From Saccharomycopsis phalli (Eukaryota; Ascomycota; Saccharomycetes; Ascoideales; Saccharomycopsidaceae): a DNA stretch of 64,000 bases. Positions 1-64,000 of this stretch are shown here, piece by piece (the first letter of the stretch is position 1; each line of letters starts with the position of its first letter). A model generated the notes under the pieces. That model was not told where the DNA came from. It saw only the letters and a list, made by a program, of their open reading frames with translations, and did not search any database. The DNA is taken from contig CP073212.1 of NCBI GenBank assembly GCA_020342235.1, positions 2,108,001 through 2,172,000 of the forward strand, in the 5' to 3' direction. Position numbers and translations under genes: made by a program.

Positions 1-3000
1 TTGTCATCATGAACTATCAATTTTGCCAAGGGGATACCAAGTTCTGCAAACACCTGCTGTAACCATAGAGCATCTTTAATACCGTCAGTTAATGCCATGT
101 ATTCGGCTTCTGCTGTCGACAAAGCAATAGTCGACTGTTTTCTAGATCTCCAAGTAATAGCACCACCGCTATACCTAAACATGAAACCAGTAGTTGACTT
201 TCTTTCCGTCTTATCAGTAGCCCAGTCAGCATCACAATATCCCAAAAGATAATTCCCATGATCCTTTCTGGAATAAACAATTTTCATATCCTCTGTTGCC
301 TTCAAATATCTAAGAACACGCTTCGCAGCAACCCAATGCTTTTCCTTTGGAGATTGTAAATATCTTGATAACACACCAACAATATAAGCAATATCAAACC
401 GGACCGTATTAACAGCAAAAAGTAATTTACCAACCAAGGATCGATACATTGTGGCATCCCAGTCCTTTGAGTCATCAGTTATAGTTAGATCCTGATTAGG
501 ATCCGCTGGTGTGTAGATAGGATTGCAATCTACCATCTGATACTCCTTTAGCATCAGGTGAACATAATCATGAAGAGAAAGCAGTATTGAGGCCTTATCT
601 TGACTAATGTTCATTCCAAGAAACTTGCTAGCAACTCCTAGGTTTTTCATCTTAAAGTGCAGCATCAATTGAGCTTTAACCTTATCAATTTCAGTCTGAT
701 TATTTCCAGCAATGAGAAGATCGTCGACATAAAGTGCGACCATAATAAACAAATTCCCATTTTTCTTAGAATACAAACAATACTCCGCAGAGTTTTGCTT
801 AAAACCAATCACATGTAACACTTCATTGATTTTGTCATTCCAAACCATTGGAGCTTGCTTCAAACCATAAATCGACTTATTAAGCTTAAGAACATGATCT
901 TCTTTTCCTTTGACCACAAAACCTTCAGGTTGAATCATGTAAAGGTCTTCCCTTAAATCACCATTGAGAAAAGCCGTTTTCACATCCATCTGATGAATAG
1001 TAAGTCTATATCTTGCAGCAATGGACAACATGATTCGAATAGAAGCATACCTAATGACAGGCGCAAAAGTTTCCACATAATCAAGCCCTTTAATCTGAGT
1101 AAAACCTCTAGCCACAAGTCGTGCCTTGTGTTGACCATCACTCTTAATTGTAAAAAACCAACGGCAAGTGATAGGTCGACGACCTTGCTTAGGTGGAACT
1201 AACAGAAAAGTCTGATTCTCATAGTGGGCTTCCATTTCCTTTTGAATAGCGTCTTTCCATAAGTAAGCATCATCAGAAGTAACAGCTTGATCAAATGTCA
1301 TAGGTACATTCTCAAGAGAATGTTTAGCAGCCATAAAACAAGTAGCAGGATAATTCACACCATTCGTATTCATTTCGGATTCATCTGTATCATCTGAGAG
1401 TGGCGTCTTAACGGATGTCAGGACACCATCATTAGAAGAACCATTTGTGACAATATCAGAGACACGAGGCTTCTTATCCCTCCCTGAAGACGAACGGTGG
1501 GTAGTAGGATCATGTTCATCAGAACTAAGCGGACCAGGAAAAAGGGGCTTAGGTTGGGAGCCTTTGTGACGGATAAGACGCTTTTGCGGCAAAGCAGAAG
1601 GTGGAGGCGGAGGCGGAGGAGGAGGACCAGCTGAAGTAGATACATCTTCCAGATATCTGAGGTCAGAATCCGGGATTTTAGTACGTGAAATCTTCAGCTT
1701 TCCGTAGTACTTATAGATGATCTCATTTTGGGGTGTCCTTGGAAGATTATCAAAAGTAGTCGGAGGTATATCACCACAAAACGGGTTATAGTTGGGATCA
1801 TAGCGCTTAACCCTTGGATATGGGATAGGCCGCTTGTCTGACGGAGACCGATCATACTTGAAGAGATTGTGAGATGAACTGGAGTTCTTATAATCAATGG
1901 GATTGGTATAAGGAACTTCTTGTGCTTGAGGAGTAGCAGGACGAGACAGTGATGTTTGTTGGGCAACATGATTGTCCAGCGACAGTGAAGCATCAGACTC
2001 CGCAGAAGTAGATTGTGATACATATTTCACAACCTGAAGTTGGGGTGATCCCGAAGTACTACCTGCAACCAGGTCAGTAGTTCCAGGGATATATTCCAAC
2101 CGTCTGGGGTCGAGTATCTCTGAGTCACTGATCTCATCCGCATGAGACTCAGGCTCATCTGGTGTGTGCAGAAATCCAGGGTACGTGATGGCTTCACGAC
2201 TTGGTTGAGGATCATCAAGGACAAGATGATTCTTATTAGAACCATTAGGATTACTCACATCAATCAGATCAATAGTAGAGGTCAGGTCAATTTCAGCCTC
2301 TGAAGCGTCAGCGATGATTAGTTCATTTGACTTGGATGAACCAGAAACGACTAATTCATTTCCAATTTCGCGAGCAGCAGTGCGAATTAAGGCAGTATTA
2401 TGATCCCTTAAGTAACCAAGCTCAAATCCAGTATCTTCAGCCAACTCAGACGCATTACCGTATGCATCTGATTTAGATACTGTATCATTGTCGTCCACTA
2501 TCAACGAGGTGTCCAGAGGGTCAAGCTCGGATTCAACTATCAATTCATCTCTAGTCATAGAAATAGCTGGCTGAGAATTCATAGGTAGAGAATGAATCCC
2601 TCCAATCTTTGGATTGCCAACCCCGGAAATTTGAGGAGGATTGATTGTGCTAGTCAGCGCCAGAGACACAGTTGGATAAAAGAATTTATCCTCCTCAAAA
2701 ATTGCTTGAGCAGCGCAAATAACCTTATTTGTTCTGGGGTCATAGAGTCGATATGCTTTTCGTTGCAATTCATAGCCAATCATGACACAAGGAGAGGCTT
2801 TAGCATCGAGCTTTCCTTGACGGAGGGCCTTAGGAATAATAGCATAAGCAACACATCCAAATTCTCGGAGAAATTTGTAGTTGAAAGAGCGACCATACCA
2901 TCGTTTGTATGGGACATCAAAATCAATAGAGCGTGATGGCGTACAATTAGCCAAAAAAACAGCAGTATTGATTGCTTCAGGCCAAAGTTGAGCTGGAACA

Positions 3001-4769
3001 TTGGTATGAAGCATAAGAGCGCGGGCTTTATCTTGAAGTGTACGGTTCATTCGTTCGGCAACGCCATTTTGATACGAATGATGGGGAACCGTGGTTTCGT
3101 GAGAGATGCCACGCTTGGTGAGGAAGTTAGTCAATTCTTCACTCACAAACTCACCTCCATTATCTGTACGGAGAGTACCAACGCAGTAAGTCAATCCTTT
3201 ACTGCGGAACATTGTTTCAGAGGTATTAATAAAATTAATGATACCTTGAGTGCATCCAGATTTCTTATTGAGGCAAACAACAGTGGTCCATTTTGTATAG
3301 CCGTCAACAATAGTCAAGAAATACCGAGATGCATCGTAGGATCCGTAGTTAAATGGCCCACAAAGATCCACATGGACTAACTCAAGTGGCTGAGAAGGAT
3401 TGGTGGTCCGTTCTTTAGGAGCAGAGTCAACAGTTTTACCAGTAATACATCCGGTACAACTCAGTAAACTCTGACCAGCCTTCCAGAGTGGATGGATCTT
3501 GAAAAGCGAGGCCATAACAGAAGCGCTAGGGTGGCCAAGTCTTCTATGCCAGCGATCAATATCACGGCCAGAGGACACAGCCTTGTAAGCAATCTGCTTC
3601 GGAATCACAGTAGAAGGTTCACATGAAACAGTGTAAAGGTTTGAAAGTGGATCTCGATGAGCAAACATTTTCTTGGTGGAGCGGATAGTGGCACCTTGAT
3701 GATTGAAGAGAAACTCTAACTTATGATTAGAAGCTTTTCCAACCGAGATAAGGTTAGCAATACCGTTAGGAGTGTAACCAACATCATGTAGAATAAAAGG
3801 TCCAGCTGGAGTAGAAATCCGAACTGTACCTTTCCCAACAATTGCAAGGTTTCCAGCAACACCCAGAATAGAGCCATTCTCTGGAATCATGTCTTGAAAG
3901 AAACGAATGTCAGAGAAGAAATGTCCACTGGCACCAGTATCAAGAAATGTTGGTATCAGTAACAGATGTCCAAGGAAGGAATAAGCCAACATACCTTGAG
4001 GATACTCTTCATCATATGGTTGTTGCTTTTCCTTCTTTTTACCTTTGCGACGAGGTTTGGACGTCTTCTTAGACAGAGAATCGTGACCCAAAAGTGCAAG
4101 ACTGTTCAGACGAACATACTCATGCGATCCAGTTATCTCATGCAAGACCTGATACAGAAGAGTATTAGTAGTAATCCCCTTGTGTTCAAGCTCTTTAATG
4201 ACGCTTGAGATAACCGGATATGGCACACCAAGTTGCATCATGTTATCCAAAGTCCATAATGCAATGATTGCCTCCTTAGTCAATTGCTGTCTAACCAACA
4301 AATTTTTGCGTTGAAGCATTGCCCTGATGTCAACAAACTCAGTGGGCCTAGTAGCTTCTTCCAGAATCCCAGCGCTAGTGAGAGCCACTGGGAGTGGAAG
4401 AGTACCATACTTCTCTTGAAGAAACAAAAATTGATTTCTAGCAGTCAGACGTGAGTGCGTGGAGCGAATAATTCCGCGAATCTCTTGGCTAATGCTTGCC
4501 TTGAGAATAATACCAAACACGCTATCCAATTGTTCAATAAAGAAAGCAGAAGAAATGTCCGAGATATCGTCCAGTTCGATGCTCAGAGTTCCATTTTCGG
4601 CGTATTGAAGTAAGCCGACCCCGAAGCCAAAAAGAAAGTCCTCGAGTTCCTTCATCCAGACATGATAAGTCTCTGGACCAGTCAATGTTAATTCAGAGGG
4701 GAACTGCAGGACGCTTGCAGGATGCATCATAACCTGTTGTAATTTGGAAAGTCTTTCTTTAGCTGACAT
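1..4769 (-). CDS. Gag-Pol polyprotein of family A copy 1 (partial)
   Basis: Open reading frame running from an ATG inside the LTR to the window edge. It has the same order of parts as copy 2: Gag, aspartic protease, gag-pre-integrase and integrase, reverse transcriptase, and part of RNase H. It belongs to a mobile element and is not a host gene. The end of the frame lies outside the window. Confidence 0.85.
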   Translation of the reverse strand, partial: MSAKERLSKLQQVMMHPASVLQFPSELTLTGPETYHVWMKELEDFLFGFGVGLLQYAENGTLSIELDDISDISSAFFIEQLDSVFGIILKASISQEIRGIIRSTHSRLTARNQFLFLQEKYGTLPLPVALTSAGILEEATRPTEFVDIRAMLQRKNLLVRQQLTKEAIIALWTLDNMMQLGVPYPVISSVIKELEHKGITTNTLLYQVLHEITGSHEYVRLNSLALLGHDSLSKKTSKPRRKGKKKEKQQPYDEEYPQGMLAYSFLGHLLLIPTFLDTGASGHFFSDIRFFQDMIPENGSILGVAGNLAIVGKGTVRISTPAGPFILHDVGYTPNGIANLISVGKASNHKLEFLFNHQGATIRSTKKMFAHRDPLSNLYTVSCEPSTVIPKQIAYKAVSSGRDIDRWHRRLGHPSASVMASLFKIHPLWKAGQSLLSCTGCITGKTVDSAPKERTTNPSQPLELVHVDLCGPFNYGSYDASRYFLTIVDGYTKWTTVVCLNKKSGCTQGIINFINTSETMFRSKGLTYCVGTLRTDNGGEFVSEELTNFLTKRGISHETTVPHHSYQNGVAERMNRTLQDKARALMLHTNVPAQLWPEAINTAVFLANCTPSRSIDFDVPYKRWYGRSFNYKFLREFGCVAYAIIPKALRQGKLDAKASPCVMIGYELQRKAYRLYDPRTNKVICAAQAIFEEDKFFYPTVSLALTSTINPPQISGVGNPKIGGIHSLPMNSQPAISMTRDELIVESELDPLDTSLIVDDNDTVSKSDAYGNASELAEDTGFELGYLRDHNTALIRTAAREIGNELVVSGSSKSNELIIADASEAEIDLTSTIDLIDVSNPNGSNKNHLVLDDPQPSREAITYPGFLHTPDEPESHADEISDSEILDPRRLEYIPGTTDLVAGSTSGSPQLQVVKYVSQSTSAESDASLSLDNHVAQQTSLSRPATPQAQEVPYTNPIDYKNSSSSHNLFKYDRSPSDKRPIPYPRVKRYDPNYNPFCGDIPPTTFDNLPRTPQNEIIYKYYGKLKISRTKIPDSDLRYLEDVSTSAGPPPPPPPPPSALPQKRLIRHKGSQPKPLFPGPLSSDEHDPTTHRSSSGRDKKPRVSDIVTNGSSNDGVLTSVKTPLSDDTDESEMNTNGVNYPATCFMAAKHSLENVPMTFDQAVTSDDAYLWKDAIQKEMEAHYENQTFLLVPPKQGRRPITCRWFFTIKSDGQHKARLVARGFTQIKGLDYVETFAPVIRYASIRIMLSIAARYRLTIHQMDVKTAFLNGDLREDLYMIQPEGFVVKGKEDHVLKLNKSIYGLKQAPMVWNDKINEVLHVIGFKQNSAEYCLYSKKNGNLFIMVALYVDDLLIAGNNQTEIDKVKAQLMLHFKMKNLGVASKFLGMNISQDKASILLSLHDYVHLMLKEYQMVDCNPIYTPADPNQDLTITDDSKDWDATMYRSLVGKLLFAVNTVRFDIAYIVGVLSRYLQSPKEKHWVAAKRVLRYLKATEDMKIVYSRKDHGNYLLGYCDADWATDKTERKSTTGFMFRYSGGAITWRSRKQSTIALSTAEAEYMALTDGIKDALWLQQVFAELGIPLAKLIVHDD

Positions 4770-4990
4770 CTTTGATAAACTGTTTGTATTAACTTATTTA
4801 TCTTATAGGTAAACTACTTACTTATTGTGGGCACATTGCCTCTTATTTATAGTCCTCTTATAAGCTACGGCGTGTCGTAATGCCGCTTAACTAATGCCAT
4901 TTAGCTACGGCGTATTGTAATGCCGTTTAGCTAATGCCGTTTAACCAATGCCGATAGCTAATGCCGTCTCGGATTTTAATCATCACAACA
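4735..4990 (-). repeat. Family A LTR shared by copies 1 and 2
   Basis: A 256-bp LTR with TGTTGT...ACAACA ends. It is at once the 5' LTR of copy 1 and the 3' LTR of copy 2. Read on the minus strand it holds a run of GGCATTAGCTAAA-type short repeats, a TATAAATA box, and near its end the ATG and first 12 codons of Gag. Confidence 0.95.
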
Positions 4991-5001
4991 CCCTCCCATA
5001 A

Positions 5002-8000
5002 TTAAAATTTCCTCATACCACTCAGCATCCGAAGTTTTTGAAATTGCTCTCTTGATAATCCCTTGGTAAGCATATCAGCTAGCATCTTGTCAGTAGTTAG
5101 GTGTCGTAGTTCAATGTTGCCATTTTTCACATGATGCCTGATAAAGTGATGCTTGATATCAATATGTTTAGTTCGATCATGTGACACTGGGTTTTTAGCA
5201 ATATTAACGCAGCTCACATTGTCATCATGAACTATCAATTTTGCCAAGGGGATACCAAGTTCTGCAAACACCTGCTGTAACCATAGAGCATCTTTAATAC
5301 CGTCAGTTAATGCCATGTATTCGGCTTCTGCTGTCGACAAAGCAATAGTCGACTGTTTTCTAGATCTCCAAGTAATAGCACCACCGCTATACCTAAACAT
5401 GAAACCAGTAGTTGACTTTCTTTCCGTCTTATCAGTAGCCCAGTCAGCATCACAATATCCCAAAAGATAATTCCCATGATCCTTTCTGGAATAAACAATT
5501 TTCATATCCTCTGTTGCCTTCAAATATCTAAGAACACGCTTCGCAGCAACCCAATGCTTTTCCTTTGGAGATTGTAAATATCTTGATAACACACCAACAA
5601 TATAAGCAATATCAAACCGGACTGTATTAACAGCAAAAAGTAATTTGCCAACCAAGGATCGATACATTGTGGCATCCCAGTCCTTTGAGTCATCAGTTAT
5701 AGTTAGATCCTGATTAGGATCCGCTGGTGTGTAGATAGGATTGCAATCTACCATCTGATACTCCTTTAGCATCAGGTGAACATAATCATGAAGAGAAAGC
5801 AGTATTGAGGCCTTATCTTGACTAATGTTCATTCCAAGAAACTTGCTAGCAACTCCTAGGTTTTTCATCTTAAAGTGCAGCATCAATTGAGCTTTAACCT
5901 TATCAATTTCAGTCTGATTATTTCCAGCAATGAGAAGATCGTCGACATAAAGTGCGACCATAATAAACAAATTCCCATTTTTCTTAGAATACAAACAATA
6001 CTCCGCAGAGTTTTGCTTAAAACCAATCACATGTAACACTTCATTGATTTTGTCATTCCAAACCATTGGAGCTTGCTTCAAACCATAAATCGACTTATTA
6101 AGCTTAAGAACATGATCTTCTTTTCCTTTGACCACAAAACCTTCAGGTTGAATCATGTAAAGGTCTTCCCTTAAATCACCATTGAGAAAAGCCGTTTTCA
6201 CATCCATCTGATGAATAGTAAGTCTATATCTTGCAGCAATGGACAACATGATTCGAATAGAAGCATACCTAATGACAGGCGCAAAAGTTTCCACATAATC
6301 AAGCCCTTTAATCTGAGTAAAACCTCTAGCCACAAGTCGTGCCTTGTGTTGACCATCACTCTTAATTGTAAAAAACCAACGGCAAGTGATAGGTCGACGA
6401 CCTTGCTTAGGTGGAACTAACAGAAAAGTCTGATTCTCATAGTGGGCTTCCATTTCCTTTTGAATAGCGTCTTTCCATAAGTAAGCATCATCAGAAGTAA
6501 CAGCTTGATCAAATGTCATAGGTACATTCTCAAGAGAATGTTTAGCAGCCATAAAACAAGTAGCAGGATAATTCACACCATTCGTATTCATTTCGGATTC
6601 ATCTGTATCATCTGAGAGTGGCGTCTTAACGGATGTCAGGACACCATCATTAGAAGAACCATTTGTGACAATATCAGAGACACGAGGCTTCTTATCCCTC
6701 CCTGAAGACGAACGGTGGGTAGTAGGATCATGTTCATCAGAACTAAGCGGACCAGGAAAAAGGGGCTTAGGTTGGGAGCCTTTGTGACGGATAAGACGCT
6801 TTTGCGGCAAAGCAGAAGGTGGAGGCGGAGGCGGAGGAGGAGGACCAGCTGAAGTAGATACATCTTCCAGATATCTGAGGTCAGAATCCGGGATTTTAGT
6901 ACGTGAAATCTTCAGCTTTCCGTAGTACTTATAGATGATCTCATTTTGGGGTGTCCTTGGAAGATTATCAAAAGTAGTCGGAGGTATATCACCACAAAAC
7001 GGGTTATAGTTGGGATCATAGCGCTTAACCCTTGGATATGGGATAGGCCGCTTGTCTGACGGAGACCGATCATACTTGAAGAGATTGTGAGATGAACTGG
7101 AGTTCTTATAATCAATGGGATTGGTATAAGGAACTTCTTGTGCTTGAGGAGTAGCAGGACGAGACAGTGATGTTTGTTGGGCAACATGATTGTCCAGCGA
7201 CAGTGAAGCATCAGACTCCGCAGAAGTAGATTGTGATACATATTTCACAACCTGAAGTTGGGGTGATCCCGAAGTACTACCTGCAACCAGGTCAGTAGTT
7301 CCAGGGATATATTCCAACCGTCTGGGGTCGAGTATCTCTGAGTCACTGATCTCATCCGCATGAGACTCAGGCTCATCTGGTGTGTGCAGAAATCCAGGGT
7401 ACGTGATGGCTTCACGACTTGGTTGAGGATCATCAAGGACAAGATGATTCTTATTAGAACCATTAGGATTACTCACATCAATCAGATCAATAGTAGAGGT
7501 CAGGTCAATTTCAGCCTCTGAAGCGTCAGCGATGATTAGTTCATTTGACTTGGATGAACCAGAAACGACTAATTCATTTCCAATTTCGCGAGCAGCAGTG
7601 CGAATTAAGGCAGTATTATGATCCCTTAAGTAACCAAGCTCAAATCCAGTATCTTCAGCCAACTCAGACGCATTACCGTATGCATCTGATTTAGATACTG
7701 TATCATTGTCGTCCACTATCAACGAGGTGTCCAGAGGGTCAAGCTCGGATTCAACTATCAATTCATCTCTAGTCATAGAAATAGCTGGCTGAGAATTCAT
7801 AGGTAGAGAATGAATCCCTCCAATCTTTGGATTGCCAACCCCGGAAATTTGAGGAGGATTGATTGTGCTAGTCAGCGCCAGAGACACAGTTGGATAAAAG
7901 AATTTATCCTCCTCAAAAATTGCTTGAGCAGCGCAAATAACCTTATTTGTTCTGGGGTCATAGAGTCGATATGCTTTTCGTTGCAATTCATAGCCAATCA

Positions 8001-9987
8001 TGACACAAGGAGAGGCTTTAGCATCGAGCTTTCCTTGACGGAGGGCCTTAGGAATAATAGCATAAGCAACACATCCAAATTCTCGGAGAAATTTGTAGTT
8101 GAAAGAGCGACCATACCATCGTTTGTATGGGACATCAAAATCAATAGAGCGTGATGGCGTACAATTAGCCAAAAAAACAGCAGTATTGATTGCTTCAGGC
8201 CAAAGTTGAGCTGGAACATTGGTATGAAGCATAAGAGCGCGGGCTTTATCTTGAAGTGTACGGTTCATTCGTTCGGCAACGCCATTTTGATACGAATGAT
8301 GGGGAACCGTGGTTTCGTGAGAGATGCCACGCTTGGTGAGGAAGTTAGTCAATTCTTCACTCACAAACTCACCTCCATTATCTGTACGGAGAGTACCAAC
8401 GCAGTAAGTCAATCCTTTACTGCGGAACATTGTTTCAGAGGTATTAATAAAATTAATGATACCTTGAGTGCATCCAGATTTCTTATTGAGGCAAACAACA
8501 GTGGTCCATTTTGTATAGCCGTCAACAATAGTCAAGAAATACCGAGATGCATCGTAGGATCCGTAGTTAAATGGCCCACAAAGATCCACATGGACTAACT
8601 CAAGTGGCTGAGAAGGATTGGTGGTCCGTTCTTTAGGAGCAGAGTCAACAGTTTTACCAGTAATACATCCGGTACAACTCAGTAAACTCTGACCAGCCTT
8701 CCAGAGTGGATGGATCTTGAAAAGCGAGGCCATAACAGAAGCGCTAGGGTGGCCAAGTCTTCTATGCCAGCGATCAATATCACGGCCAGAGGACACAGCC
8801 TTGTAAGCAATCTGCTTCGGAATCACAGTAGAAGGTTCACATGAAACAGTGTAAAGGTTTGAAAGTGGATCTCGATGAGCAAACATTTTCTTGGTGGAGC
8901 GGATAGTGGCACCTTGATGATTGAAGAGAAACTCTAACTTATGATTAGAAGCTTTTCCAACCGAGATAAGGTTAGCAATACCGTTAGGAGTGTAACCAAC
9001 ATCATGTAGAATAAAAGGTCCAGCTGGAGTAGAAATCCGAACTGTACCTTTCCCAACAATTGCAAGGTTTCCAGCAACACCCAGAATAGAGCCATTCTCT
9101 GGAATCATGTCTTGAAAGAAACGAATGTCAGAGAAGAAATGTCCACTGGCACCAGTATCAAGAAATGTTGGTATCAGTAACAGATGTCCAAGGAAGGAAT
9201 AAGCCAACATACCTTGAGGATACTCTTCATCATATGGTTGTTGCTTTTCCTTCTTTTTACCTTTGCGACGAGGTTTGGACGTCTTCTTAGACAGAGAATC
9301 GTGACCCAAAAGTGCAAGACTGTTCAGACGAACATACTCATGCGATCCAGTTATCTCATGCAAGACCTGATACAGAAGAGTATTAGTAGTAATCCCCTTG
9401 TGTTCAAGCTCTTTAATGACGCTTGAGATAACCGGATATGGCACACCAAGTTGCATCATGTTATCCAAAGTCCATAATGCAATGATTGCCTCCTTAGTCA
9501 ATTGCTGTCTAACCAACAAATTTTTGCGTTGAAGCATTGCCCTGATGTCAACAAACTCAGTGGGCCTAGTAGCTTCTTCCAGAATCCCAGCGCTAGTGAG
9601 AGCCACTGGGAGTGGAAGAGTACCATACTTCTCTTGAAGAAACAAAAATTGATTTCTAGCAGTCAGACGTGAGTGCGTGGAGCGAATAATTCCGCGAATC
9701 TCTTGGCTAATGCTTGCCTTGAGAATAATACCAAACACGCTATCCAATTGTTCAATAAAGAAAGCAGAAGAAATGTCCGAGATATCGTCCAGTTCGATGC
9801 TCAGAGTTCCATTTTCGGCGTATTGAAGTAAGCCGACCCCGAAGCCAAAAAGAAAGTCCTCGAGTTCCTTCATCCAGACATGATAAGTCTCTGGACCAGT
9901 CAATGTTAATTCAGAGGGGAACTGCAGGACGCTTGCAGGATGCATCATAACCTGTTGTAATTTGGAAAGTCTTTCTTTAGCTGACAT
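5002..9987 (-). CDS. Gag-Pol polyprotein of family A copy 2
   Basis: A single 1661-residue frame, so Gag and Pol are not separated by a stop or frameshift as they are in Ty1. Parts in order: Gag (about 1-240, ending in a basic KPRRKGKKK stretch); aspartic protease with DTGA (about 277); gag-pre-integrase with WHRRLGHPS (about 405); integrase core with HVDLCGPF and RTDNGGEF (about 465-640); a long Ser/Asp-rich linker with a poly-Pro run; reverse transcriptase with ARLVARGFTQ and YVDDLL; and RNase H with DADWA and TAEAEYMAL. No CCHC zinc knuckle is seen between Gag and protease. The start codon lies inside the 5' LTR, as in Ty1. Confidence 0.95.
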   Translation of the reverse strand: MSAKERLSKLQQVMMHPASVLQFPSELTLTGPETYHVWMKELEDFLFGFGVGLLQYAENGTLSIELDDISDISSAFFIEQLDSVFGIILKASISQEIRGIIRSTHSRLTARNQFLFLQEKYGTLPLPVALTSAGILEEATRPTEFVDIRAMLQRKNLLVRQQLTKEAIIALWTLDNMMQLGVPYPVISSVIKELEHKGITTNTLLYQVLHEITGSHEYVRLNSLALLGHDSLSKKTSKPRRKGKKKEKQQPYDEEYPQGMLAYSFLGHLLLIPTFLDTGASGHFFSDIRFFQDMIPENGSILGVAGNLAIVGKGTVRISTPAGPFILHDVGYTPNGIANLISVGKASNHKLEFLFNHQGATIRSTKKMFAHRDPLSNLYTVSCEPSTVIPKQIAYKAVSSGRDIDRWHRRLGHPSASVMASLFKIHPLWKAGQSLLSCTGCITGKTVDSAPKERTTNPSQPLELVHVDLCGPFNYGSYDASRYFLTIVDGYTKWTTVVCLNKKSGCTQGIINFINTSETMFRSKGLTYCVGTLRTDNGGEFVSEELTNFLTKRGISHETTVPHHSYQNGVAERMNRTLQDKARALMLHTNVPAQLWPEAINTAVFLANCTPSRSIDFDVPYKRWYGRSFNYKFLREFGCVAYAIIPKALRQGKLDAKASPCVMIGYELQRKAYRLYDPRTNKVICAAQAIFEEDKFFYPTVSLALTSTINPPQISGVGNPKIGGIHSLPMNSQPAISMTRDELIVESELDPLDTSLIVDDNDTVSKSDAYGNASELAEDTGFELGYLRDHNTALIRTAAREIGNELVVSGSSKSNELIIADASEAEIDLTSTIDLIDVSNPNGSNKNHLVLDDPQPSREAITYPGFLHTPDEPESHADEISDSEILDPRRLEYIPGTTDLVAGSTSGSPQLQVVKYVSQSTSAESDASLSLDNHVAQQTSLSRPATPQAQEVPYTNPIDYKNSSSSHNLFKYDRSPSDKRPIPYPRVKRYDPNYNPFCGDIPPTTFDNLPRTPQNEIIYKYYGKLKISRTKIPDSDLRYLEDVSTSAGPPPPPPPPPSALPQKRLIRHKGSQPKPLFPGPLSSDEHDPTTHRSSSGRDKKPRVSDIVTNGSSNDGVLTSVKTPLSDDTDESEMNTNGVNYPATCFMAAKHSLENVPMTFDQAVTSDDAYLWKDAIQKEMEAHYENQTFLLVPPKQGRRPITCRWFFTIKSDGQHKARLVARGFTQIKGLDYVETFAPVIRYASIRIMLSIAARYRLTIHQMDVKTAFLNGDLREDLYMIQPEGFVVKGKEDHVLKLNKSIYGLKQAPMVWNDKINEVLHVIGFKQNSAEYCLYSKKNGNLFIMVALYVDDLLIAGNNQTEIDKVKAQLMLHFKMKNLGVASKFLGMNISQDKASILLSLHDYVHLMLKEYQMVDCNPIYTPADPNQDLTITDDSKDWDATMYRSLVGKLLFAVNTVRFDIAYIVGVLSRYLQSPKEKHWVAAKRVLRYLKATEDMKIVYSRKDHGNYLLGYCDADWATDKTERKSTTGFMFRYSGGAITWRSRKQSTIALSTAEAEYMALTDGIKDALWLQQVFAELGIPLAKLIVHDDNVSCVNIAKNPVSHDRTKHIDIKHHFIRHHVKNGNIELRHLTTDKMLADMLTKGLSREQFQKLRMLSGMRKF

Positions 9988-10208
9988 CTTTGATAAACTG
10001 TTTGTATTAACTTATTTATCTTATAGGTAAACTACTTACTTATTGTGGGCACATTGCCTCTTATTTATAGTCCTCTTATAAGCTACGGCGTGTCGTAATG
10101 CCGCTTAACTAATGCCATTTAGCTACGGCGTATTGTAATGCCGTTTAGCTAATGCCGTTTAACCAATGCCGATAGCTAATGCCGTCTCGGATTTTAATCA
10201 TCACAACA
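9953..10208 (-). repeat. Family A LTR, 5' end of copy 2
   Basis: 256-bp LTR with TGTTGT...ACAACA ends, minus orientation. Its outer edge meets TTTTC of the family B fragment. The reverse complement of that pentamer, GAAAA, borders the LTR at 22813-23068, which suggests that both edges come from one original insertion site. Confidence 0.93.
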
Positions 10209-12393
10209 TTTTCGACTCTTTCCAAACACCAGATATCAGATTCAGATTGGGACACTCGGTTTTGACAACATCCACCAGAACTTACTCGCGATTAACGATA
10301 TAACTCAGAACGGAAACGTGGTAATTTTTGACGACGACAACACTTTCTTATACCATAAGGACAGGGGCGACATAATCAAGATCGGAGTTAAAAGACAGGA
10401 CGGTTTAAGATATCTACTTCCATCGGTTTTCTCAGCATCCCCTACTATAATGCAGAGCAAAAACAAGGGACAAGTGGCAACAACTATTGAGGAAGCAGGA
10501 GAACGGGTGATTGAAATGAATTTATTTAATGTGATCAGGAACTACAAGACAATTCCACATTTTAGAGGCAAGACACTTTTTGATTATCACCTAATTACTA
10601 ACCATATGAGCTATGAGAGTTTAATCCGAAGATTGAAAACTATGAAAGTTGAGGTAAAGTATAACGAGGAGGACAAAAAACAAGTTATGGGGTGTCCAAT
10701 TTGTACAATGTGCGGCGCTACGGAGGTGTCACACCAGGTCAAGCGAATTCCGGCACCAACACCGTTATATAGATTGCATACTGACACATTAGGACCTTTT
10801 AGAGATCGAAACGGGGAAGAAGTCTATATGACATCATTGGTTGACGAATACTCGGGCTATTGTTGGCCGACTATTACGACTGGGAAATCTGTAAAAGCAG
10901 CGTATAAAGCGACTTTGACGGGTGTGAGAAAGGAATTCCCAACAAATCATATCAGGAGCCTCGGATGTGACAATGCACCAGAATTTCCATCAGAGGCGGA
11001 ATTAAAGGAATTGGGAATCACAAAGCATGCTACTCCAGCTTATCAACCATACAAGAACGGCCTTGCAGAGAACTACAACAGGAAAATTTTAAAACAAATC
11101 TACAAGATCACGGCCAATTTTGACGCGATGAAGATCTCAATTTTTTTGAAAGATATTATTCGGTACGCGATTGACTTGGTAAACCAAACACCAGTTCGTC
11201 GAAACAATTGGAAGTCACCAGCAGAAATGATGTACCCTTACGATGCGACACACACATGCTACCATTCGGAATTGATGTTATCGTCAGAGTTAACAACCAC
11301 AACGCAAAAAATCCTAGGTATCCCACAGCACAAGTATACCAGCAAACAACTACTGGTTTCATCACAGGAATGGACATTGGAGGAAACTGTTTCAGAGTAT
11401 TAACCAGCAGCGGAAAAGAATTTATCACAAGCCATATATCAGCATTGTCATCTTACAACAACATAAAACAGTACTGCCATGAACACCGAGATCAACAATC
11501 AGAGACCAACATTGAGTACTTTCGCAACGCTTTTGAAAAAAAATTTATACTGAACAATGAGAAACGGAAGATGAATTAATGAGAACACAACACGAAAATG
11601 AATCTGAAGGAACCATTAAGGAAACGGCGGCACAGAGCAGAGGGGTAACTGGTAACACGACTGAGGAGATGATACTGGAAACGGAACTGGAAACGAGAAT
11701 AACAACTGAACTGGATATGGAGGAAATCCAAATGTTGAAGCAGTTGGATATCGACAATTTGGAATACGGAAAGGCACAAGAAAATGTTATAGAGGGCAAG
11801 AGAAACCGAAACGTGATCAATTACGACGAAGAACCAACCAGCGACGAACAAACTAACTTGTCACTGGAGAAAGACGAGATTGACAGTGGACGCGAATCCG
11901 AATACGACACATGCATGGAAGACGAAGAAACATGGGCGGACGAAGAATTCACGGACGACCAAGCGATTGAGCAAGAAAAAGCGAAGGCGACTGAGAAGGA
12001 AAAGATTGAAACGCCAAGAAATCAAAAGAGAGAAAGGGCATCGTCGGATGACACGTCTACAGAAGAGATTTACAGGAAGATCATGAAGGCAGACCATGAG
12101 AAACGAATTGCACGACTTCTCAAGGTAAAGAAGAACTACAGACACCCAATTTTGAGGAAGAAGAACCATGCGAGAATTAACAATATTGTGGTAAGAGGAA
12201 GAAGATCAAAGTACTACGACTGGCAAGACGCAAAACTACAGGAATTGGAAAAATTTAAGTCATTACAAGTAGCAGAGGTAGTGAAGAGACCATCTCATCC
12301 AATCATTGACGCGATGTTCGTGTACTCACAGGACCCAACTAACATAAAAGGCGAAGAGTATAAGGCCAGATTGGTCGCACGAGGTGACAAGGC
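10209..12393 (+). mobile_element. Family B copia fragment: integrase to start of reverse transcriptase
   Basis: Remnant of a second Ty1/copia family, distinct in sequence from family A. Recognisable parts are a gag-pre-integrase region, an integrase core (HTDTLGPF, GCDNAPEF, GLAENYNR, about 10750-11220), an acidic linker (11580-12060), and the beginning of the reverse transcriptase (KARLVARGD, about 12362). Family A arrays abut both ends: TTTTC on the left and AAGGC on the right. The element is broken by insertion and by a few further lesions. It is older than family A. Confidence 0.88.
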
Positions 12394-12649
12394 TGTTGTG
12401 ATGATTAAAATCCGAGACGGCATTAGCTATCGGCATTGGTTAAACGGCATTAGCTAAACGGCATTACAATACGCCGTAGCTAAATGGCATTAGTTAAGCG
12501 GCATTACGACACGCCGTAGCTTATAAGAGGACTATAAATAAGAGGCAATGTGCCCACAATAAGTAAGTAGTTTACCTATAAGATAAATAAGTTAATACAA
12601 ACAGTTTATCAAAGATGTCAGCTAAAGAAAGACTTTCCAAATTACAACA
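12394..12649 (+). repeat. Family A LTR, 5' end of copy 3
   Basis: 256 bp with TGTTGT...ACAACA ends. It is inserted after AAGGC (12389-12393) in the reverse-transcriptase region of the family B fragment. Confidence 0.95.
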
Positions 12650-15600
12650 GGTTATGATGCATCCTGCAAGCGTCCTGCAGTTCCCCTCTGAATTAACATT
12701 GACTGGTCCAGAGACTTATCATGTCTGGATGAAGGAACTCGAGGACTTTCTTTTTGGCTTCGGGGTCGGCTTACTTCAATACGCCGAAAATGGAACTCTG
12801 AGCATCGAACTGGACGATATCTCGGACATTTCTTCTGCTTTCTTTATTGAACAATTGGATAGCGTGTTTGGTATTATTCTCAAGGCAAGCATTAGCCAAG
12901 AGATTCGCGGAATTATTCGCTCCACGCACTCACGTCTGACTGCTAGAAATCAATTTTTGTTTCTTCAAGAGAAGTATGGTACTCTTCCACTCCCAGTGGC
13001 TCTCACTAGCGCTGGGATTCTGGAAGAAGCTACTAGGCCCACTGAGTTTGTTGACATCAGGGCAATGCTTCAACGCAAAAATTTGTTGGTTAGACAGCAA
13101 TTGACTAAGGAGGCAATCATTGCATTATGGACTTTGGATAACATGATGCAACTTGGTGTGCCATATCCGGTTATCTCAAGCGTCATTAAAGAGCTTGAAC
13201 ACAAGGGGATTACTACTAATACTCTTCTGTATCAGGTCTTGCATGAGATAACTGGATCGCATGAGTATGTTCGTCTGAACAGTCTTGCACTTTTGGGTCA
13301 CGATTCTCTGTCTAAGAAGACGTCCAAACCTCGTCGCAAAGGTAAAAAGAAGGAAAAGCAACAACCATATGATGAAGAGTATCCTCAAGGTATGTTGGCT
13401 TATTCCTTCCTTGGACATCTGTTACTGATACCAACATTTCTTGATACTGGTGCCAGTGGACATTTCTTCTCTGACATTCGTTTCTTTCAAGACATGATTC
13501 CAGAGAATGGCTCTATTCTGGGTGTTGCTGGAAACCTTGCAATTGTTGGGAAAGGTACAGTTCGGATTTCTACTCCAGCTGGACCTTTTATTCTACATGA
13601 TGTTGGTTACACTCCTAACGGTATTGCTAACCTTATCTCGGTTGGAAAAGCTTCTAATCATAAGTTAGAGTTTCTCTTCAATCATCAAGGTGCCACTATC
13701 CGCTCCACCAAGAAAATGTTTGCTCATCGAGATCCACTTTCAAACCTTTACACTGTTTCATGTGAACCTTCTACTGTGATTCCGAAGCAGATTGCTTACA
13801 AGGCTGTGTCCTCTGGCCGTGATATTGATCGCTGGCATAGAAGACTTGGCCACCCTAGCGCTTCTGTTATGGCCTCGCTTTTCAAGATCCATCCACTCTG
13901 GAAGGCTGGTCAGAGTTTACTGAGTTGTACCGGATGTATTACTGGTAAAACTGTTGACTCTGCTCCTAAAGAACGGACCACCAATCCTTCTCAGCCACTT
14001 GAGTTAGTCCATGTGGATCTTTGTGGGCCATTTAACTACGGATCCTACGATGCATCTCGGTATTTCTTGACTATTGTTGACGGCTATACAAAATGGACCA
14101 CTGTTGTTTGCCTCAATAAGAAATCTGGATGCACTCAAGGTATCATTAATTTTATTAATACCTCTGAAACAATGTTCCGCAGTAAAGGATTGACTTACTG
14201 CGTTGGTACTCTCCGTACAGATAATGGAGGTGAGTTTGTGAGTGAAGAATTGACTAACTTCCTCACCAAGCGTGGCATCTCTCACGAAACCACGGTTCCC
14301 CATCATTCGTATCAAAATGGCGTTGCCGAACGAATGAACCGTACACTTCAAGATAAAGCCCGCGCTCTTATGCTTCATACCAATGTTCCAGCTCAACTTT
14401 GGCCTGAAGCAATCAATACTGCTGTTTTTTTGGCTAATTGTACGCCATCACGCTCTATTGATTTTGATGTCCCATACAAACGATGGTATGGTCGCTCTTT
14501 CAACTACAAATTTCTCCGAGAATTTGGATGTGTTGCTTATGCTATTATTCCTAAGGCCCTCCGTCAAGGAAAGCTCGATGCTAAAGCCTCTCCTTGTGTC
14601 ATGATTGGCTATGAATTGCAACGAAAAGCATATCGACTCTATGACCCAGAACAAATAAGGTTATTTGCGCTGCTCAAGCAATTTTTGAGGAGGATAAATT
14701 CTTTTATCCAACTGTGTCTCTGGCGCTGACTAGCACAATCAATCCTCCTCAAATTTCCGGGGTTGGCAATCCAAAGATTGGAGGGATTCATTCTCTACCT
14801 ATGAATTCTCAGCCAGCTATTTCTATGACTAGAGATGAATTGATAGTTGAATCCGAGCTTGACCCTCTGGACACCTCGTTGATAGTGGACGACAATGATA
14901 CAGTATCTAAATCAGATGCATACGGTAATGCGTCTGAGTTGGCTGAAGATACTGGATTTGAGCTTGGTTACTTAAGGGATCATAATACTGCCTTAATTCG
15001 CACTGCTGCTCGCGAAATTGGAAATGAATTAGTCGTTTCTGGTTCATCCAAGTCAAATGAACTAATCATCGCTGACGCTTCAGAGGCTGAAATTGACCTG
15101 ACCTCTACTATTGATCTGATTGATGTGAGTAATCCTAATGGTTCTAATAAGAATCATCTTGTCCTTGATGATCCTCAACCAAGTCGTGAAGCCATCACGT
15201 ACCCTGGATTTCTGCACACACCAGATGAGCCTGAGTCTCATGCGGATGAGATCAGTGACTCAGAGATACTCGACCCCAGACGGTTGGAATATATCCCTGG
15301 AACTATGACCTGGTTGCAGGTAGTACTTCGGGATCACCCCAACTTCAGGTTGTGAAATATGTATCACAATCTACTTCTGCGGAGTCTGATGCTTCACTGT
15401 CGCTGGACAATCATGTTGCCCAACAAACATCACTGTCTCGTCCTGCTACTCCTCAAGCACAAGAAGTTCCTTATACCAATCCCATTGATTATAAGAACTC
15501 CAGTTCATCTCACAATCTCTTCAAGTATGATCGGTCTCCGTCAGACAAGCGGCCTATCCCATATCCAAGGGTTAAGCGCTATGATCCCAACTATAACCCG

Positions 15601-17609
15601 TTTTGTGGTGATATACCTCCGACTACTTTTGATAATCTTCCAAGGACACCCCAAAATGAGATCATCTATAAGTACTACGGAAAGCTGAAGATTTCACGTA
15701 CTAAAATCCCGGATTCTGACCTCAGATATCTGGAAGATGTATCTACTTCAGCTGGTCCTCCTCCTCCGCCTCCGCCTCCACCTTCTGCTTTGCCGCAAAA
15801 GCGTCTTATCCGTCACAAAGGCTCCCAACCTAAGCCCCTTTTTCCTGGTCCGCTTAGTTCTGATGAACATGATCCTACTACCCACCGTTCGTCTTCAGGG
15901 AGGGATAAGAAGCCTCGTGTCTCTGATATTGTCACAAATGGTTCTTCTAATGATGGTGTCCTGACATCCGTTAAGACGCCACTCTCAGATGATACAGATG
16001 AATCCGAAATGAATACGAATGGTGTGAATTATCCTGCTACTTGTTTTATGGCTGCTAAACATTCTCTTGAGAATGTACCTATGACATTTGATCAAGCTGT
16101 TACTTCTGATGATGCTTACTTATGGAAAGACGCTATTCAAAAGGAAATGGAAGCCCACTATGAGAATCAGACTTTTCTGTTAGTTCCACCTAAGCAAGGT
16201 CGTCGACCTATCACTTGCCGTTGGTTTTTTACAATTAAGAGTGATGGTCAACACAAGGCACGACTTGTGGCTAGAGGTTTTACTCAGATTAAAGGGCTTG
16301 ATTATGTGGAAACTTTTGCGCCTGTCATTAGGTATGCTTCTATTCGAATCATGTTGTCCATTGCTGCAAGATATAGACTTACTATTCATCAGATGGATGT
16401 GAAAACGGCTTTTCTCAATGGTGATTTAAGGGAAGACCTTTACATGATTCAACCTGAAGGTTTTGTGGTCAAAGGAAAAGAAGATCATGTTCTTAAGCTT
16501 AATAAGTCGATTTATGGTTTGAAGCAAGCTCCAATGGTTTGGAATGACAAAATCAATGAAGTGTTACATGTGATTGGTTTTAAGCAAAACTCTGCGGAGT
16601 ATTGTTTGTATTCTAAGAAAAATGGGAATTTGTTTATTATGGTCGCACTTTATGTCGACGATCTTCTCATTGCTGGAAATAATCAGACTGAAATTGATAA
16701 GGTTAAAGCTCAATTGATGCTGCACTTTAAGATGAAAAACCTAGGAGTTGCTAGCAAGTTTCTTGGAATGAACATTAGTCAAGATAAGGCCTCAATACTG
16801 CTTTCTCTTCATGATTATGTTCACCTGATGCTAAAGGAGTATCAGATGGTAGATTGCAATCCTATCTACACACCAGCGGATCCTAATCAGGATCTAACTA
16901 TAACTGATGACTCAAAGGACTGGGATGCCACAATGTATCGATCCTTGGTTGGCAAATTACTTTTTGCTGTTAATACAGTCCGGTTTGATATTGCTTATAT
17001 TGTTGGTGTGTTATCAAGATATTTACAATCTCCAAAGGAAAAGCATTGGGTTGCTGCGAAGCGTGTTCTTAGATATTTGAAGGCAACAGAGGATATGAAA
17101 ATTGTTTATTCCAGAAAGGATCATGGGAATTATCTTTTGGGATATTGTGATGCTGACTGGGCTACTGATAAGACGGAAAGAAAGTCAACTACTGGTTTCA
17201 TGTTTAGGTATAGCGGTGGTGCTATTACTTGGAGATCTAGAAAACAGTCGACTATTGCTTTGTCGACAGCAGAAGCCGAATACATGGCATTAACTGACGG
17301 TATTAAAGATGCTCTATGGTTACAGCAGGTGTTTGCAGAACTTGGTATCCCCTTGGCAAAATTGATAGTTCATGATGACAATGTGAGCTGCGTTAATATT
17401 GCTAAAAACCCAGTGTCACATGATCGAACTAAACATATTGATATCAAGCATCACTTTATCAGGCATCATGTGAAAAATGGCAACATTGAACTACGACACC
17501 TAACTACTGACAAGATGCTAGCTGATATGCTTACCAAGGGATTATCAAGAGAGCAATTTCAAAAACTTCGGATGCTGAGTGGTATGAGGAAATTTTAATT
17601 ATGGGAGGG

Positions 17610-17865
17610 TGTTGTGATGATTAAAATCCGAGACGGCATTAGCTATCGGCATTGGTTAAACGGCATTAGCTAAACGGCATTACAATACGCCGTAGCTAAA
17701 TGGCATTAGTTAAGCGGCATTACGACACGCCGTAGCTTATAAGAGGACTATAAATAAGAGGCAATGTGCCCACAATAAGTAAGTAGTTTACCTATAAGAT
17801 AAATAAGTTAATACAAACAGTTTATCAAAGATGTCAGCTAAAGAAAGACTTTCCAAATTACAACA
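17610..17865 (+). repeat. Family A LTR shared by copies 3 and 4
   Basis: 256-bp LTR standing between two head-to-tail copies. It is preceded by the GGGAGGG polypurine tract of copy 3 and followed by the GGTTATGA primer site of copy 4. Confidence 0.95.
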
Positions 17866-20800
17866 GGTTATGATGCATCCTGCAAGCGTCCTGCAGTTCC
17901 CCTCTGAATTAACATTGACTGGTCCAGAGACTTATCATGTCTGGATGAAGGAACTCGAGGACTTTCTTTTTGGCTTCGGGGTCGGCTTACTTCAATACGC
18001 CGAAAATGGAACTCTGAGCATCGAACTGGACGATATCTCGGACATTTCTTCTGCTTTCTTTATTGAACAATTGGATAGCGTGTTTGGTATTATTCTCAAG
18101 GCAAGCATTAGCCAAGAGATTCGCGGAATTATTCGCTCCACGCACTCACGTCTGACTGCTAGAAATCAATTTTTGTTTCTTCAAGAGAAGTATGGTACTC
18201 TTCCATCCCAGTGGCTCTCACTAGCGCTGGGATTCTGGAAGAAGCTACTAGGCCCACTGAGTTTGTTGACATCAGGGCAATGCTTCAACGCAAAAATTTG
18301 TTGGTTAGACAGCAATTGACTAAGGAGGCAATCATTGCATTATGGACTTTGGATAACATGATGCAACTTGGTGTGCCATATCCGGTTATCTCAAGCGTCA
18401 TTAAAGAGCTTGAACACAAGGGGATTACTACTAATACTCTTCTGTATCAGGTCTTGCATGAGATAACTGGATCGCATGAGTATGTTCGTCTGAACAGTCT
18501 TGCACTTTTGGGTCACGATTCTCTGTCTAAGAAGACGTCCAAACCTCGTCGCAAAGGTAAAAAGAAGGAAAAGCAACAACCATATGATGAAGAGTATCCT
18601 CAAGGTATGTTGGCTTATTCCTTCCTTGGACATCTGTTACTGATACCAACATTTCTTGATACTGGTGCCAGTGGACATTTCTTCTCTGACATTCGTTTCT
18701 TTCAAGACATGATTCCAGAGAATGGCTCTATTCTGGGTGTTGCTGGAAACCTTGCAATTGTTGGGAAAGGTACAGTTCGGATTTCTACTCCAGCTGGACC
18801 TTTTATTCTACATGATGTTGGTTACACTCCTAACGGTATTGCTAACCTTATCTCGGTTGGAAAAGCTTCTAATCATAAGTTAGAGTTTCTCTTCAATCAT
18901 CAAGGTGCCACTATCCGCTCCACCAAGAAAATGTTTGCTCATCGAGATCCACTTTCAAACCTTTACACTGTTTCATGTGAACCTTCTACTGTGATTCCGA
19001 AGCAGATTGCTTACAAGGCTGTGTCCTCTGGCCGTGATATTGATCGCTGGCATAGAAGACTTGGCCACCCTAGCGCTTCTGTTATGGCCTCGCTTTTCAA
19101 GATCCATCCACTCTGGAAGGCTGGTCAGAGTTTACTGAGTTGTACCGGATGTATTACTGGTAAAACTGTTGACTCTGCTCCTAAAGAACGGACCACCAAT
19201 CCTTCTCAGCCACTTGAGTTAGTCCATGTGGATCTTTGTGGGCCATTTAACTACGGATCCTACGATGCATCTCGGTATTTCTTGACTATTGTGACGGCTA
19301 TACAAAATGGACCACTGTTGTTTGCCTCAATAAGAAATCTGGATGCACTCAAGGTATCATTAATTTTATTAATACCTCTGAAACAATGTTCCGCAGTAAA
19401 GGATTGACTTACTGCGTTGGTACTCTCCGTACAGATAATGGAGGTGAGTTTGTGAGTGAAGAATTGACTAACTTCCTCCAAGCGTGGCATCTCTCACGAA
19501 ACCACGGTTCCCCATCATTCGTATCAAAATGGCGTTGCCGAACGAATGAACCGTACACTTCAAGATAAAGCCCGCGCTCTTATGCTTCATACCAATGTTC
19601 CAGCTCAACTTTGGCCTGAAGCAATCAATACTGCTGTTTTTTTGGCTAATTGTACGCCATCACGCTCTATTGATTTTGATGTCCCATACAAACGATGGTA
19701 TGGTCGCTCTTTCAACTACAAATTTCTCCGAGAATTTGGATGTGTTGCTTATGCTATTATCCTAAGGCCCTCCGTCAAGGAAAGCTCGATGCTAAAGCCT
19801 CTCCTTGTGTCATGATTGGCTATGAATTGCAACGAAAAGCATATCGACTCTATGACCCCAGAACAAATAAGGTTATTTGCGCTGCTCAAGCAATTTTTGA
19901 GGAGGATAAATTCTTTTATCCAACTGTGTCTCTGGCGCTGACTAGCACAATCAATCCTCCTCAAATTTCCGGGTTGGCAATCCAAAGATTGGAGGGATTC
20001 ATTCTCTACCTATGAATTCTCAGCCAGCTATTTCTATGACTAGAGATGAATTGATAGTTGAATCCGAGCTTGACCCTCTGGACACTCGTTGATAGTGGAC
20101 GACAATGATACAGTATCTAAATCAGATGCATACGGTAATGCGTCTGAGTTGGCTGAAGATATGGATTTGAGCTTGGTTACTTAAGGGATCATAATACTGC
20201 CTTAATTCGCACTGCTGCTCGCGAAATTGGAAATGAATTAGTCGTTTCTGGTTCATCCAAGTCAAATGAACTAATCATCGCTGACGCTTCAGAGGCTGAA
20301 ATTGACCTGACCTCTACTATTGATCTGATTGATGTGAGTAATCCTAATGGTTCTAATAAGAATCATCTTGTCCTTGATGATCCTCAACCAAGTCGTGAAG
20401 CCATCACGTACCCTGGATTTCTGCACACACCAGATGAGCCTGAGTCTCATGCGGATGAGATCAGTGACTCAGAGATACTCGACCCAGACGGTTGGAATAT
20501 ATCCCTGGAACTACTGACCTGGTTGCAGGTAGTACTTCGGATCACCCCAACTTCAGGTTGTGAAATATGTATCACAATCTACTTCTGCGGAGTCTGATGC
20601 TTCACTGTCGCTGGACAATCATGTTGCCCAACAAACATCACTGTCTCGTCCTGCTACTCCTCAAGCACAAGAAGTTCCTTATACCAATCCCATTGATTAT
20701 AAGAACTCCAGTTCATCTCACAATCTCTTCAAGTATGATCGGTCTCCGTCAGACAAGCGGCCTATCCCATATCCAAGGGTTAAGCGCTATGATCCCAACT

Positions 20801-22812
20801 ATAACCCGTTTTGTGGTGATATACCTCCGACTACTTTTGATAATCTTCCAAGGACACCCCAAAATGAGATCATCTATAAGTACTACGGAAAGCTGAAGAT
20901 TTCACGTACTAAAATCCCGGATTCTGACCTCAGATATCTGGAAGATGTATCTACTTCAGCTGGTCCTCCTCCTCCGCCTCCGCCTCCACCTTCTGCTTTG
21001 CCGCAAAAGCGTCTTATCCGTCACAAAGGCTCCCAACCTAAGCCCCTTTTTTGGTCCGCTTAGTTCTGATGAACATGATCCTACTACCCACCGTTCGTCT
21101 TCAGGGAGGGATAAGAAGCCTCGTGTCTCTGATATTGTCACAAATGGTTCTTCTAATGATGGTGTCCTGACATCCGTTAAGACGCCACTCTCAGATGATA
21201 CAGATGAATCCGAAATGAATACGAATGGTGTGAATTATCCTGCTACTTGTTTTATGGCTGCTAAACATTCTCTTGAGATGTACCTATGACATTTGATCAA
21301 GCTGTACTTCTGATGATGCTTACTTATGGAAAGACGCTATTCAAAAGGAAATGGAAGCCCACTATGAGAATCAGACTTTTCTGTTAGTTCCACCTAAGCA
21401 AGGTCGTCGACCTATCACTTGCCGTTGGTTTTTTACAATTAAGAGTGATGGTCAACACAAGGCACGACTTGTGGCTAGAGGTTTTACTCAGATTAAAGGG
21501 CTTGATTATGTGGAAACTTTTGCGCCTGTCATTAGGTATGCTTCTATTCGATCATGTTGTCCATTGCTGCAAGATATAGACTTACTATTCATCAGATGGA
21601 TGTGAAAACGGCTTTTCTCAATGGTGATTTAAGGGAAGACCTTTACATGATTCAACCTGAAGGTTTTGTGGTCAAAGGAAAAGAAGATCATGTTCTTAAG
21701 CTTAATAAGTCGATTTATGGTTTGAAGCAAGCTCCAATGGTTGGAATGACAAAATCAATGAAGTGTTACATGTGATTGGTTTTAAGCAAAACTCTGCGGA
21801 GTATTGTTTGTATTCTAAGAAAAATGGGAATTTGTTTATTATGGTCGCACTTTATGTCGACGATCTTCTCATTGCTGGAAATAATCAGACTGAAATTGAT
21901 AAGGTTAAAGCTCAATTGATGCTGCACTTTAAGATGAAAAACCTAGGAGTTGCTAGCAAGTTTCTTGGAATGAACATTAGTCAAGATAAGGCCTCAATAC
22001 TGCTTTCTCTTCATGATTATGTTCACCTGATGCTAAAGGAGTATCAGATGGTAGATTGCAATCCTATCTACACACCAGCGGATCCTAATCAGGATCTAAC
22101 TATAACTGATGACTCAAAGGACTGGGATGCCACAATGTATCGATCCTTGGTTGGCTAAATTACTTTTTGCTGTTAATACAGTCCGGTTTGATATTGCTTA
22201 TATTGTTGGTGTGTTATCAAGATATTTACAATCTCCAAAGGAAAAGCATTGGGTTGCTGCGAAGCGTGTTCTTAGATATTTGAAGGCAACAGAGGATATG
22301 AAAATTGTTTATTCCAGAAAGGATCATGGGAATTATCTTTTGGGATATTGTGATGCTGACTGGGCTACTGATAAGACGGAAAGAAAGTCAACTACTGGTT
22401 TCATGTTTAGGTATAGCGGTGGTGCTATTACTTGGAGATCTAGAAAACAGTCGACTATTGCTTTGTCGACAGCAGAAGCCGAATACATGGCATTAACTGA
22501 CGGTATTAAAGATGCTCTATGGTTACAGCAGGTGTTTGCAGAACTTGGTATCCCCTTGGCAAAATTGATAGTTCATGATGACAATGTGAGCTGCGTTAAT
22601 ATTGCTAAAAACCCAGTGTCACATGATCGAACTAAACATATTGATATCAAGCATCACTTTATCAGGCATCATGTGAAAAATGGCAACATTGAACTACGAC
22701 ACCTAACTACTGACAAGATGCTAGCTGATATGCTTACCAAGGGATTATCAAGAGAGCAATTTCAAAAACTTCGGATGCTGAGTGGTATGAGGAAATTTTA
22801 ATTATGGGAGGG

Positions 22813-23068
22813 TGTTGTGATGATTAAAATCCGAGACGGCATTAGCTATCGGCATTGGTTAAACGGCATTAGCTAAACGGCATTACAATACGCCGTAGCT
22901 AAATGGCATTAGTTAAGCGGCATTACGACACGCCGTAGCTTATAAGAGGACTATAAATAAGAGGCAATGTGCCCACAATAAGTAAGTAGTTTACCTATAA
23001 GATAAATAAGTTAATACAAACAGTTTATCAAAGATGTCAGCTAAAGAAAGACTTTCCAAATTACAACA
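22813..23068 (+). repeat. Family A LTR, 3' end of copy 4
   Basis: 256-bp LTR whose right flank, GAAAA, opens a minus-strand family B fragment. The flank does not match AAGGC at the left end of this array, so the two ends of the array come from different insertion events. Confidence 0.93.
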
Positions 23069-23707
23069 GAAAATTCCCTTTTCAGCCCGTTTTTGGATGT
23101 TTGGTTTGCCGAAAGGTAGATGTAAGGTGATCATCTGGGTCTCTACTTTCATACGCATCTTGTGTATTAAAAAATTTCTTGTCTACCACCGATGCAGTTG
23201 CACCTGTATCAAGTACTATATTATTCGGATCCAGTTTTGTTTGTCCCTCAGTTTGACATGATTCGCGTATACCTCGTGCTTCGTTGGTTTGTTGTCGTAT
23301 CTTTTTCCAAATTGTAATGGGTTCCACAAGTTAAATGACGGGTTATTTCTGACCCTACTTATGATATCAGCTTTGGCCACGCAACCTCCTTCCATGATGA
23401 TATCCAGAATTTCTTTTCCCGCAATTTTTCGGTTGTTGTGTGATCTTTGTACTGCGTCCAATAGTGTTATGTATTCATCAGCGGGAGTGTTGTTGAGAGC
23501 CTGATATACTGTATCACAATCACGCTGGTATAATATTGCTATATCCCGCGCTAAAAGGAAGTTCCCGGCTGTCTCTCGTTTCTTTCTCGCTTCTTCGAAA
23601 TTTCCACATACCTTTCAAATTCTCTTTCAAGATCAAATTTTCTCTCGTATTGCAATTCCTGGTAGATTTGATCAAGTTGCATCAGTTTTCCAGCTCGGAC
23701 TTGCACA
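23069..23707 (-). mobile_element. Family B-like copia fragment: Gag and protease region
   Basis: Minus-strand remnant carrying a charged helical Gag stretch and a protease-like LDTGATASVVD motif at about 23180-23210. The first Gag codons are read through from the diverged LTR on its right (23708-23945). It ends exactly at a family A LTR with the pentamer GAAAA. It is broken. I assign it to family B because its end flank is complementary to the TTTTC flank at 10209; sequence overlap with the other B pieces cannot be tested, because they cover different parts of the element. Confidence 0.7.
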
Positions 23708-23945
23708 TGTTGTGATTTGGAAAGTCTTTCTTTAGCTGACATCGTTGATAAACTGTTTGTATTAACTTATTTATCTTATTGGTAAACTACTTGCTTATTG
23801 TGGGCACATTGCCTCTTATTTATAGTCCTCTGATTAGCTACCGCGGATACTGCGTCTAAGTGAAACTCGTTTAAGTAACCTCGTTTAAGTGAAACTCGTT
23901 TAGGTAGACTCGTTTATGCAGCCTCGGATATTAATCATCACAACA
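23708..23945 (-). repeat. Diverged family A-type LTR
   Basis: A 238-bp LTR with TGTTGT...ACAACA ends in minus orientation. The half nearest Gag, including MSAKERLSK, is close to the family A LTR. The U3 half differs: the GGCATTAGC repeats are replaced by a CTCGTTTAAGT-type series. No matching 5-bp flanks were found. It is either an older subfamily or the product of recombination. Confidence 0.8.
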
Positions 23946-24067
23946 GAATGCTATAATTAAGATGTCGTCGCAAAATGAATCCACAAATGGAGAAATGGGT
24001 TGTTGATGATCTACGCACATCGAAGCAGTACATTACCTATGAAATAATAGTAAGTGAAAGCGTCGAC

Positions 24068-24801
24068 TGACGTACTTAGTGTTGTCTCTTCTCTGATGGG
24101 GACCTTGCACTAATAGTAATAAATAAATAATAAGTAGTAGTAGTGAGCTCAGTAAGATACGAGGTATTATTGATAGTGCCGGGTGTTGTGATGATTAAAA
24201 TCCGAGACGGCATTAGCTAAACGGCATTAGCTAAATGGCATTAGCTAAATGGCATTACAATAGGCCGTAGCTAAATGGCATTAGCTAAACGGCATTAGCT
24301 AAACGGCATTACAATACGCCGTAGCTAAATGGCATTAGTTAAGCGGCATTACGACACGCCGTAGCTTATAAGAGGACTATAAATAAGAGGCAATGTGCCC
24401 ACAATAAGTAAGTAGTTTACCTATAAGATAAATAAGTTAATACAAACAGTTTATCAAAGATGTCAGCTAAAGAAAGACTTTCCAAATTACAACACCGAGC
24501 TATCTTACAAACGTATATATTTATTTTGAACTAAATATTTTGGAGGCAGTAAATCCGTCTTATAAGGCATTATAGTAGGGTAATACTGCTCCATCTGGTT
24601 GCAACCAAATCACGATAATTTATGAATACTGGGATATTTGTATCAATACGAAAAAACCACTCTACTCCATGTTGAAAGTGTTGAAGGAGCTAATGCATGT
24701 TGAAATACATCATGCATGATAAATATGTTTGTACTAAGAGATCGCAATCTTTCAGTACTATGATATCATACTGTTAATGGTATATTAAGAGTATGAGGTC
24801 A
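24068..24801 (-). repeat. Family B-type LTR in inverse orientation, split by a solo LTR
   Basis: The segment 24068-24183 is the reverse complement of the end of the family B 3' LTR (about 32551-32667). The match resumes at 24495-24535 after the insertion of a family A LTR. The U3 half (24540-24801) is different sequence, but it ends in GTATGAGGTCA, close to the expected terminus. I read it as a related LTR subfamily of about 423 bp, excluding the insertion. Its far boundary is uncertain. Confidence 0.6.
24184..24494 (+). repeat. Solo family A LTR, long form
   Basis: A 311-bp LTR with TGTTGT...ACAACA ends, longer than the 256-bp form because of extra GGCATTAGCTAAA units in U3. Flanks CCGGG (24179-24183) and CCGAG (24495-24499) agree at four of five positions, which fits an aged target duplication and LTR-LTR recombination in place. 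Confidence 0.88.
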
Positions 24802-24808
24802 TAGTATT

Positions 24809-25119
24809 TGTTGTGATGATTAAAATCCGAGACGGCATTAGCTATCGGCATTGGTTAAACGGCATTAGCTAAACGGCATTAGCTATCGGCATTGGTTAAA
24901 CGGCATTAGCTAAACAGCATTAGCTAAACGGCATTACAATACGCCGTAGCTAAATGGCATTAGTTAAGCGGCATTACGACACGCCGTAGCTTATAAGAGG
25001 ACTATAAATAAGAGGCAATGTGCCCACAATAAGTAAGTAGTTTACCTATAAGATAAATAAGTTAATACAAACAGTTTATCAAAGATGTCAGCTAAAGAAA
25101 GACTTTCCAAATTACAACA
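24809..25119 (+). repeat. Family A LTR, 5' end of copy 5 (long form)
   Basis: 311 bp. The U3 contains two rounds of the GGCATTAGCTATCGGCATTGG motif where the short form has one. Confidence 0.93.
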
Positions 25120-28100
25120 GGTTATGATGCATCCTGCAAGCGTCCTGCAGTTCCCCTCTGAATTAACATTGACTGGTCCAGAGACTTATCATGTTTGGAT
25201 GAAGGAACTCGAGGACTTTCTTTTTGGCTTCGGGGTCGGCTTACTTCAATACGCCGAAAATGGAACTCTGAGCATCGAACTGGACGATATCTCGGACATT
25301 TCTTCTGCTTTCTTTATTGAACAATTGGATAGCGTGTTTGGTATTGTTCTCAAGGCAAGTATTAGCCAAGAGATTCGCGGAATTATTCGCTCCACGCACT
25401 CACGTCTGACTGCTAGAAATCAATTTTTGTTTCTTCAAGAGAAGTATGGTACTCTTCCACTCCCAGTGGCTCTCACTAGCGCTGGGATTCTGGAAGAGGC
25501 TACTAGGCCCACTGAGTTTGTTGACATCAGGGCAATGCTTCAACGCAAAAATTTGTTGGTTAGGCAGCAATTGACTAAGGAGGCAATCATTGCATTATGG
25601 ACTTTGGATAACATGATGCAACTTGGTGTGCCATATCCGGTTATCTCAAGCGTCATTAAAGAGCTTGAACACAAGGGGATTACTACTAATACTCTTCTGT
25701 ATCAGGTCTTGCATGAGATAACTGGATCGCATGAGTATGTTCGTCTGAACAGTCTTGCACTTTTGGGACACGATTCTCTGTCTAAGAAGACGTCCAAACC
25801 TCGTCGCAAAGGTAAAAAGAAGGATAAGCAACAACCATATGATGAGGAGTCTCCTCAAGGTATGTTGGCTTATTCCTTCCTTGGACATCTGTTACTGATA
25901 CCAACATTTCTTGATACTGGTGCCAGTGGACATTTCTTTTCTGACATTCGTTTCTTTCAAGACATGATTCCAGAGAATGGCTCTATTCTGGGTGTTGCTG
26001 GAAACCTTGCAATTGTTGGGAAAGGTACAGTTCGGATTTCTACTTCAGCTGGACCTTTTATTCTACATGATGTTGGTTACACTCCTAACGGTATTGCTAA
26101 CCTTATCTCGGTTGGAAAAGCTTCTAATCATAAGTTAGAGTTTCTCTTCAATCATCAAGGTGCCACTATCCGCTCCACCAAGAAAATGTTTGCTCATCGA
26201 GATCCACTTTCAAACCTTTACACTGTTTCATGTGAACCTTCTACTGTGATTCCGAAGCAGATTGCTTACAAGGCTGTGTCCTCTGGCCGTGATATTGATC
26301 GCTGGCATAGAAGACTTGGCCACCCTAGCGCTTCTGTTATGGCCTCGCTTGTTAAGATCCATCCACTCTGGAAGGCTGGTCAGAGTTTACTGAGTTGTAC
26401 CGGATGTATTACTGGTAAAACTGTTGACTCTACTCCTAAAGAACGGACCACCAATCCTTCTCAGCCACTTGAGTTAGTCCATGCGGATCTTTGTGGGCCA
26501 TTTAACTACGGATCCTACGATGCATCTCGGTATTTCTTGACTATTATTGACGGCTATACAAAATGGACCACTGTTGTTTGCCTCAATAAGAAATCTGGAT
26601 GCACTCAAGGTATCATTAATTTTATTAATACCTCTGAAACAATGTTCCGCAGTAAAGGATTGACTTACTGCGTTGGTACTCTCCGTACAGATAATGGAGG
26701 TGAGTTTGTGAGTGAGGAATTGACTAACTTCCTCACCAAGCGTGGCATCTCTCACGAAACCACGGTTCCCCATCATTCGTATCAAAATGGCGTTGCCGAA
26801 CGAATGAACCGTACACTTCAAGATAAAGCCCGCGCTCTTATGCTTCATACCAATGTTCCAGCTCAACTTTGGCCTGAAGCAATCAATACTGCTGTTTTTT
26901 TGGCTAATTGTACGCCATCACGCTCTATTGATTTTGATGTCCCATACAAACGATGGTATGGTCGCTCTTTCAACTACAAATTTCTCCGAGAATTTGGATG
27001 TGTTGCTTATGCTATTATTCCTAAGGCCCTCCGTCAAGGAAAGCTCGATGCTAAAGCCTCTCCTTGTGTCATGATTGGCTATGAATTGCAACGAAAAGCA
27101 TATCGACTCTATGACCCCAGAACAAATAAGGTTATTTGCGCTGCTCAAGCAATTTTTGAGGAGGATAAATTTTTTTATCCAACTGTGTCTCTGGCGCTGA
27201 CTAGCACAATCAATCCTCCTCAAATTTCTGGGGTTGGCAATCCAAAGATTGGAGGGATTCATTCTCTACCTATGAATTCTCAGCCAGCTATTTCTATGAC
27301 TAGAGATGAATTGATAGTTGAATCCGAGCTTGACCCTCTGGACACCTCGTTGATAGTGGACGATAATGATACAGTATCTAAATCAGATGCATACGGTAAT
27401 GCGTCTGAGTTGGCTGAAGATACTGGATCTGAGCTTGGTTACTTAAGGGATCATAATACTGCCTTAATTCGCACTGCTGCTCGCGAAATTGGAAATGAAT
27501 TAGTCGTTTCTGGTTCATCCAAGTCAAATGAACTAACTATCGCTGATGCTTCAGATGCTGAAATTAACCTGTCCTCTACTATTGATCTGATTGATGTGAG
27601 TAATCCTAATGGTTCTAATGAGAATCATCTTGTCCTTGATGATCCTCAACCAAGTCGTGAAGCCATCACGTACCCTGGATTTCTGCACACGCCAGAAGAG
27701 CCTGAGTCTCATGCGGATGAGATCAGTGACTCAGAGATATCTGACCCCAGACGGTTGGAATATATCCCTGGAACTACTGACCTGGTTGCAGGTAGTACTT
27801 CGGGATCACCCCAACTTCAGGTTGTGAAATATGTATCACAATCTACTTCTGCGGAGTCTGATGCTTCACTGTCGTTGGACAATCATGTTGCCCAACAAAC
27901 ATCACTGTCTCGTCCTGCTACTCCTCAAGCACAAGAAGTTCCTTATACCAATCCCATTGATTATAAGAACTCCAGTTCATCTCACAATCTCTTCAAGTAT
28001 GATCGGTCTCCGTCAGACAAGCGGCCTATCCCATATCCAAGGGTTAAGCGCTATGATCCCAACTATAACCCGTTTTGTGGTGATATACCTCCGACTACTT

Positions 28101-30079
28101 TTGATAATCTTCCAAGGACACCCCAAAATGAGATCATCTATAAGTACTACGGAAAGCTGAAGATTTCACGTACTAAAATCCCGGATTCTGATCTCAGATA
28201 TCTGGAAGGTGCATCTACTTCAGCTGGTCCTCTCCTCCGCCTCCGCCTCCACCTTCTGCTTTGCCGCAAAAGCGTCTTATCCGTCACAAAGGCTCCCAAC
28301 CTAAGCCCTTTTTCCTGGTCCGCTTAGTTCTGATGAACATGATCCTACTACCCACCGTTCGTCTTCAGGGAGGGATAAGAAGCCTCGTGTCTCTGATATT
28401 GTCACAAATGGTTCTTCTAATGATGGTGTCCTGACATCCGTTAAGACGCCACTCTCAGATGACACAGATGAATCCGAAATGAATACGAATGGTGTGAATT
28501 ATCCTGCTACTTGTTTTATGGCTGCTAAACATTCTCTTGAGAATGTACCTATGACATTTGATCAAGCTGTTACTTCTGATGATGCTTACTTATGGAAAGA
28601 CGCTATTCAAAAGGAAATGGAAGCCCACTATGAGAATCAGACTTTTCTGTTAGTTCCACCTAAGCAAGGTCGTCGACCTATCACTTGCCGTTGGGTTTTT
28701 ACAATTAAGAGTGATGGTCAACACAAGGCACGACTTGTGGCTAGAGGTTTTACTCAGATTAAAGGGCTTGATTATGTGGAGACTTTTGCGCCTGTCATTA
28801 GGTATGCTTCTATTCGAATCATGTTGTCCATTGCTGCAAGATATAGACTTACTATTCATCAGATGGATGTGAAAACGGCTTTTCTCAATGGTGATTTAAG
28901 GGAAGACCTTTACATGATTCAACCTGAAGGTTTTGTGGTCAAAGGAAAAGAAGATCATGTTCTTAAGCTTAATAAGTCGATTTATGGTTTGAAGCAAGCT
29001 CCAATGGTTTGGAATGACAAAATCAATGAAGTGTTACATGTGATTGGTTTTAAGCAAAACTCTGCGGAGTATTGTTTGTATTCTAAGAAAAATGGGAATT
29101 TGTTTATTATGGTCGCACTTTATGTCGACGATCTTCTCATTGCTGGAAATAATCAGACTGAAATTGATAAGGTTAAAGCTCAATTGATGCTGCACTTTAA
29201 GATGAAAGACCTAGGAGTTGCTAGCAAGTTTCTTGGAATGAACATTAGTCAAGATAAGGCCTCAATACTGCTTTCTCTTCATGATTATGTTCGCCTGATG
29301 CTAAAGGAGTATCAGATGGTAGATTGCAATCCTATCTACACACCAGCGGATCCTAATCAAGATCTAACTATAACTGATGACTCAAAGAACTGGGATGCCA
29401 CAATGTATCGATCCTTGGTTGGCAAATTACTTTTTGCTGTTAATACAGTCCGTTTTGATATTGCTTATATTGTTGGTGTGTTATCAAGATATTTACAATC
29501 TCCAAAGGAAAAGCATTGGGTTGCTGCGAAGCGTGTTCTTAGATATTTGAAGGCAACAGAGGATATGAAAATTGTTTATTCCAGAAAGGATCATGGGAAT
29601 TATCTTTTGGGATATTGTGATGCTGACTGGGCTACTGATAAGACGGAAAGAAAGTCAACTACTGGTTTCATGTTTAGGTATAGCGGTGGTGCTATTACTT
29701 GGAGATCTAGAAAACAGTCGACTATTGCTTTGTCGACGGCAGAAGCCGAATACATGGCATTAACTGACGGTATTAAAGATGCTCTATGGTTACAGCAGGT
29801 GTTTGCAGAACTTGGTATCCCCTTGGCAAAATTGATAGTTCATGATGACAATGTGAGCTGCGTTAATATTGCTAAAAACCCAGTGTCACATGATCGAACT
29901 AAACATATTGATATCAAGCATCACTTTATCAGGCATCATGTGAAAAATGGCAACATTGAACTACGACACCTAACTACTGACAAGATGCTAGCTGATATGC
30001 TTACCAAGGGATTATCAAGAGAGCAATTTCAAAAACTTCGGATGCTGAGTGGTATGAGGAAATTTTAATTATGGGAGGG

Positions 30080-30362
30080 TGTTGTGATGATTAAAATCCG
30101 AGACGGCATTAGCTAAACGGCATTAGCTAAATGGCATTAGCTAAACGGCATTACAATAGGCCGTAGCTAAATGGCATTACAATATGCCGTAGCTAAATGG
30201 CATTAGTTAAGCGGCATTACGACACGCCGTAGCTTATAAGAGGACTATAAATAAGAGGCAATGTGCCCACAATAAGTAAGTAGTTTACCTATAAGATAAA
30301 TAAGTTAATACAAACAGTTTATCAAAGATGTCAGCTAAAGAAAGACTTTCCAAATTACAACA
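30080..30362 (+). repeat. Family A LTR shared by copies 5 and 6 (intermediate length)
   Basis: 283-bp LTR with TGTTGT...ACAACA ends and an intermediate number of U3 repeat units. It is followed directly by the RNase H end of a deleted copy. Confidence 0.93.
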
Positions 30363-30732
30363 GAAAACAGTCGACTATTGCTTTGTCGACAGCAGAAGCC
30401 GAATACATGGCATTAACTGACGGTATTAAAGATGCTCTATGGTTACAGCAGGTGTTTGCAGAACTTGGTATCCCCTTGGCAAAATTGATAGTTCATGATG
30501 ACAATGTGAGCTGCGTTAATATTGCTAAAAACCCAGTGTCACATGATCGAACTAAACATATTGATATCAAGCATCACTTTATCAGGCATCATGTGAAAAA
30601 TGGCAACATTGAACTACGACACCTAACTACTGACAAGATGCTAGCTGATATGCTTACCAAGGGATTATCAAGAGAGCAATTTCAAAAACTTCGGATGCTG
30701 AGTGGTATGAGGAAATTTTAATTATGGGAGGG

Positions 30733-30988
30733 TGTTGTGATGATTAAAATCCGAGACGGCATTAGCTATCGGCATTGGTTAAACGGCATTAGCTAAACGG
30801 CATTACAATACGCCGTAGCTAAATGGCATTAGTTAAGCGGCATTACGACACGCCGTAGCTTATAAGAGGACTATAAATAAGAGGCAATGTGCCCACAATA
30901 AGTAAGTAGTTTACCTATAAGATAAATAAGTTAATACAAACAGTTTATCAAAGATGTCAGCTAAAGAAAGACTTTCCAAATTACAACA
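30733..30988 (+). repeat. Family A LTR, right end of the block
   Basis: 256-bp LTR. Its right neighbour resumes family B reverse transcriptase after the duplicated pentamer AAGGC. Confidence 0.93.
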
Positions 30989-32667
30989 AAGGCATTACCA
31001 CTAGTTGACTATAACCCAAATGAACGCGCGGTAGAAGTTATAAATCCAATGACACTACGAACGATTTTGGCAGTTGCAAGCTACAACGGAATGGCAATAA
31101 CTCATTGTGACATCAAATCAGCATATTTGAATGCGCCATTAGAAAACAATAAAGTTTATATCAGACCACCAAAGGAAGCGAAGGTACCAAAAGACAAGTG
31201 CCGGCTACTCAAGAAGGCAATGTATGGGTTACCACAAGCAGGTTACTACTGGAACGAGGTATTAAAAAGAAACTTAAAGAAGATTGGAATGAAACAAATT
31301 AATGGACACGCAACAATATTCGTGAAAGGAAGACTAGGGAAACCAGACTGTGTTATTTTAATAGCTTATGTGGACGATTTATTATGCATTGGAAAAGAAG
31401 AACGGCCGCCGCAATAATTGAACAGTTACAACAGAAATTTCCACTCAAGAAGTTAGAAAGGATGGAAGGAAATGACCAGCAGCTAAAATTTCTAGGAATA
31501 AAAATTGCAAACAACGAGTACAGAATACAATTAAACTGCGAGAAAGATCTACAAGAGTTAACTAAGAAGAATATAACAAACAAGGAATATTTTCAAAGAC
31601 AATGTGGAAATCTCATATGGCAATCAGTAACCACACGACCAATGACGGCATTCCCGACCACATACTACAGTTCAAAAACTCACAAAGCAACTGAAGAAGA
31701 CCGGAAACATTTTGAGAACTACATAAGAAAATGCTCCAACAAAATCCCAATAGAATACCTGAAACAAAGAAAAGAAGACAACAAGGATTACGTGATAGAA
31801 CTTTTTGTCGACGCCGCAACAGGAAACATAACTGACCCAAGAAGTGTAACCGGATTCCTTATATTCCTAAACAGCAAATTGGTAGATTGGAAAAGTCACA
31901 TCCAGAAACGAGCGGCGGTCAGCACAACGGAATCAGAGATGGTGGCATTGACAGACGGACTCTTCCAAGTCGCCAACATATACTCAATATTACGCGGCAT
32001 TGGAGCAAGAAACATCAAAATCAAGATCTACGAAGATAATTTGGCGGTAGTGAAAAATATCACAAACTACAAACTAAATGCATTCAACAGAATAAGTCAA
32101 CAGATGCTACAATACATCAAGGAGTTCATACAGCAATATGACGTGGAAGTATTCCAAATCAAAGGAAACATGAACCCAGCAGATCACTTGACGAAATGGA
32201 CGACCAAGACAGCGCGCGATGAGATGGAAAAAATTATCGCAAATTGAAAAATCTTTCGACGGACACACACATATGTTGAAGGAGACATCAGCAATATTGG
32301 AAGAAAAAACGGCGATTTTAAAATTAAACGAGGAGAAATGACGTCATACGAAGTATGATACAAGAAGATTGTCACGTGATGATCGGAATAAGCAACACGG
32401 GAAGCATAGACGCCGATCTATGATGATGAGCAATATGACTCCGCCACCACACAGTGGACACGTATATGTGAGAGATGCAGTTATAAAAGGTAGTAGTTTA
32501 GACCTGAAGATCTTTAGTTCAAAATAAATATAGTATACGTTTGCAAGATAGCCCGGCACTATCAATAATACCTTGTATCTTACTGAGCTCGCTACTACTA
32601 CTTATTATTTATTTATTAATACTAGTGCAAGGTCCCCATCAGAGAAGAGACAACACTAAGTACGTCA
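30989..32667 (+). mobile_element. Family B copia fragment: reverse transcriptase, RNase H and 3' LTR
   Basis: Plus-strand remnant with reverse-transcriptase motifs (CDIKSAYLNAPL near 31110, MYGLPQAGYYWN near 31220, AYVDDLL near 31370) and RNase H motifs (FVDAATG near 31805, STTESEMVALTDG near 31920). A purine-rich stretch (GAGGAGAAA) then leads into the 3' LTR. The element is interrupted by family A on the left and carries a few further breaks. It continues family B from the other side of the AAGGC insertion site. Confidence 0.88.
32339..32667 (+). repeat. Family B 3' LTR
   Basis: A 329-bp LTR with TGACGT...ACGTCA ends, preceded by the polypurine tract GAGGAGAAA. It contains a TATAAAAG box near 32490 and a CACGTG site at 32373. 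Its last about 120 bp recur inverted at 24068-24183. Confidence 0.8.
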
Positions 32668-34481
32668 ACCTTTGGTTGTGCAACCGCACAATCACCACAC
32701 ACAGTTACACGTTCACTGTCTTTCCAAAGACCATATTGCTTATTCAAGCAATCCATAACAATATCTCCAGGGTGTCCTAATCGTCGATGCCAGATATCAA
32801 AGTTCTCCTTTAAGTTCGCATTAAAAACGCTGTGTGTACTATCCACACTCTGGATTCTATAATGTCCCGTATGAGGTTCTTTAATCGCGATTACCCTCTT
32901 AGTAATATAATCAAGAGCTCTATTTCCATCAAATAAAATTCTAGCTCCATTGTCGGTGGCTTGAGACACAGAGACAAGATTGACCTCTCCTTGGGGAGTG
33001 TAGAGCGCATCTCGTAGTTGAAGATTCTCTCCTCCAACTAGATCAATATTAACTTTACCTCTTGCTGTGATTGCCAACCGCCCACCGACACCTTTAACCA
33101 GACCATCATGAGCTGTAACCTGCTCAAATAATTCCTTGTCTGCAACAAAATGTCCAGACGCCCCACTGTCAAGATACGTAGGGTAACGGTCTGTAACTCC
33201 ATGATATGCAAGCCATGATTGATTAGTCTTGGATAATCTTTGGTCGCCATCATCATCATTCTCCTTAAGTACCTTATTTCTGCATTCATTTTTATAATGA
33301 CCTTTCTTACCACAGCCATAGCATGTTACTGTCTTCCGGGATTTCCGTTGTCCGAGAAGAGCAGACTAATCATTCCCAATTGCAACACTTGCGTTTATGG
33401 TGCTATAAAATTGCATGTATGAAGCATTGTTTGCATTGATGGTCCGTTGTTCGTATTTGTTAACCATGGCTTGAATATTTGATTCGGGAACCCCCATCAA
33501 GCCTTAATGAACATATAGCAAGAGCACAGATAAGCATTTCATTGCTGAAAGTACTCCAGTAATCTCGATATCTTACTAAAAGATTTTCAATAGGTAACCG
33601 TGCCCTTGATTTTGGTGTCGCCACGGCAGCACCTTGAATAGCTTGGTTAAAAGTCATAGTTCCATATTCAGCCTTGAGTGTATGGAACCGTTCCCGATTG
33701 GTTGAACATACGTGTGGTCCAATAAAAGTGTCCACTGCCAGTGAGACTCCTTTGTCCAACACATATCCAATAATGCCATCAGACACCGTTGCAATTTGAT
33801 TCACCAACACACTAGGTGTATCATCAGGAACCCCAAGGTCCCCATTAATAAGGTACTGAACAAGACCAACGCCGTAATGATCAAGCTTTCGAACAACTAA
33901 TTTTGCCCACCTGGCATAATTAGTGGATCCTTGCAACTTTTCTGTCGGCTCAAAAAGGGCCACGCTTTCAGGGTCTCTCATAACCTGTTGTAATCTAGCT
34001 TCTCTTTGTACGGCTTCCATATTTACTTGATGTAAATAAGTCAATTCTTGTTATTTTAACTATGCATATCCTATACTATTTATATTCACATTCTGTTTAC
34101 CAGTTTGTTCCTATTCCGGATACTTGTCTTATTGTCAGTTGAACTTTATTATGGAATGTTAACTCTAATAGTGTTTGGTTAAACCTTATCCTCAAATGGT
34201 ATTCATCAACAACTATATTACACTTGATGATTTATTAGCTATTTCCTTCTGTATTTATATTACTCCAGAGACAGGGTTACTTCCTTAATTAAAGGTTGCC
34301 TCAAATCCCTTTTGGGATTCTTCCTGACTCGTCCTTCCGTTCAACAGTGTTTTGATTTCCCTTCTCGTCACTATCGGCATCATCCCTTATCCGCACGCTG
34401 GCATGTGATGTTCACGTGTCATCCCATGTGACCAACACGTGTAATACACGTGTCTAGTGTAAACAATATTTTATCGTTACA
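32668..34481 (-). mobile_element. Family C copia fragment (5' part)
   Basis: Minus-strand remnant of a third copia family, related to family A in its Gag N-terminus. Recognisable parts are Gag (about 33460-34020), a CCHC zinc-knuckle region near 33300, protease with DSGASGH near 33160, and gag-pre-integrase with WHRRLGHPG near 32780. It stops at the edge of the family B LTR. A few breaks are present, and everything from the integrase onward is absent here. Confidence 0.85.
33986..34481 (-). repeat. Family C 5' LTR (provisional limits)
   Basis: The Gag side ends in TTACAACA followed by GGTTATGAG, exactly as in family A, so the LTR again includes the Gag start codon and is followed by an initiator-tRNA-type primer site. 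The outer end is taken as the TGTAACGATA terminus, read on the minus strand, at 34481, which gives about 496 bp. No second copy is in the window to confirm the limits. Confidence 0.6.
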
Positions 34482-34485
34482 ATTG

Positions 34486-35070
34486 TGTAACCAGGAAGGT
34501 ACACTTCCCTGGTTAGGAGAAATGATACAGCGGTTAGAGACCCTGGTTGTACATGTGCACGTGACGGGAGGAAGCCCGGGTTATATGTGCACGTGAGAGG
34601 AATGAAGCCCTGGTAAGGGGTGAGTATAAATATACAAACGGTGGCGTGAAGGAGGTCACGCAAGGTTACGGTCATAATATTGTAAGCTTTCATATACGTG
34701 AATAAGGAATCACAGACGCCTTATTCAGCATAATGTAACGATATAAGGTCAGGTGGACCTTTCACGTGACAACGTGGTCATGTGAACATGGCACGTGTTA
34801 ATGATCTGGTAATGGATGAATGGTTAAGGAGACATGATGATCTCACTTGGACGATAAGGTTAGGTTTACCCTACTTAAGAGAATGATAAATAGAAAAGAG
34901 AACAACATGAACGGCACTGGTATTCTGAGCTCATCTTACAACTTATACATTGTAGTCAGCAGGCCTTGGGCTGTTGGATAAGGATTATAAGTGTTATAAC
35001 GATTAGCCCGGACTAAATTCGTTATACATAACCAGCATTCTCCGAAGTAGATCGGATCTAACTGGTTACA
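34486..35070 (+). repeat. Solo LTR S1, interrupted by S2
   Basis: LTR of about 287 bp with TGTAACCAG...CTGGTTACA ends, lying at 34486-34733 and 35032-35070 around the nested S2. Target duplication AATTG lies at 34481-34485 on the left. On the right it is found at 35365-35369, displaced by the later S3 insertion. A TATAAATA box is near 34625, and there are two CACGTG sites. No internal region remains, so it is a solo LTR. Confidence 0.85.
34734..35026 (+). repeat. Solo LTR S2, nested in S1
   Basis: A 293-bp LTR starting TGTAACGATA and ending TTCGTTATA, flanked on both sides by CATAA (34729-34733 and 35027-35031). Perfect flanks establish a separate insertion into S1. Two CACGTG sites lie in its first 70 bp. 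Confidence 0.87.
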
Positions 35071-35074
35071 AATT

Positions 35075-35363
35075 TGTAACGAGAATTGGTCAGAACGACT
35101 GTACACGTGAAATGATCACGTGTACAGCCATAAGGTCAGGGATCCAGCCAAAGATATATGCAGGGGGAATGGGGAGAAGCCATGAGAGGAGTGACAATAA
35201 GTACTATATATAAGAGCACAATAAAGGGGTAAGGAGGATTAACCTGGTATTAAGGGAATCTTAATACTTCTTACAACTTATACTGTGTAGTTAACATAAG
35301 AATTACTTGACTATTCAGCATAATAAGTGTGTTAACGAGAGGTTCTGATTATTTCTCGTTACA
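35075..35363 (+). repeat. Solo LTR S3, next to tRNA-Asn
   Basis: A 289-bp LTR with TGTAACGAG...CTCGTTACA ends and perfect AAATT duplications (35070-35074 and 35364-35368). It was inserted at the outer edge of S1 and ends 15 bp before the tRNA-Asn gene. Targeting to the region upstream of Pol III genes is known for Ty1 and Ty3. It contains a TATATAA box near 35212 and two CACGTG sites. Confidence 0.9.
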
Positions 35364-35378
35364 AAATTGCGTAAATAG

Positions 35379-35452
35379 GACTTCGTGGCCAAGCTGGTTA
35401 AGGCGTGCGACTGTTAATCGCAAGATCGAGAGTTCGATCCTCTCCGAGGTCG
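35379..35452 (+). tRNA. tRNA-Asn (GTT)
   Basis: A 74-bp cloverleaf. The seven acceptor pairs all form (GACTTCG with CGAGGTC, one G-U). The anticodon loop is CTGTTAA, giving anticodon GTT, and the T-loop is TTCGATC. There is no intron. A T run starting at 35454 would serve as Pol III terminator. Three solo LTRs are stacked immediately upstream. Confidence 0.97.
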
Positions 35453-35603
35453 TATTTTTGCTTCAAAAAACTACATAGAGAGAAGCAACTAATGGATAAG
35501 ATTAACTTACTTATATAAAATTATAAATATCTTTATTTCATTTTACTCAATAAACATTCATATATACTTGAGATCATGTTGTTTAAATTTACTAAAAATA
35601 TAG

Positions 35604-38222
35604 TCACATATCATCCTCTTCAATATCACCAAGTTCCCAGCAACCAAGTCGCTTAGCCTTCGCAATTTTCTCCAATTCAAGTAGCTGTTTCTGCTCTTTA
35701 AGAAATGCATTTTGCCATGGCTTGATAGACTTATTCACAATTGCCCAGCCATTCTCCACAAGCTCTTTGTTAACCGAATATGTAGGGTCACTAGCGACCT
35801 TTTCAGGATCATAGAGGGTGAATGCCATACGGATCCCAGGTTCTGGAGAAGCCTTGTTTTCAAGGGCAATGATTTTCTTGTTGACAATCAACTCATCCAA
35901 GAAGTCAATCGCATCGTCAAGATAATTGGTAGGCTTTGAAGGAGGAAGTCTGATATGAGTGAGTTGCCCAATATGGCCTTGAGCTGCGAGTTTTGACGTC
36001 GAGAAGCGAGGAGGCAATTCTCTTAGTGAAGATGCAGGCACTGTGTCGGAGTTGCCAAAGTCAATATGGAGAACCTTGTACTTTTTAGTGGCCTTGTCAA
36101 AGTTTAGAACCTTTGCCCGGTAGAACTTGCCATTTCTAGAGTATGCCGCAGAGACCAAATCGCCCTTTTTTGGAGAGGAAGATAAGAGTCGCGGATATGA
36201 GTATGCCGCATCAGAAGATGCCTTCACTGGCTGGCTTTGGTGGAACTCGTGAAATTCTTTCATAAACGGAACCAATTTGTCACTTTCCGAGTTGAGAAAC
36301 TGAAATGAGAGAAGACCCTCATCATTAATATCATTGATCTCAATATCAAAATAGTTCTTTGAGATCGAAACGGCGGCAGTGTTAGCCACAACCTCTTCAA
36401 CTGGCTCGTTATAGTCTTTCCAGATGCCAACCTTGTTCTTCTGTGCAGCCTCTTGAGTATCCCAGAGCTGATCGGCAAATTTTGTCGAGTCCACAGAAGA
36501 ATCATGGAGTTCCACGAATCCCTGGCTCAATAAAGATACCTGAAGTGGTAAGCTCTGGCCCGGTAGATATAAGTTACCAATGAATGAACCTAGTCTGTCA
36601 ACAGAATACACCTCAATAGTGACATCACGCTGGAGAGCACGGCGAGTGACATAGTTTAAAGCGGCCAGACTCAAAGCCGAGTCCTTCGCACCTTTATTAG
36701 CCAAGCCTCCGAGAACAAGTACAATCTTGGCTCCATCCTTTGGTAAAATCAATCTGAACCTGTTTGGCGACGACACAAAGTCAACTACTGCTGTCATTTT
36801 ACCTCTGTTAACAAAGTTCAGGAGGAACGTTTTGGCACGGCCAGCATTTTCGCTCGCATCAACAATCCGTTCAGCCGGAGGAAGCTTACCATGAAGTCCC
36901 ACTTTCTTCTCAATGGCAATACTTTCCTGCTCAATCAACAGATCCCAGTCAGGGCTCCGGTCGGTGTCATCTTTTCTATGTCGAACTACGGTCGCCCATC
37001 CAGCCTTGACAATACTCAAAGCTATATTTGTATCTCCCAAAGTCACAGTGATAACTGGGCGCTCATCAAACTGGTCAGATTTTGGACGGATTCCTTCGAC
37101 TATCACCTTAACAGTTTTGCCAATAAGCTTCTTCCGGACGAATTCCTTAGCTAATGGAATAAATGAGCCTTGTCCAGAAGCGCTACGCGGGCCACGCAAC
37201 GAAGCCAACTGACAAGTGAGTTCCTCGTCCTTTGTGCGAACCACTACTGTATCTGCAGACACTACTTTCAGCACCACAGCTTCAAAAGTCGACCCAATAC
37301 CTTTTTGACCCGACGAAACGACAGTCTTCGCCAGGGATTTCCAGATCCCCTTTAACGAGACCCTGGCCAAACGCTCACTGGCACGAAGCAATGACATTTG
37401 CTTTGCTCCGATTAAAGCAGATTGCCAATCAACAACACTGGCGTAACCGTTTTCAAGCACCTTTTCAGAAATATTACCTGCTGGATGGATCAATTGACCT
37501 ACAAGAACACCGTTAGCATTCTCCCCAATAACAGAAACACCGATGGATCGCAAAAGAAGCCGTTGCTCCACAAAGTACCGGGCTTCGTTTCCAAATGGCT
37601 CACTGTCATCAACACCAGATCGCGGCGCACGAATACCAGCTATCAAAACAGGAACAACACAATGCTTCTTCTTAGTAAGTAAAAATCGTACAAGAACCCG
37701 ATCACCACTGATGACCTTTTCCACGATCGCATCTAATGGCTTTTTCTTCGAGGCCTCAACCTCGTCAAAGAGTAACTCGTCAGCAACAGTAATCGCATTC
37801 ATATGCCCCCATAATCCGATACTCTTGCCCTTGGCAGTTTCTTCAATGTCCTTTAGTGCATAATACCACTCCTCATCATTGGGATCATCTGTTTCCTTCA
37901 CTTTTCCTCCACCACGCTCTAACAAATACTCGACCAACGAATCAAAAATTGGGGTCTTGATGTCCCCAAATTCACGCCTGGTACCCCCAAGACCAGACAA
38001 CGTGTATGCAATCTTGAATTGCACAACCTTACCTAACAATAACGTCCGCAATAACTCACGAGCCTCAAAGGAATACACTTCATTCAGCAGCAATCTTGGG
38101 GCCTGGAAGTAAGCAAGCGAAATCTGGCGCTCAGCTGGGGGAGAGGAACCCGTATGATTTGCTGGAACAAGAATGATAGTGTCGGCGGATAAAATCGATT
38201 TGACTTTTGCGGAGAGATACAT
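35604..38222 (-). CDS. Tudor-staphylococcal nuclease (Tudor-SN / SND1 family)
   Basis: An 872-residue protein with the complete family layout: four tandem staphylococcal nuclease-like (OB-fold) domains, beginning near residues 1, 160, 312 and 474, then a Tudor domain at about 685-738 (GDLVSAAYSRNGKFYRAKVL and HIDFGNSD), and a last partial nuclease-like domain to the C-terminus. Family proteins are cytoplasmic RNA-binding nucleases and scaffolds linked to RNA decay, stress granules and splicing; length is usually 880-910. The chosen ATG gives MYLSAKVKSILSADTIIL, which aligns with the start of the first repeat, so nothing upstream is needed. S. cerevisiae lacks this gene, whereas fission yeast and many other fungi keep it. 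Two CACGTG sites (about 38408 and 38460) lie upstream. Confidence 0.95.
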   Translation of the reverse strand: MYLSAKVKSILSADTIILVPANHTGSSPPAERQISLAYFQAPRLLLNEVYSFEARELLRTLLLGKVVQFKIAYTLSGLGGTRREFGDIKTPIFDSLVEYLLERGGGKVKETDDPNDEEWYYALKDIEETAKGKSIGLWGHMNAITVADELLFDEVEASKKKPLDAIVEKVISGDRVLVRFLLTKKKHCVVPVLIAGIRAPRSGVDDSEPFGNEARYFVEQRLLLRSIGVSVIGENANGVLVGQLIHPAGNISEKVLENGYASVVDWQSALIGAKQMSLLRASERLARVSLKGIWKSLAKTVVSSGQKGIGSTFEAVVLKVVSADTVVVRTKDEELTCQLASLRGPRSASGQGSFIPLAKEFVRKKLIGKTVKVIVEGIRPKSDQFDERPVITVTLGDTNIALSIVKAGWATVVRHRKDDTDRSPDWDLLIEQESIAIEKKVGLHGKLPPAERIVDASENAGRAKTFLLNFVNRGKMTAVVDFVSSPNRFRLILPKDGAKIVLVLGGLANKGAKDSALSLAALNYVTRRALQRDVTIEVYSVDRLGSFIGNLYLPGQSLPLQVSLLSQGFVELHDSSVDSTKFADQLWDTQEAAQKNKVGIWKDYNEPVEEVVANTAAVSISKNYFDIEINDINDEGLLSFQFLNSESDKLVPFMKEFHEFHQSQPVKASSDAAYSYPRLLSSSPKKGDLVSAAYSRNGKFYRAKVLNFDKATKKYKVLHIDFGNSDTVPASSLRELPPRFSTSKLAAQGHIGQLTHIRLPPSKPTNYLDDAIDFLDELIVNKKIIALENKASPEPGIRMAFTLYDPEKVASDPTYSVNKELVENGWAIVNKSIKPWQNAFLKEQKQLLELEKIAKAKRLGCWELGDIEEDDM

Positions 38223-39582
38223 GTTGTGCTGTTCAAAACGTTAGAGAGTGACAAGTACTGAAATGTGTTATGAGCGATGACCACGTCTAACACACGCAGC
38301 CATATTGACTATAATAATGTCCGTTCGGGTAACCCATCAGTGCCTTGTTTTGTTCACTGTACTTTTTTGTTCGAGTCAAATTGAGAATAGGTGAACTGTT
38401 GATTTATCACGTGATATTTAGAAAATACTAGAATCCCTGGTACAGATAAAAAAAAAAAGCACGTGATCTGATATCCGACCAGGACAAAATAAGGTTATGA
38501 CGGATCGCCCTTATCTACATTCTAAACCCTATCTGAATGGTAACGAATATTTCCATGAGGGAAGGCACGAGTACTTTAGGCGCTCCACTTCTATGATTAA
38601 TAGATCAGGAACCATCAAATTAGCTTTTCAATACTTGGGCTACTACATAAAAGTTGGTGTGCTCAAGTGTGGTTACATAAAAATACTTAAAATTTTCTGT
38701 AATACAGTTTATACTTTTCAGAGAACCAAATCTACAAGCCCCGTTTAAAAAACTTGATTTAGACCTATTATTCAATTTGATAAGTCAATAATGAAACCAT
38801 TTTATAGGCTTCCAGAATTTAGAGAGAGCTTTATCATAAACTATTGTAATATGGTTTAATGATAACCATAAATATTGCTTTCAAATGATCTGAATACATG
38901 TAGCTATTGACAGAAGCCTTTTGATAGTACCACCATACCATTGTAAATAGGTAAAATGGACATGAATTCGAATATCAACAAAGAATTGGCTGGAAGATCA
39001 TTGAAAGAAGAATTCTAATTGGAGACACCACTATCAAATAAATCATAATACATTCTCAAAGTTCAGCGTTTGATATCCGAAGTTGGGTCAGTGAATTGCG
39101 CTAGTTAAAAGGATAAGTCGGTAGTGCCTAACGTGAAACAGTGTTATGATTCGAGAGTTGTTAGAATACTCAATATAATTTTCCATTTCTTAAATGATGG
39201 AATAACCGTTATACAATATTCCTTGGCATATTTATAGGAACGTAACCACAACTTGATATAGTTTTGTAATAGAGCTTTATCAAACCTTGAAACATTTTTT
39301 CCACTTTCCCACTTTGAAAAGTTAAATACTCACAACTTGCTTATTAATGCATTATAATAAACAATATTATAGGGTATATCACGAGTGTCTTAGCGTTTCT
39401 TAGAGAACACTCGTGATAGAGTGCATTCCAGAATTAACACGATGCAGCATATAATATTGATTATAGATTAGCAAATTATCAGTTGGACAGGAAATGAAGT
39501 CCTTTATCATCTCACTTGTTTCATAATTTTTTCTTTTTCTTTTTCATCTTTAACACTTGCATTTTTTTCACTCTCCCTAATA
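38223..39582. other. Intergenic region between Tudor-SN and VPS51
   Basis: About 1.36 kb of A+T-rich DNA. The first 250 bp is the likely Tudor-SN promoter, with CACGTG at 38408-38413 and 38460-38465. A frame of 83 codons at 38497-38748 (plus) has no recognisable domain and no supporting context. Apart from the hairpin at 39377-39418, nothing else could be recognised. Confidence 0.7.
39377..39418. terminator. Perfect 12-bp inverted repeat downstream of VPS51
   Basis: TATCACGAGTGT at 39377-39388 and its exact complement at 39407-39418 are separated by 18 nt. It lies about 165 bp past the VPS51 stop codon on the downstream side. It could be an RNA hairpin at the transcript end or a dimeric protein site. 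The role is inferred from position only. Confidence 0.35.
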
Positions 39583-40248
39583 TCACACTCCAACTTCAGT
39601 CTCTCCATTAGTCTCTTTATTCTTAGTCTCTTTATTTTTATTCACTCCATTATTCACTCCATTATTACTCACTCCCACTTTCTTTACAAAATCCAACTCT
39701 CCAATATCAGCTGTGATACTCTGGATATCCTTAATATCGTTGCTCAATCCCTTGACTCTGTCCAAAATATGAATCTGCTTTTCAACCGGACCTTCTTTCA
39801 TGATAAAACTCAACTGATTCAACTTATCCAGAGACTTGTCTAATCCCAGACTGACAATAATATCTTCCTCGCTATCCTCCTGCAATTCGTCTCTTACAAT
39901 CATGTCACTCAACTTGTCGTTGATAGTAATGAGCTCGAAATAGTTGTTGTAAATGATATTTTTAATCAAGCTCCTATTGCTTGAAATCTTATAGTGTATA
40001 TCATTTTCAATCTGAAGAAGGTTCTTCAAGCTATTACTACCAAGAACATTTTCCAAATTAAAATCAACCATACCTGGGCTTTCAGTTGGAATCTTCTCCT
40101 CATTTTTACCTTGGCTGTCTTGACTTTCTCGGCTTTGGCTCAGACTTTCATGGCTAGATCGCCCTTGTAATTTATAAAACTCCTTCAATGCTTGTCTTCT
40201 TTCTTGCCTACTTTGGACAGAGGCCTCTCCCTTTTTATGTGCAATCAT
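39583..40248 (-). CDS. VPS51: Vps51, GARP tethering complex subunit
   Basis: A 221-residue protein. The N-terminus has QERRQALKEFYKLQG (about residues 15-30), the short motif by which fungal Vps51 binds the t-SNARE Tlg1. After a Ser/Gln-rich spacer, residues about 65-120 carry the conserved Vps51/Exo84-type stretch (FNLENVLGSNSLKNLLQIEN, then INKIIYNNY-like helices), followed by coiled-coil sequence. The C-terminus is low-complexity Asn/Lys/Glu. GARP tethers endosome-derived vesicles at the late Golgi. S. cerevisiae Vps51 is similarly short (164 residues), whereas animal Vps51 is far longer. It is divergent from UTP20 across 108 bp. Confidence 0.82.
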   Translation of the reverse strand: MIAHKKGEASVQSRQERRQALKEFYKLQGRSSHESLSQSRESQDSQGKNEEKIPTESPGMVDFNLENVLGSNSLKNLLQIENDIHYKISSNRSLIKNIIYNNYFELITINDKLSDMIVRDELQEDSEEDIIVSLGLDKSLDKLNQLSFIMKEGPVEKQIHILDRVKGLSNDIKDIQSITADIGELDFVKKVGVSNNGVNNGVNKNKETKNKETNGETEVGV

Positions 40249-40356
40249 ATCACGAGTCTTTGGTTTATGCTATGTGCGTTGTTACTACTTTTTCCAGTAT
40301 GAGCCCCGGCCTGCATCTACTCATCACTGGGCGAATTTTTTTTTCTATTCTCCATC
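40249..40356. promoter_or_regulatory. Divergent VPS51/UTP20 promoter
   Basis: Only 108 bp separate the two start codons. A CTCATCAC at 40320-40327 resembles the PAC element (core GATGAG on the other strand), and the run GAATTTTTTTTT just after it resembles the RRPE. Both elements are typical of ribosome-biogenesis genes such as UTP20. The match is approximate. Confidence 0.45.
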
Positions 40357-43300
40357 ATGAAGGTCAAGTCCACAAAGTCTTCCAAGCGGTACACTTTCCA
40401 GTCGTTCAAGGAGAAATTGAACGAGATTTCTGTCAATAGACAGACAATAAGCTTGAATGGAAAATTGAGCTATGAGATTGCTGACGACTCGTTTTTCTTT
40501 ACGGAAAACTTGTCTCACTGGAAAGAGATCAACATCTCAGAGAATCTCCTGGTATTTTCACACAAGGTCCGGCCATACATAGGAAGTTTGGCGCATCTTA
40601 TTCACCATAAACGCCAGGTTTTCCAACTTCTACTTGAATTCTTGCACAAATTTGACAATCTTTCTCTTGAGCCATTGATTGACTTGCTTATTAATTTTGC
40701 CCATGACTTGGGCGAGGACTTTTTAGAGTTTTACAACGACGCATTGGTGTGTTTGGTGGACATTTCTGTGAAAAAACTGGTCAACAACTCCCAGGAAATC
40801 AACCAGTTGATGAATAATGACAGTGTCATTGAGTGGACTTTCAATGGTATGATTTTCTTGTTCAAGTACCTTCAAAAGCACTTGGTGAAAGACATTATAC
40901 AGACATTCAAAGTTATCCAGCAGCTTCTCACAAGCAAGATGGAACATCTTCGGAGGTTTGGTGCCGAAGCTATATCGTTTCTCATGAAAAAAGTCAAGCA
41001 GCAGCAGTTGGAAACATTGTGCGACTATCTAGACTCCCAGCCTCAAGATAAATTGCTTGATTCTTCACTTGTCACAATTTTCTCCGAGTCAATGAAAAAC
41101 GTTACTGGGAATTTTCGCAATCTCTCCAACCTTCAAGTGCTTTTTCTTCGACTTCCCATCACAGTGGTGTGCGATATTCTCTTGCAGTTATTGAACCATG
41201 GAACCGCAGAAACGTGTGTGGATCTCTTTCTGGCAGTGATCAGCCTGTTGCCAAAAAAAGGGAACGATTCCGTGGACGTTTTGACGGTGTTGTTGTTTGC
41301 TGAATCTGGTAGAAAGGTCGCCGACTGGCAGGTCATGGAACAAACTGTGAAGAATGTCCTTGAAAAGTGCCCCGAATCAATGAACACGCCATTTCTTTTA
41401 TCGTTGTTTATGAGAAACTGTCCCTTGAAAGTCCTTGTCAAGTTCCACTCATATTTATTCCAGTATGTCTCAGAGTATGACAATCACCAGTGGTTTCTTC
41501 CTTTTATCCAGTTCAATTTGAATGTCAACCAGGAGAAGTTGACGATCTTTGCGTCAAAGCACATTAACCAGTTTCTCACCACCAACTGGAGTTCCACAGA
41601 AGGCCAGGTTTCGCTTATTGTGAAGCCGTTGTGTGATTTTGGAATTAATTTTAAGCTAAGTAAAGAACTCGCAGAGAAGTTGACGGCTGATTTGTCTGAT
41701 CCCGCGTCCCAGTCACATGTGGAAATTTACTGGAAGTTGTGTTTGTTGAAGCATTGCAAAAACAACAATGAAGAAATGCTAAGTGGGATTATCAACTACT
41801 TGAGCGATACCCAGCCCAACACTCTTGAGTACAATATTCTAGGATTGACATTTTCTTGTTCCTCAAATCCATCAAACTGCCAAGTTCTAGAAAAGATCAT
41901 CCATTATTCAGTGTTGGATATCCAGGAATCCTTTCAGTCACACAAAAGACATACATCTAGTCTCCTGATATCTTCCAACTTTCTCAACCAGATCCAGTCA
42001 TTCTGTTTACTCATTGATTCGCCAAGTATTGTACATGATCTCGTTTACTACTTGCTTTCTCCGAATCACTTTATCCGCCTTCAGTCGCTCGACATCTTAA
42101 CTATCCTCCTATCAAAACAGAATCAGCAATTTGATCTCCTCAATAGTGTTTCTGCAATTGAAAACCTAGAGTTATCGTTGCAAAACGCCAGAGAAATTGG
42201 CCTAAAGATCCGGCAATTGGCTATGGACTATGCTGCTACAGAGACTTCTGCAGAACAGGAAAAGATCGTTATTTTCTGGTTGTTTGGGTATTTGAATAAC
42301 AAGTTTAAGCCGGTATGGGACAGCGTGTTTGAAAACATTTCTGGGTTCATGAAGTCCGACTCTCTCATCTGGGACTGTATCATGTACTATCTCAATAAGC
42401 AGTATTCAAATGAGGAGCCGATGAAAACCGTGGAAAAGGCCTCTATTTCAAACCACTTGTCTACTACAATTGATCCCAGATTCAACAAGTTGTATAATCA
42501 CTACTTGGATGCCATTGACGATTACTTCAATATTACCCAGTACTACACCGACAAAATATCACAAGAATCTCAGACAATCACCAGTGAAAATTCTTCATCA
42601 TTTATCAGATATCAGGTCCTCAATATGCTTCTCAAAGTACCGTCACTTGCTGAAAAGAAGGCCCGCTACTTGGTGGACTTCCTCCTTTCACAGAATGAGG
42701 ATAGGCTTCCTATCAAGGAACTTAATCTTCTAGTGGATATCTTGGGTAAGTTCAAGAACATCAAGAATATCTACAAGTCACAGGATGTATTTGAGTACTG
42801 TTTGAATCTTCTTTTGTCCAAGAGTCCTGTGATCCAGAGGCTTGGGTTGAATGTGATTTTGATATACAAGAACCCGCAAATTAACAAGTACAAGGACAAC
42901 TTGAATAACCTTATGGATGATACGTTATTCAAAGAAGAGCTTCTGAATTTTTTTGCCAAGACAGATATCACTGAAGAAGTAGTAGATGTCATTCTCCGGA
43001 TCATGTATGGGAAGTATAAAGTCAAGGTCACAAGTAATTCAAAGCAGAGCAACAAGAATGTCATTATGAAGTCGCTCATGAACATCCCTTCGGAATTTAT
43101 CATTGGATTTTTGAAGCTAGGGAACGTCCAGGAGCGTTCTGGAACTGATCGTATGCGACAAATCACTGGGTACCTCAATTTCACCTATGATATTGTGCAA
43201 GAGATAAAGCAGAAGTACCCAGAGGTGTTGGTATTTGTTATTTCCAGGTTGGTTGAGTTATCTATTGTGGTGAATAGTGATGATTCAAAGTATACCAAGA

Positions 43301-46300
43301 CGTGCCGCCAAATGGTCATGAAGATTTTATTTGCATGTTATGAGGGATTGGATGGAGCAGATGGTGTATTTGAGAATGTGTACGAGGCGATTATCAGTCC
43401 AAGATTGGCCAATTTTGTGGCAGAAAACTCGCAATCTTCATCTTCGTTGTTGAAGCTCTTTGTTCTCTTTTCCAGACAATACCCTTCATTTTTACAAATG
43501 GAAGACTGCAGAATTATTAAATTACTTGTTGAGCTCATCCAGCATGAAAAGACAAAACCGTTTATTATCAACGAGTGTTTGGAAATATTCCATCATAGCT
43601 TATTGGACGACACCATTAGACAGTTGATCAGAACTCCGTTGTTGGACAAGTTAGTTGAGTTTATCAACTTGAACTCGCGGGATATCATTGTTAACTGTAT
43701 TAACATTCTCTTGATTCTCATAGAGAAGGACTATGATGTTAAGTATCTTGAATTGATAACCAACGTCCTAGACAACAAGTACTACAACTATTTGGATATT
43801 GATATCAAGAACGAATTGGTGCTGGTATTAGTGAGACAAGCACAAAAAACTTCTGTTGATTCCTCTTCAATTTTATACTCCAAGTGGTCAAAAATGTTCA
43901 AAGAATACTCGGATTTGACTTTCCGGAGTCATTTGGTGCTGTTGTTTCTCATAATAAACCCAGAGGTAGGGTTGTTAGTCGAGAATTTGAACAAGTTCAC
44001 TACTTCGAGGCTCAATGAGATTGATTATACTCTGAGAATCGACTCCTTCAAGATTATCAATGACTCTCATGCCACATTCACAGATACTCATTGGTTGCCT
44101 ATTATCTACAATTGTCTTTTCTTTATGAATCACGAGGAGTCTACGCTTCGTTTGAACAGTAGAGAAGTGCTCAACAACTATGTTATTACCCAGCCTACAT
44201 CACAGATTCTCAAGACGGTGCTTCTTCCAGATATCAGGTATGGTCTAAGAAACAGCCAAGATAGAGTCCAGAACGAGTATGTGTTGCTATTGTCTTGTTT
44301 AGTGCACAATTACGCACCTTTACTAGACTTGAAAGTGTTATTAAGTGAGGATGTGGAGCTGGATTTCTTCTATAATATCAACCACATTCAGATCCACAGA
44401 AGACAAAGATGCTTGAGAAGGGTCAGAGACACTATTGAAAAGAGCGAAGAGGCTATTCTGGCACGGAATATCTGCCACTATCTTCTCCCTATGGTTGAGA
44501 AATATATCTATTGCAAAGATGAAGACCATCGGATTCTTACTAATGAGGCAATAACTACGATTGGATACTTGGCTCAGTTCATAGACTATATCCAGTTCCG
44601 ACCAATAAGTCTTCGTTACTTGAGTTATTTGAAGAAGAAAGAGTATTTTAAGGATATGGTGAGATTGATGTATGTTATTGGCGAGGGATTGCGAGACAAG
44701 AGCGAAAATAAGATGGAAGTTGACGAGGATAAGGGTCTTGAAGAGGATAAAGAAGTTGAATCAGACAATAGTGGCGAAGATAAACTGCGGGTGGTACTAC
44801 ATCCACTTGATATTCTCATCAGTGAAACAATTGTACCGACGCTTGACTCCTATTTTACTAGTACCGATGTGGATCTTCGAATTTCTAGAATATCCATTAG
44901 TGAAGCAATTATTGTGTTCATTCTCAACATCCACGATACTCAGAAACAACAGGAACAGGTCAAAGCTTATCTTGTCAAACTTCTCCAGATCTTAAAGAGC
45001 AAGAGTGAGGAAATCAGAGACTTGGTTCGGAAATCTTTAAGTCGGATTCTCGTGTTAGTGTCAAATGAATATTTGTCGTTTGTCGTTCGTGAAATGAAGC
45101 TTATTCTTCGCAAGGGAAGTCATATCCATATTCTCAGTTTTACTGTGAACCATATCCTTGGGAACTTAAAATTAGAACATGGCGATTTGAACGAGTGTGG
45201 GGATACTATTATGGATATTATCATGGAGGATACATTTGGTATGACGGGCTCAGACAAGGACAACGAGAATTACAACAGCAAAGTTAAGGAGATCAAGTTC
45301 AAAAAGAGTTTTGAGACTGTGGAATTACTAGCACAGAACATTAGCTTGGATCACATGGGAATTATCATGAACCCAATTAAGTTGTTGCTTGGTGAATTTC
45401 TCAGCAAAAAGAACGAAAACAAGCTCGACGAGTTGATCAGTAAGATTGTGGTTGGAATCAACCACAACCCTGACAGTCATGATAACCGAGTCATGGTTTT
45501 GTGTTGGGAAATATACCATTTGGATAATGCTACTACTAGAACAAACATCAAAAGGACTATTAAAGATAAACAAAAGTCTGAATCGCAAGAGTATTTCTTG
45601 ATTGAAAAGAAGAAAGTTGAGAAGGTAGACACTTTAACGTCAAAGATATATTTCAAGCGGTTTGCCTTTGAATTGTTGAGAATTGTCATGTCCAATAATT
45701 TAGAACTAGTGACGATATCCAATGTGCATCAGTTTCTTCCTTTGCTAGCGTCAAGTCTTGGTAATGACAAAGAGGAATTGATCATTGTCACCATAAAGTG
45801 TCTTTTGTTTATTATTAAACTTCCTTTTGATGATCCAGGAGACATTGAAGTACTTTCCAAGTGTACGAGCTCGGTGATTAAGTTCATACAAAACAATCTT
45901 CTGATTACGCTGCCGCTTTTCCAGATAAGTCTAAAGTATCTAACCAACGTGCTCAGATACAAGTCAAACTATGAGGAATTCAGTATCAAGCCAACAGTGG
46001 TGAATTATATTCTCGTTAAAGTGATGCCTGAGTTGGATAATGCAGACAGTTTGATCTTTGGGTTCGTTAAAACTGTCATAAACCAGCACATGGTCTTGAC
46101 CAGCATTTATGATATTATGGAGAAGATCTTTAATATTCTGATAACGAACCACAACAAGGATATTCGGAACATGGCACGAACAAACTACTTTCAATTTTTG
46201 ATTGAGTATGACCAGAGTAAAGGAAATTTGGAAAAGCATTTGGCTAAGATTATTAGCAACTTGGAATACCCTGTGGAGTTTGGCCGTTTGAACGTCTTGG

Positions 46301-47508
46301 AGTTGATTAAGAGTATCATCATTAAAATCGATGTGGATTTGTTGAATAAGCTTGCGTCTTCATTTTTTGTTGCATTGGTACGGATCTTAGTGGTTGACGA
46401 ATCGCTCAAATGCAAGAAACTGGCTAGTGAAATTCTCGAATTGTTGTTTGAAAAGCTGACGATATCATACAGCAAATATATCATTGACTGGTTAAACTCT
46501 GCGAATTCCCTTCTTGTTCGATGTGGCTTACAGTCTTACAAGTTGTACTTGGGTGAGTATGGACTAGGATCTGAAATTGATAAGGTGTTTTTGAGCAAAT
46601 TTGAACAATGCATTGAGTCAGATGAATGGGAGCCTTTGTATTTCCTGTTGCAGATTTACAACAAAATCGTTTCATTGAAGAAGGATGAGATCTTTCAATT
46701 GGAGGAGTATAATTATTGGTCCAAGTTTGTATCTTTGTTGTTGTACCCACATTCATGGATCAGATTGAATATCGGCAAGTTGGTTGGCATTGGTTTATCG
46801 CAGGGAAATGTTTACAACAAGACTGAGTGTGCGGAGATTCAAAGAAGGTTGTTGAGACAGTTGCGTGCTCCAAAAATTTCAGAAGAATTGGGTGACCAGG
46901 TCGTGAAGAATTTTGTGTATCTTATAAGAGGAGGATTGGAAGAAGAGGGAGACTCTAGTGACGACGAGGAAAATGACAAGGAAGAAACCGAGGAAAATGG
47001 CAAGGAAAATAGTGGCTCGCCGCTTGTGAAGTTGGTGACGAAGTTGGGCAAAGTTATTCGGAATGACTATAAGGCTCGTGACTATGTTACTTCGAAATTG
47101 TCAAGCATCAAGTTACTTGCCATGATTATTCAAATAGTTAGCGTTGATCAGGTCACTGATATTAGTCAAGAAGTCATCATGTCGTTGATTGGGTTCCAGG
47201 AAGATGAAGAAAATGGCATATATTCTTCAGAGGACAATACTAGATTAAAGGAAACCAGTCAGGAGTGCTTGAAATTGGTGGAGGACAAGATAGGGGTCAT
47301 TGCATATACACAGAGTTACTCCAGTGTTCAGAAATTGATTAAAGAGCGACGAGTTGATCGGAAAATGAAGCGGTCTCAAATGAAGATTACCAATCCTGAA
47401 ATCAGTGCCAAGCGAACTATGAAGAAGCATTTCAAGTCACGGATGAAGAGAAAGAGTGAAAAGGATGCCAATGGGTACTATCATACCAAGAAAAAGCGGA
47501 GAGTATAG
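40357..47508 (+). CDS. UTP20: Utp20, small-subunit processome component
   Basis: A 2383-residue HEAT-repeat protein of the DRIM/UTP20 family; the S. cerevisiae protein has 2493 residues. The N-terminus has the family's conserved stretch of about residues 60-130 (VRPYIGSLAHLIHHKRQVF, FAHDLGEDF). The central portion is continuous alpha-helical repeats. Acidic insertions occur near residues 1445-1475 and 2190-2220. The last 50 residues are strongly basic (KKHFKSRMKRK, KKKRRV), a likely nucleolar localisation and RNA-contact tail. Utp20 is needed for 18S rRNA maturation in the nucleolus. No in-frame ATG lies upstream. It is transcribed divergently from VPS51 and convergently with the LETM1-domain gene. 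Confidence 0.95.
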   Translation: MKVKSTKSSKRYTFQSFKEKLNEISVNRQTISLNGKLSYEIADDSFFFTENLSHWKEINISENLLVFSHKVRPYIGSLAHLIHHKRQVFQLLLEFLHKFDNLSLEPLIDLLINFAHDLGEDFLEFYNDALVCLVDISVKKLVNNSQEINQLMNNDSVIEWTFNGMIFLFKYLQKHLVKDIIQTFKVIQQLLTSKMEHLRRFGAEAISFLMKKVKQQQLETLCDYLDSQPQDKLLDSSLVTIFSESMKNVTGNFRNLSNLQVLFLRLPITVVCDILLQLLNHGTAETCVDLFLAVISLLPKKGNDSVDVLTVLLFAESGRKVADWQVMEQTVKNVLEKCPESMNTPFLLSLFMRNCPLKVLVKFHSYLFQYVSEYDNHQWFLPFIQFNLNVNQEKLTIFASKHINQFLTTNWSSTEGQVSLIVKPLCDFGINFKLSKELAEKLTADLSDPASQSHVEIYWKLCLLKHCKNNNEEMLSGIINYLSDTQPNTLEYNILGLTFSCSSNPSNCQVLEKIIHYSVLDIQESFQSHKRHTSSLLISSNFLNQIQSFCLLIDSPSIVHDLVYYLLSPNHFIRLQSLDILTILLSKQNQQFDLLNSVSAIENLELSLQNAREIGLKIRQLAMDYAATETSAEQEKIVIFWLFGYLNNKFKPVWDSVFENISGFMKSDSLIWDCIMYYLNKQYSNEEPMKTVEKASISNHLSTTIDPRFNKLYNHYLDAIDDYFNITQYYTDKISQESQTITSENSSSFIRYQVLNMLLKVPSLAEKKARYLVDFLLSQNEDRLPIKELNLLVDILGKFKNIKNIYKSQDVFEYCLNLLLSKSPVIQRLGLNVILIYKNPQINKYKDNLNNLMDDTLFKEELLNFFAKTDITEEVVDVILRIMYGKYKVKVTSNSKQSNKNVIMKSLMNIPSEFIIGFLKLGNVQERSGTDRMRQITGYLNFTYDIVQEIKQKYPEVLVFVISRLVELSIVVNSDDSKYTKTCRQMVMKILFACYEGLDGADGVFENVYEAIISPRLANFVAENSQSSSSLLKLFVLFSRQYPSFLQMEDCRIIKLLVELIQHEKTKPFIINECLEIFHHSLLDDTIRQLIRTPLLDKLVEFINLNSRDIIVNCINILLILIEKDYDVKYLELITNVLDNKYYNYLDIDIKNELVLVLVRQAQKTSVDSSSILYSKWSKMFKEYSDLTFRSHLVLLFLIINPEVGLLVENLNKFTTSRLNEIDYTLRIDSFKIINDSHATFTDTHWLPIIYNCLFFMNHEESTLRLNSREVLNNYVITQPTSQILKTVLLPDIRYGLRNSQDRVQNEYVLLLSCLVHNYAPLLDLKVLLSEDVELDFFYNINHIQIHRRQRCLRRVRDTIEKSEEAILARNICHYLLPMVEKYIYCKDEDHRILTNEAITTIGYLAQFIDYIQFRPISLRYLSYLKKKEYFKDMVRLMYVIGEGLRDKSENKMEVDEDKGLEEDKEVESDNSGEDKLRVVLHPLDILISETIVPTLDSYFTSTDVDLRISRISISEAIIVFILNIHDTQKQQEQVKAYLVKLLQILKSKSEEIRDLVRKSLSRILVLVSNEYLSFVVREMKLILRKGSHIHILSFTVNHILGNLKLEHGDLNECGDTIMDIIMEDTFGMTGSDKDNENYNSKVKEIKFKKSFETVELLAQNISLDHMGIIMNPIKLLLGEFLSKKNENKLDELISKIVVGINHNPDSHDNRVMVLCWEIYHLDNATTRTNIKRTIKDKQKSESQEYFLIEKKKVEKVDTLTSKIYFKRFAFELLRIVMSNNLELVTISNVHQFLPLLASSLGNDKEELIIVTIKCLLFIIKLPFDDPGDIEVLSKCTSSVIKFIQNNLLITLPLFQISLKYLTNVLRYKSNYEEFSIKPTVVNYILVKVMPELDNADSLIFGFVKTVINQHMVLTSIYDIMEKIFNILITNHNKDIRNMARTNYFQFLIEYDQSKGNLEKHLAKIISNLEYPVEFGRLNVLELIKSIIIKIDVDLLNKLASSFFVALVRILVVDESLKCKKLASEILELLFEKLTISYSKYIIDWLNSANSLLVRCGLQSYKLYLGEYGLGSEIDKVFLSKFEQCIESDEWEPLYFLLQIYNKIVSLKKDEIFQLEEYNYWSKFVSLLLYPHSWIRLNIGKLVGIGLSQGNVYNKTECAEIQRRLLRQLRAPKISEELGDQVVKNFVYLIRGGLEEEGDSSDDEENDKEETEENGKENSGSPLVKLVTKLGKVIRNDYKARDYVTSKLSSIKLLAMIIQIVSVDQVTDISQEVIMSLIGFQEDEENGIYSSEDNTRLKETSQECLKLVEDKIGVIAYTQSYSSVQKLIKERRVDRKMKRSQMKITNPEISAKRTMKKHFKSRMKRKSEKDANGYYHTKKKRRV

Positions 47509-48166
47509 AATGGAAATAAAAGTACATTGCGTGAAATGATATGTCCTGTAAGATATTTTAAGAGTAGCTGTAAAGCCTCATTTTTATGAGTATAGCTTAT
47601 GTCACGTGACGTAATAAATAGGTGTAAATTGTAACATTTCTAATGGAGTTTTCACCCAAAATTATATTATGCACAATGTCAATGATCATAGTATGGGCAG
47701 GAAATATCAAGGATTCATATTTAGTAGCATGGTATACACAAAGTAACTTTTTCGGTGGGTTCTGATTTCCAGTTGATATAATCCCGTGTATTTCTCCTAG
47801 TCTGATTTCACAGTTTAGCAGTCACTGTTTCGTTGTATAATTTTCTGAAATTTGTAGACTCAGAATATCAAACACCATTTTCTGCCCACAAAATCCGATT
47901 CCGGACCCCGGGAGATGATTCTAGTATACTTTCTATATACTAGAATCAGTAGTATAGAGTCTTGTGTGAGAAGAAGCTTAATCTAGCATCAATGACACCA
48001 AAGTTTATGAAAGAAATTAGTGGCCCATCTGAGATGCTGGACTATTATCCATCTTATGAAATGTCCAAGTTTTAGGGATATCCACATTTGACTGATGGAA
48101 ATTCGTCTAGATGGTTGTATAAATGCAGATTGACTACACGCTTCACTAGTTACAAGTATGCAATAT
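47509..48166. other. Convergent intergenic region with hairpin
   Basis: A 658-bp spacer between the 3' ends of UTP20 and the LETM1-domain gene. It holds GTCACGTGACGTAA at 47601 (an E-box overlapping a CRE-like site) and a perfect 13-bp inverted repeat: TGATTCTAGTATA at 47916-47928 and its complement at 47936-47948, with a 7-nt loop. Its position between convergent genes fits a bidirectional 3'-end signal, but that is inference. Confidence 0.55.
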
Positions 48167-49174
48167 TTAAATCCGAAACTCTGTATCCTTGGCCCATTTG
48201 TTTAATCGTTTCACCAACTCTTCTGATATCAACTTTCCTTTTGCCAACTCTTCTGACGTCAACTTTCCTTTTTCCAACTCTTCTGATGCCAAATTCCCAT
48301 TCACCACCTCACTTTTTGGCGTTTCGCTTTGTATCACCTCCCCACTTGCCATTTCCCCTGCCAATCCCCGTTCATATGCACTACGCAACAATTCCTGCTT
48401 GTTCAACTGGGAAAAGCCGCCGTTATCCAACACCAAAAACGTGTCAACGAGGATCTCCTTGCGATAAAATTCCAACTTTCTCACCATGCTGGCCCTGGTA
48501 AACTTTCCCAAGAACCCCAACAGAAAAAAACTATACAATTTACTCACCTCCTCGTTGGAAAACTCGTGCACTTTCCCCTGGAAATACGGGCCCAAAAGAA
48601 GGGCCACTGAGTCCATTTTTCCTTCACGTACACGATACAGTTTGTTCACCGCTGCTGGAGTCGTACAGGTGGAAGGAATAAGCAGCGGGAACAACATGCA
48701 CACCACTGGAGTGAGCTCTTCAAACACCAAAAGAAGTACCGCAAACAAGGGAAGACGCATGAAATCGCGTTCGGTCCGAAGAACAAGCTGGTACTCGCCT
48801 CTGGAGAGAGTCACGCGCGAGTGCTTGTGCTTCTTTTTGCGAATTTGCAAGAGGTACAACTCATCGTGGAGAAACGACACCAAATCATGAGAAGAAGAGA
48901 TTCTGACCTTTTCATTGACTCCGTCGACGTAGTGGCGATCAAGGATGGACTTTTTTAATTTCTGGTTCGTCCAGACGCTCTTGAGCCCGGACTTGTAGAA
49001 TTGGAGTATGCTTTTCGCAAACGCAAACCATTGCCGCACCCGGAGAAACAGTCCCTGCTTGACGGTAGTAAAAACAACGTGGCGTGGGGATAACGGTGCC
49101 GGTAAAGTTGATACTGGATTGAGCCGGTCGATTTGTGTGCTGAGAAACCGTTTTTGCAACCGAAATAGGTTCAT
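48167..49174 (-). CDS. LETM1-domain mitochondrial inner-membrane protein
   Basis: A 335-residue protein. The start MNLFRLQKRFLSTQ is rich in Arg and hydroxylated residues, as expected of a mitochondrial presequence. Residues about 136-170 hold the LETM1 signature: a basic lead, DFMRLPLFAVLLLVFEE, then a membrane segment ending PLLIPSTC (compare PNMLPSTF in LETM1). The ribosome-binding domain follows, with LGFLGKFTRASMVRKLEFY and a later RLNKW. Yeast relatives Mdm38 and Ylh47 act in mitochondrial K+/H+ homeostasis and translation; this protein is shorter (335 versus about 450-570) and may be a divergent third member. The C-terminal tail contains three 10-residue repeats. It converges with UTP20. 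Confidence 0.75.
   Translation of the reverse strand: MNLFRLQKRFLSTQIDRLNPVSTLPAPLSPRHVVFTTVKQGLFLRVRQWFAFAKSILQFYKSGLKSVWTNQKLKKSILDRHYVDGVNEKVRISSSHDLVSFLHDELYLLQIRKKKHKHSRVTLSRGEYQLVLRTERDFMRLPLFAVLLLVFEELTPVVCMLFPLLIPSTCTTPAAVNKLYRVREGKMDSVALLLGPYFQGKVHEFSNEEVSKLYSFFLLGFLGKFTRASMVRKLEFYRKEILVDTFLVLDNGGFSQLNKQELLRSAYERGLAGEMASGEVIQSETPKSEVVNGNLASEELEKGKLTSEELAKGKLISEELVKRLNKWAKDTEFRI
48214..48303 (-). repeat. Three 30-bp tandem units in the LETM1-domain gene
   Basis: Units at 48214-48243, 48244-48273 and 48274-48303 each begin CCAACTCTTCTGA. They encode GKLxSEELxK-type decapeptides at about residues 291-320. Unit length is a multiple of three, so copy-number change would keep the frame. 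Confidence 0.85.
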
Positions 49175-49871
49175 AACGAGGCTGGAAGGCTGGATCGAAC
49201 AATATTTAAGAATATTGTGTTGTGTTGTACCCTATGGACTTGTTTCTGTCTCCTCTTGACTGATGTAGCTTCAAGCCGTAGGTGAAGTAATATGTCGGAC
49301 ATTTGCCCATGTTATCAGGGTAACTGCGTTGCCGGTAACGTGACTGTATTCATGGGCTATTATAATAATATTTAATTATTATTATTCTTGTTATTATATT
49401 TAGCTATTCCTCGTCTCTAAAAGCACAGTTTTGTCGGTGTATTGTCATTCAGAAAAGTCCCGTGGTTGCATTACTGTCAAATCCCTGTATCAGCACCGTC
49501 TGTAACTATACCTTTTAAATATATATAAAAGAGTGACTTCACTTTTTCCATTCCGTTCTAGCTGACCCAATATTTTGTTGCAAAGGTAACGATCTAGCCC
49601 ATGACAAAGCACGGCGTCTCTAGATGAATTTTCAAAGAAAACCTTTGGTATCTAAGCTTTCCACCTGTTTAGTAAGGTATGCAAGCAGAAAGCTATAATC
49701 TAGCCTATTATCTCATGGGTTGGGAAAGAAATAGTCTGTGGTGATATGAATAATTGTCTGTCATTACCATGACATCCAATTTACCTACATATTCATTTGT
49801 AATTTTGTCTATTTGAATCAATATACAATACCAGCCAGCAGTATCACACATTGGTTAACTTAGTTGCCTTG
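49175..49871. other. Intergenic region with a LINE-tail-like remnant
   Basis: About 700 bp upstream of the LETM1-domain gene and downstream of a small secreted-protein gene. At 49358-49425 the minus strand reads GAGACGAGGAATAGCTAAAT followed by ATT/AAT-rich sequence. This resembles the GAGACAATATATAGCTAAAT tail found at the LINE fragments further right. The rest is A+T-rich with no recognisable feature. Confidence 0.45.
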
Positions 49872-50186
49872 TTAGGCTTGTGCTGATTGAGAAGCTTGAG
49901 CAGCTTGAGCAGCTTGAGCAGCTTGAGCAGATTGCAAATATTGAGCAACTTCAAGTGCCCCAGAAAGACCACTGGTGGCCTTTTTAATATGATCAAGTTT
50001 GATATGGATCCTCTTGTTTTGAACATCATCAGTCTCACCTGAATCTTCAGAGGCATCAGTGGAAACCTCAGGAGCATCAGTAGAAGCTTGGGCAAATGAA
50101 GTTGACAAAGTTGTTTCCTCGCTTATTGGGACAGAAACGGCAGCTAAAGCAATAGAAACAAAGGTGAAGAAAGTTTGAAATTGCAT
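49872..50186 (-). CDS. Small secreted pre-pro-protein, member 1 of a three-gene family
   Basis: A 104-residue protein; the ATG at 50186 is chosen over an in-frame ATG 23 codons upstream because it opens a clean signal peptide (MQFQTFFTFVSIALAAVS, then VPISEETT). An acidic Ser/Thr pro-region follows, ending DDVQNKR, a Kex2-type dibasic site at about residue 59. The presumed mature part begins IHIKLDHIKK and ends in Ala-Gln repeats (AQAAQAAQAAQ). The proteins at 58730 and 62439 have the same plan: [A/V]P[I/V][G/S]ETTT after the signal and DDIQEKK before the mature part. The promoter block at 50237-50260 also matches theirs. Function is unknown; a processed secreted peptide is the inference. Confidence 0.7.
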   Translation of the reverse strand: MQFQTFFTFVSIALAAVSVPISEETTLSTSFAQASTDAPEVSTDASEDSGETDDVQNKRIHIKLDHIKKATSGLSGALEVAQYLQSAQAAQAAQAAQASQSAQA

Positions 50187-50236
50187 TTTATATTTATCTT
50201 GTGATTGTAGTGATGATGATTCATGAAATAGAGTCT

Positions 50237-50260
50237 GCTTATATACCACATCCATCTGAA
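50237..50260 (-). promoter_or_regulatory. Promoter block shared by the secreted family
   Basis: Minus strand: TTCAGATGGA followed, after four bases, by GGTATATAAGC, with the TATA box about 55 bp before the start codon. Nearly the same block precedes the other two family members (58662 and 62371) at the same distance. ATGTCTCAGAAA also occurs further upstream at 50472-50483 and in the upstream regions of the other two genes. Confidence 0.65.
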
Positions 50261-51773
50261 ATCGTTGTGTCTTACTCAGTCGAATTGTCTACGGTAATCC
50301 AAATTTACAAAGCGGTATCGTCGTAATTTACAAATTAACAAAAACAAAAAACGCTTGCTCAAAATATAATATGAATTATATGCTTGATATGGTTCGTTTC
50401 CAATTGTTTCCCATGTCAAATGTCTCACTAAACTACTACCATGTTGAAAAAACTGCATGCATATAATAATCATGTCTCAGAAATGTGTTTGAAGTTTCAA
50501 AATTGAGTAAAAATGTGTCTCAGAGTCGGGAAGTGGTAACAGAATCATTAAAACAAAAAAACCAGCAAGTCTCGATATTTACAACAGTGGACTTAGATTA
50601 TGAAGCATTACTGGGTTTGAAATTCAAGACGTACACAACCTGGTGCTAAAATGTTGCAAAGTCGGTTCTAAAATGCTCAACTGATCTAACGTTTGCAAGA
50701 TTAATAAGAAACTAGAGCTGCACGTTTAAAATGGCAAAATTGTGGTAATATGAATAAGTACTGGAAATTTCCTACTATAAGCGTTCCACGCCTGACTAGA
50801 GAAAATTATTTGTAGTTGCCCATTGTCATTGGTTGAAATCCATTGTAAACTCTATGTTTAGCATAGTTTCCAAGCAAATAGTGCCACCTCCCAACCAAGC
50901 ACGCACGAAAGATTAGGGCCATGCCGCTCAAAGTGAACAGGGATGAACCACGCTCATTCTCACGGAGGGGATTATAGGCCACAAGGCGATCAGTTTAATA
51001 GCACAATTATTCAGTGGAACAAGCCTTATGGATGGCACGTTGCTGAACTATTTGGTAATGACCGAGATGTAAATGATATAGACGAACTCCCTCCATATGA
51101 TCTCCATATGATTCCCATATGATCTCCATATGATTCCCATATGATCTCCATTATAATCTCCATTTTGATTTTGTTATAATCTCCATCCTGAGATCTTAGC
51201 TCATATTCTATCGCGCATTGACGAAATACTAGACACCACTCATGGAATACGTAAATCACTTGAAAAGAGTTTGCCAATCAGTCCATAAATTTGTATAATT
51301 TTACCAGAACGTGTTGGAACATGAGTCCTCCAATATATGATGAAATTCAGCAGTCAAACTCGGCATGCCACCAGGCTTGCAAACCTCAAGTACTGGGAAT
51401 CAGCAACTACTCAAATTGGATTCAATGTTAGACACTGTGAGTTGATGTGGGTTTTCTTTGATTGCTGCTGCCCAGGATTTTCCTGAGTGAAAATATATTC
51501 GTAAAATACCGTATATCCAGGAACAATAGCTAAATATAAAAATAACTATTATTAGTATAATCGACGAACCTATGATATAACGGTTCTAGTATTCCAAGTG
51601 TTGAGTATGCTTTGCAGACATAGCTGGGCTTAGTAAGTGATTGAACCAATACAATATACAACATGTATGCATGATTAGCCTGTCATTATTTTATTATATA
51701 TTCATCGAGGAATTTTTCTTATTAAAACTTGAGACTTCACAGCTTGTGAAAAAAATACCAAACTTGGCATTCA
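50261..51773. other. Intergenic region
   Basis: About 1.5 kb without a convincing gene. It holds upstream motifs of the small secreted-protein gene (ATGTCTCAGAAA at 50472), a short CATATGAT tandem repeat (51091-51160) and a LINE-tail-like piece at 51521-51562 (ATAGCTAAATATAAAAATAA, plus strand). Confidence 0.6.
51091..51160. repeat. Short tandem repeat, CATATGAT-type
   Basis: About three rounds of a 22-bp unit made of alternating CATATGATCTC and CATATGATTCC, decaying into ATAATCTCCATT copies up to about 51185. Confidence 0.75.
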
Positions 51774-51845
51774 CTCCGATACGGGGAATTGAACCCCGAT
51801 CTGCGCTGTGAGAGAGCACCGTGCTAGCCATTACACTATATCGGA
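51774..51845 (-). tRNA. tRNA-Glu (CTC)
   Basis: A 72-bp cloverleaf on the minus strand. The acceptor stem TCCGATA pairs fully with TATCGGA, with discriminator G. The anticodon loop CTCTCAC gives CTC. The T-arm is GGGG-TTCAATT-CCCC, and the D-arm is GTGTAATGGCTAGCAC. It is close to yeast tRNA-Glu and has no intron. On the coding strand the 3' flank soon runs into a T-rich stretch (TTTTTTCACAAG), a fitting Pol III terminator. Confidence 0.96.
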
Positions 51846-52925
51846 TTGTATATTAGAAATTTTAGAAATAAGACTATGGCAGCAGGCAAGAACACGCAAA
51901 TATAAAACTAGCCACCATCAAGTCAATATTGCAGATAGGAGATTTTCAGTAAGATGAAATGATGTAAGTAGCCCGTGTGTACTGAAAAACCTAGATTGAT
52001 TAAAGAGACAGGACAGCAAATACCTCGGAAATCGAAATGACTGGACGATACGTAGCTCAGACACGCAACCAGCATTTAAGGGTCAGAAGGTCCACTAAAT
52101 CGAGGAGCAAATTATAATAATAATATGTTTATTTACTTCAATAGCTATACTAGGCTCCTCCGGAGGGTGAGATTGACCTTTCACTGTTTAAAAAACTAAG
52201 GACGGTGCTGCCAACTTTGGAGTCGAGAAAACTCTTACAATAGAGATGAAAACTTTTAACTTGGTCTAAGAAACTGTTGAAAGAGAAGACTCAGAAGGAG
52301 CTGCGGAGTCTTGCTCCTAGGAGTACCAGCACAACCGCCCTTTTTATGATGGTGTAAAATACAAAGGAATCTGCCCATCCAAAACAAACGTGTAGAATCC
52401 TATGAGATTTGTAAGCTTGACCTTGTCTGAGAAATAGACGCAAGCTCGAGTAGAGTTTGTAATTCCTTTGTGCGTGTAGAATCCTACAAGGGAATAAACT
52501 GGTTTTGCGTCGGTCAAGGAGTATTTGCATGGAAAAGGCAGTGGCAGGGGTTATTAGAATGGAAAACAATTGGCAAATGAAGATAGTACAAGTGAAGGCT
52601 GTAAAAAGGATGGCAAGATGGAAAGGAGAAGATTTCTGAGACGATTATGTAGATGATGATAGATGAATTAGTAAACAAAAGATGATAAATTTCTTTAGTA
52701 AATGGGTAATTAGCAAACAAATGAGGCTATACTTTTTTATCAAATTATTTCGTTGTATAATGATTCTTTATATGATGATTCTTTGCGTATTGTTGGTGTA
52801 TTGGTGCATAGTATATTGTACATTGTACATGGTTTAGTCTATGCATCCCGGCAGACAACCCTGATTCACACCATCGCTCACAACCAGGAAAACATTTTTG
52901 AAAATGCAGCCGGTAGCCATCCACC
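51846..52925. other. Upstream region of SNT2 with an old dispersed repeat
   Basis: About 1.1 kb. The stretch 52110-52510 is mainly an inverted, diverged copy of the repeat at 57416-57815. The last 200 bp is A+T-rich and should contain the SNT2 promoter. No gene was recognised. Confidence 0.6.
52110..52510 (-). repeat. Dispersed repeat family R, inverse copy
   Basis: Read on the minus strand it shares, in order, with 57416-57815: a CACAAxGGAATTAC stretch, CTATTTCTCAGAxAAGG, a TCTACACGTTTG-type segment, GCAGCACCGTCCTTA and GGAGCCTAGTATAGCTA, and then an AAATAAA/ATTATTATAA tail. Similarity is patchy. A tail of this kind suggests an old retroposed (LINE or SINE) unit. Confidence 0.6.
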
Positions 52926-55900
52926 ATGACGCGACCTAGACGACGGGCAGCGCTGAAGGTGACTACGTACAGCGAGCCCGAGCTACATGAGGAGGAGTCC
53001 GGGACGGCAATGGTGCGGCGCGGTGGGTCGTCTGAGCCGGTGAGCGACGCGGACCAGCTGGCGGTGCCAAACAACTGGCAACCGCCGCAAGGGCGGTTTC
53101 CCGAGCTTGCAGTGCTCCAAGGGGCGCGGTTTGAGGACGAGGAGCGGAGCGCGGTGCGGTTTGGTGACGGCACGGTGGTGCGGAAGAACGACCACATAAA
53201 CATGGTGTCTGAGCCGCCGACGGACCCGTACTACATTGCGCGGGTGATGGGTTTTTTCAAGAAGCGGAGTCTCAAGGGCAATGCAAGCGCAAGCAGCGTG
53301 GAGAATTACGAAATCAAGGTGAACTGGTACTACCGGCCGCGGGACATATTGAAGAGCTCAAGCGACTCGCGCTTGCTCTATGCGCTGATGCACACGGACC
53401 TTTGTCCCGTGAGCAGCTTCCGCGGGGCAGTGACGGTGGAACACCGCGACGAGATTGCAGACCTCGTGGCGTACCGGCAGCAGCCGCGGCACTACTGGTT
53501 TGAGAAGTTGTTTGACCGGTACATGATCAAGTACTACGACGTGCTCCCGACGTTCCGGCTCACAAACTTGCCGCACCACTACCAGCAGGCCTTGGCCAAG
53601 CGGTTCAAGTACGTGTTTGTCGAGGCCGGCCGTGGCGACGACCTCCTAGTGACCCCAAAGAGCTGCGGCAAGTGCCGCCAGTGGTGCGCGGTCGCCGACT
53701 CGGTTGAGTGTGCGCAGTGTCGCGACTGGTACCACATGCTCTGCCTTACGCCGCCGTTGGCCAAGAAGCCGTCGCGCGGCTACAGCTGGAGCTGCGCGCG
53801 GTGCTCCAAGGCGGAGGGCCGCGATGAGCCGGGTGACGTTGAGGAGCCGGCGGCGCCCCACGCGGTACCGCATTTTGAGTCGCTTGCGCGCGAGTTTTTG
53901 GAGCGCGATCGGCACGTGACCCAAGCGGAGCGGCGGGCGAGCGAGGAGTGGCATTTGCGGTACCTTGGCATGCACGCGCGGTTGGAGGACGCGCTCGATG
54001 CCGAGGACCGGCCGTACCCACGTGCGTCGTCGCGGATGGGCACGAAGCACCAGGCGGCGGTGGACGAGTGGCACGGGCACCACGAGGTGTACTACGATCC
54101 GCAGGAACCCAAGCCCCGGCGGCGCGGTAAGCGGCGGGTGTTGTCAGGGCGGCATCTTGCGCTTCCCGAGGAGTACCGGGCCGCGCGACCGAGCTGGGTG
54201 AAGCCGCGGCCCGCGGGGTACGTGGAGCGGGGTCTTGACGACGGGAGCTCGAGCACGTTGATGTGGAAGCAGCCCGAGCACGAGGCGAACGAGATCGACT
54301 TCTTTGTGTTCAAGCGGTGCCGGCCGATTGCCAAGGACCTCAAGATCTTCCCAAATACCCCGAACTTTCTCGACGCGATCTTCAAGACGTTGCTTGACTG
54401 CGACTTTGACTACGACCGGGCGTATGGCGAGATCAAGCAGTTTACCCGGCAGCTGCTCAAGGAGCCGACGTTCAGCGACGCAGAGGTGCGCCGGTTCGAG
54501 GACGGCGTGCGCATGTACGGTAGCGAGCTTCTCCCGGTGCACCGCCACGTGAAGACGCAGCGGTTTGCCATGATTGTGCGCTTCTACTACCTCTGGAAGA
54601 AAACCGCGAGCGGCCACGCGATCTGGGACAACTTTGAGGGGCGCAAGAACAAGAAGGTGCGCAAGGCCAAGGCCGCAGACTACGTGGACGCGATTGCCGA
54701 CGCCGACGACGACTCGAGCTACGACTCTGGGCGGCAGCGGCGGCGGTACACGTGCAAGCACTGCCACACCGCATGGCTGACAAAGTGGTTCCGGGCGCCG
54801 GGGCACCGGGTGGCGCCGGCAGATGCCGCGGAGGAGGTGGTGGCGTTGTGCGTGCGGTGCGCGCGTTTGTGGCGCTTGTATGCGGTGGTGTGGGAGGATC
54901 CGCACGAGGTGAGCAGGAAGATTGCGCTCAAGGGTGTGGCGCGGCGCAAGTTGGAGTACGAGTTGGCGCGGGATGCCGAGGAGATTCTCGAGGAAAAGAG
55001 CCGCGGCAAGGGCCGGAAGCGGCTGGGCGAGCCTTTAAAGAAGAAAATCAAGGTCGAGAAGACGGAGGACCGCCGGAGACGCGTCCGAGAAGACAAGCCG
55101 GGGGAAAAGGAAAAGCCAGAGGAAAAAGCCAAGGAAAAAGTCAAGGAAAAGCCGGGGGAAAAGGAAAAGACCAAGGAGAAGACGCGCAACAAGGTGCGCA
55201 TCGAGTCCGAGGTGGTGCTTGGCGAGATCCCGGACCCCGGCCCGCCGGCGAAATCCGAGCCGCTCATCAAGTACCAATACAACCCGCGGTTCTCGTTTGA
55301 CTTTGAAAACTACGACCGGGTCGCCCACGAGTTTGACAACCCATTGCCCGACTCCAAGGACGAGTCGTACCCCGTGCCTGCAAAGTCACGTGATCTCAAC
55401 GTGAGAGGGGGTGTCGGTTTGTTCCCGCCGGACAAGCGCGCGTGCTGCGTGTGCCGGATCCTCAATCCCGACGATCTTGCCGACGTCTTGATATGCTCCA
55501 ACTGCGGCTTGAACGTGCATGGGTCCTGCTACGGCATGGCGAGCCGCGACGCGGCGCAGCACACACGTGAATGGTGCTGCGACTCGTGCCTGAACGACCT
55601 CCACCCGGTTTTGTGCACATACTACGGCTGCTCGTTGTGCTACTCCAAGGAGATTGACCACGACTCGGCCATCACCGGGTCGCTGCTGGCGTACCCCGAC
55701 GCGTTGAAGCGGACCGCGAACTTCAAGTGGGCACACGTGATGTGCTGTCTCGTGAGCCCCGACATCCGGTTCCAGGCCGCGGGCACAATGCAGGGCGCCA
55801 TCAACGTGCCGCTCTCGTTGGTGAAGAACGAGGTCAATTACTGCGACATTTGCAACATCAAGAGCGGCGTGCCGACCACGTGCATGCTCTGCAAACACGC

Positions 55901-56564
55901 GTTCCACGTCACGTGCGCACAGGACTCGCCAGGGTACTTTATCGGGTTCCGCATCTGCGCCGAGTTCGACTACAAGCTGCACAACGTCTATGACGACAAG
56001 CCGCGAATCGTGCGCATCGCCCTGACCGGCTTGGTCGGCGTGCCCAGACCCGTGCTCATATGCTTGGACCATGACCCAGACGAGCGCAGCAAGTACCCAT
56101 TGGTGCTGCTCAGAGAACGCGCAACCTGGCTCGAGCGGCCAGACGCCGAGCCGGAGCCCTTGATCAAGTTGTACGTCGACGGCTTCATGCAGTGGCGCAC
56201 TCCGATCCGCGGTCCGGCATTGCGCTTTCTCGAGGCAAATCTCGTCAAGCAGGAGCTCAAGCGCGCAAAGCTCAAGTCGCGCGTCCTCGACCCAAACAGC
56301 CGGCTCCGCGTGACCCAGCCGCCGGTCTCTGCCGAAGACATGTTGCATGACTCGTATCTTGATGCCTCGGAGCCGTCGAACCAGACTGTGTGTCTGAACT
56401 CGGACGGGTGCGAGTACTGCGGGGTGATTACCCTGGCAAAATGGTGGACTGGCGAGTCGCTGGAGGAGTGTGAGTTTTGCAAGGGCAAGGTGAAGAAGGA
56501 GGGTCATTTCCAGGACTTTGACGATGTCAAGTTGAGCGGGAAGTTGTATGGTTTGAGGGGGTAG
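52926..56564 (+). CDS. SNT2: Snt2-like BAH/PHD/SANT chromatin regulator
   Basis: A 1212-residue protein with the Snt2 layout: BAH domain (about 78-208); first PHD finger (247-293, CGKC...CAQC...H..C...CARC); ELM2/SANT-like region (469-562); a GATA-like Cys-rich finger (609-654, CKHC...CVRC); a Lys/Glu-rich linker with KPGEKEK-type repeats (about 689-756); second PHD (839-889); an extended PHD with long zinc knuckle (897-1019); and a last CEYC...CEFC pair near 1161-1188. In yeast, Snt2 works with Ecm5 and Rpd3 in a histone deacetylase complex that acts in stress-response transcription; the yeast protein is 1403 residues. The ATG sits in the good context CCACCATGA. The gene is far richer in G+C than any neighbour. 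The 3' end of the coding sequence is part of a tandem repeat (56519-56690). Confidence 0.93.
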   Translation: MTRPRRRAALKVTTYSEPELHEEESGTAMVRRGGSSEPVSDADQLAVPNNWQPPQGRFPELAVLQGARFEDEERSAVRFGDGTVVRKNDHINMVSEPPTDPYYIARVMGFFKKRSLKGNASASSVENYEIKVNWYYRPRDILKSSSDSRLLYALMHTDLCPVSSFRGAVTVEHRDEIADLVAYRQQPRHYWFEKLFDRYMIKYYDVLPTFRLTNLPHHYQQALAKRFKYVFVEAGRGDDLLVTPKSCGKCRQWCAVADSVECAQCRDWYHMLCLTPPLAKKPSRGYSWSCARCSKAEGRDEPGDVEEPAAPHAVPHFESLAREFLERDRHVTQAERRASEEWHLRYLGMHARLEDALDAEDRPYPRASSRMGTKHQAAVDEWHGHHEVYYDPQEPKPRRRGKRRVLSGRHLALPEEYRAARPSWVKPRPAGYVERGLDDGSSSTLMWKQPEHEANEIDFFVFKRCRPIAKDLKIFPNTPNFLDAIFKTLLDCDFDYDRAYGEIKQFTRQLLKEPTFSDAEVRRFEDGVRMYGSELLPVHRHVKTQRFAMIVRFYYLWKKTASGHAIWDNFEGRKNKKVRKAKAADYVDAIADADDDSSYDSGRQRRRYTCKHCHTAWLTKWFRAPGHRVAPADAAEEVVALCVRCARLWRLYAVVWEDPHEVSRKIALKGVARRKLEYELARDAEEILEEKSRGKGRKRLGEPLKKKIKVEKTEDRRRRVREDKPGEKEKPEEKAKEKVKEKPGEKEKTKEKTRNKVRIESEVVLGEIPDPGPPAKSEPLIKYQYNPRFSFDFENYDRVAHEFDNPLPDSKDESYPVPAKSRDLNVRGGVGLFPPDKRACCVCRILNPDDLADVLICSNCGLNVHGSCYGMASRDAAQHTREWCCDSCLNDLHPVLCTYYGCSLCYSKEIDHDSAITGSLLAYPDALKRTANFKWAHVMCCLVSPDIRFQAAGTMQGAINVPLSLVKNEVNYCDICNIKSGVPTTCMLCKHAFHVTCAQDSPGYFIGFRICAEFDYKLHNVYDDKPRIVRIALTGLVGVPRPVLICLDHDPDERSKYPLVLLRERATWLERPDAEPEPLIKLYVDGFMQWRTPIRGPALRFLEANLVKQELKRAKLKSRVLDPNSRLRVTQPPVSAEDMLHDSYLDASEPSNQTVCLNSDGCEYCGVITLAKWWTGESLEECEFCKGKVKKEGHFQDFDDVKLSGKLYGLRG

Positions 56565-56690
56565 TGATTTGGCATGACAACGCCAGGCTGAGTGAACTTT
56601 GCATAGCTTGAGGATAGTGGTTTGGCATGACAACGTCAAGTTGAGTAAAAGTCGTATAGCTTGAGAGGGTGCTTGGCCAATGTACATTGG
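56519..56690 (+). repeat. Three 53-56-bp units spanning the SNT2 stop codon
   Basis: The last coding segment (GATGTCAAGTTGAG, then TATGGTTTGAGG) recurs twice after the stop codon, at about 56572 (GACAACGCCAGGCTGAG) and 56625 (GACAACGTCAAGTTGAG), each followed by ATAGCTTGAG. TTTGGCATGACAAC is shared by the second and third units. Confidence 0.8.
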
Positions 56691-57279
56691 TCTAATGTGT
56701 GTATGTAATAATATGTGTAGATTAATAGTTGGAAGTGTGTATGTAGCTGCAATGGCTGCGCAAAGTGGTGAATTGTGTCCATGTTGAATCGTCTTCCAGA
56801 TGGCATTACAACCATTGCTCAGATATTCACTTAATTATAAATCTGTTTTTCTCCTTTGTATTTGAATAATCGAAACGGTAGTGACAAGCAAATTGAATTT
56901 CTTTTCATCTTCGACTACGAAATATCTCTCCTATTAAGAGATTTCACTTTTCCACCCACGTCTTGTCACAACTTCTTTTCAATCATAACCACTTTTAAAT
57001 CGCCAAGCCATCATTCACACGTATCTTAATTCTGTGGCAGCGTAGGAGGTTTGGTCGACTGGAGGACACCTCATGAGGTAGTGGCCGGATTTAAGCCCCA
57101 CCAACCGCACCAACACATAAAAGTCTCGGAAGAGCAATGCTAAAGTCTCGAAAACGAGCAATGAGAAACCCAACGAGTCGTGAACCCATCGTCACAAGAT
57201 TCAGCAGCCTGAATTGCATTAGCCGAGGGAACAACAAGCTTCTCGCATAACCAATGGCCAGTCGCGTTAAACCACCAAC
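56691..57279. other. Intergenic region after SNT2
   Basis: About 590 bp. No gene or RNA gene was recognised. The part from about 57030 may already belong to the 5'-truncated LINE copy that ends at 57401, but I could not align it with confidence. Confidence 0.45.
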
Positions 57280-57401
57280 ACTACTCCCATTAAAGTTTTC
57301 AGCCCATATAACCGTTTAGGGTTATAAAGGGTTTCTTCAACAGAATGCTGCCTCAGAATGCTCCGGAGACAATATATAGCTAAATACAGAAATAAATATA
57401 C
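57280..57401 (+). mobile_element. 5'-truncated LINE copy (3' end only)
   Basis: Shares with the minus-strand LINE fragment at 60344-61640 its 3' untranslated end: GGGTTTCTTCAACAGAATGC and CTGCCTCAGAATG, then GAGACAATATATAGCTAAAT and an A/T-rich tail. It contains no coding sequence. A copy truncated at the 5' end and defined by its 3' end is typical of LINE retroposition. Confidence 0.7.
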
Positions 57402-57415
57402 TTACTTACTACTGG

Positions 57416-57815
57416 ACTTTGGAGCCCAGGCACAGATACACAAGGGAATTACTAATGCCAACCAAGCCCCCATCTATTTCTCAGATAAGGCGAAGCTTAA
57501 AAATCTTATAGAATTCTATTCGTCTGTGCTGGACTAGTAGTTTCCCTTTTTGCTACAGCACGTTAGGAGGGCTACTATGCTAGCACCCTGAGGAGTGGAT
57601 CAAATCACCTAAGACCTAGAAAAAAAGGTAATTGCCTCTCCAATGCTCATTACCTTACATATTTACAAGCTCTAGCCGAAAGTTTATATCTCTGTTGCAG
57701 AGTTTGCTTTCGATGACTACATAGCAGCACCGTCCTTACTCATAGACGGCAAAGTCTAAATCTCCTCTGGGAGCCTAGTATAGCTATAGCCTTAAATAAA
57801 TATTATTATTATAAA
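57416..57815 (+). repeat. Dispersed repeat family R, direct copy
   Basis: Partner of the inverse copy at 52110-52510. It ends in AGCCTAGTATAGCTATAGCC and AAATAAATATTATTATTATA, a tail like those of the LINE copies. No coding capacity is seen. Confidence 0.6.
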
Positions 57816-57846
57816 TACAACCTCACTGATTAAATCTTGGAATTAA

Positions 57847-57895
57847 ATGTGGTCAGCGAGGATCGAACCTCGGCATGTTATCGTTGCAAATTCCA
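57847..57895 (-). other. tRNA-like remnant (T-arm and acceptor strand)
   Basis: The minus strand reads GCCGAGGTTCGATCCTCGC followed by TGACCA. It resembles the T-arm and 3' acceptor strand of a tRNA, but the T-loop is one base short of a perfect stem and no 5' partner (GGTCAGC) follows at the proper distance. A more decayed version lies at 61697-61745 in the duplicate. It is a relic or a tRNA-derived piece, not a working gene. Confidence 0.45.
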
Positions 57896-58403
57896 CCTGC
57901 AGTTTACAAGATTGCTCATTTCCTCAACCCTTGGCACCGAGTCACGTGTTACAGAACATTCTACAACTCCTACAGTTTGTACATGGTAATAATCATTTCA
58001 ATCATCAGTGGACTCGTCCCAGGTACATTTTTACAATTATTGTCTGGGTACATTTATAAATTCTCGTCATGGTACATTGGTAATCTTGTACTAAGGCAAA
58101 GGAAATAATAGCGTGGCTAAGAAACAATAGCCTCTATGAAATAATAACCTGCCTACGAAATAATAACCTGCCTAAGAAATAATAACCTGTCTAAGAAATA
58201 ATAACCTGATTAGGAATAATAACTGGTTGGGTAAGCCTGATTAGGAATGACGACTGGTTGGGTGAACCTGATTAGGAATAACAGTTGAGTAGCAAGAATA
58301 GTCGGCTCACGGAATTAACTAACCATGCACTTCTGACTATGGTAACACTAACCCTTTTGCCATATTATATTCCTACTGTATTGACCTGTGTGAATCTCAA
58401 GCC

Positions 58404-58684
58404 GTTTCTGAGACATGTTCTCCAGGGACATGCACCCTCCATCATGGTAACTCAACATGAGACAGAAATGTCTCAGAAACACATTGTGAACCTACATGCC
58501 AAGCACAATACCAGACAAACACCTCGATGTTGCCAATAGTAAACTGAGTATTTTGCTGCATGTTAGTTAACTGAATTTTATTTCTATGGAACAACCACCC
58601 ATGCATGTTCCATATAGTCATTTGTTACCACAAGTCCGTTGGAACAAGAGGTAGGTGAATATTCAGATGGACTGTAATATAAAA
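58404..58684 (+). promoter_or_regulatory. Upstream control region of secreted family member 2
   Basis: Two features: a perfect 13-bp inverted repeat, GTTTCTGAGACAT (58404-58416) with ATGTCTCAGAAAC (58468-58480); and the family promoter block at 58662-58684, TTCAGATGGA plus a TATA box (ATATAAAA), about 50 bp before the ATG. Both recur at 62112-62188 and 62371-62393. One arm (ATGTCTCAGAAA) and the TATA block also recur upstream of the gene at 49872-50186. Confidence 0.6.
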
Positions 58685-58729
58685 CCAATCTGTTTGCCAT
58701 GAAAACACCACAGTCATATCATCTTAAGC

Positions 58730-59602
58730 ATGCAACTTCACTCTCTTTTTACTCTCGCTTTCCTTACTTCGCTTGCTGCTGCTGTACCAATTGGCGAAAC
58801 CACCACTGTACTTCAGCCTACTGCGATATTTTCTTCTGATGTTACTTCATTCCCTTCTGACTCAGCTGATTCTGATTATGCTTTGCCCGACGATATTCAA
58901 GAAAAGAAGTTCTCCTTCGGACATGGTAGAATCGGTGGTGGAAGAAAGCCAGCTCCAAAGACAGCTCCAAAGCCAGCTCCAAAGACAGCTCCAAAACCAG
59001 CTCCAAAACCAGCTCCAAAACCAGCTTCAAAACCAGCTCCAAAACCAGCTCCAAAATCAGGTGATAAACCCGCAAACAACCCACTGGGAAACGGAGCTGC
59101 CGACGGTCACCAGTCAAATCCACCAGCAAATCCACCAGCAAATCCACCAGCAGCAAATCCACCAGCAGCAAATCCACCAGCAGCAAATCCACCAGCAGCA
59201 AATCCACCAGCAGCAAATCCACCAGCAGCAAATCCACCAGCACCAGAAAGTCCAGAAAAGCCACCAGCAGACTCTCCAAAACCAGAAACACCAACCACAA
59301 GCAAGGTTGGTTTTATGAACTCACTTGCAAGTAGAATTGCTCCTTATGGAACATTTGCGGGTGTTGGAGAGAGTATAATTGACTTCGGCACTGCTGTCGC
59401 TGGTTTAGTACAAGGTCAAACCACTGATTCAGCTCAAGTCACTGATTCAGCTCAAGTCACTGATTCAGCTCAAGTCACTGATTCCGCTCAAGTTACTGAT
59501 ATTGCCGATGCCACTGCTCAAGCTACTGACTCTGCTCAAGTTACTGATATTGCTGATGCCACTGCTCAAACTTCGGAAATCCCACAGCCAACTTCGGCTT
59601 AA
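58730..59602 (+). CDS. Secreted Pro/Ala/Lys repeat protein, family member 2
   Basis: A 290-residue protein, not recognised. Parts: signal peptide (MQLHSLFTLAFLTSLAAA, then VPIGETTT); pro-region rich in Ser, Thr and Asp; DDIQEKK dibasic site at about residues 57-63; a basic Gly-rich start of the mature part (FSFGHGRIGGGRK); about ten APKPAPK/APKTAPK repeats; six AANPP units after two ANPP units; a non-repetitive segment with a hydrophobic helix (IAPYGTFAGVGESIIDFG, about residues 200-217); and a TDSAQV repeat tail. The start was chosen by the signal peptide. An overlapping upstream frame of 46 codons begins 31 bp earlier in another frame. It lies in a segmental duplication with the gene at 62439. 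Secreted or wall-associated location is inferred; no activity can be assigned. Confidence 0.8.
   Translation: MQLHSLFTLAFLTSLAAAVPIGETTTVLQPTAIFSSDVTSFPSDSADSDYALPDDIQEKKFSFGHGRIGGGRKPAPKTAPKPAPKTAPKPAPKPAPKPASKPAPKPAPKSGDKPANNPLGNGAADGHQSNPPANPPANPPAANPPAANPPAANPPAANPPAANPPAANPPAPESPEKPPADSPKPETPTTSKVGFMNSLASRIAPYGTFAGVGESIIDFGTAVAGLVQGQTTDSAQVTDSAQVTDSAQVTDSAQVTDIADATAQATDSAQVTDIADATAQTSEIPQPTSA
59150..59239 (+). repeat. 15-bp tandem array, six units
   Basis: Six units of GCAGCAAATCCACCA coding AANPP. The paralogous gene has nineteen. The units are nearly free of substitutions, so the array has turned over recently. Confidence 0.95.
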
Positions 59603-60343
59603 ATATTGCTGGTCAGTATTACATAAAGTTAGTATAAAAATAGAAATTGTCGTGAAACTGTGTAATCCAGTAGAAAAATATACAGCAATGAACTTTGCTT
59701 ATCCATTATCTGTTCAACAGAGACAATATATAGCTAAATACACAAATAAATATTATTATTACTATGTCTGACTGTAAACCTGACCACGTTCTCATCCCCG
59801 CTGAACTAAAGCATACCGACGGTCCGCTGTAGTATACATGTAATTGTCCCACCATCTTTTTCCCTTGTCAGCCTGATAATAGCTAATTCCCATTTGTAAC
59901 GAAATTTTCAGCGGTTCCAGGCCGTGTGGTTGCAATTGGAGCCGCAAAGTGCCTTAACACATACTTCATTTGCGTAGCCAAGAGATCGTCAATTGTATTC
60001 AGCACAATGTGTGGTTAACCAGGTTAAACAAGCCTATTAAAATTGAGATTGATCACAACGCCCATTTTAAGGTATATTCTCGTCACATCAAGGTAATCGT
60101 CGACTGCAAAGTTAATTACATCTATTTTACCTTTGTTGGACTGGTCTTCCAAGAATAGCGTAGACACCATAAACACCTGCACTTGTGGAGTCACGCTATA
60201 TTACTTGGCACCAGAAAATATAGCAACATTGAACGGGTGGTGACTATAAGGCTCATTGCTCTTTCTAGTTTCGTGATCTGGTTTCAGGTACTGATATTGC
60301 AGCGGTTTCTGAATAATTGATGCGTACCTTTGAATGTCCTCTT
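59603..60343. other. Spacer between the secreted-protein gene and the LINE fragment
   Basis: Contains the 3' flank of the gene (59603-59690, conserved in the duplicate) and a LINE-type tail at 59711-59764. From 59766 onward I recognise nothing; a 62-codon frame at 59970-60158 has no support. Confidence 0.55.
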
Positions 60344-61640
60344 TAACAATAATATTTATTTTTGTATTTAGTTATATATTGTCTCTGGCATTACGGTTAA
60401 TTGACAAATATATCTTCACTCAGGAACATCCTGAGGCAGCATTGCTGTTGAAGAAAACCCGTTGTCAGCCCCTATTCAATTGCTTGGGATTAAAAACTTC
60501 AATGTGTGCGGTTGTATTGTTGATGCTTGGTACTTGGATTGATTGTATATGAAGCCTGGTTACCCTTGTTGACAAGTTTGACCTCTGAATCTCGGCATGT
60601 GTTGGAGAAATCATATTCCAACACGTTCTGGTAGAACTCAATGAGTTTGTGAACTGATTTTTGGTCGGCAAACACTTTTTCAAGCGTATTGCGTATGCCA
60701 TGAGTGGAATCTAATATGTCATCAATGCGCGATAGAATTCGAGCTTCTAAGAGCTCAGGGCATCGGAGGTCATGTATGGTGGAGGGGGAGTGAATCCCGC
60801 ATCTTTTGAACTGAGCGGCATAGCGCTGATTTTGCGTGTGTGTCTGTAGTGGATTGGAAATGAGTCACTAGTAGAGGTGACAATTTCTTGTCACTCTTTG
60901 GTTGCCTGTTTTGAGGCCATTTTCTCAAGCATCTGAACGCGGGATAGTTGTAGTTTCTGTATTGGTGGTAGATATTCTTCGAGTCGGTTTTCCTCTAGTG
61001 AATAATCTTCCCGTTTTTCAAGTATTCAAACGGCTGCATTAAACGTTCTGATATCTGTGGTATGAGTAGCCGTTGCCTTTAACATATTCTGGATAAGAAG
61101 GCGTTTAGGAATTATGATTCTTGTGCTTCCATCGATCGTCGTAGTTTGGAACAAACTTGAGCGGACCGGGATTTGGTGTAATGAATTCATGAACCATCTC
61201 ATGGATTTCATTATTGCCAAGGACTTGAGTAGGATCGTTGGTGGTGGAATACCACTTTCAATGTAGATGATCGTGGTGGACGTGGGCCTAAGGAGGCCTA
61301 GAACCAGTCGTAGAATTGAGTTGAATATCACACTGACCTGTTCACTGGGTTTTTGTCATGTTTTTATAAAACACCCCAAGTCCGTACAATATGATTGGAG
61401 CTGCACACGTTTTGAACAAGATTATCGTGGTGCGCCCGTAGTTCCTCTTGTCATTCTGCCTCAATACCTTGCTCGCTCGGCAGTACGGCACATCTTAGAC
61501 AATGTTTGCTTTAGATGGCTTCTGAAGCTGAGTCTTGAATCAAGGGTAATGCCTAATAACTTGACCTCGTTTGTTTTCTCCTTCCGCCCTCCTTCCGGTA
61601 GTTGGAGGAATATTAATCGTATATGCTTCATGACTCAATA
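60344..61640 (-). mobile_element. Decayed LINE retrotransposon, 3' part
   Basis: On the minus strand, 61510-61570 codes for VKLLGITLDSRLSFRSHL, the well-known stretch after the catalytic part of non-LTR reverse transcriptases. The segment 61026-61331 codes for ILRLVLGLLRPTSTTIIYIE and SGIPPP, matching the region that follows it in I/Jockey/Tad-type LINEs. Several stops and frame changes show it is a pseudogene. The 3' end at 60344-60390 is GAGACAATATATAACTAAAT followed by AAATAAATATTATTGTTA, the tail also found at 57365, 59711 and 63799. The 5' part (catalytic reverse transcriptase, endonuclease) is absent. The clade assignment is tentative. Confidence 0.78.
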
Positions 61641-62111
61641 TTAATAGCACGTGCTTCATGGTTAATACAATCTTGGTGATTAAATCTTGGAGTTAAATAT
61701 GGTCACCAGCGAGGATCGAACATCGACATGTTATCGTTGCAAATTCCGCCTACAGTTTACAAGGTTGCTCATTTCCTTGACCCGTGGCACTGAGTCACAG
61801 ACCATTCTACAATTCCTACAATTTGTGCATGGTAATAATCATTTCAATCATCAATAGACTCGTCCCAGACATATTTTTTTGATTCTCATCCGGGCATGTT
61901 TATGGATTCTCGTCATGGTTCATGGGTAATATTATTGTACTAAGGCAAAGGAAATAATTGCCTGGTTGGATGAACCTGATTAGGAATAACAGTTGAGTAG
62001 CAAGAATAGTCGGCTCACGGAATTAATTAACCATGCACTTCTGACTATGGTAACACTAACCCTTTTGCCATATTATATTCCTACTGTATTGACCTGTATG
62101 AATCTCAAGCC

Positions 62112-62393
62112 GTTTCTGAGACATGTTCTCCAGGGACATGCACCCTCCATCATGGTAACTCAACATGAGACAGAAATGTCTCAGAAACACATTGTGAACC
62201 TACATGCCAAGCACAATACCAGAAAAAACACCTCAATGTTGCCAATAGTAAACCGAGTGTATTGCTGCATGTTAGCTAACTGGATATTATTTCCATGGAG
62301 CAACCACCCATGCATGTTCCATATAGTCATTTGTTACCACAAGCCCGTTGAAACAAGAGGTAGAGGAATATTCAGACGGACTGTAATATAAAA
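62112..62393 (+). promoter_or_regulatory. Upstream control region of secreted family member 3
   Basis: GTTTCTGAGACAT (62112-62124) and ATGTCTCAGAAAC (62176-62188) form a perfect inverted repeat. The promoter block TTCAGACGGA with ATATAAAA follows at 62371-62393, about 50 bp before the start codon. Confidence 0.6.
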
Positions 62394-62438
62394 ACAATCT
62401 GTTTGTCATGAAAGCACCACAATCAAATCATCTTAAGG

Positions 62439-63530
62439 ATGCAACCTCACACTCTTTTTACTCTCGTTTTTCTTACTTCGCTTGCTGCGGCTGCACCAGT
62501 TGGCGAAACCACCACTGTACTTCAGCCTACTGCGATATTTTCTTCTGATGTTACTTCTTTGCCTTCTGATTCGGTTGATTCTGATTATGCTTTGCCCGAC
62601 GATATTCAAGAAAAGAAGTTCTCCTTCGGACGAAGTGGTAAAAAGGGTGGTTCAAACAAACCAGCTAAAAAGAAAGGTGGGAAGAAAGGTGGAAATTCAG
62701 CTCCAAAATCAGCTCCAAAACCAGCTCCAAAACCAGCTCCAAAGCCAGCTCCAAAGCCAGCTCCAAAGCCAGCTCCAAAACCAGCTCCAAAGCCAGCTCC
62801 AAAACCAGCTCCAAACTCAGGTGATAAACCCGCAAACAACCCACTGGGAAACGGAGCTGCCGACGGTCACCAGTCAAATCCAGCAGCTAATCCACCAGCA
62901 GCTAATCCACCAGCAGCAAATCCACCAGCAGCAAATCCACCAGCAGCAAATCCACCAGCAGCAAATCCACCAGCAGCAAATCCACCAGCAGCAAATCCAC
63001 CAGCAGCAAATCCACCAGCAGCAAATCCACCAGCAGCAAATCCACCAGCAGCAAATCCACCAGCAGCAAATCCACCAGCAGCAAATCCACCAGCAGCAAA
63101 TCCACCAGCAGCAAATCCACCAGCAGCAAATCCACCAGCAGCAAATCCACCAGCAGCAAATCCACCAGCACCAGCAAGTCCAGAAAAGCCACCAGCAGAC
63201 TCTCCAAAACCAGAAACACCAACCACAACCAAGGCTGGTCTTATGGATTCACTTGCAAGTAGATTTGGTCCTTATGGACTGGTTGCGGCCGATGCAGGAC
63301 ATATAATTGGCTTAGGCACTCAGATCTATGGTATTATAACTGGCCAAGCTACTGATTCAGCTCAAGCTACTGATTCAGCTCAAGCTACTGATTCAGCTCA
63401 AGTTACTGATTCCGCCCAAGCTACTGATATTGCCGATGCCACTGCTCAAGCTACTGACTCTGCTCAAGTTACTGATATTGCTGATGCCACTGCTCAAACT
63501 TCGGAAATCCCACAGCCAACTTCGGCGTAA
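62439..63530 (+). CDS. Secreted Pro/Ala/Lys repeat protein, family member 3
   Basis: A 363-residue paralogue of the protein at 58730. Parts: signal peptide (MQPHTLFTLVFLTSLAAA, then APVGETTT); acidic pro-region ending DDIQEKK (about residue 63); a strongly basic start of the mature part (FSFGRSGKKGGSNKPAKKKG); about ten APKPAPKP units; nineteen AANPP units; a hydrophobic segment with FGPYGLVAADAGHIIGLGTQ (about residues 277-296) that differs clearly from its paralogue; then TDSAQA/TDSAQV repeats and the common end TSEIPQPTSA. Signal, pro-region and C-terminal end are conserved, whereas the segment before the tail is divergent, which suggests either relaxed or diversifying change there. Function is unknown. 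Confidence 0.8.
   Translation: MQPHTLFTLVFLTSLAAAAPVGETTTVLQPTAIFSSDVTSLPSDSVDSDYALPDDIQEKKFSFGRSGKKGGSNKPAKKKGGKKGGNSAPKSAPKPAPKPAPKPAPKPAPKPAPKPAPKPAPKPAPNSGDKPANNPLGNGAADGHQSNPAANPPAANPPAANPPAANPPAANPPAANPPAANPPAANPPAANPPAANPPAANPPAANPPAANPPAANPPAANPPAANPPAANPPAANPPAANPPAPASPEKPPADSPKPETPTTTKAGLMDSLASRFGPYGLVAADAGHIIGLGTQIYGIITGQATDSAQATDSAQATDSAQVTDSAQATDIADATAQATDSAQVTDIADATAQTSEIPQPTSA
62883..63167 (+). repeat. 15-bp tandem array, nineteen units
   Basis: Nineteen units of GCAGC(A/T)AATCCACCA; the first two carry GCT in place of GCA and the others are essentially identical. The array codes (AANPP)19 and keeps several other frames open on both strands because the unit is a multiple of three and contains no stop. 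Confidence 0.95.
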
Positions 63531-63842
63531 ATACTGCTGGTCAGTATTACATAAAGTTAGTATAGGAATAGAAATTGTCGTGAAACTGTGTAATTCAGTA
63601 GAAAAATATACAGCAATGAACTTTGCCCATCCATCATTGTCGTACGTTGTCGTGGAAACGCCATATGGATGTAAATACACAATTCACTATATTACAGCTA
63701 CGAATATACGGTTATCCAGGTATCTTGCAGGCTTACTAAGCTCGACATGGAATAAAAACATGTTAATCAAGAGCACAGACTTTAATTAAATTCATCATCT
63801 GTTCAACGGAGACAATACATAGCTAAATACAAAAATAAATAT

Positions 63843-64000
63843 CCTCTGGGACCCTAAAATGGCTTCTTTGTTGCTGTTCTCTTAATGATGGTTTTTAACC
63901 TCAGCATTTGCGCCATAGAATCCATGGTTATGCCGTTTACTATGGATAATGTAACTCATTTCCCCAAATTGTCTATGCCAAAAATATTTGATGGTACTCA
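63843..64000. other. Right edge of window
   Basis: The first bases (TCCTCTGGGACCCTA) resemble the CTCCTCTGGGAGCCTAGTA stretch of repeat family R at about 57760. Nothing else was recognised before the window ends. Confidence 0.35.

What the first reader, a model, noticed from the sequence alone, without database searches (positions are those of the whole stretch)
49872..63530. A three-gene family of secreted pre-pro-proteins sharing signal, pro-region, dibasic site and promoter
Seen directly: proteins at 49872-50186 (minus), 58730-59602 and 62439-63530 (plus) all start with a signal peptide followed by [A/V]P[I/V][G/S]ETTT, then an acidic Ser/Thr-rich stretch, then DD[I/V]Q[E/N]K[K/R], then a basic mature start, and end in Ala-Gln-rich repeats. 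Established: Kex2 cleaves after KR and, less well, KK in yeast pro-proteins. Inference: this is a family of processed secreted proteins whose mature parts have diverged in length from about 45 to 300 residues. I recognise no known family.
Basis: partly seen in the sequence, partly recalled or inferred. Interest (0 to 1): 0.75.

Follow-up and report, generated by a model that had tools for sequence, protein, structure and literature searches.

The report
Yeast family of hypervariable secreted peptides
A yeast genome carries dozens of copies of one small, probably secreted protein gene whose switch and delivery tag stay alike while the delivered peptide keeps changing, a pattern otherwise known from venoms and plant defence peptides.

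Summary
The three proteins are real and belong to a much larger family: 35 loci of the same 14.1-Mb yeast genome were extracted, plus up to four relic traces. 25 of 35 have a leader followed by a mature part. Their leaders form one family (273 of 300 pairs at E<=0.01); their mature parts fall into 11 groups (33 of 300 pairs). In 21 chosen pairs the mature DNA is less alike than the leader in 21, and than the 300-bp promoter in 17. In one young pair the mature part has about 14.5 nonsynonymous and 0.5 synonymous differences between nearly identical flanks. 20 of 35 promoters hold two or more TGAGACA boxes. The dibasic site is not general: only 2 of 21 junctions read KR, 12 KK. Best reading: co-regulated, diversifying pre-pro-peptides, probably antimicrobial or killer-type; the function is inferred. 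Pfam (10 members) and NCBIfam (7) do not know leader or mature part. No other fungal genome could be searched, so spread and true novelty stay open.

The parts
49872..50186 (-). member 1, 104-aa pre-pro-protein
   Evidence: ORF (start at 50186 by family alignment)
50010..50186 (-). leader of member 1: signal, acidic pro-region (net charge -8), junction DDVQNKR
49875..50009 (-). mature part of member 1 (IHIKLDHIKK..., 45 aa); matches none of the other 24 mature parts compared
50420..50479 (-). two TGAGACAT boxes in the promoter of member 1 (window 50420 and 50472 as ATGTCTCA)
58730..59602 (+). member 2, 290 aa, proline-rich subgroup
58730..58909 (+). leader of member 2 ending DDIQEKK
58910..59599 (+). 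mature part of member 2: basic start, PAPK and NPPAA repeats, stretch modelled as helices at low confidence, TDSAQ-type tail
58409..58475 (+). facing TGAGACAT / ATGTCTCA boxes of member 2
58678..58683 (+). TATAAA at -52 of member 2
62439..63530 (+). member 3, 363 aa, proline-rich subgroup
62439..62618 (+). leader of member 3 ending DDIQEKK
62619..63527 (+). mature part of member 3
62117..62183 (+). facing TGAGACAT / ATGTCTCA boxes of member 3
62387..62392 (+). TATAAA at -52 of member 3

Best explanation
Shown by sequence: a yeast multigene family spread over seven of eight contigs, built as a short cassette (promoter, in most members with TGAGACA boxes and a TATA word; signal-like start; acidic Ser/Thr-rich pro-region; [DE][DN][VIA]QxK junction in 21; a variable mature segment; a shared 3'-UTR word in 14 of 35). 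The mature segment is less conserved than the leader in every pair compared and than the promoter in most; in one young pair it changed almost only by amino-acid-changing substitutions. Inferred: the protein enters the secretory pathway, the acidic pro-piece keeps a mostly basic, partly amphipathic mature peptide harmless, a protease cuts after the shared Lys (Kex2 where KR is present; a yapsin-like or relaxed Kex2-like enzyme elsewhere), and the released peptides act against competing microbes (antimicrobial or killer-type arsenal), which would explain the diversification, the co-regulation and the broken copies.
For: Family size. Leaders 273 of 300 pairs related against mature parts 33 of 300, in 11 groups. 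Of 21 chosen pairs, mature DNA less alike than leader in 21 and than promoter in 17; first 90 mature bases 0.44-0.62 in nine of ten pairs with random 0.40-0.48. C2:302/C2:324 pair: 3/300 differences upstream, 6/288 in leader, 15/111 in mature, about 14.5 nonsynonymous to 0.5 synonymous, dN/dS 8.8, scattered, and about 44 bases after the stop identical. TGAGACA is the most often repeated 7-mer: two or more copies in 20 of 35 promoters, 0.07 expected from single-base shuffles. TGAGACATGCCTA: 9 of 10 exact genome sites upstream of members. 3' word: 10 of 10 genome hits at members, reversed control 0. Pro-region acidic in 21 of 21; mature first 30 residues net positive in 16 of 21.
Against: No activity or expression datum. 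Of the 16 net positive mature starts 7 are only +1; 4 are neutral and 1 negative; amphipathicity beats shuffles at p<0.05 in only 5 of 21. AlphaFold models are low-confidence (mean pLDDT 48-50). dN against dS in the key pair is borderline by itself (Fisher p 0.037 with 0 synonymous changes, 0.18 with 1), and its 6 leader differences are nonsynonymous too. Mature DNA is less alike than the 200-bp 3' flank in only 11 of 21 pairs, and not less than the promoter in 4 of 21. Close pairs C7:1063/C7:1039 and C7:1039/C6:464 have mature dN/dS 0.31 and 0.61, three older pairs 0.62-0.73 with high dS, and in the CYC subgroup the leader too exceeds 1 in 5 of 6 pairs. Six Pro-rich members look more like structural or cell-wall proteins.
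Confidence: 0.5

Rival explanations
1. Relaxed constraint or decay: only the leader is functional or recently copied; the mature part drifts, and gene conversion keeps promoters and leaders alike.
For: Ten of 35 loci are truncated, stopped or lack the junction; conversion could homogenise leader and promoter, since the copied unit of one pair ends abruptly near -300; mature dS is also raised in older pairs, and two close pairs have mature dN/dS below 1.
Against: In the C2 pair the mature part carries 15/111 differences, nearly all amino-acid-changing, between 3/300 upstream and about 44 identical bases after the stop; drift would give synonymous changes too, though N against S alone is borderline. 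Open frames are kept in members whose mature DNA is near random identity.
Confidence: 0.2
2. Surface or matrix proteins: secreted wall or biofilm components, the Pro-rich members as extensin-like linkers and the short ones as accessory peptides.
For: Pro-rich repeats with a sub-cut-off Extensin_1 match in 62439 (E 1.2e-13, 51.6 bits against a 105-bit cut-off); repeat-rich C7:1366; Ser/Thr-rich stretches.
Against: Low-complexity matches say little about homology; most of the short members show no repeats by eye; hypervariability behind an acidic pro-piece is not typical of wall proteins (general knowledge).
Confidence: 0.15
3. Pheromone-like or signalling peptides: the leader resembles that of alpha-factor precursors and diversification reflects recognition of self.
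For: Sub-threshold MF_alpha_N match of one member (10.6 bits, E 0.56, residues 1-31); TGAGACA differs by one base from the pheromone response element TGAAACA (recalled).
Against: No PF05436 or PF04648 hit in the genome, but neither control shows that the search would find a yeast gene; 25 precursors with mostly different products and, in most, one junction only.
Confidence: 0.1
4. Cytolysins or effectors aimed at an animal, plant or insect host rather than at microbes.
For: Short products behind a processed pro-region; fungi have both kinds of effector (PMC8528282 passages; PMC8787473 abstract).
Confidence: 0.1

Closest known systems
Citrus SCAmpP genes (small cyclic amphipathic peptides; PMC4409773, passages read)
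   Same: Large gene family with conserved promoter (two members) and leader, a hypervariable product segment, a pseudogene, and positive selection or hypermutation proposed
   Different: Plant; one intron; 5-10-residue cyclic products; not compared by sequence
Kex2-processed repeat proteins, KEPs (PMC7329392 and PMC6339444, passages read)
   Same: Fungal secreted precursors with dibasic processing
   Different: KEPs hold several repeated cores cut at every site; here 21 of 25 members fail the fragment rule
Kex2-processed pro-domain effectors (PMC8528282, passages read)
   Same: Signal, N-terminal pro-domain, single cut, secreted product
   Different: Sought by KR, RR or LxxR; here Arg at the junction in 2 of 21
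K1-like killer toxin family KKT of budding yeasts (PMC7888664, passages read)
   Same: Lineage-specific expansion of secreted toxin genes with many pseudogenes
   Different: KKT genes are mostly subtelomeric and mainly under purifying selection; here the 35 loci lie 83 kb or more from contig ends and products are mostly short and variable; no sequence comparison was made
Candidalysin / Ece1 (PMC8787473, abstract read)
   Same: Small peptide released from a yeast secretory precursor; there helical and amphipathic, here suggested for some members only
   Different: Orthologues in three species are described, not a multigene family in one genome; not compared by sequence

Membership tests
KEP (Kex2-processed repeat protein) | at least four fragments after in-silico cutting at KR/RR (or, failing that, at KK), rule of PMC6339444 | tested here: not met
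   0 of 25 pass with KR/RR; 4 of 25 (all Pro-rich, including window 62439) pass by the KK fallback; 21 of 25 fail
Kex2-processed pro-domain protein | canonical KR/RR at the pro-mature junction | tested here: not met
   KR at the junction in 2 of 21 (49872 and C3:2040); KK 12, K+S/G 6, KH 1. The expanded LxxR rule was not scanned
Alpha mating factor precursor | MF_alpha_N (PF05436) leader | tested here: inconclusive
   no hit in the genome but the control rang nowhere; 1 of 10 members listed, at 10.6 bits against a 22-bit cut-off
Alpha mating factor precursor | MF_alpha (PF04648) peptide repeats | tested here: inconclusive
   0 hits at E<=10 in the genome; 13-position model, control hits only in two bacteria, none over the cut-off
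Any Pfam or NCBIfam family | match over curated cut-off to leader or mature part | tested here: not met
   Pfam on 10 members and NCBIfam on 7: the only match over cut-off is DUF963, on the low-complexity pro-repeat of two members; Extensin_1, New_glue, Cementoin, DUF6802, MF_alpha_N and two NCBIfam models stay below cut-off. The other 25 loci were not scanned
K1-like KKT killer toxins | sequence similarity to K1L | not tested
Candidalysin / Ece1 | sequence similarity to Ece1 | not tested
Diversifying secreted peptide family (by working, not descent) | mature part diverging faster than leader and flanks | tested here: met
   less alike than leader in 21 of 21 chosen pairs, than promoter in 17, than 3' flank in 11

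The most novel reading that the evidence does not exclude
A budding yeast runs a venom-like system: one promoter-leader cassette copied around the genome, whose mature segment is diversified by strong positive selection (or a mutation process aimed at it), giving a co-regulated arsenal of about eleven unrelated secreted peptide types against rivals.
Probability: 0.35. Interest if true: 0.85.

Novelty: new variant of a known kind. Interest (0 to 1): 0.68.

Why it matters
Hypervariable secreted peptides behind a fixed leader are known from animal venoms and frog skin (recalled) and citrus (PMC4409773). A yeast example would bring that evolution into an organism that may be amenable to genetics, would add a source of small antimicrobial candidates, and would allow a direct test of whether the diversity comes from selection or from a targeted mutation process.

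Tried and rejected
Tried without result: the literature was searched for the family's own peptide words (0 papers) and for descriptions of such a yeast family (listings; nine papers opened in outline or passages, of which PMC12715866 gave nothing used); none of what I saw describes this family. Alpha-factor origin is not supported but not excluded. Solved-structure searches with two members gave nothing better than E 0.3. AlphaFold models are too poor to search with, so no fold search was run. Subtelomeric expansion is not supported: the nearest of the 35 loci is about 83 kb from a contig end. Ten loci with TGAGACAT-type words were read: among ATG-started frames of 25 aa or more, one (C7:1379) starts like the leader; one (C4:1250) resembles the C2 relics downstream, by eye; I saw no family leader at the other eight. 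Most of the other TCTGAGACATG sites were not read. CUG decoding was only glanced at (UTP20 alignment; PRP8 CTG sites) and is not settled.

Rows dropped before counts: the 25 are those of 35 loci with a junction motif or the HKKK/HRKK stretch; the 21 are those matching a junction pattern that I wrote, so [VIA]QxK is shared by construction. The pairs (21; 13 plus the 6 of one subgroup; 10) were chosen by me; identities there count aligned columns only. In one search the amphipathy test used the C-terminal stretch for the six Pro-rich members. The 35 include C2:477, whose frame after the leader looks shifted against its relatives. Shuffles keep base counts only, and the promoters are related by descent, so box counts are not independent.
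Full report
WHAT IS THERE. The window is G000:C1:2108001-2172000 of an unnamed yeast assembly of 14,148,124 bases in 8 contigs. Neighbours include a UTP20 gene (40357-47508), a LETM1-domain gene (48167-49174) and a BAH/PHD gene (52926-56564). The three proteins of the finding are confirmed, with the start of the minus-strand gene at 50186 by family alignment.

FAMILY SIZE. Protein searches of the genome (only the best candidates are scored, so lower bounds) give hits on seven of the eight contigs. I extracted 35 loci with a recognisable leader start. 25 have a leader followed by a mature part. The other ten are truncated, stopped, lack an ATG, or lack the junction motif. Up to four more traces lie at C2:213, C2:220, C7:1379 and, without a leader, C4:1250. 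The consensus of 16 leaders is MQFQTLFTIxSIALAAxAAPIGExTTLxTSxxQ...DDVQxKK.

CONSERVED OUTSIDE, VARIABLE INSIDE. All-against-all phmmer of the 25: leaders 273 of 300 pairs at E<=0.01 in one component; mature parts 33 of 300 pairs in 11 components, and the mature part of window 49872 matches none. In 21 chosen pairs, mature DNA is less alike than the leader in 21, than the 300-bp promoter in 17 and than the 200-bp 3' flank in 11 (counted from the table). The four against on the promoter are C7:1063/C6:464, C7:1039/C4:209, C3:1502/C3:1928 and C6:365/C7:1082. Within the Pro-rich subgroup mature parts stay 70-95% identical (same call). With shuffled controls, for ten pairs: 49872 against C3:2040 has promoter 0.72 and 0.73, signal 0.78, pro 0.71, first 90 mature bases 0.44 (random 0.46). 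C1:850 against C6:464 has promoter 0.88 and 0.89, signal 1.00, pro 0.93, mature 0.54 (random 0.43), 3' flank 0.82. In nine of the ten pairs the first 90 mature bases are 0.44-0.62; the tenth, C2:302/C2:324, is 0.85. The last 60 mature bases keep more (0.48-0.70 in the nine). In the two pairs of C4:209 the region -400 to -201 is at random (0.42, 0.44), so its upstream homology is shorter. 49872 against 58730 shows weak promoter similarity (0.48-0.54).

A YOUNG PAIR. C2:302 and C2:324 differ at 3 of 300 upstream bases, 6 of 288 leader bases (all six nonsynonymous) and 15 of 111 mature bases, with about 14.5 nonsynonymous and 0.5 synonymous (dN/dS 8.8). Mature nonsynonymous against upstream: Fisher p 1.3e-7; mature against leader bases: p 2.4e-5. 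N against S within the mature part alone is borderline (p 0.037 with 0 synonymous, 0.18 with 1). The differences are scattered; about 44 bases after the stop are identical, homology fades about 85 bp after the stop, and upstream it ends near -300. So the copied unit is short, and the change sits mainly in the mature segment. Other close pairs (C7:1063/C7:1039; C7:1039/C6:464) have mature dN/dS of 0.31 and 0.61; older pairs of that subgroup have 0.62-1.05 with high dS; the subgroup with HTHVH..KKK shows values above 1 in the leader in 5 of 6 pairs and in the mature part in 4 of 6, with dN larger in the mature part in 5 of 6. Diversification is thus neither constant nor strictly confined.

PROMOTER AND 3' END. 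TGAGACA is the 7-mer most often present twice or more per promoter: 20 of 35 (0.07 expected from single-base shuffles), 52 copies in all (1.8 expected), at least one in 28. TGAGACAT occurs in 27 of 35 upstream regions (one of the eight without it, C1:848, had only 293 bp available). TGAGACATGCCTA occurs exactly 10 times in the genome, 9 of them upstream of members; with one mismatch allowed 31 sites against 6 for the reversed control. TCTGAGACATG occurs 35 times against 14 for the reversed control, 11 of the 35 upstream of members or a relic (compared with coordinates). The promoters are related by descent, so such counts are not independent events. In Penicillium chrysogenum the bZIP factor RsmA binds TGAGACA in vitro, at one of two sites tested (PMC8977021, passages; its A. 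nidulans relative is closest to yeast Yap3); that is a lead for the regulator, not a test. A 3'-UTR word is found within two mismatches at 10 genome sites, all at members (control 0). Allowing four mismatches it follows the stop in 14 of 35, not in the three of the window.

PROCESSING. In the 21 members matching my junction pattern the residue after QxK is K in 12, R in 2, S or G in 6, H in 1. Four other members have HKKK or HRKK stretches instead. Kex2 takes almost exclusively Arg at P1, with an aliphatic P4 preferred (PMC8528282, passages). Yapsins may cover for missing Kex2 processing (PMC2515848, passages). A cut after the constant Lys, which leaves V, I or A at P4, is my inference.

PRODUCTS. 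The pro-region is acidic in 21 of 21 (-3 to -10). The first 30 mature residues are net positive in 16 of 21 (7 of them only +1), neutral in 4 and negative in 1. A helical hydrophobic moment beats shuffles at p<0.05 in 5 of 21. AlphaFold draws one long helix over the junction and mature part of C2:324, but at low confidence (mean pLDDT 49.6); window 58730 has three short C-terminal helices, also low (48.3). One four-member group carries HTHVH..KKK, and three of the four also CYC.

KNOWN OR NEW. Pfam (10 members), NCBIfam (7) and solved structures (2) give no family beyond low-complexity or sub-cut-off matches. KEP rule: 0 of 25 by KR/RR, 4 of 25 by KK. The nearest in working are the citrus SCAmpPs, with a shared promoter and hypervariable product (PMC4409773, passages).

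VERDICT. Family, cassette structure and hypervariability are shown. Secretion and processing are suggested by sequence only. An antimicrobial or killer role is the most likely of several and unproven.

Noticed in passing
window 5002-34020: A cluster of full and partial Ty1/copia-like element reading frames (named by eye) in both orientations, several near-identical; could mark a repeat-rich region such as a centromere.
   Followed up: no
window 52926-56564: A BAH/PHD gene (SNT2-like, name recalled) lies in a GC island (62% at 54-56 kb) in a window otherwise mostly 35-47% GC.
   Followed up: no
L065 and L066 (C2:224 and C2:263): Two nearly identical relic copies of a family member on opposite strands about 39 kb apart, probably an inverted segmental copy.
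   Followed up: partly
L059, L060, L062, L012:294 (C1:1004, C5:1255, C4:363, C1:848): Subgroup with HTHVH..KKK, in three of four followed by CYC; dN/dS above 1 in the leader in 5 of 6 pairs and in the mature part in 4 of 6.
   Followed up: partly
L079 (C1:932250-933050): Three TGAGACAT boxes close together without a family leader among the frames listed; perhaps another gene of the same regulon.
   Followed up: no
L015 (C7:1366): A member without the junction motif that carries long Ser/Thr/Lys-rich repeats after the leader (278 aa).
   Followed up: no
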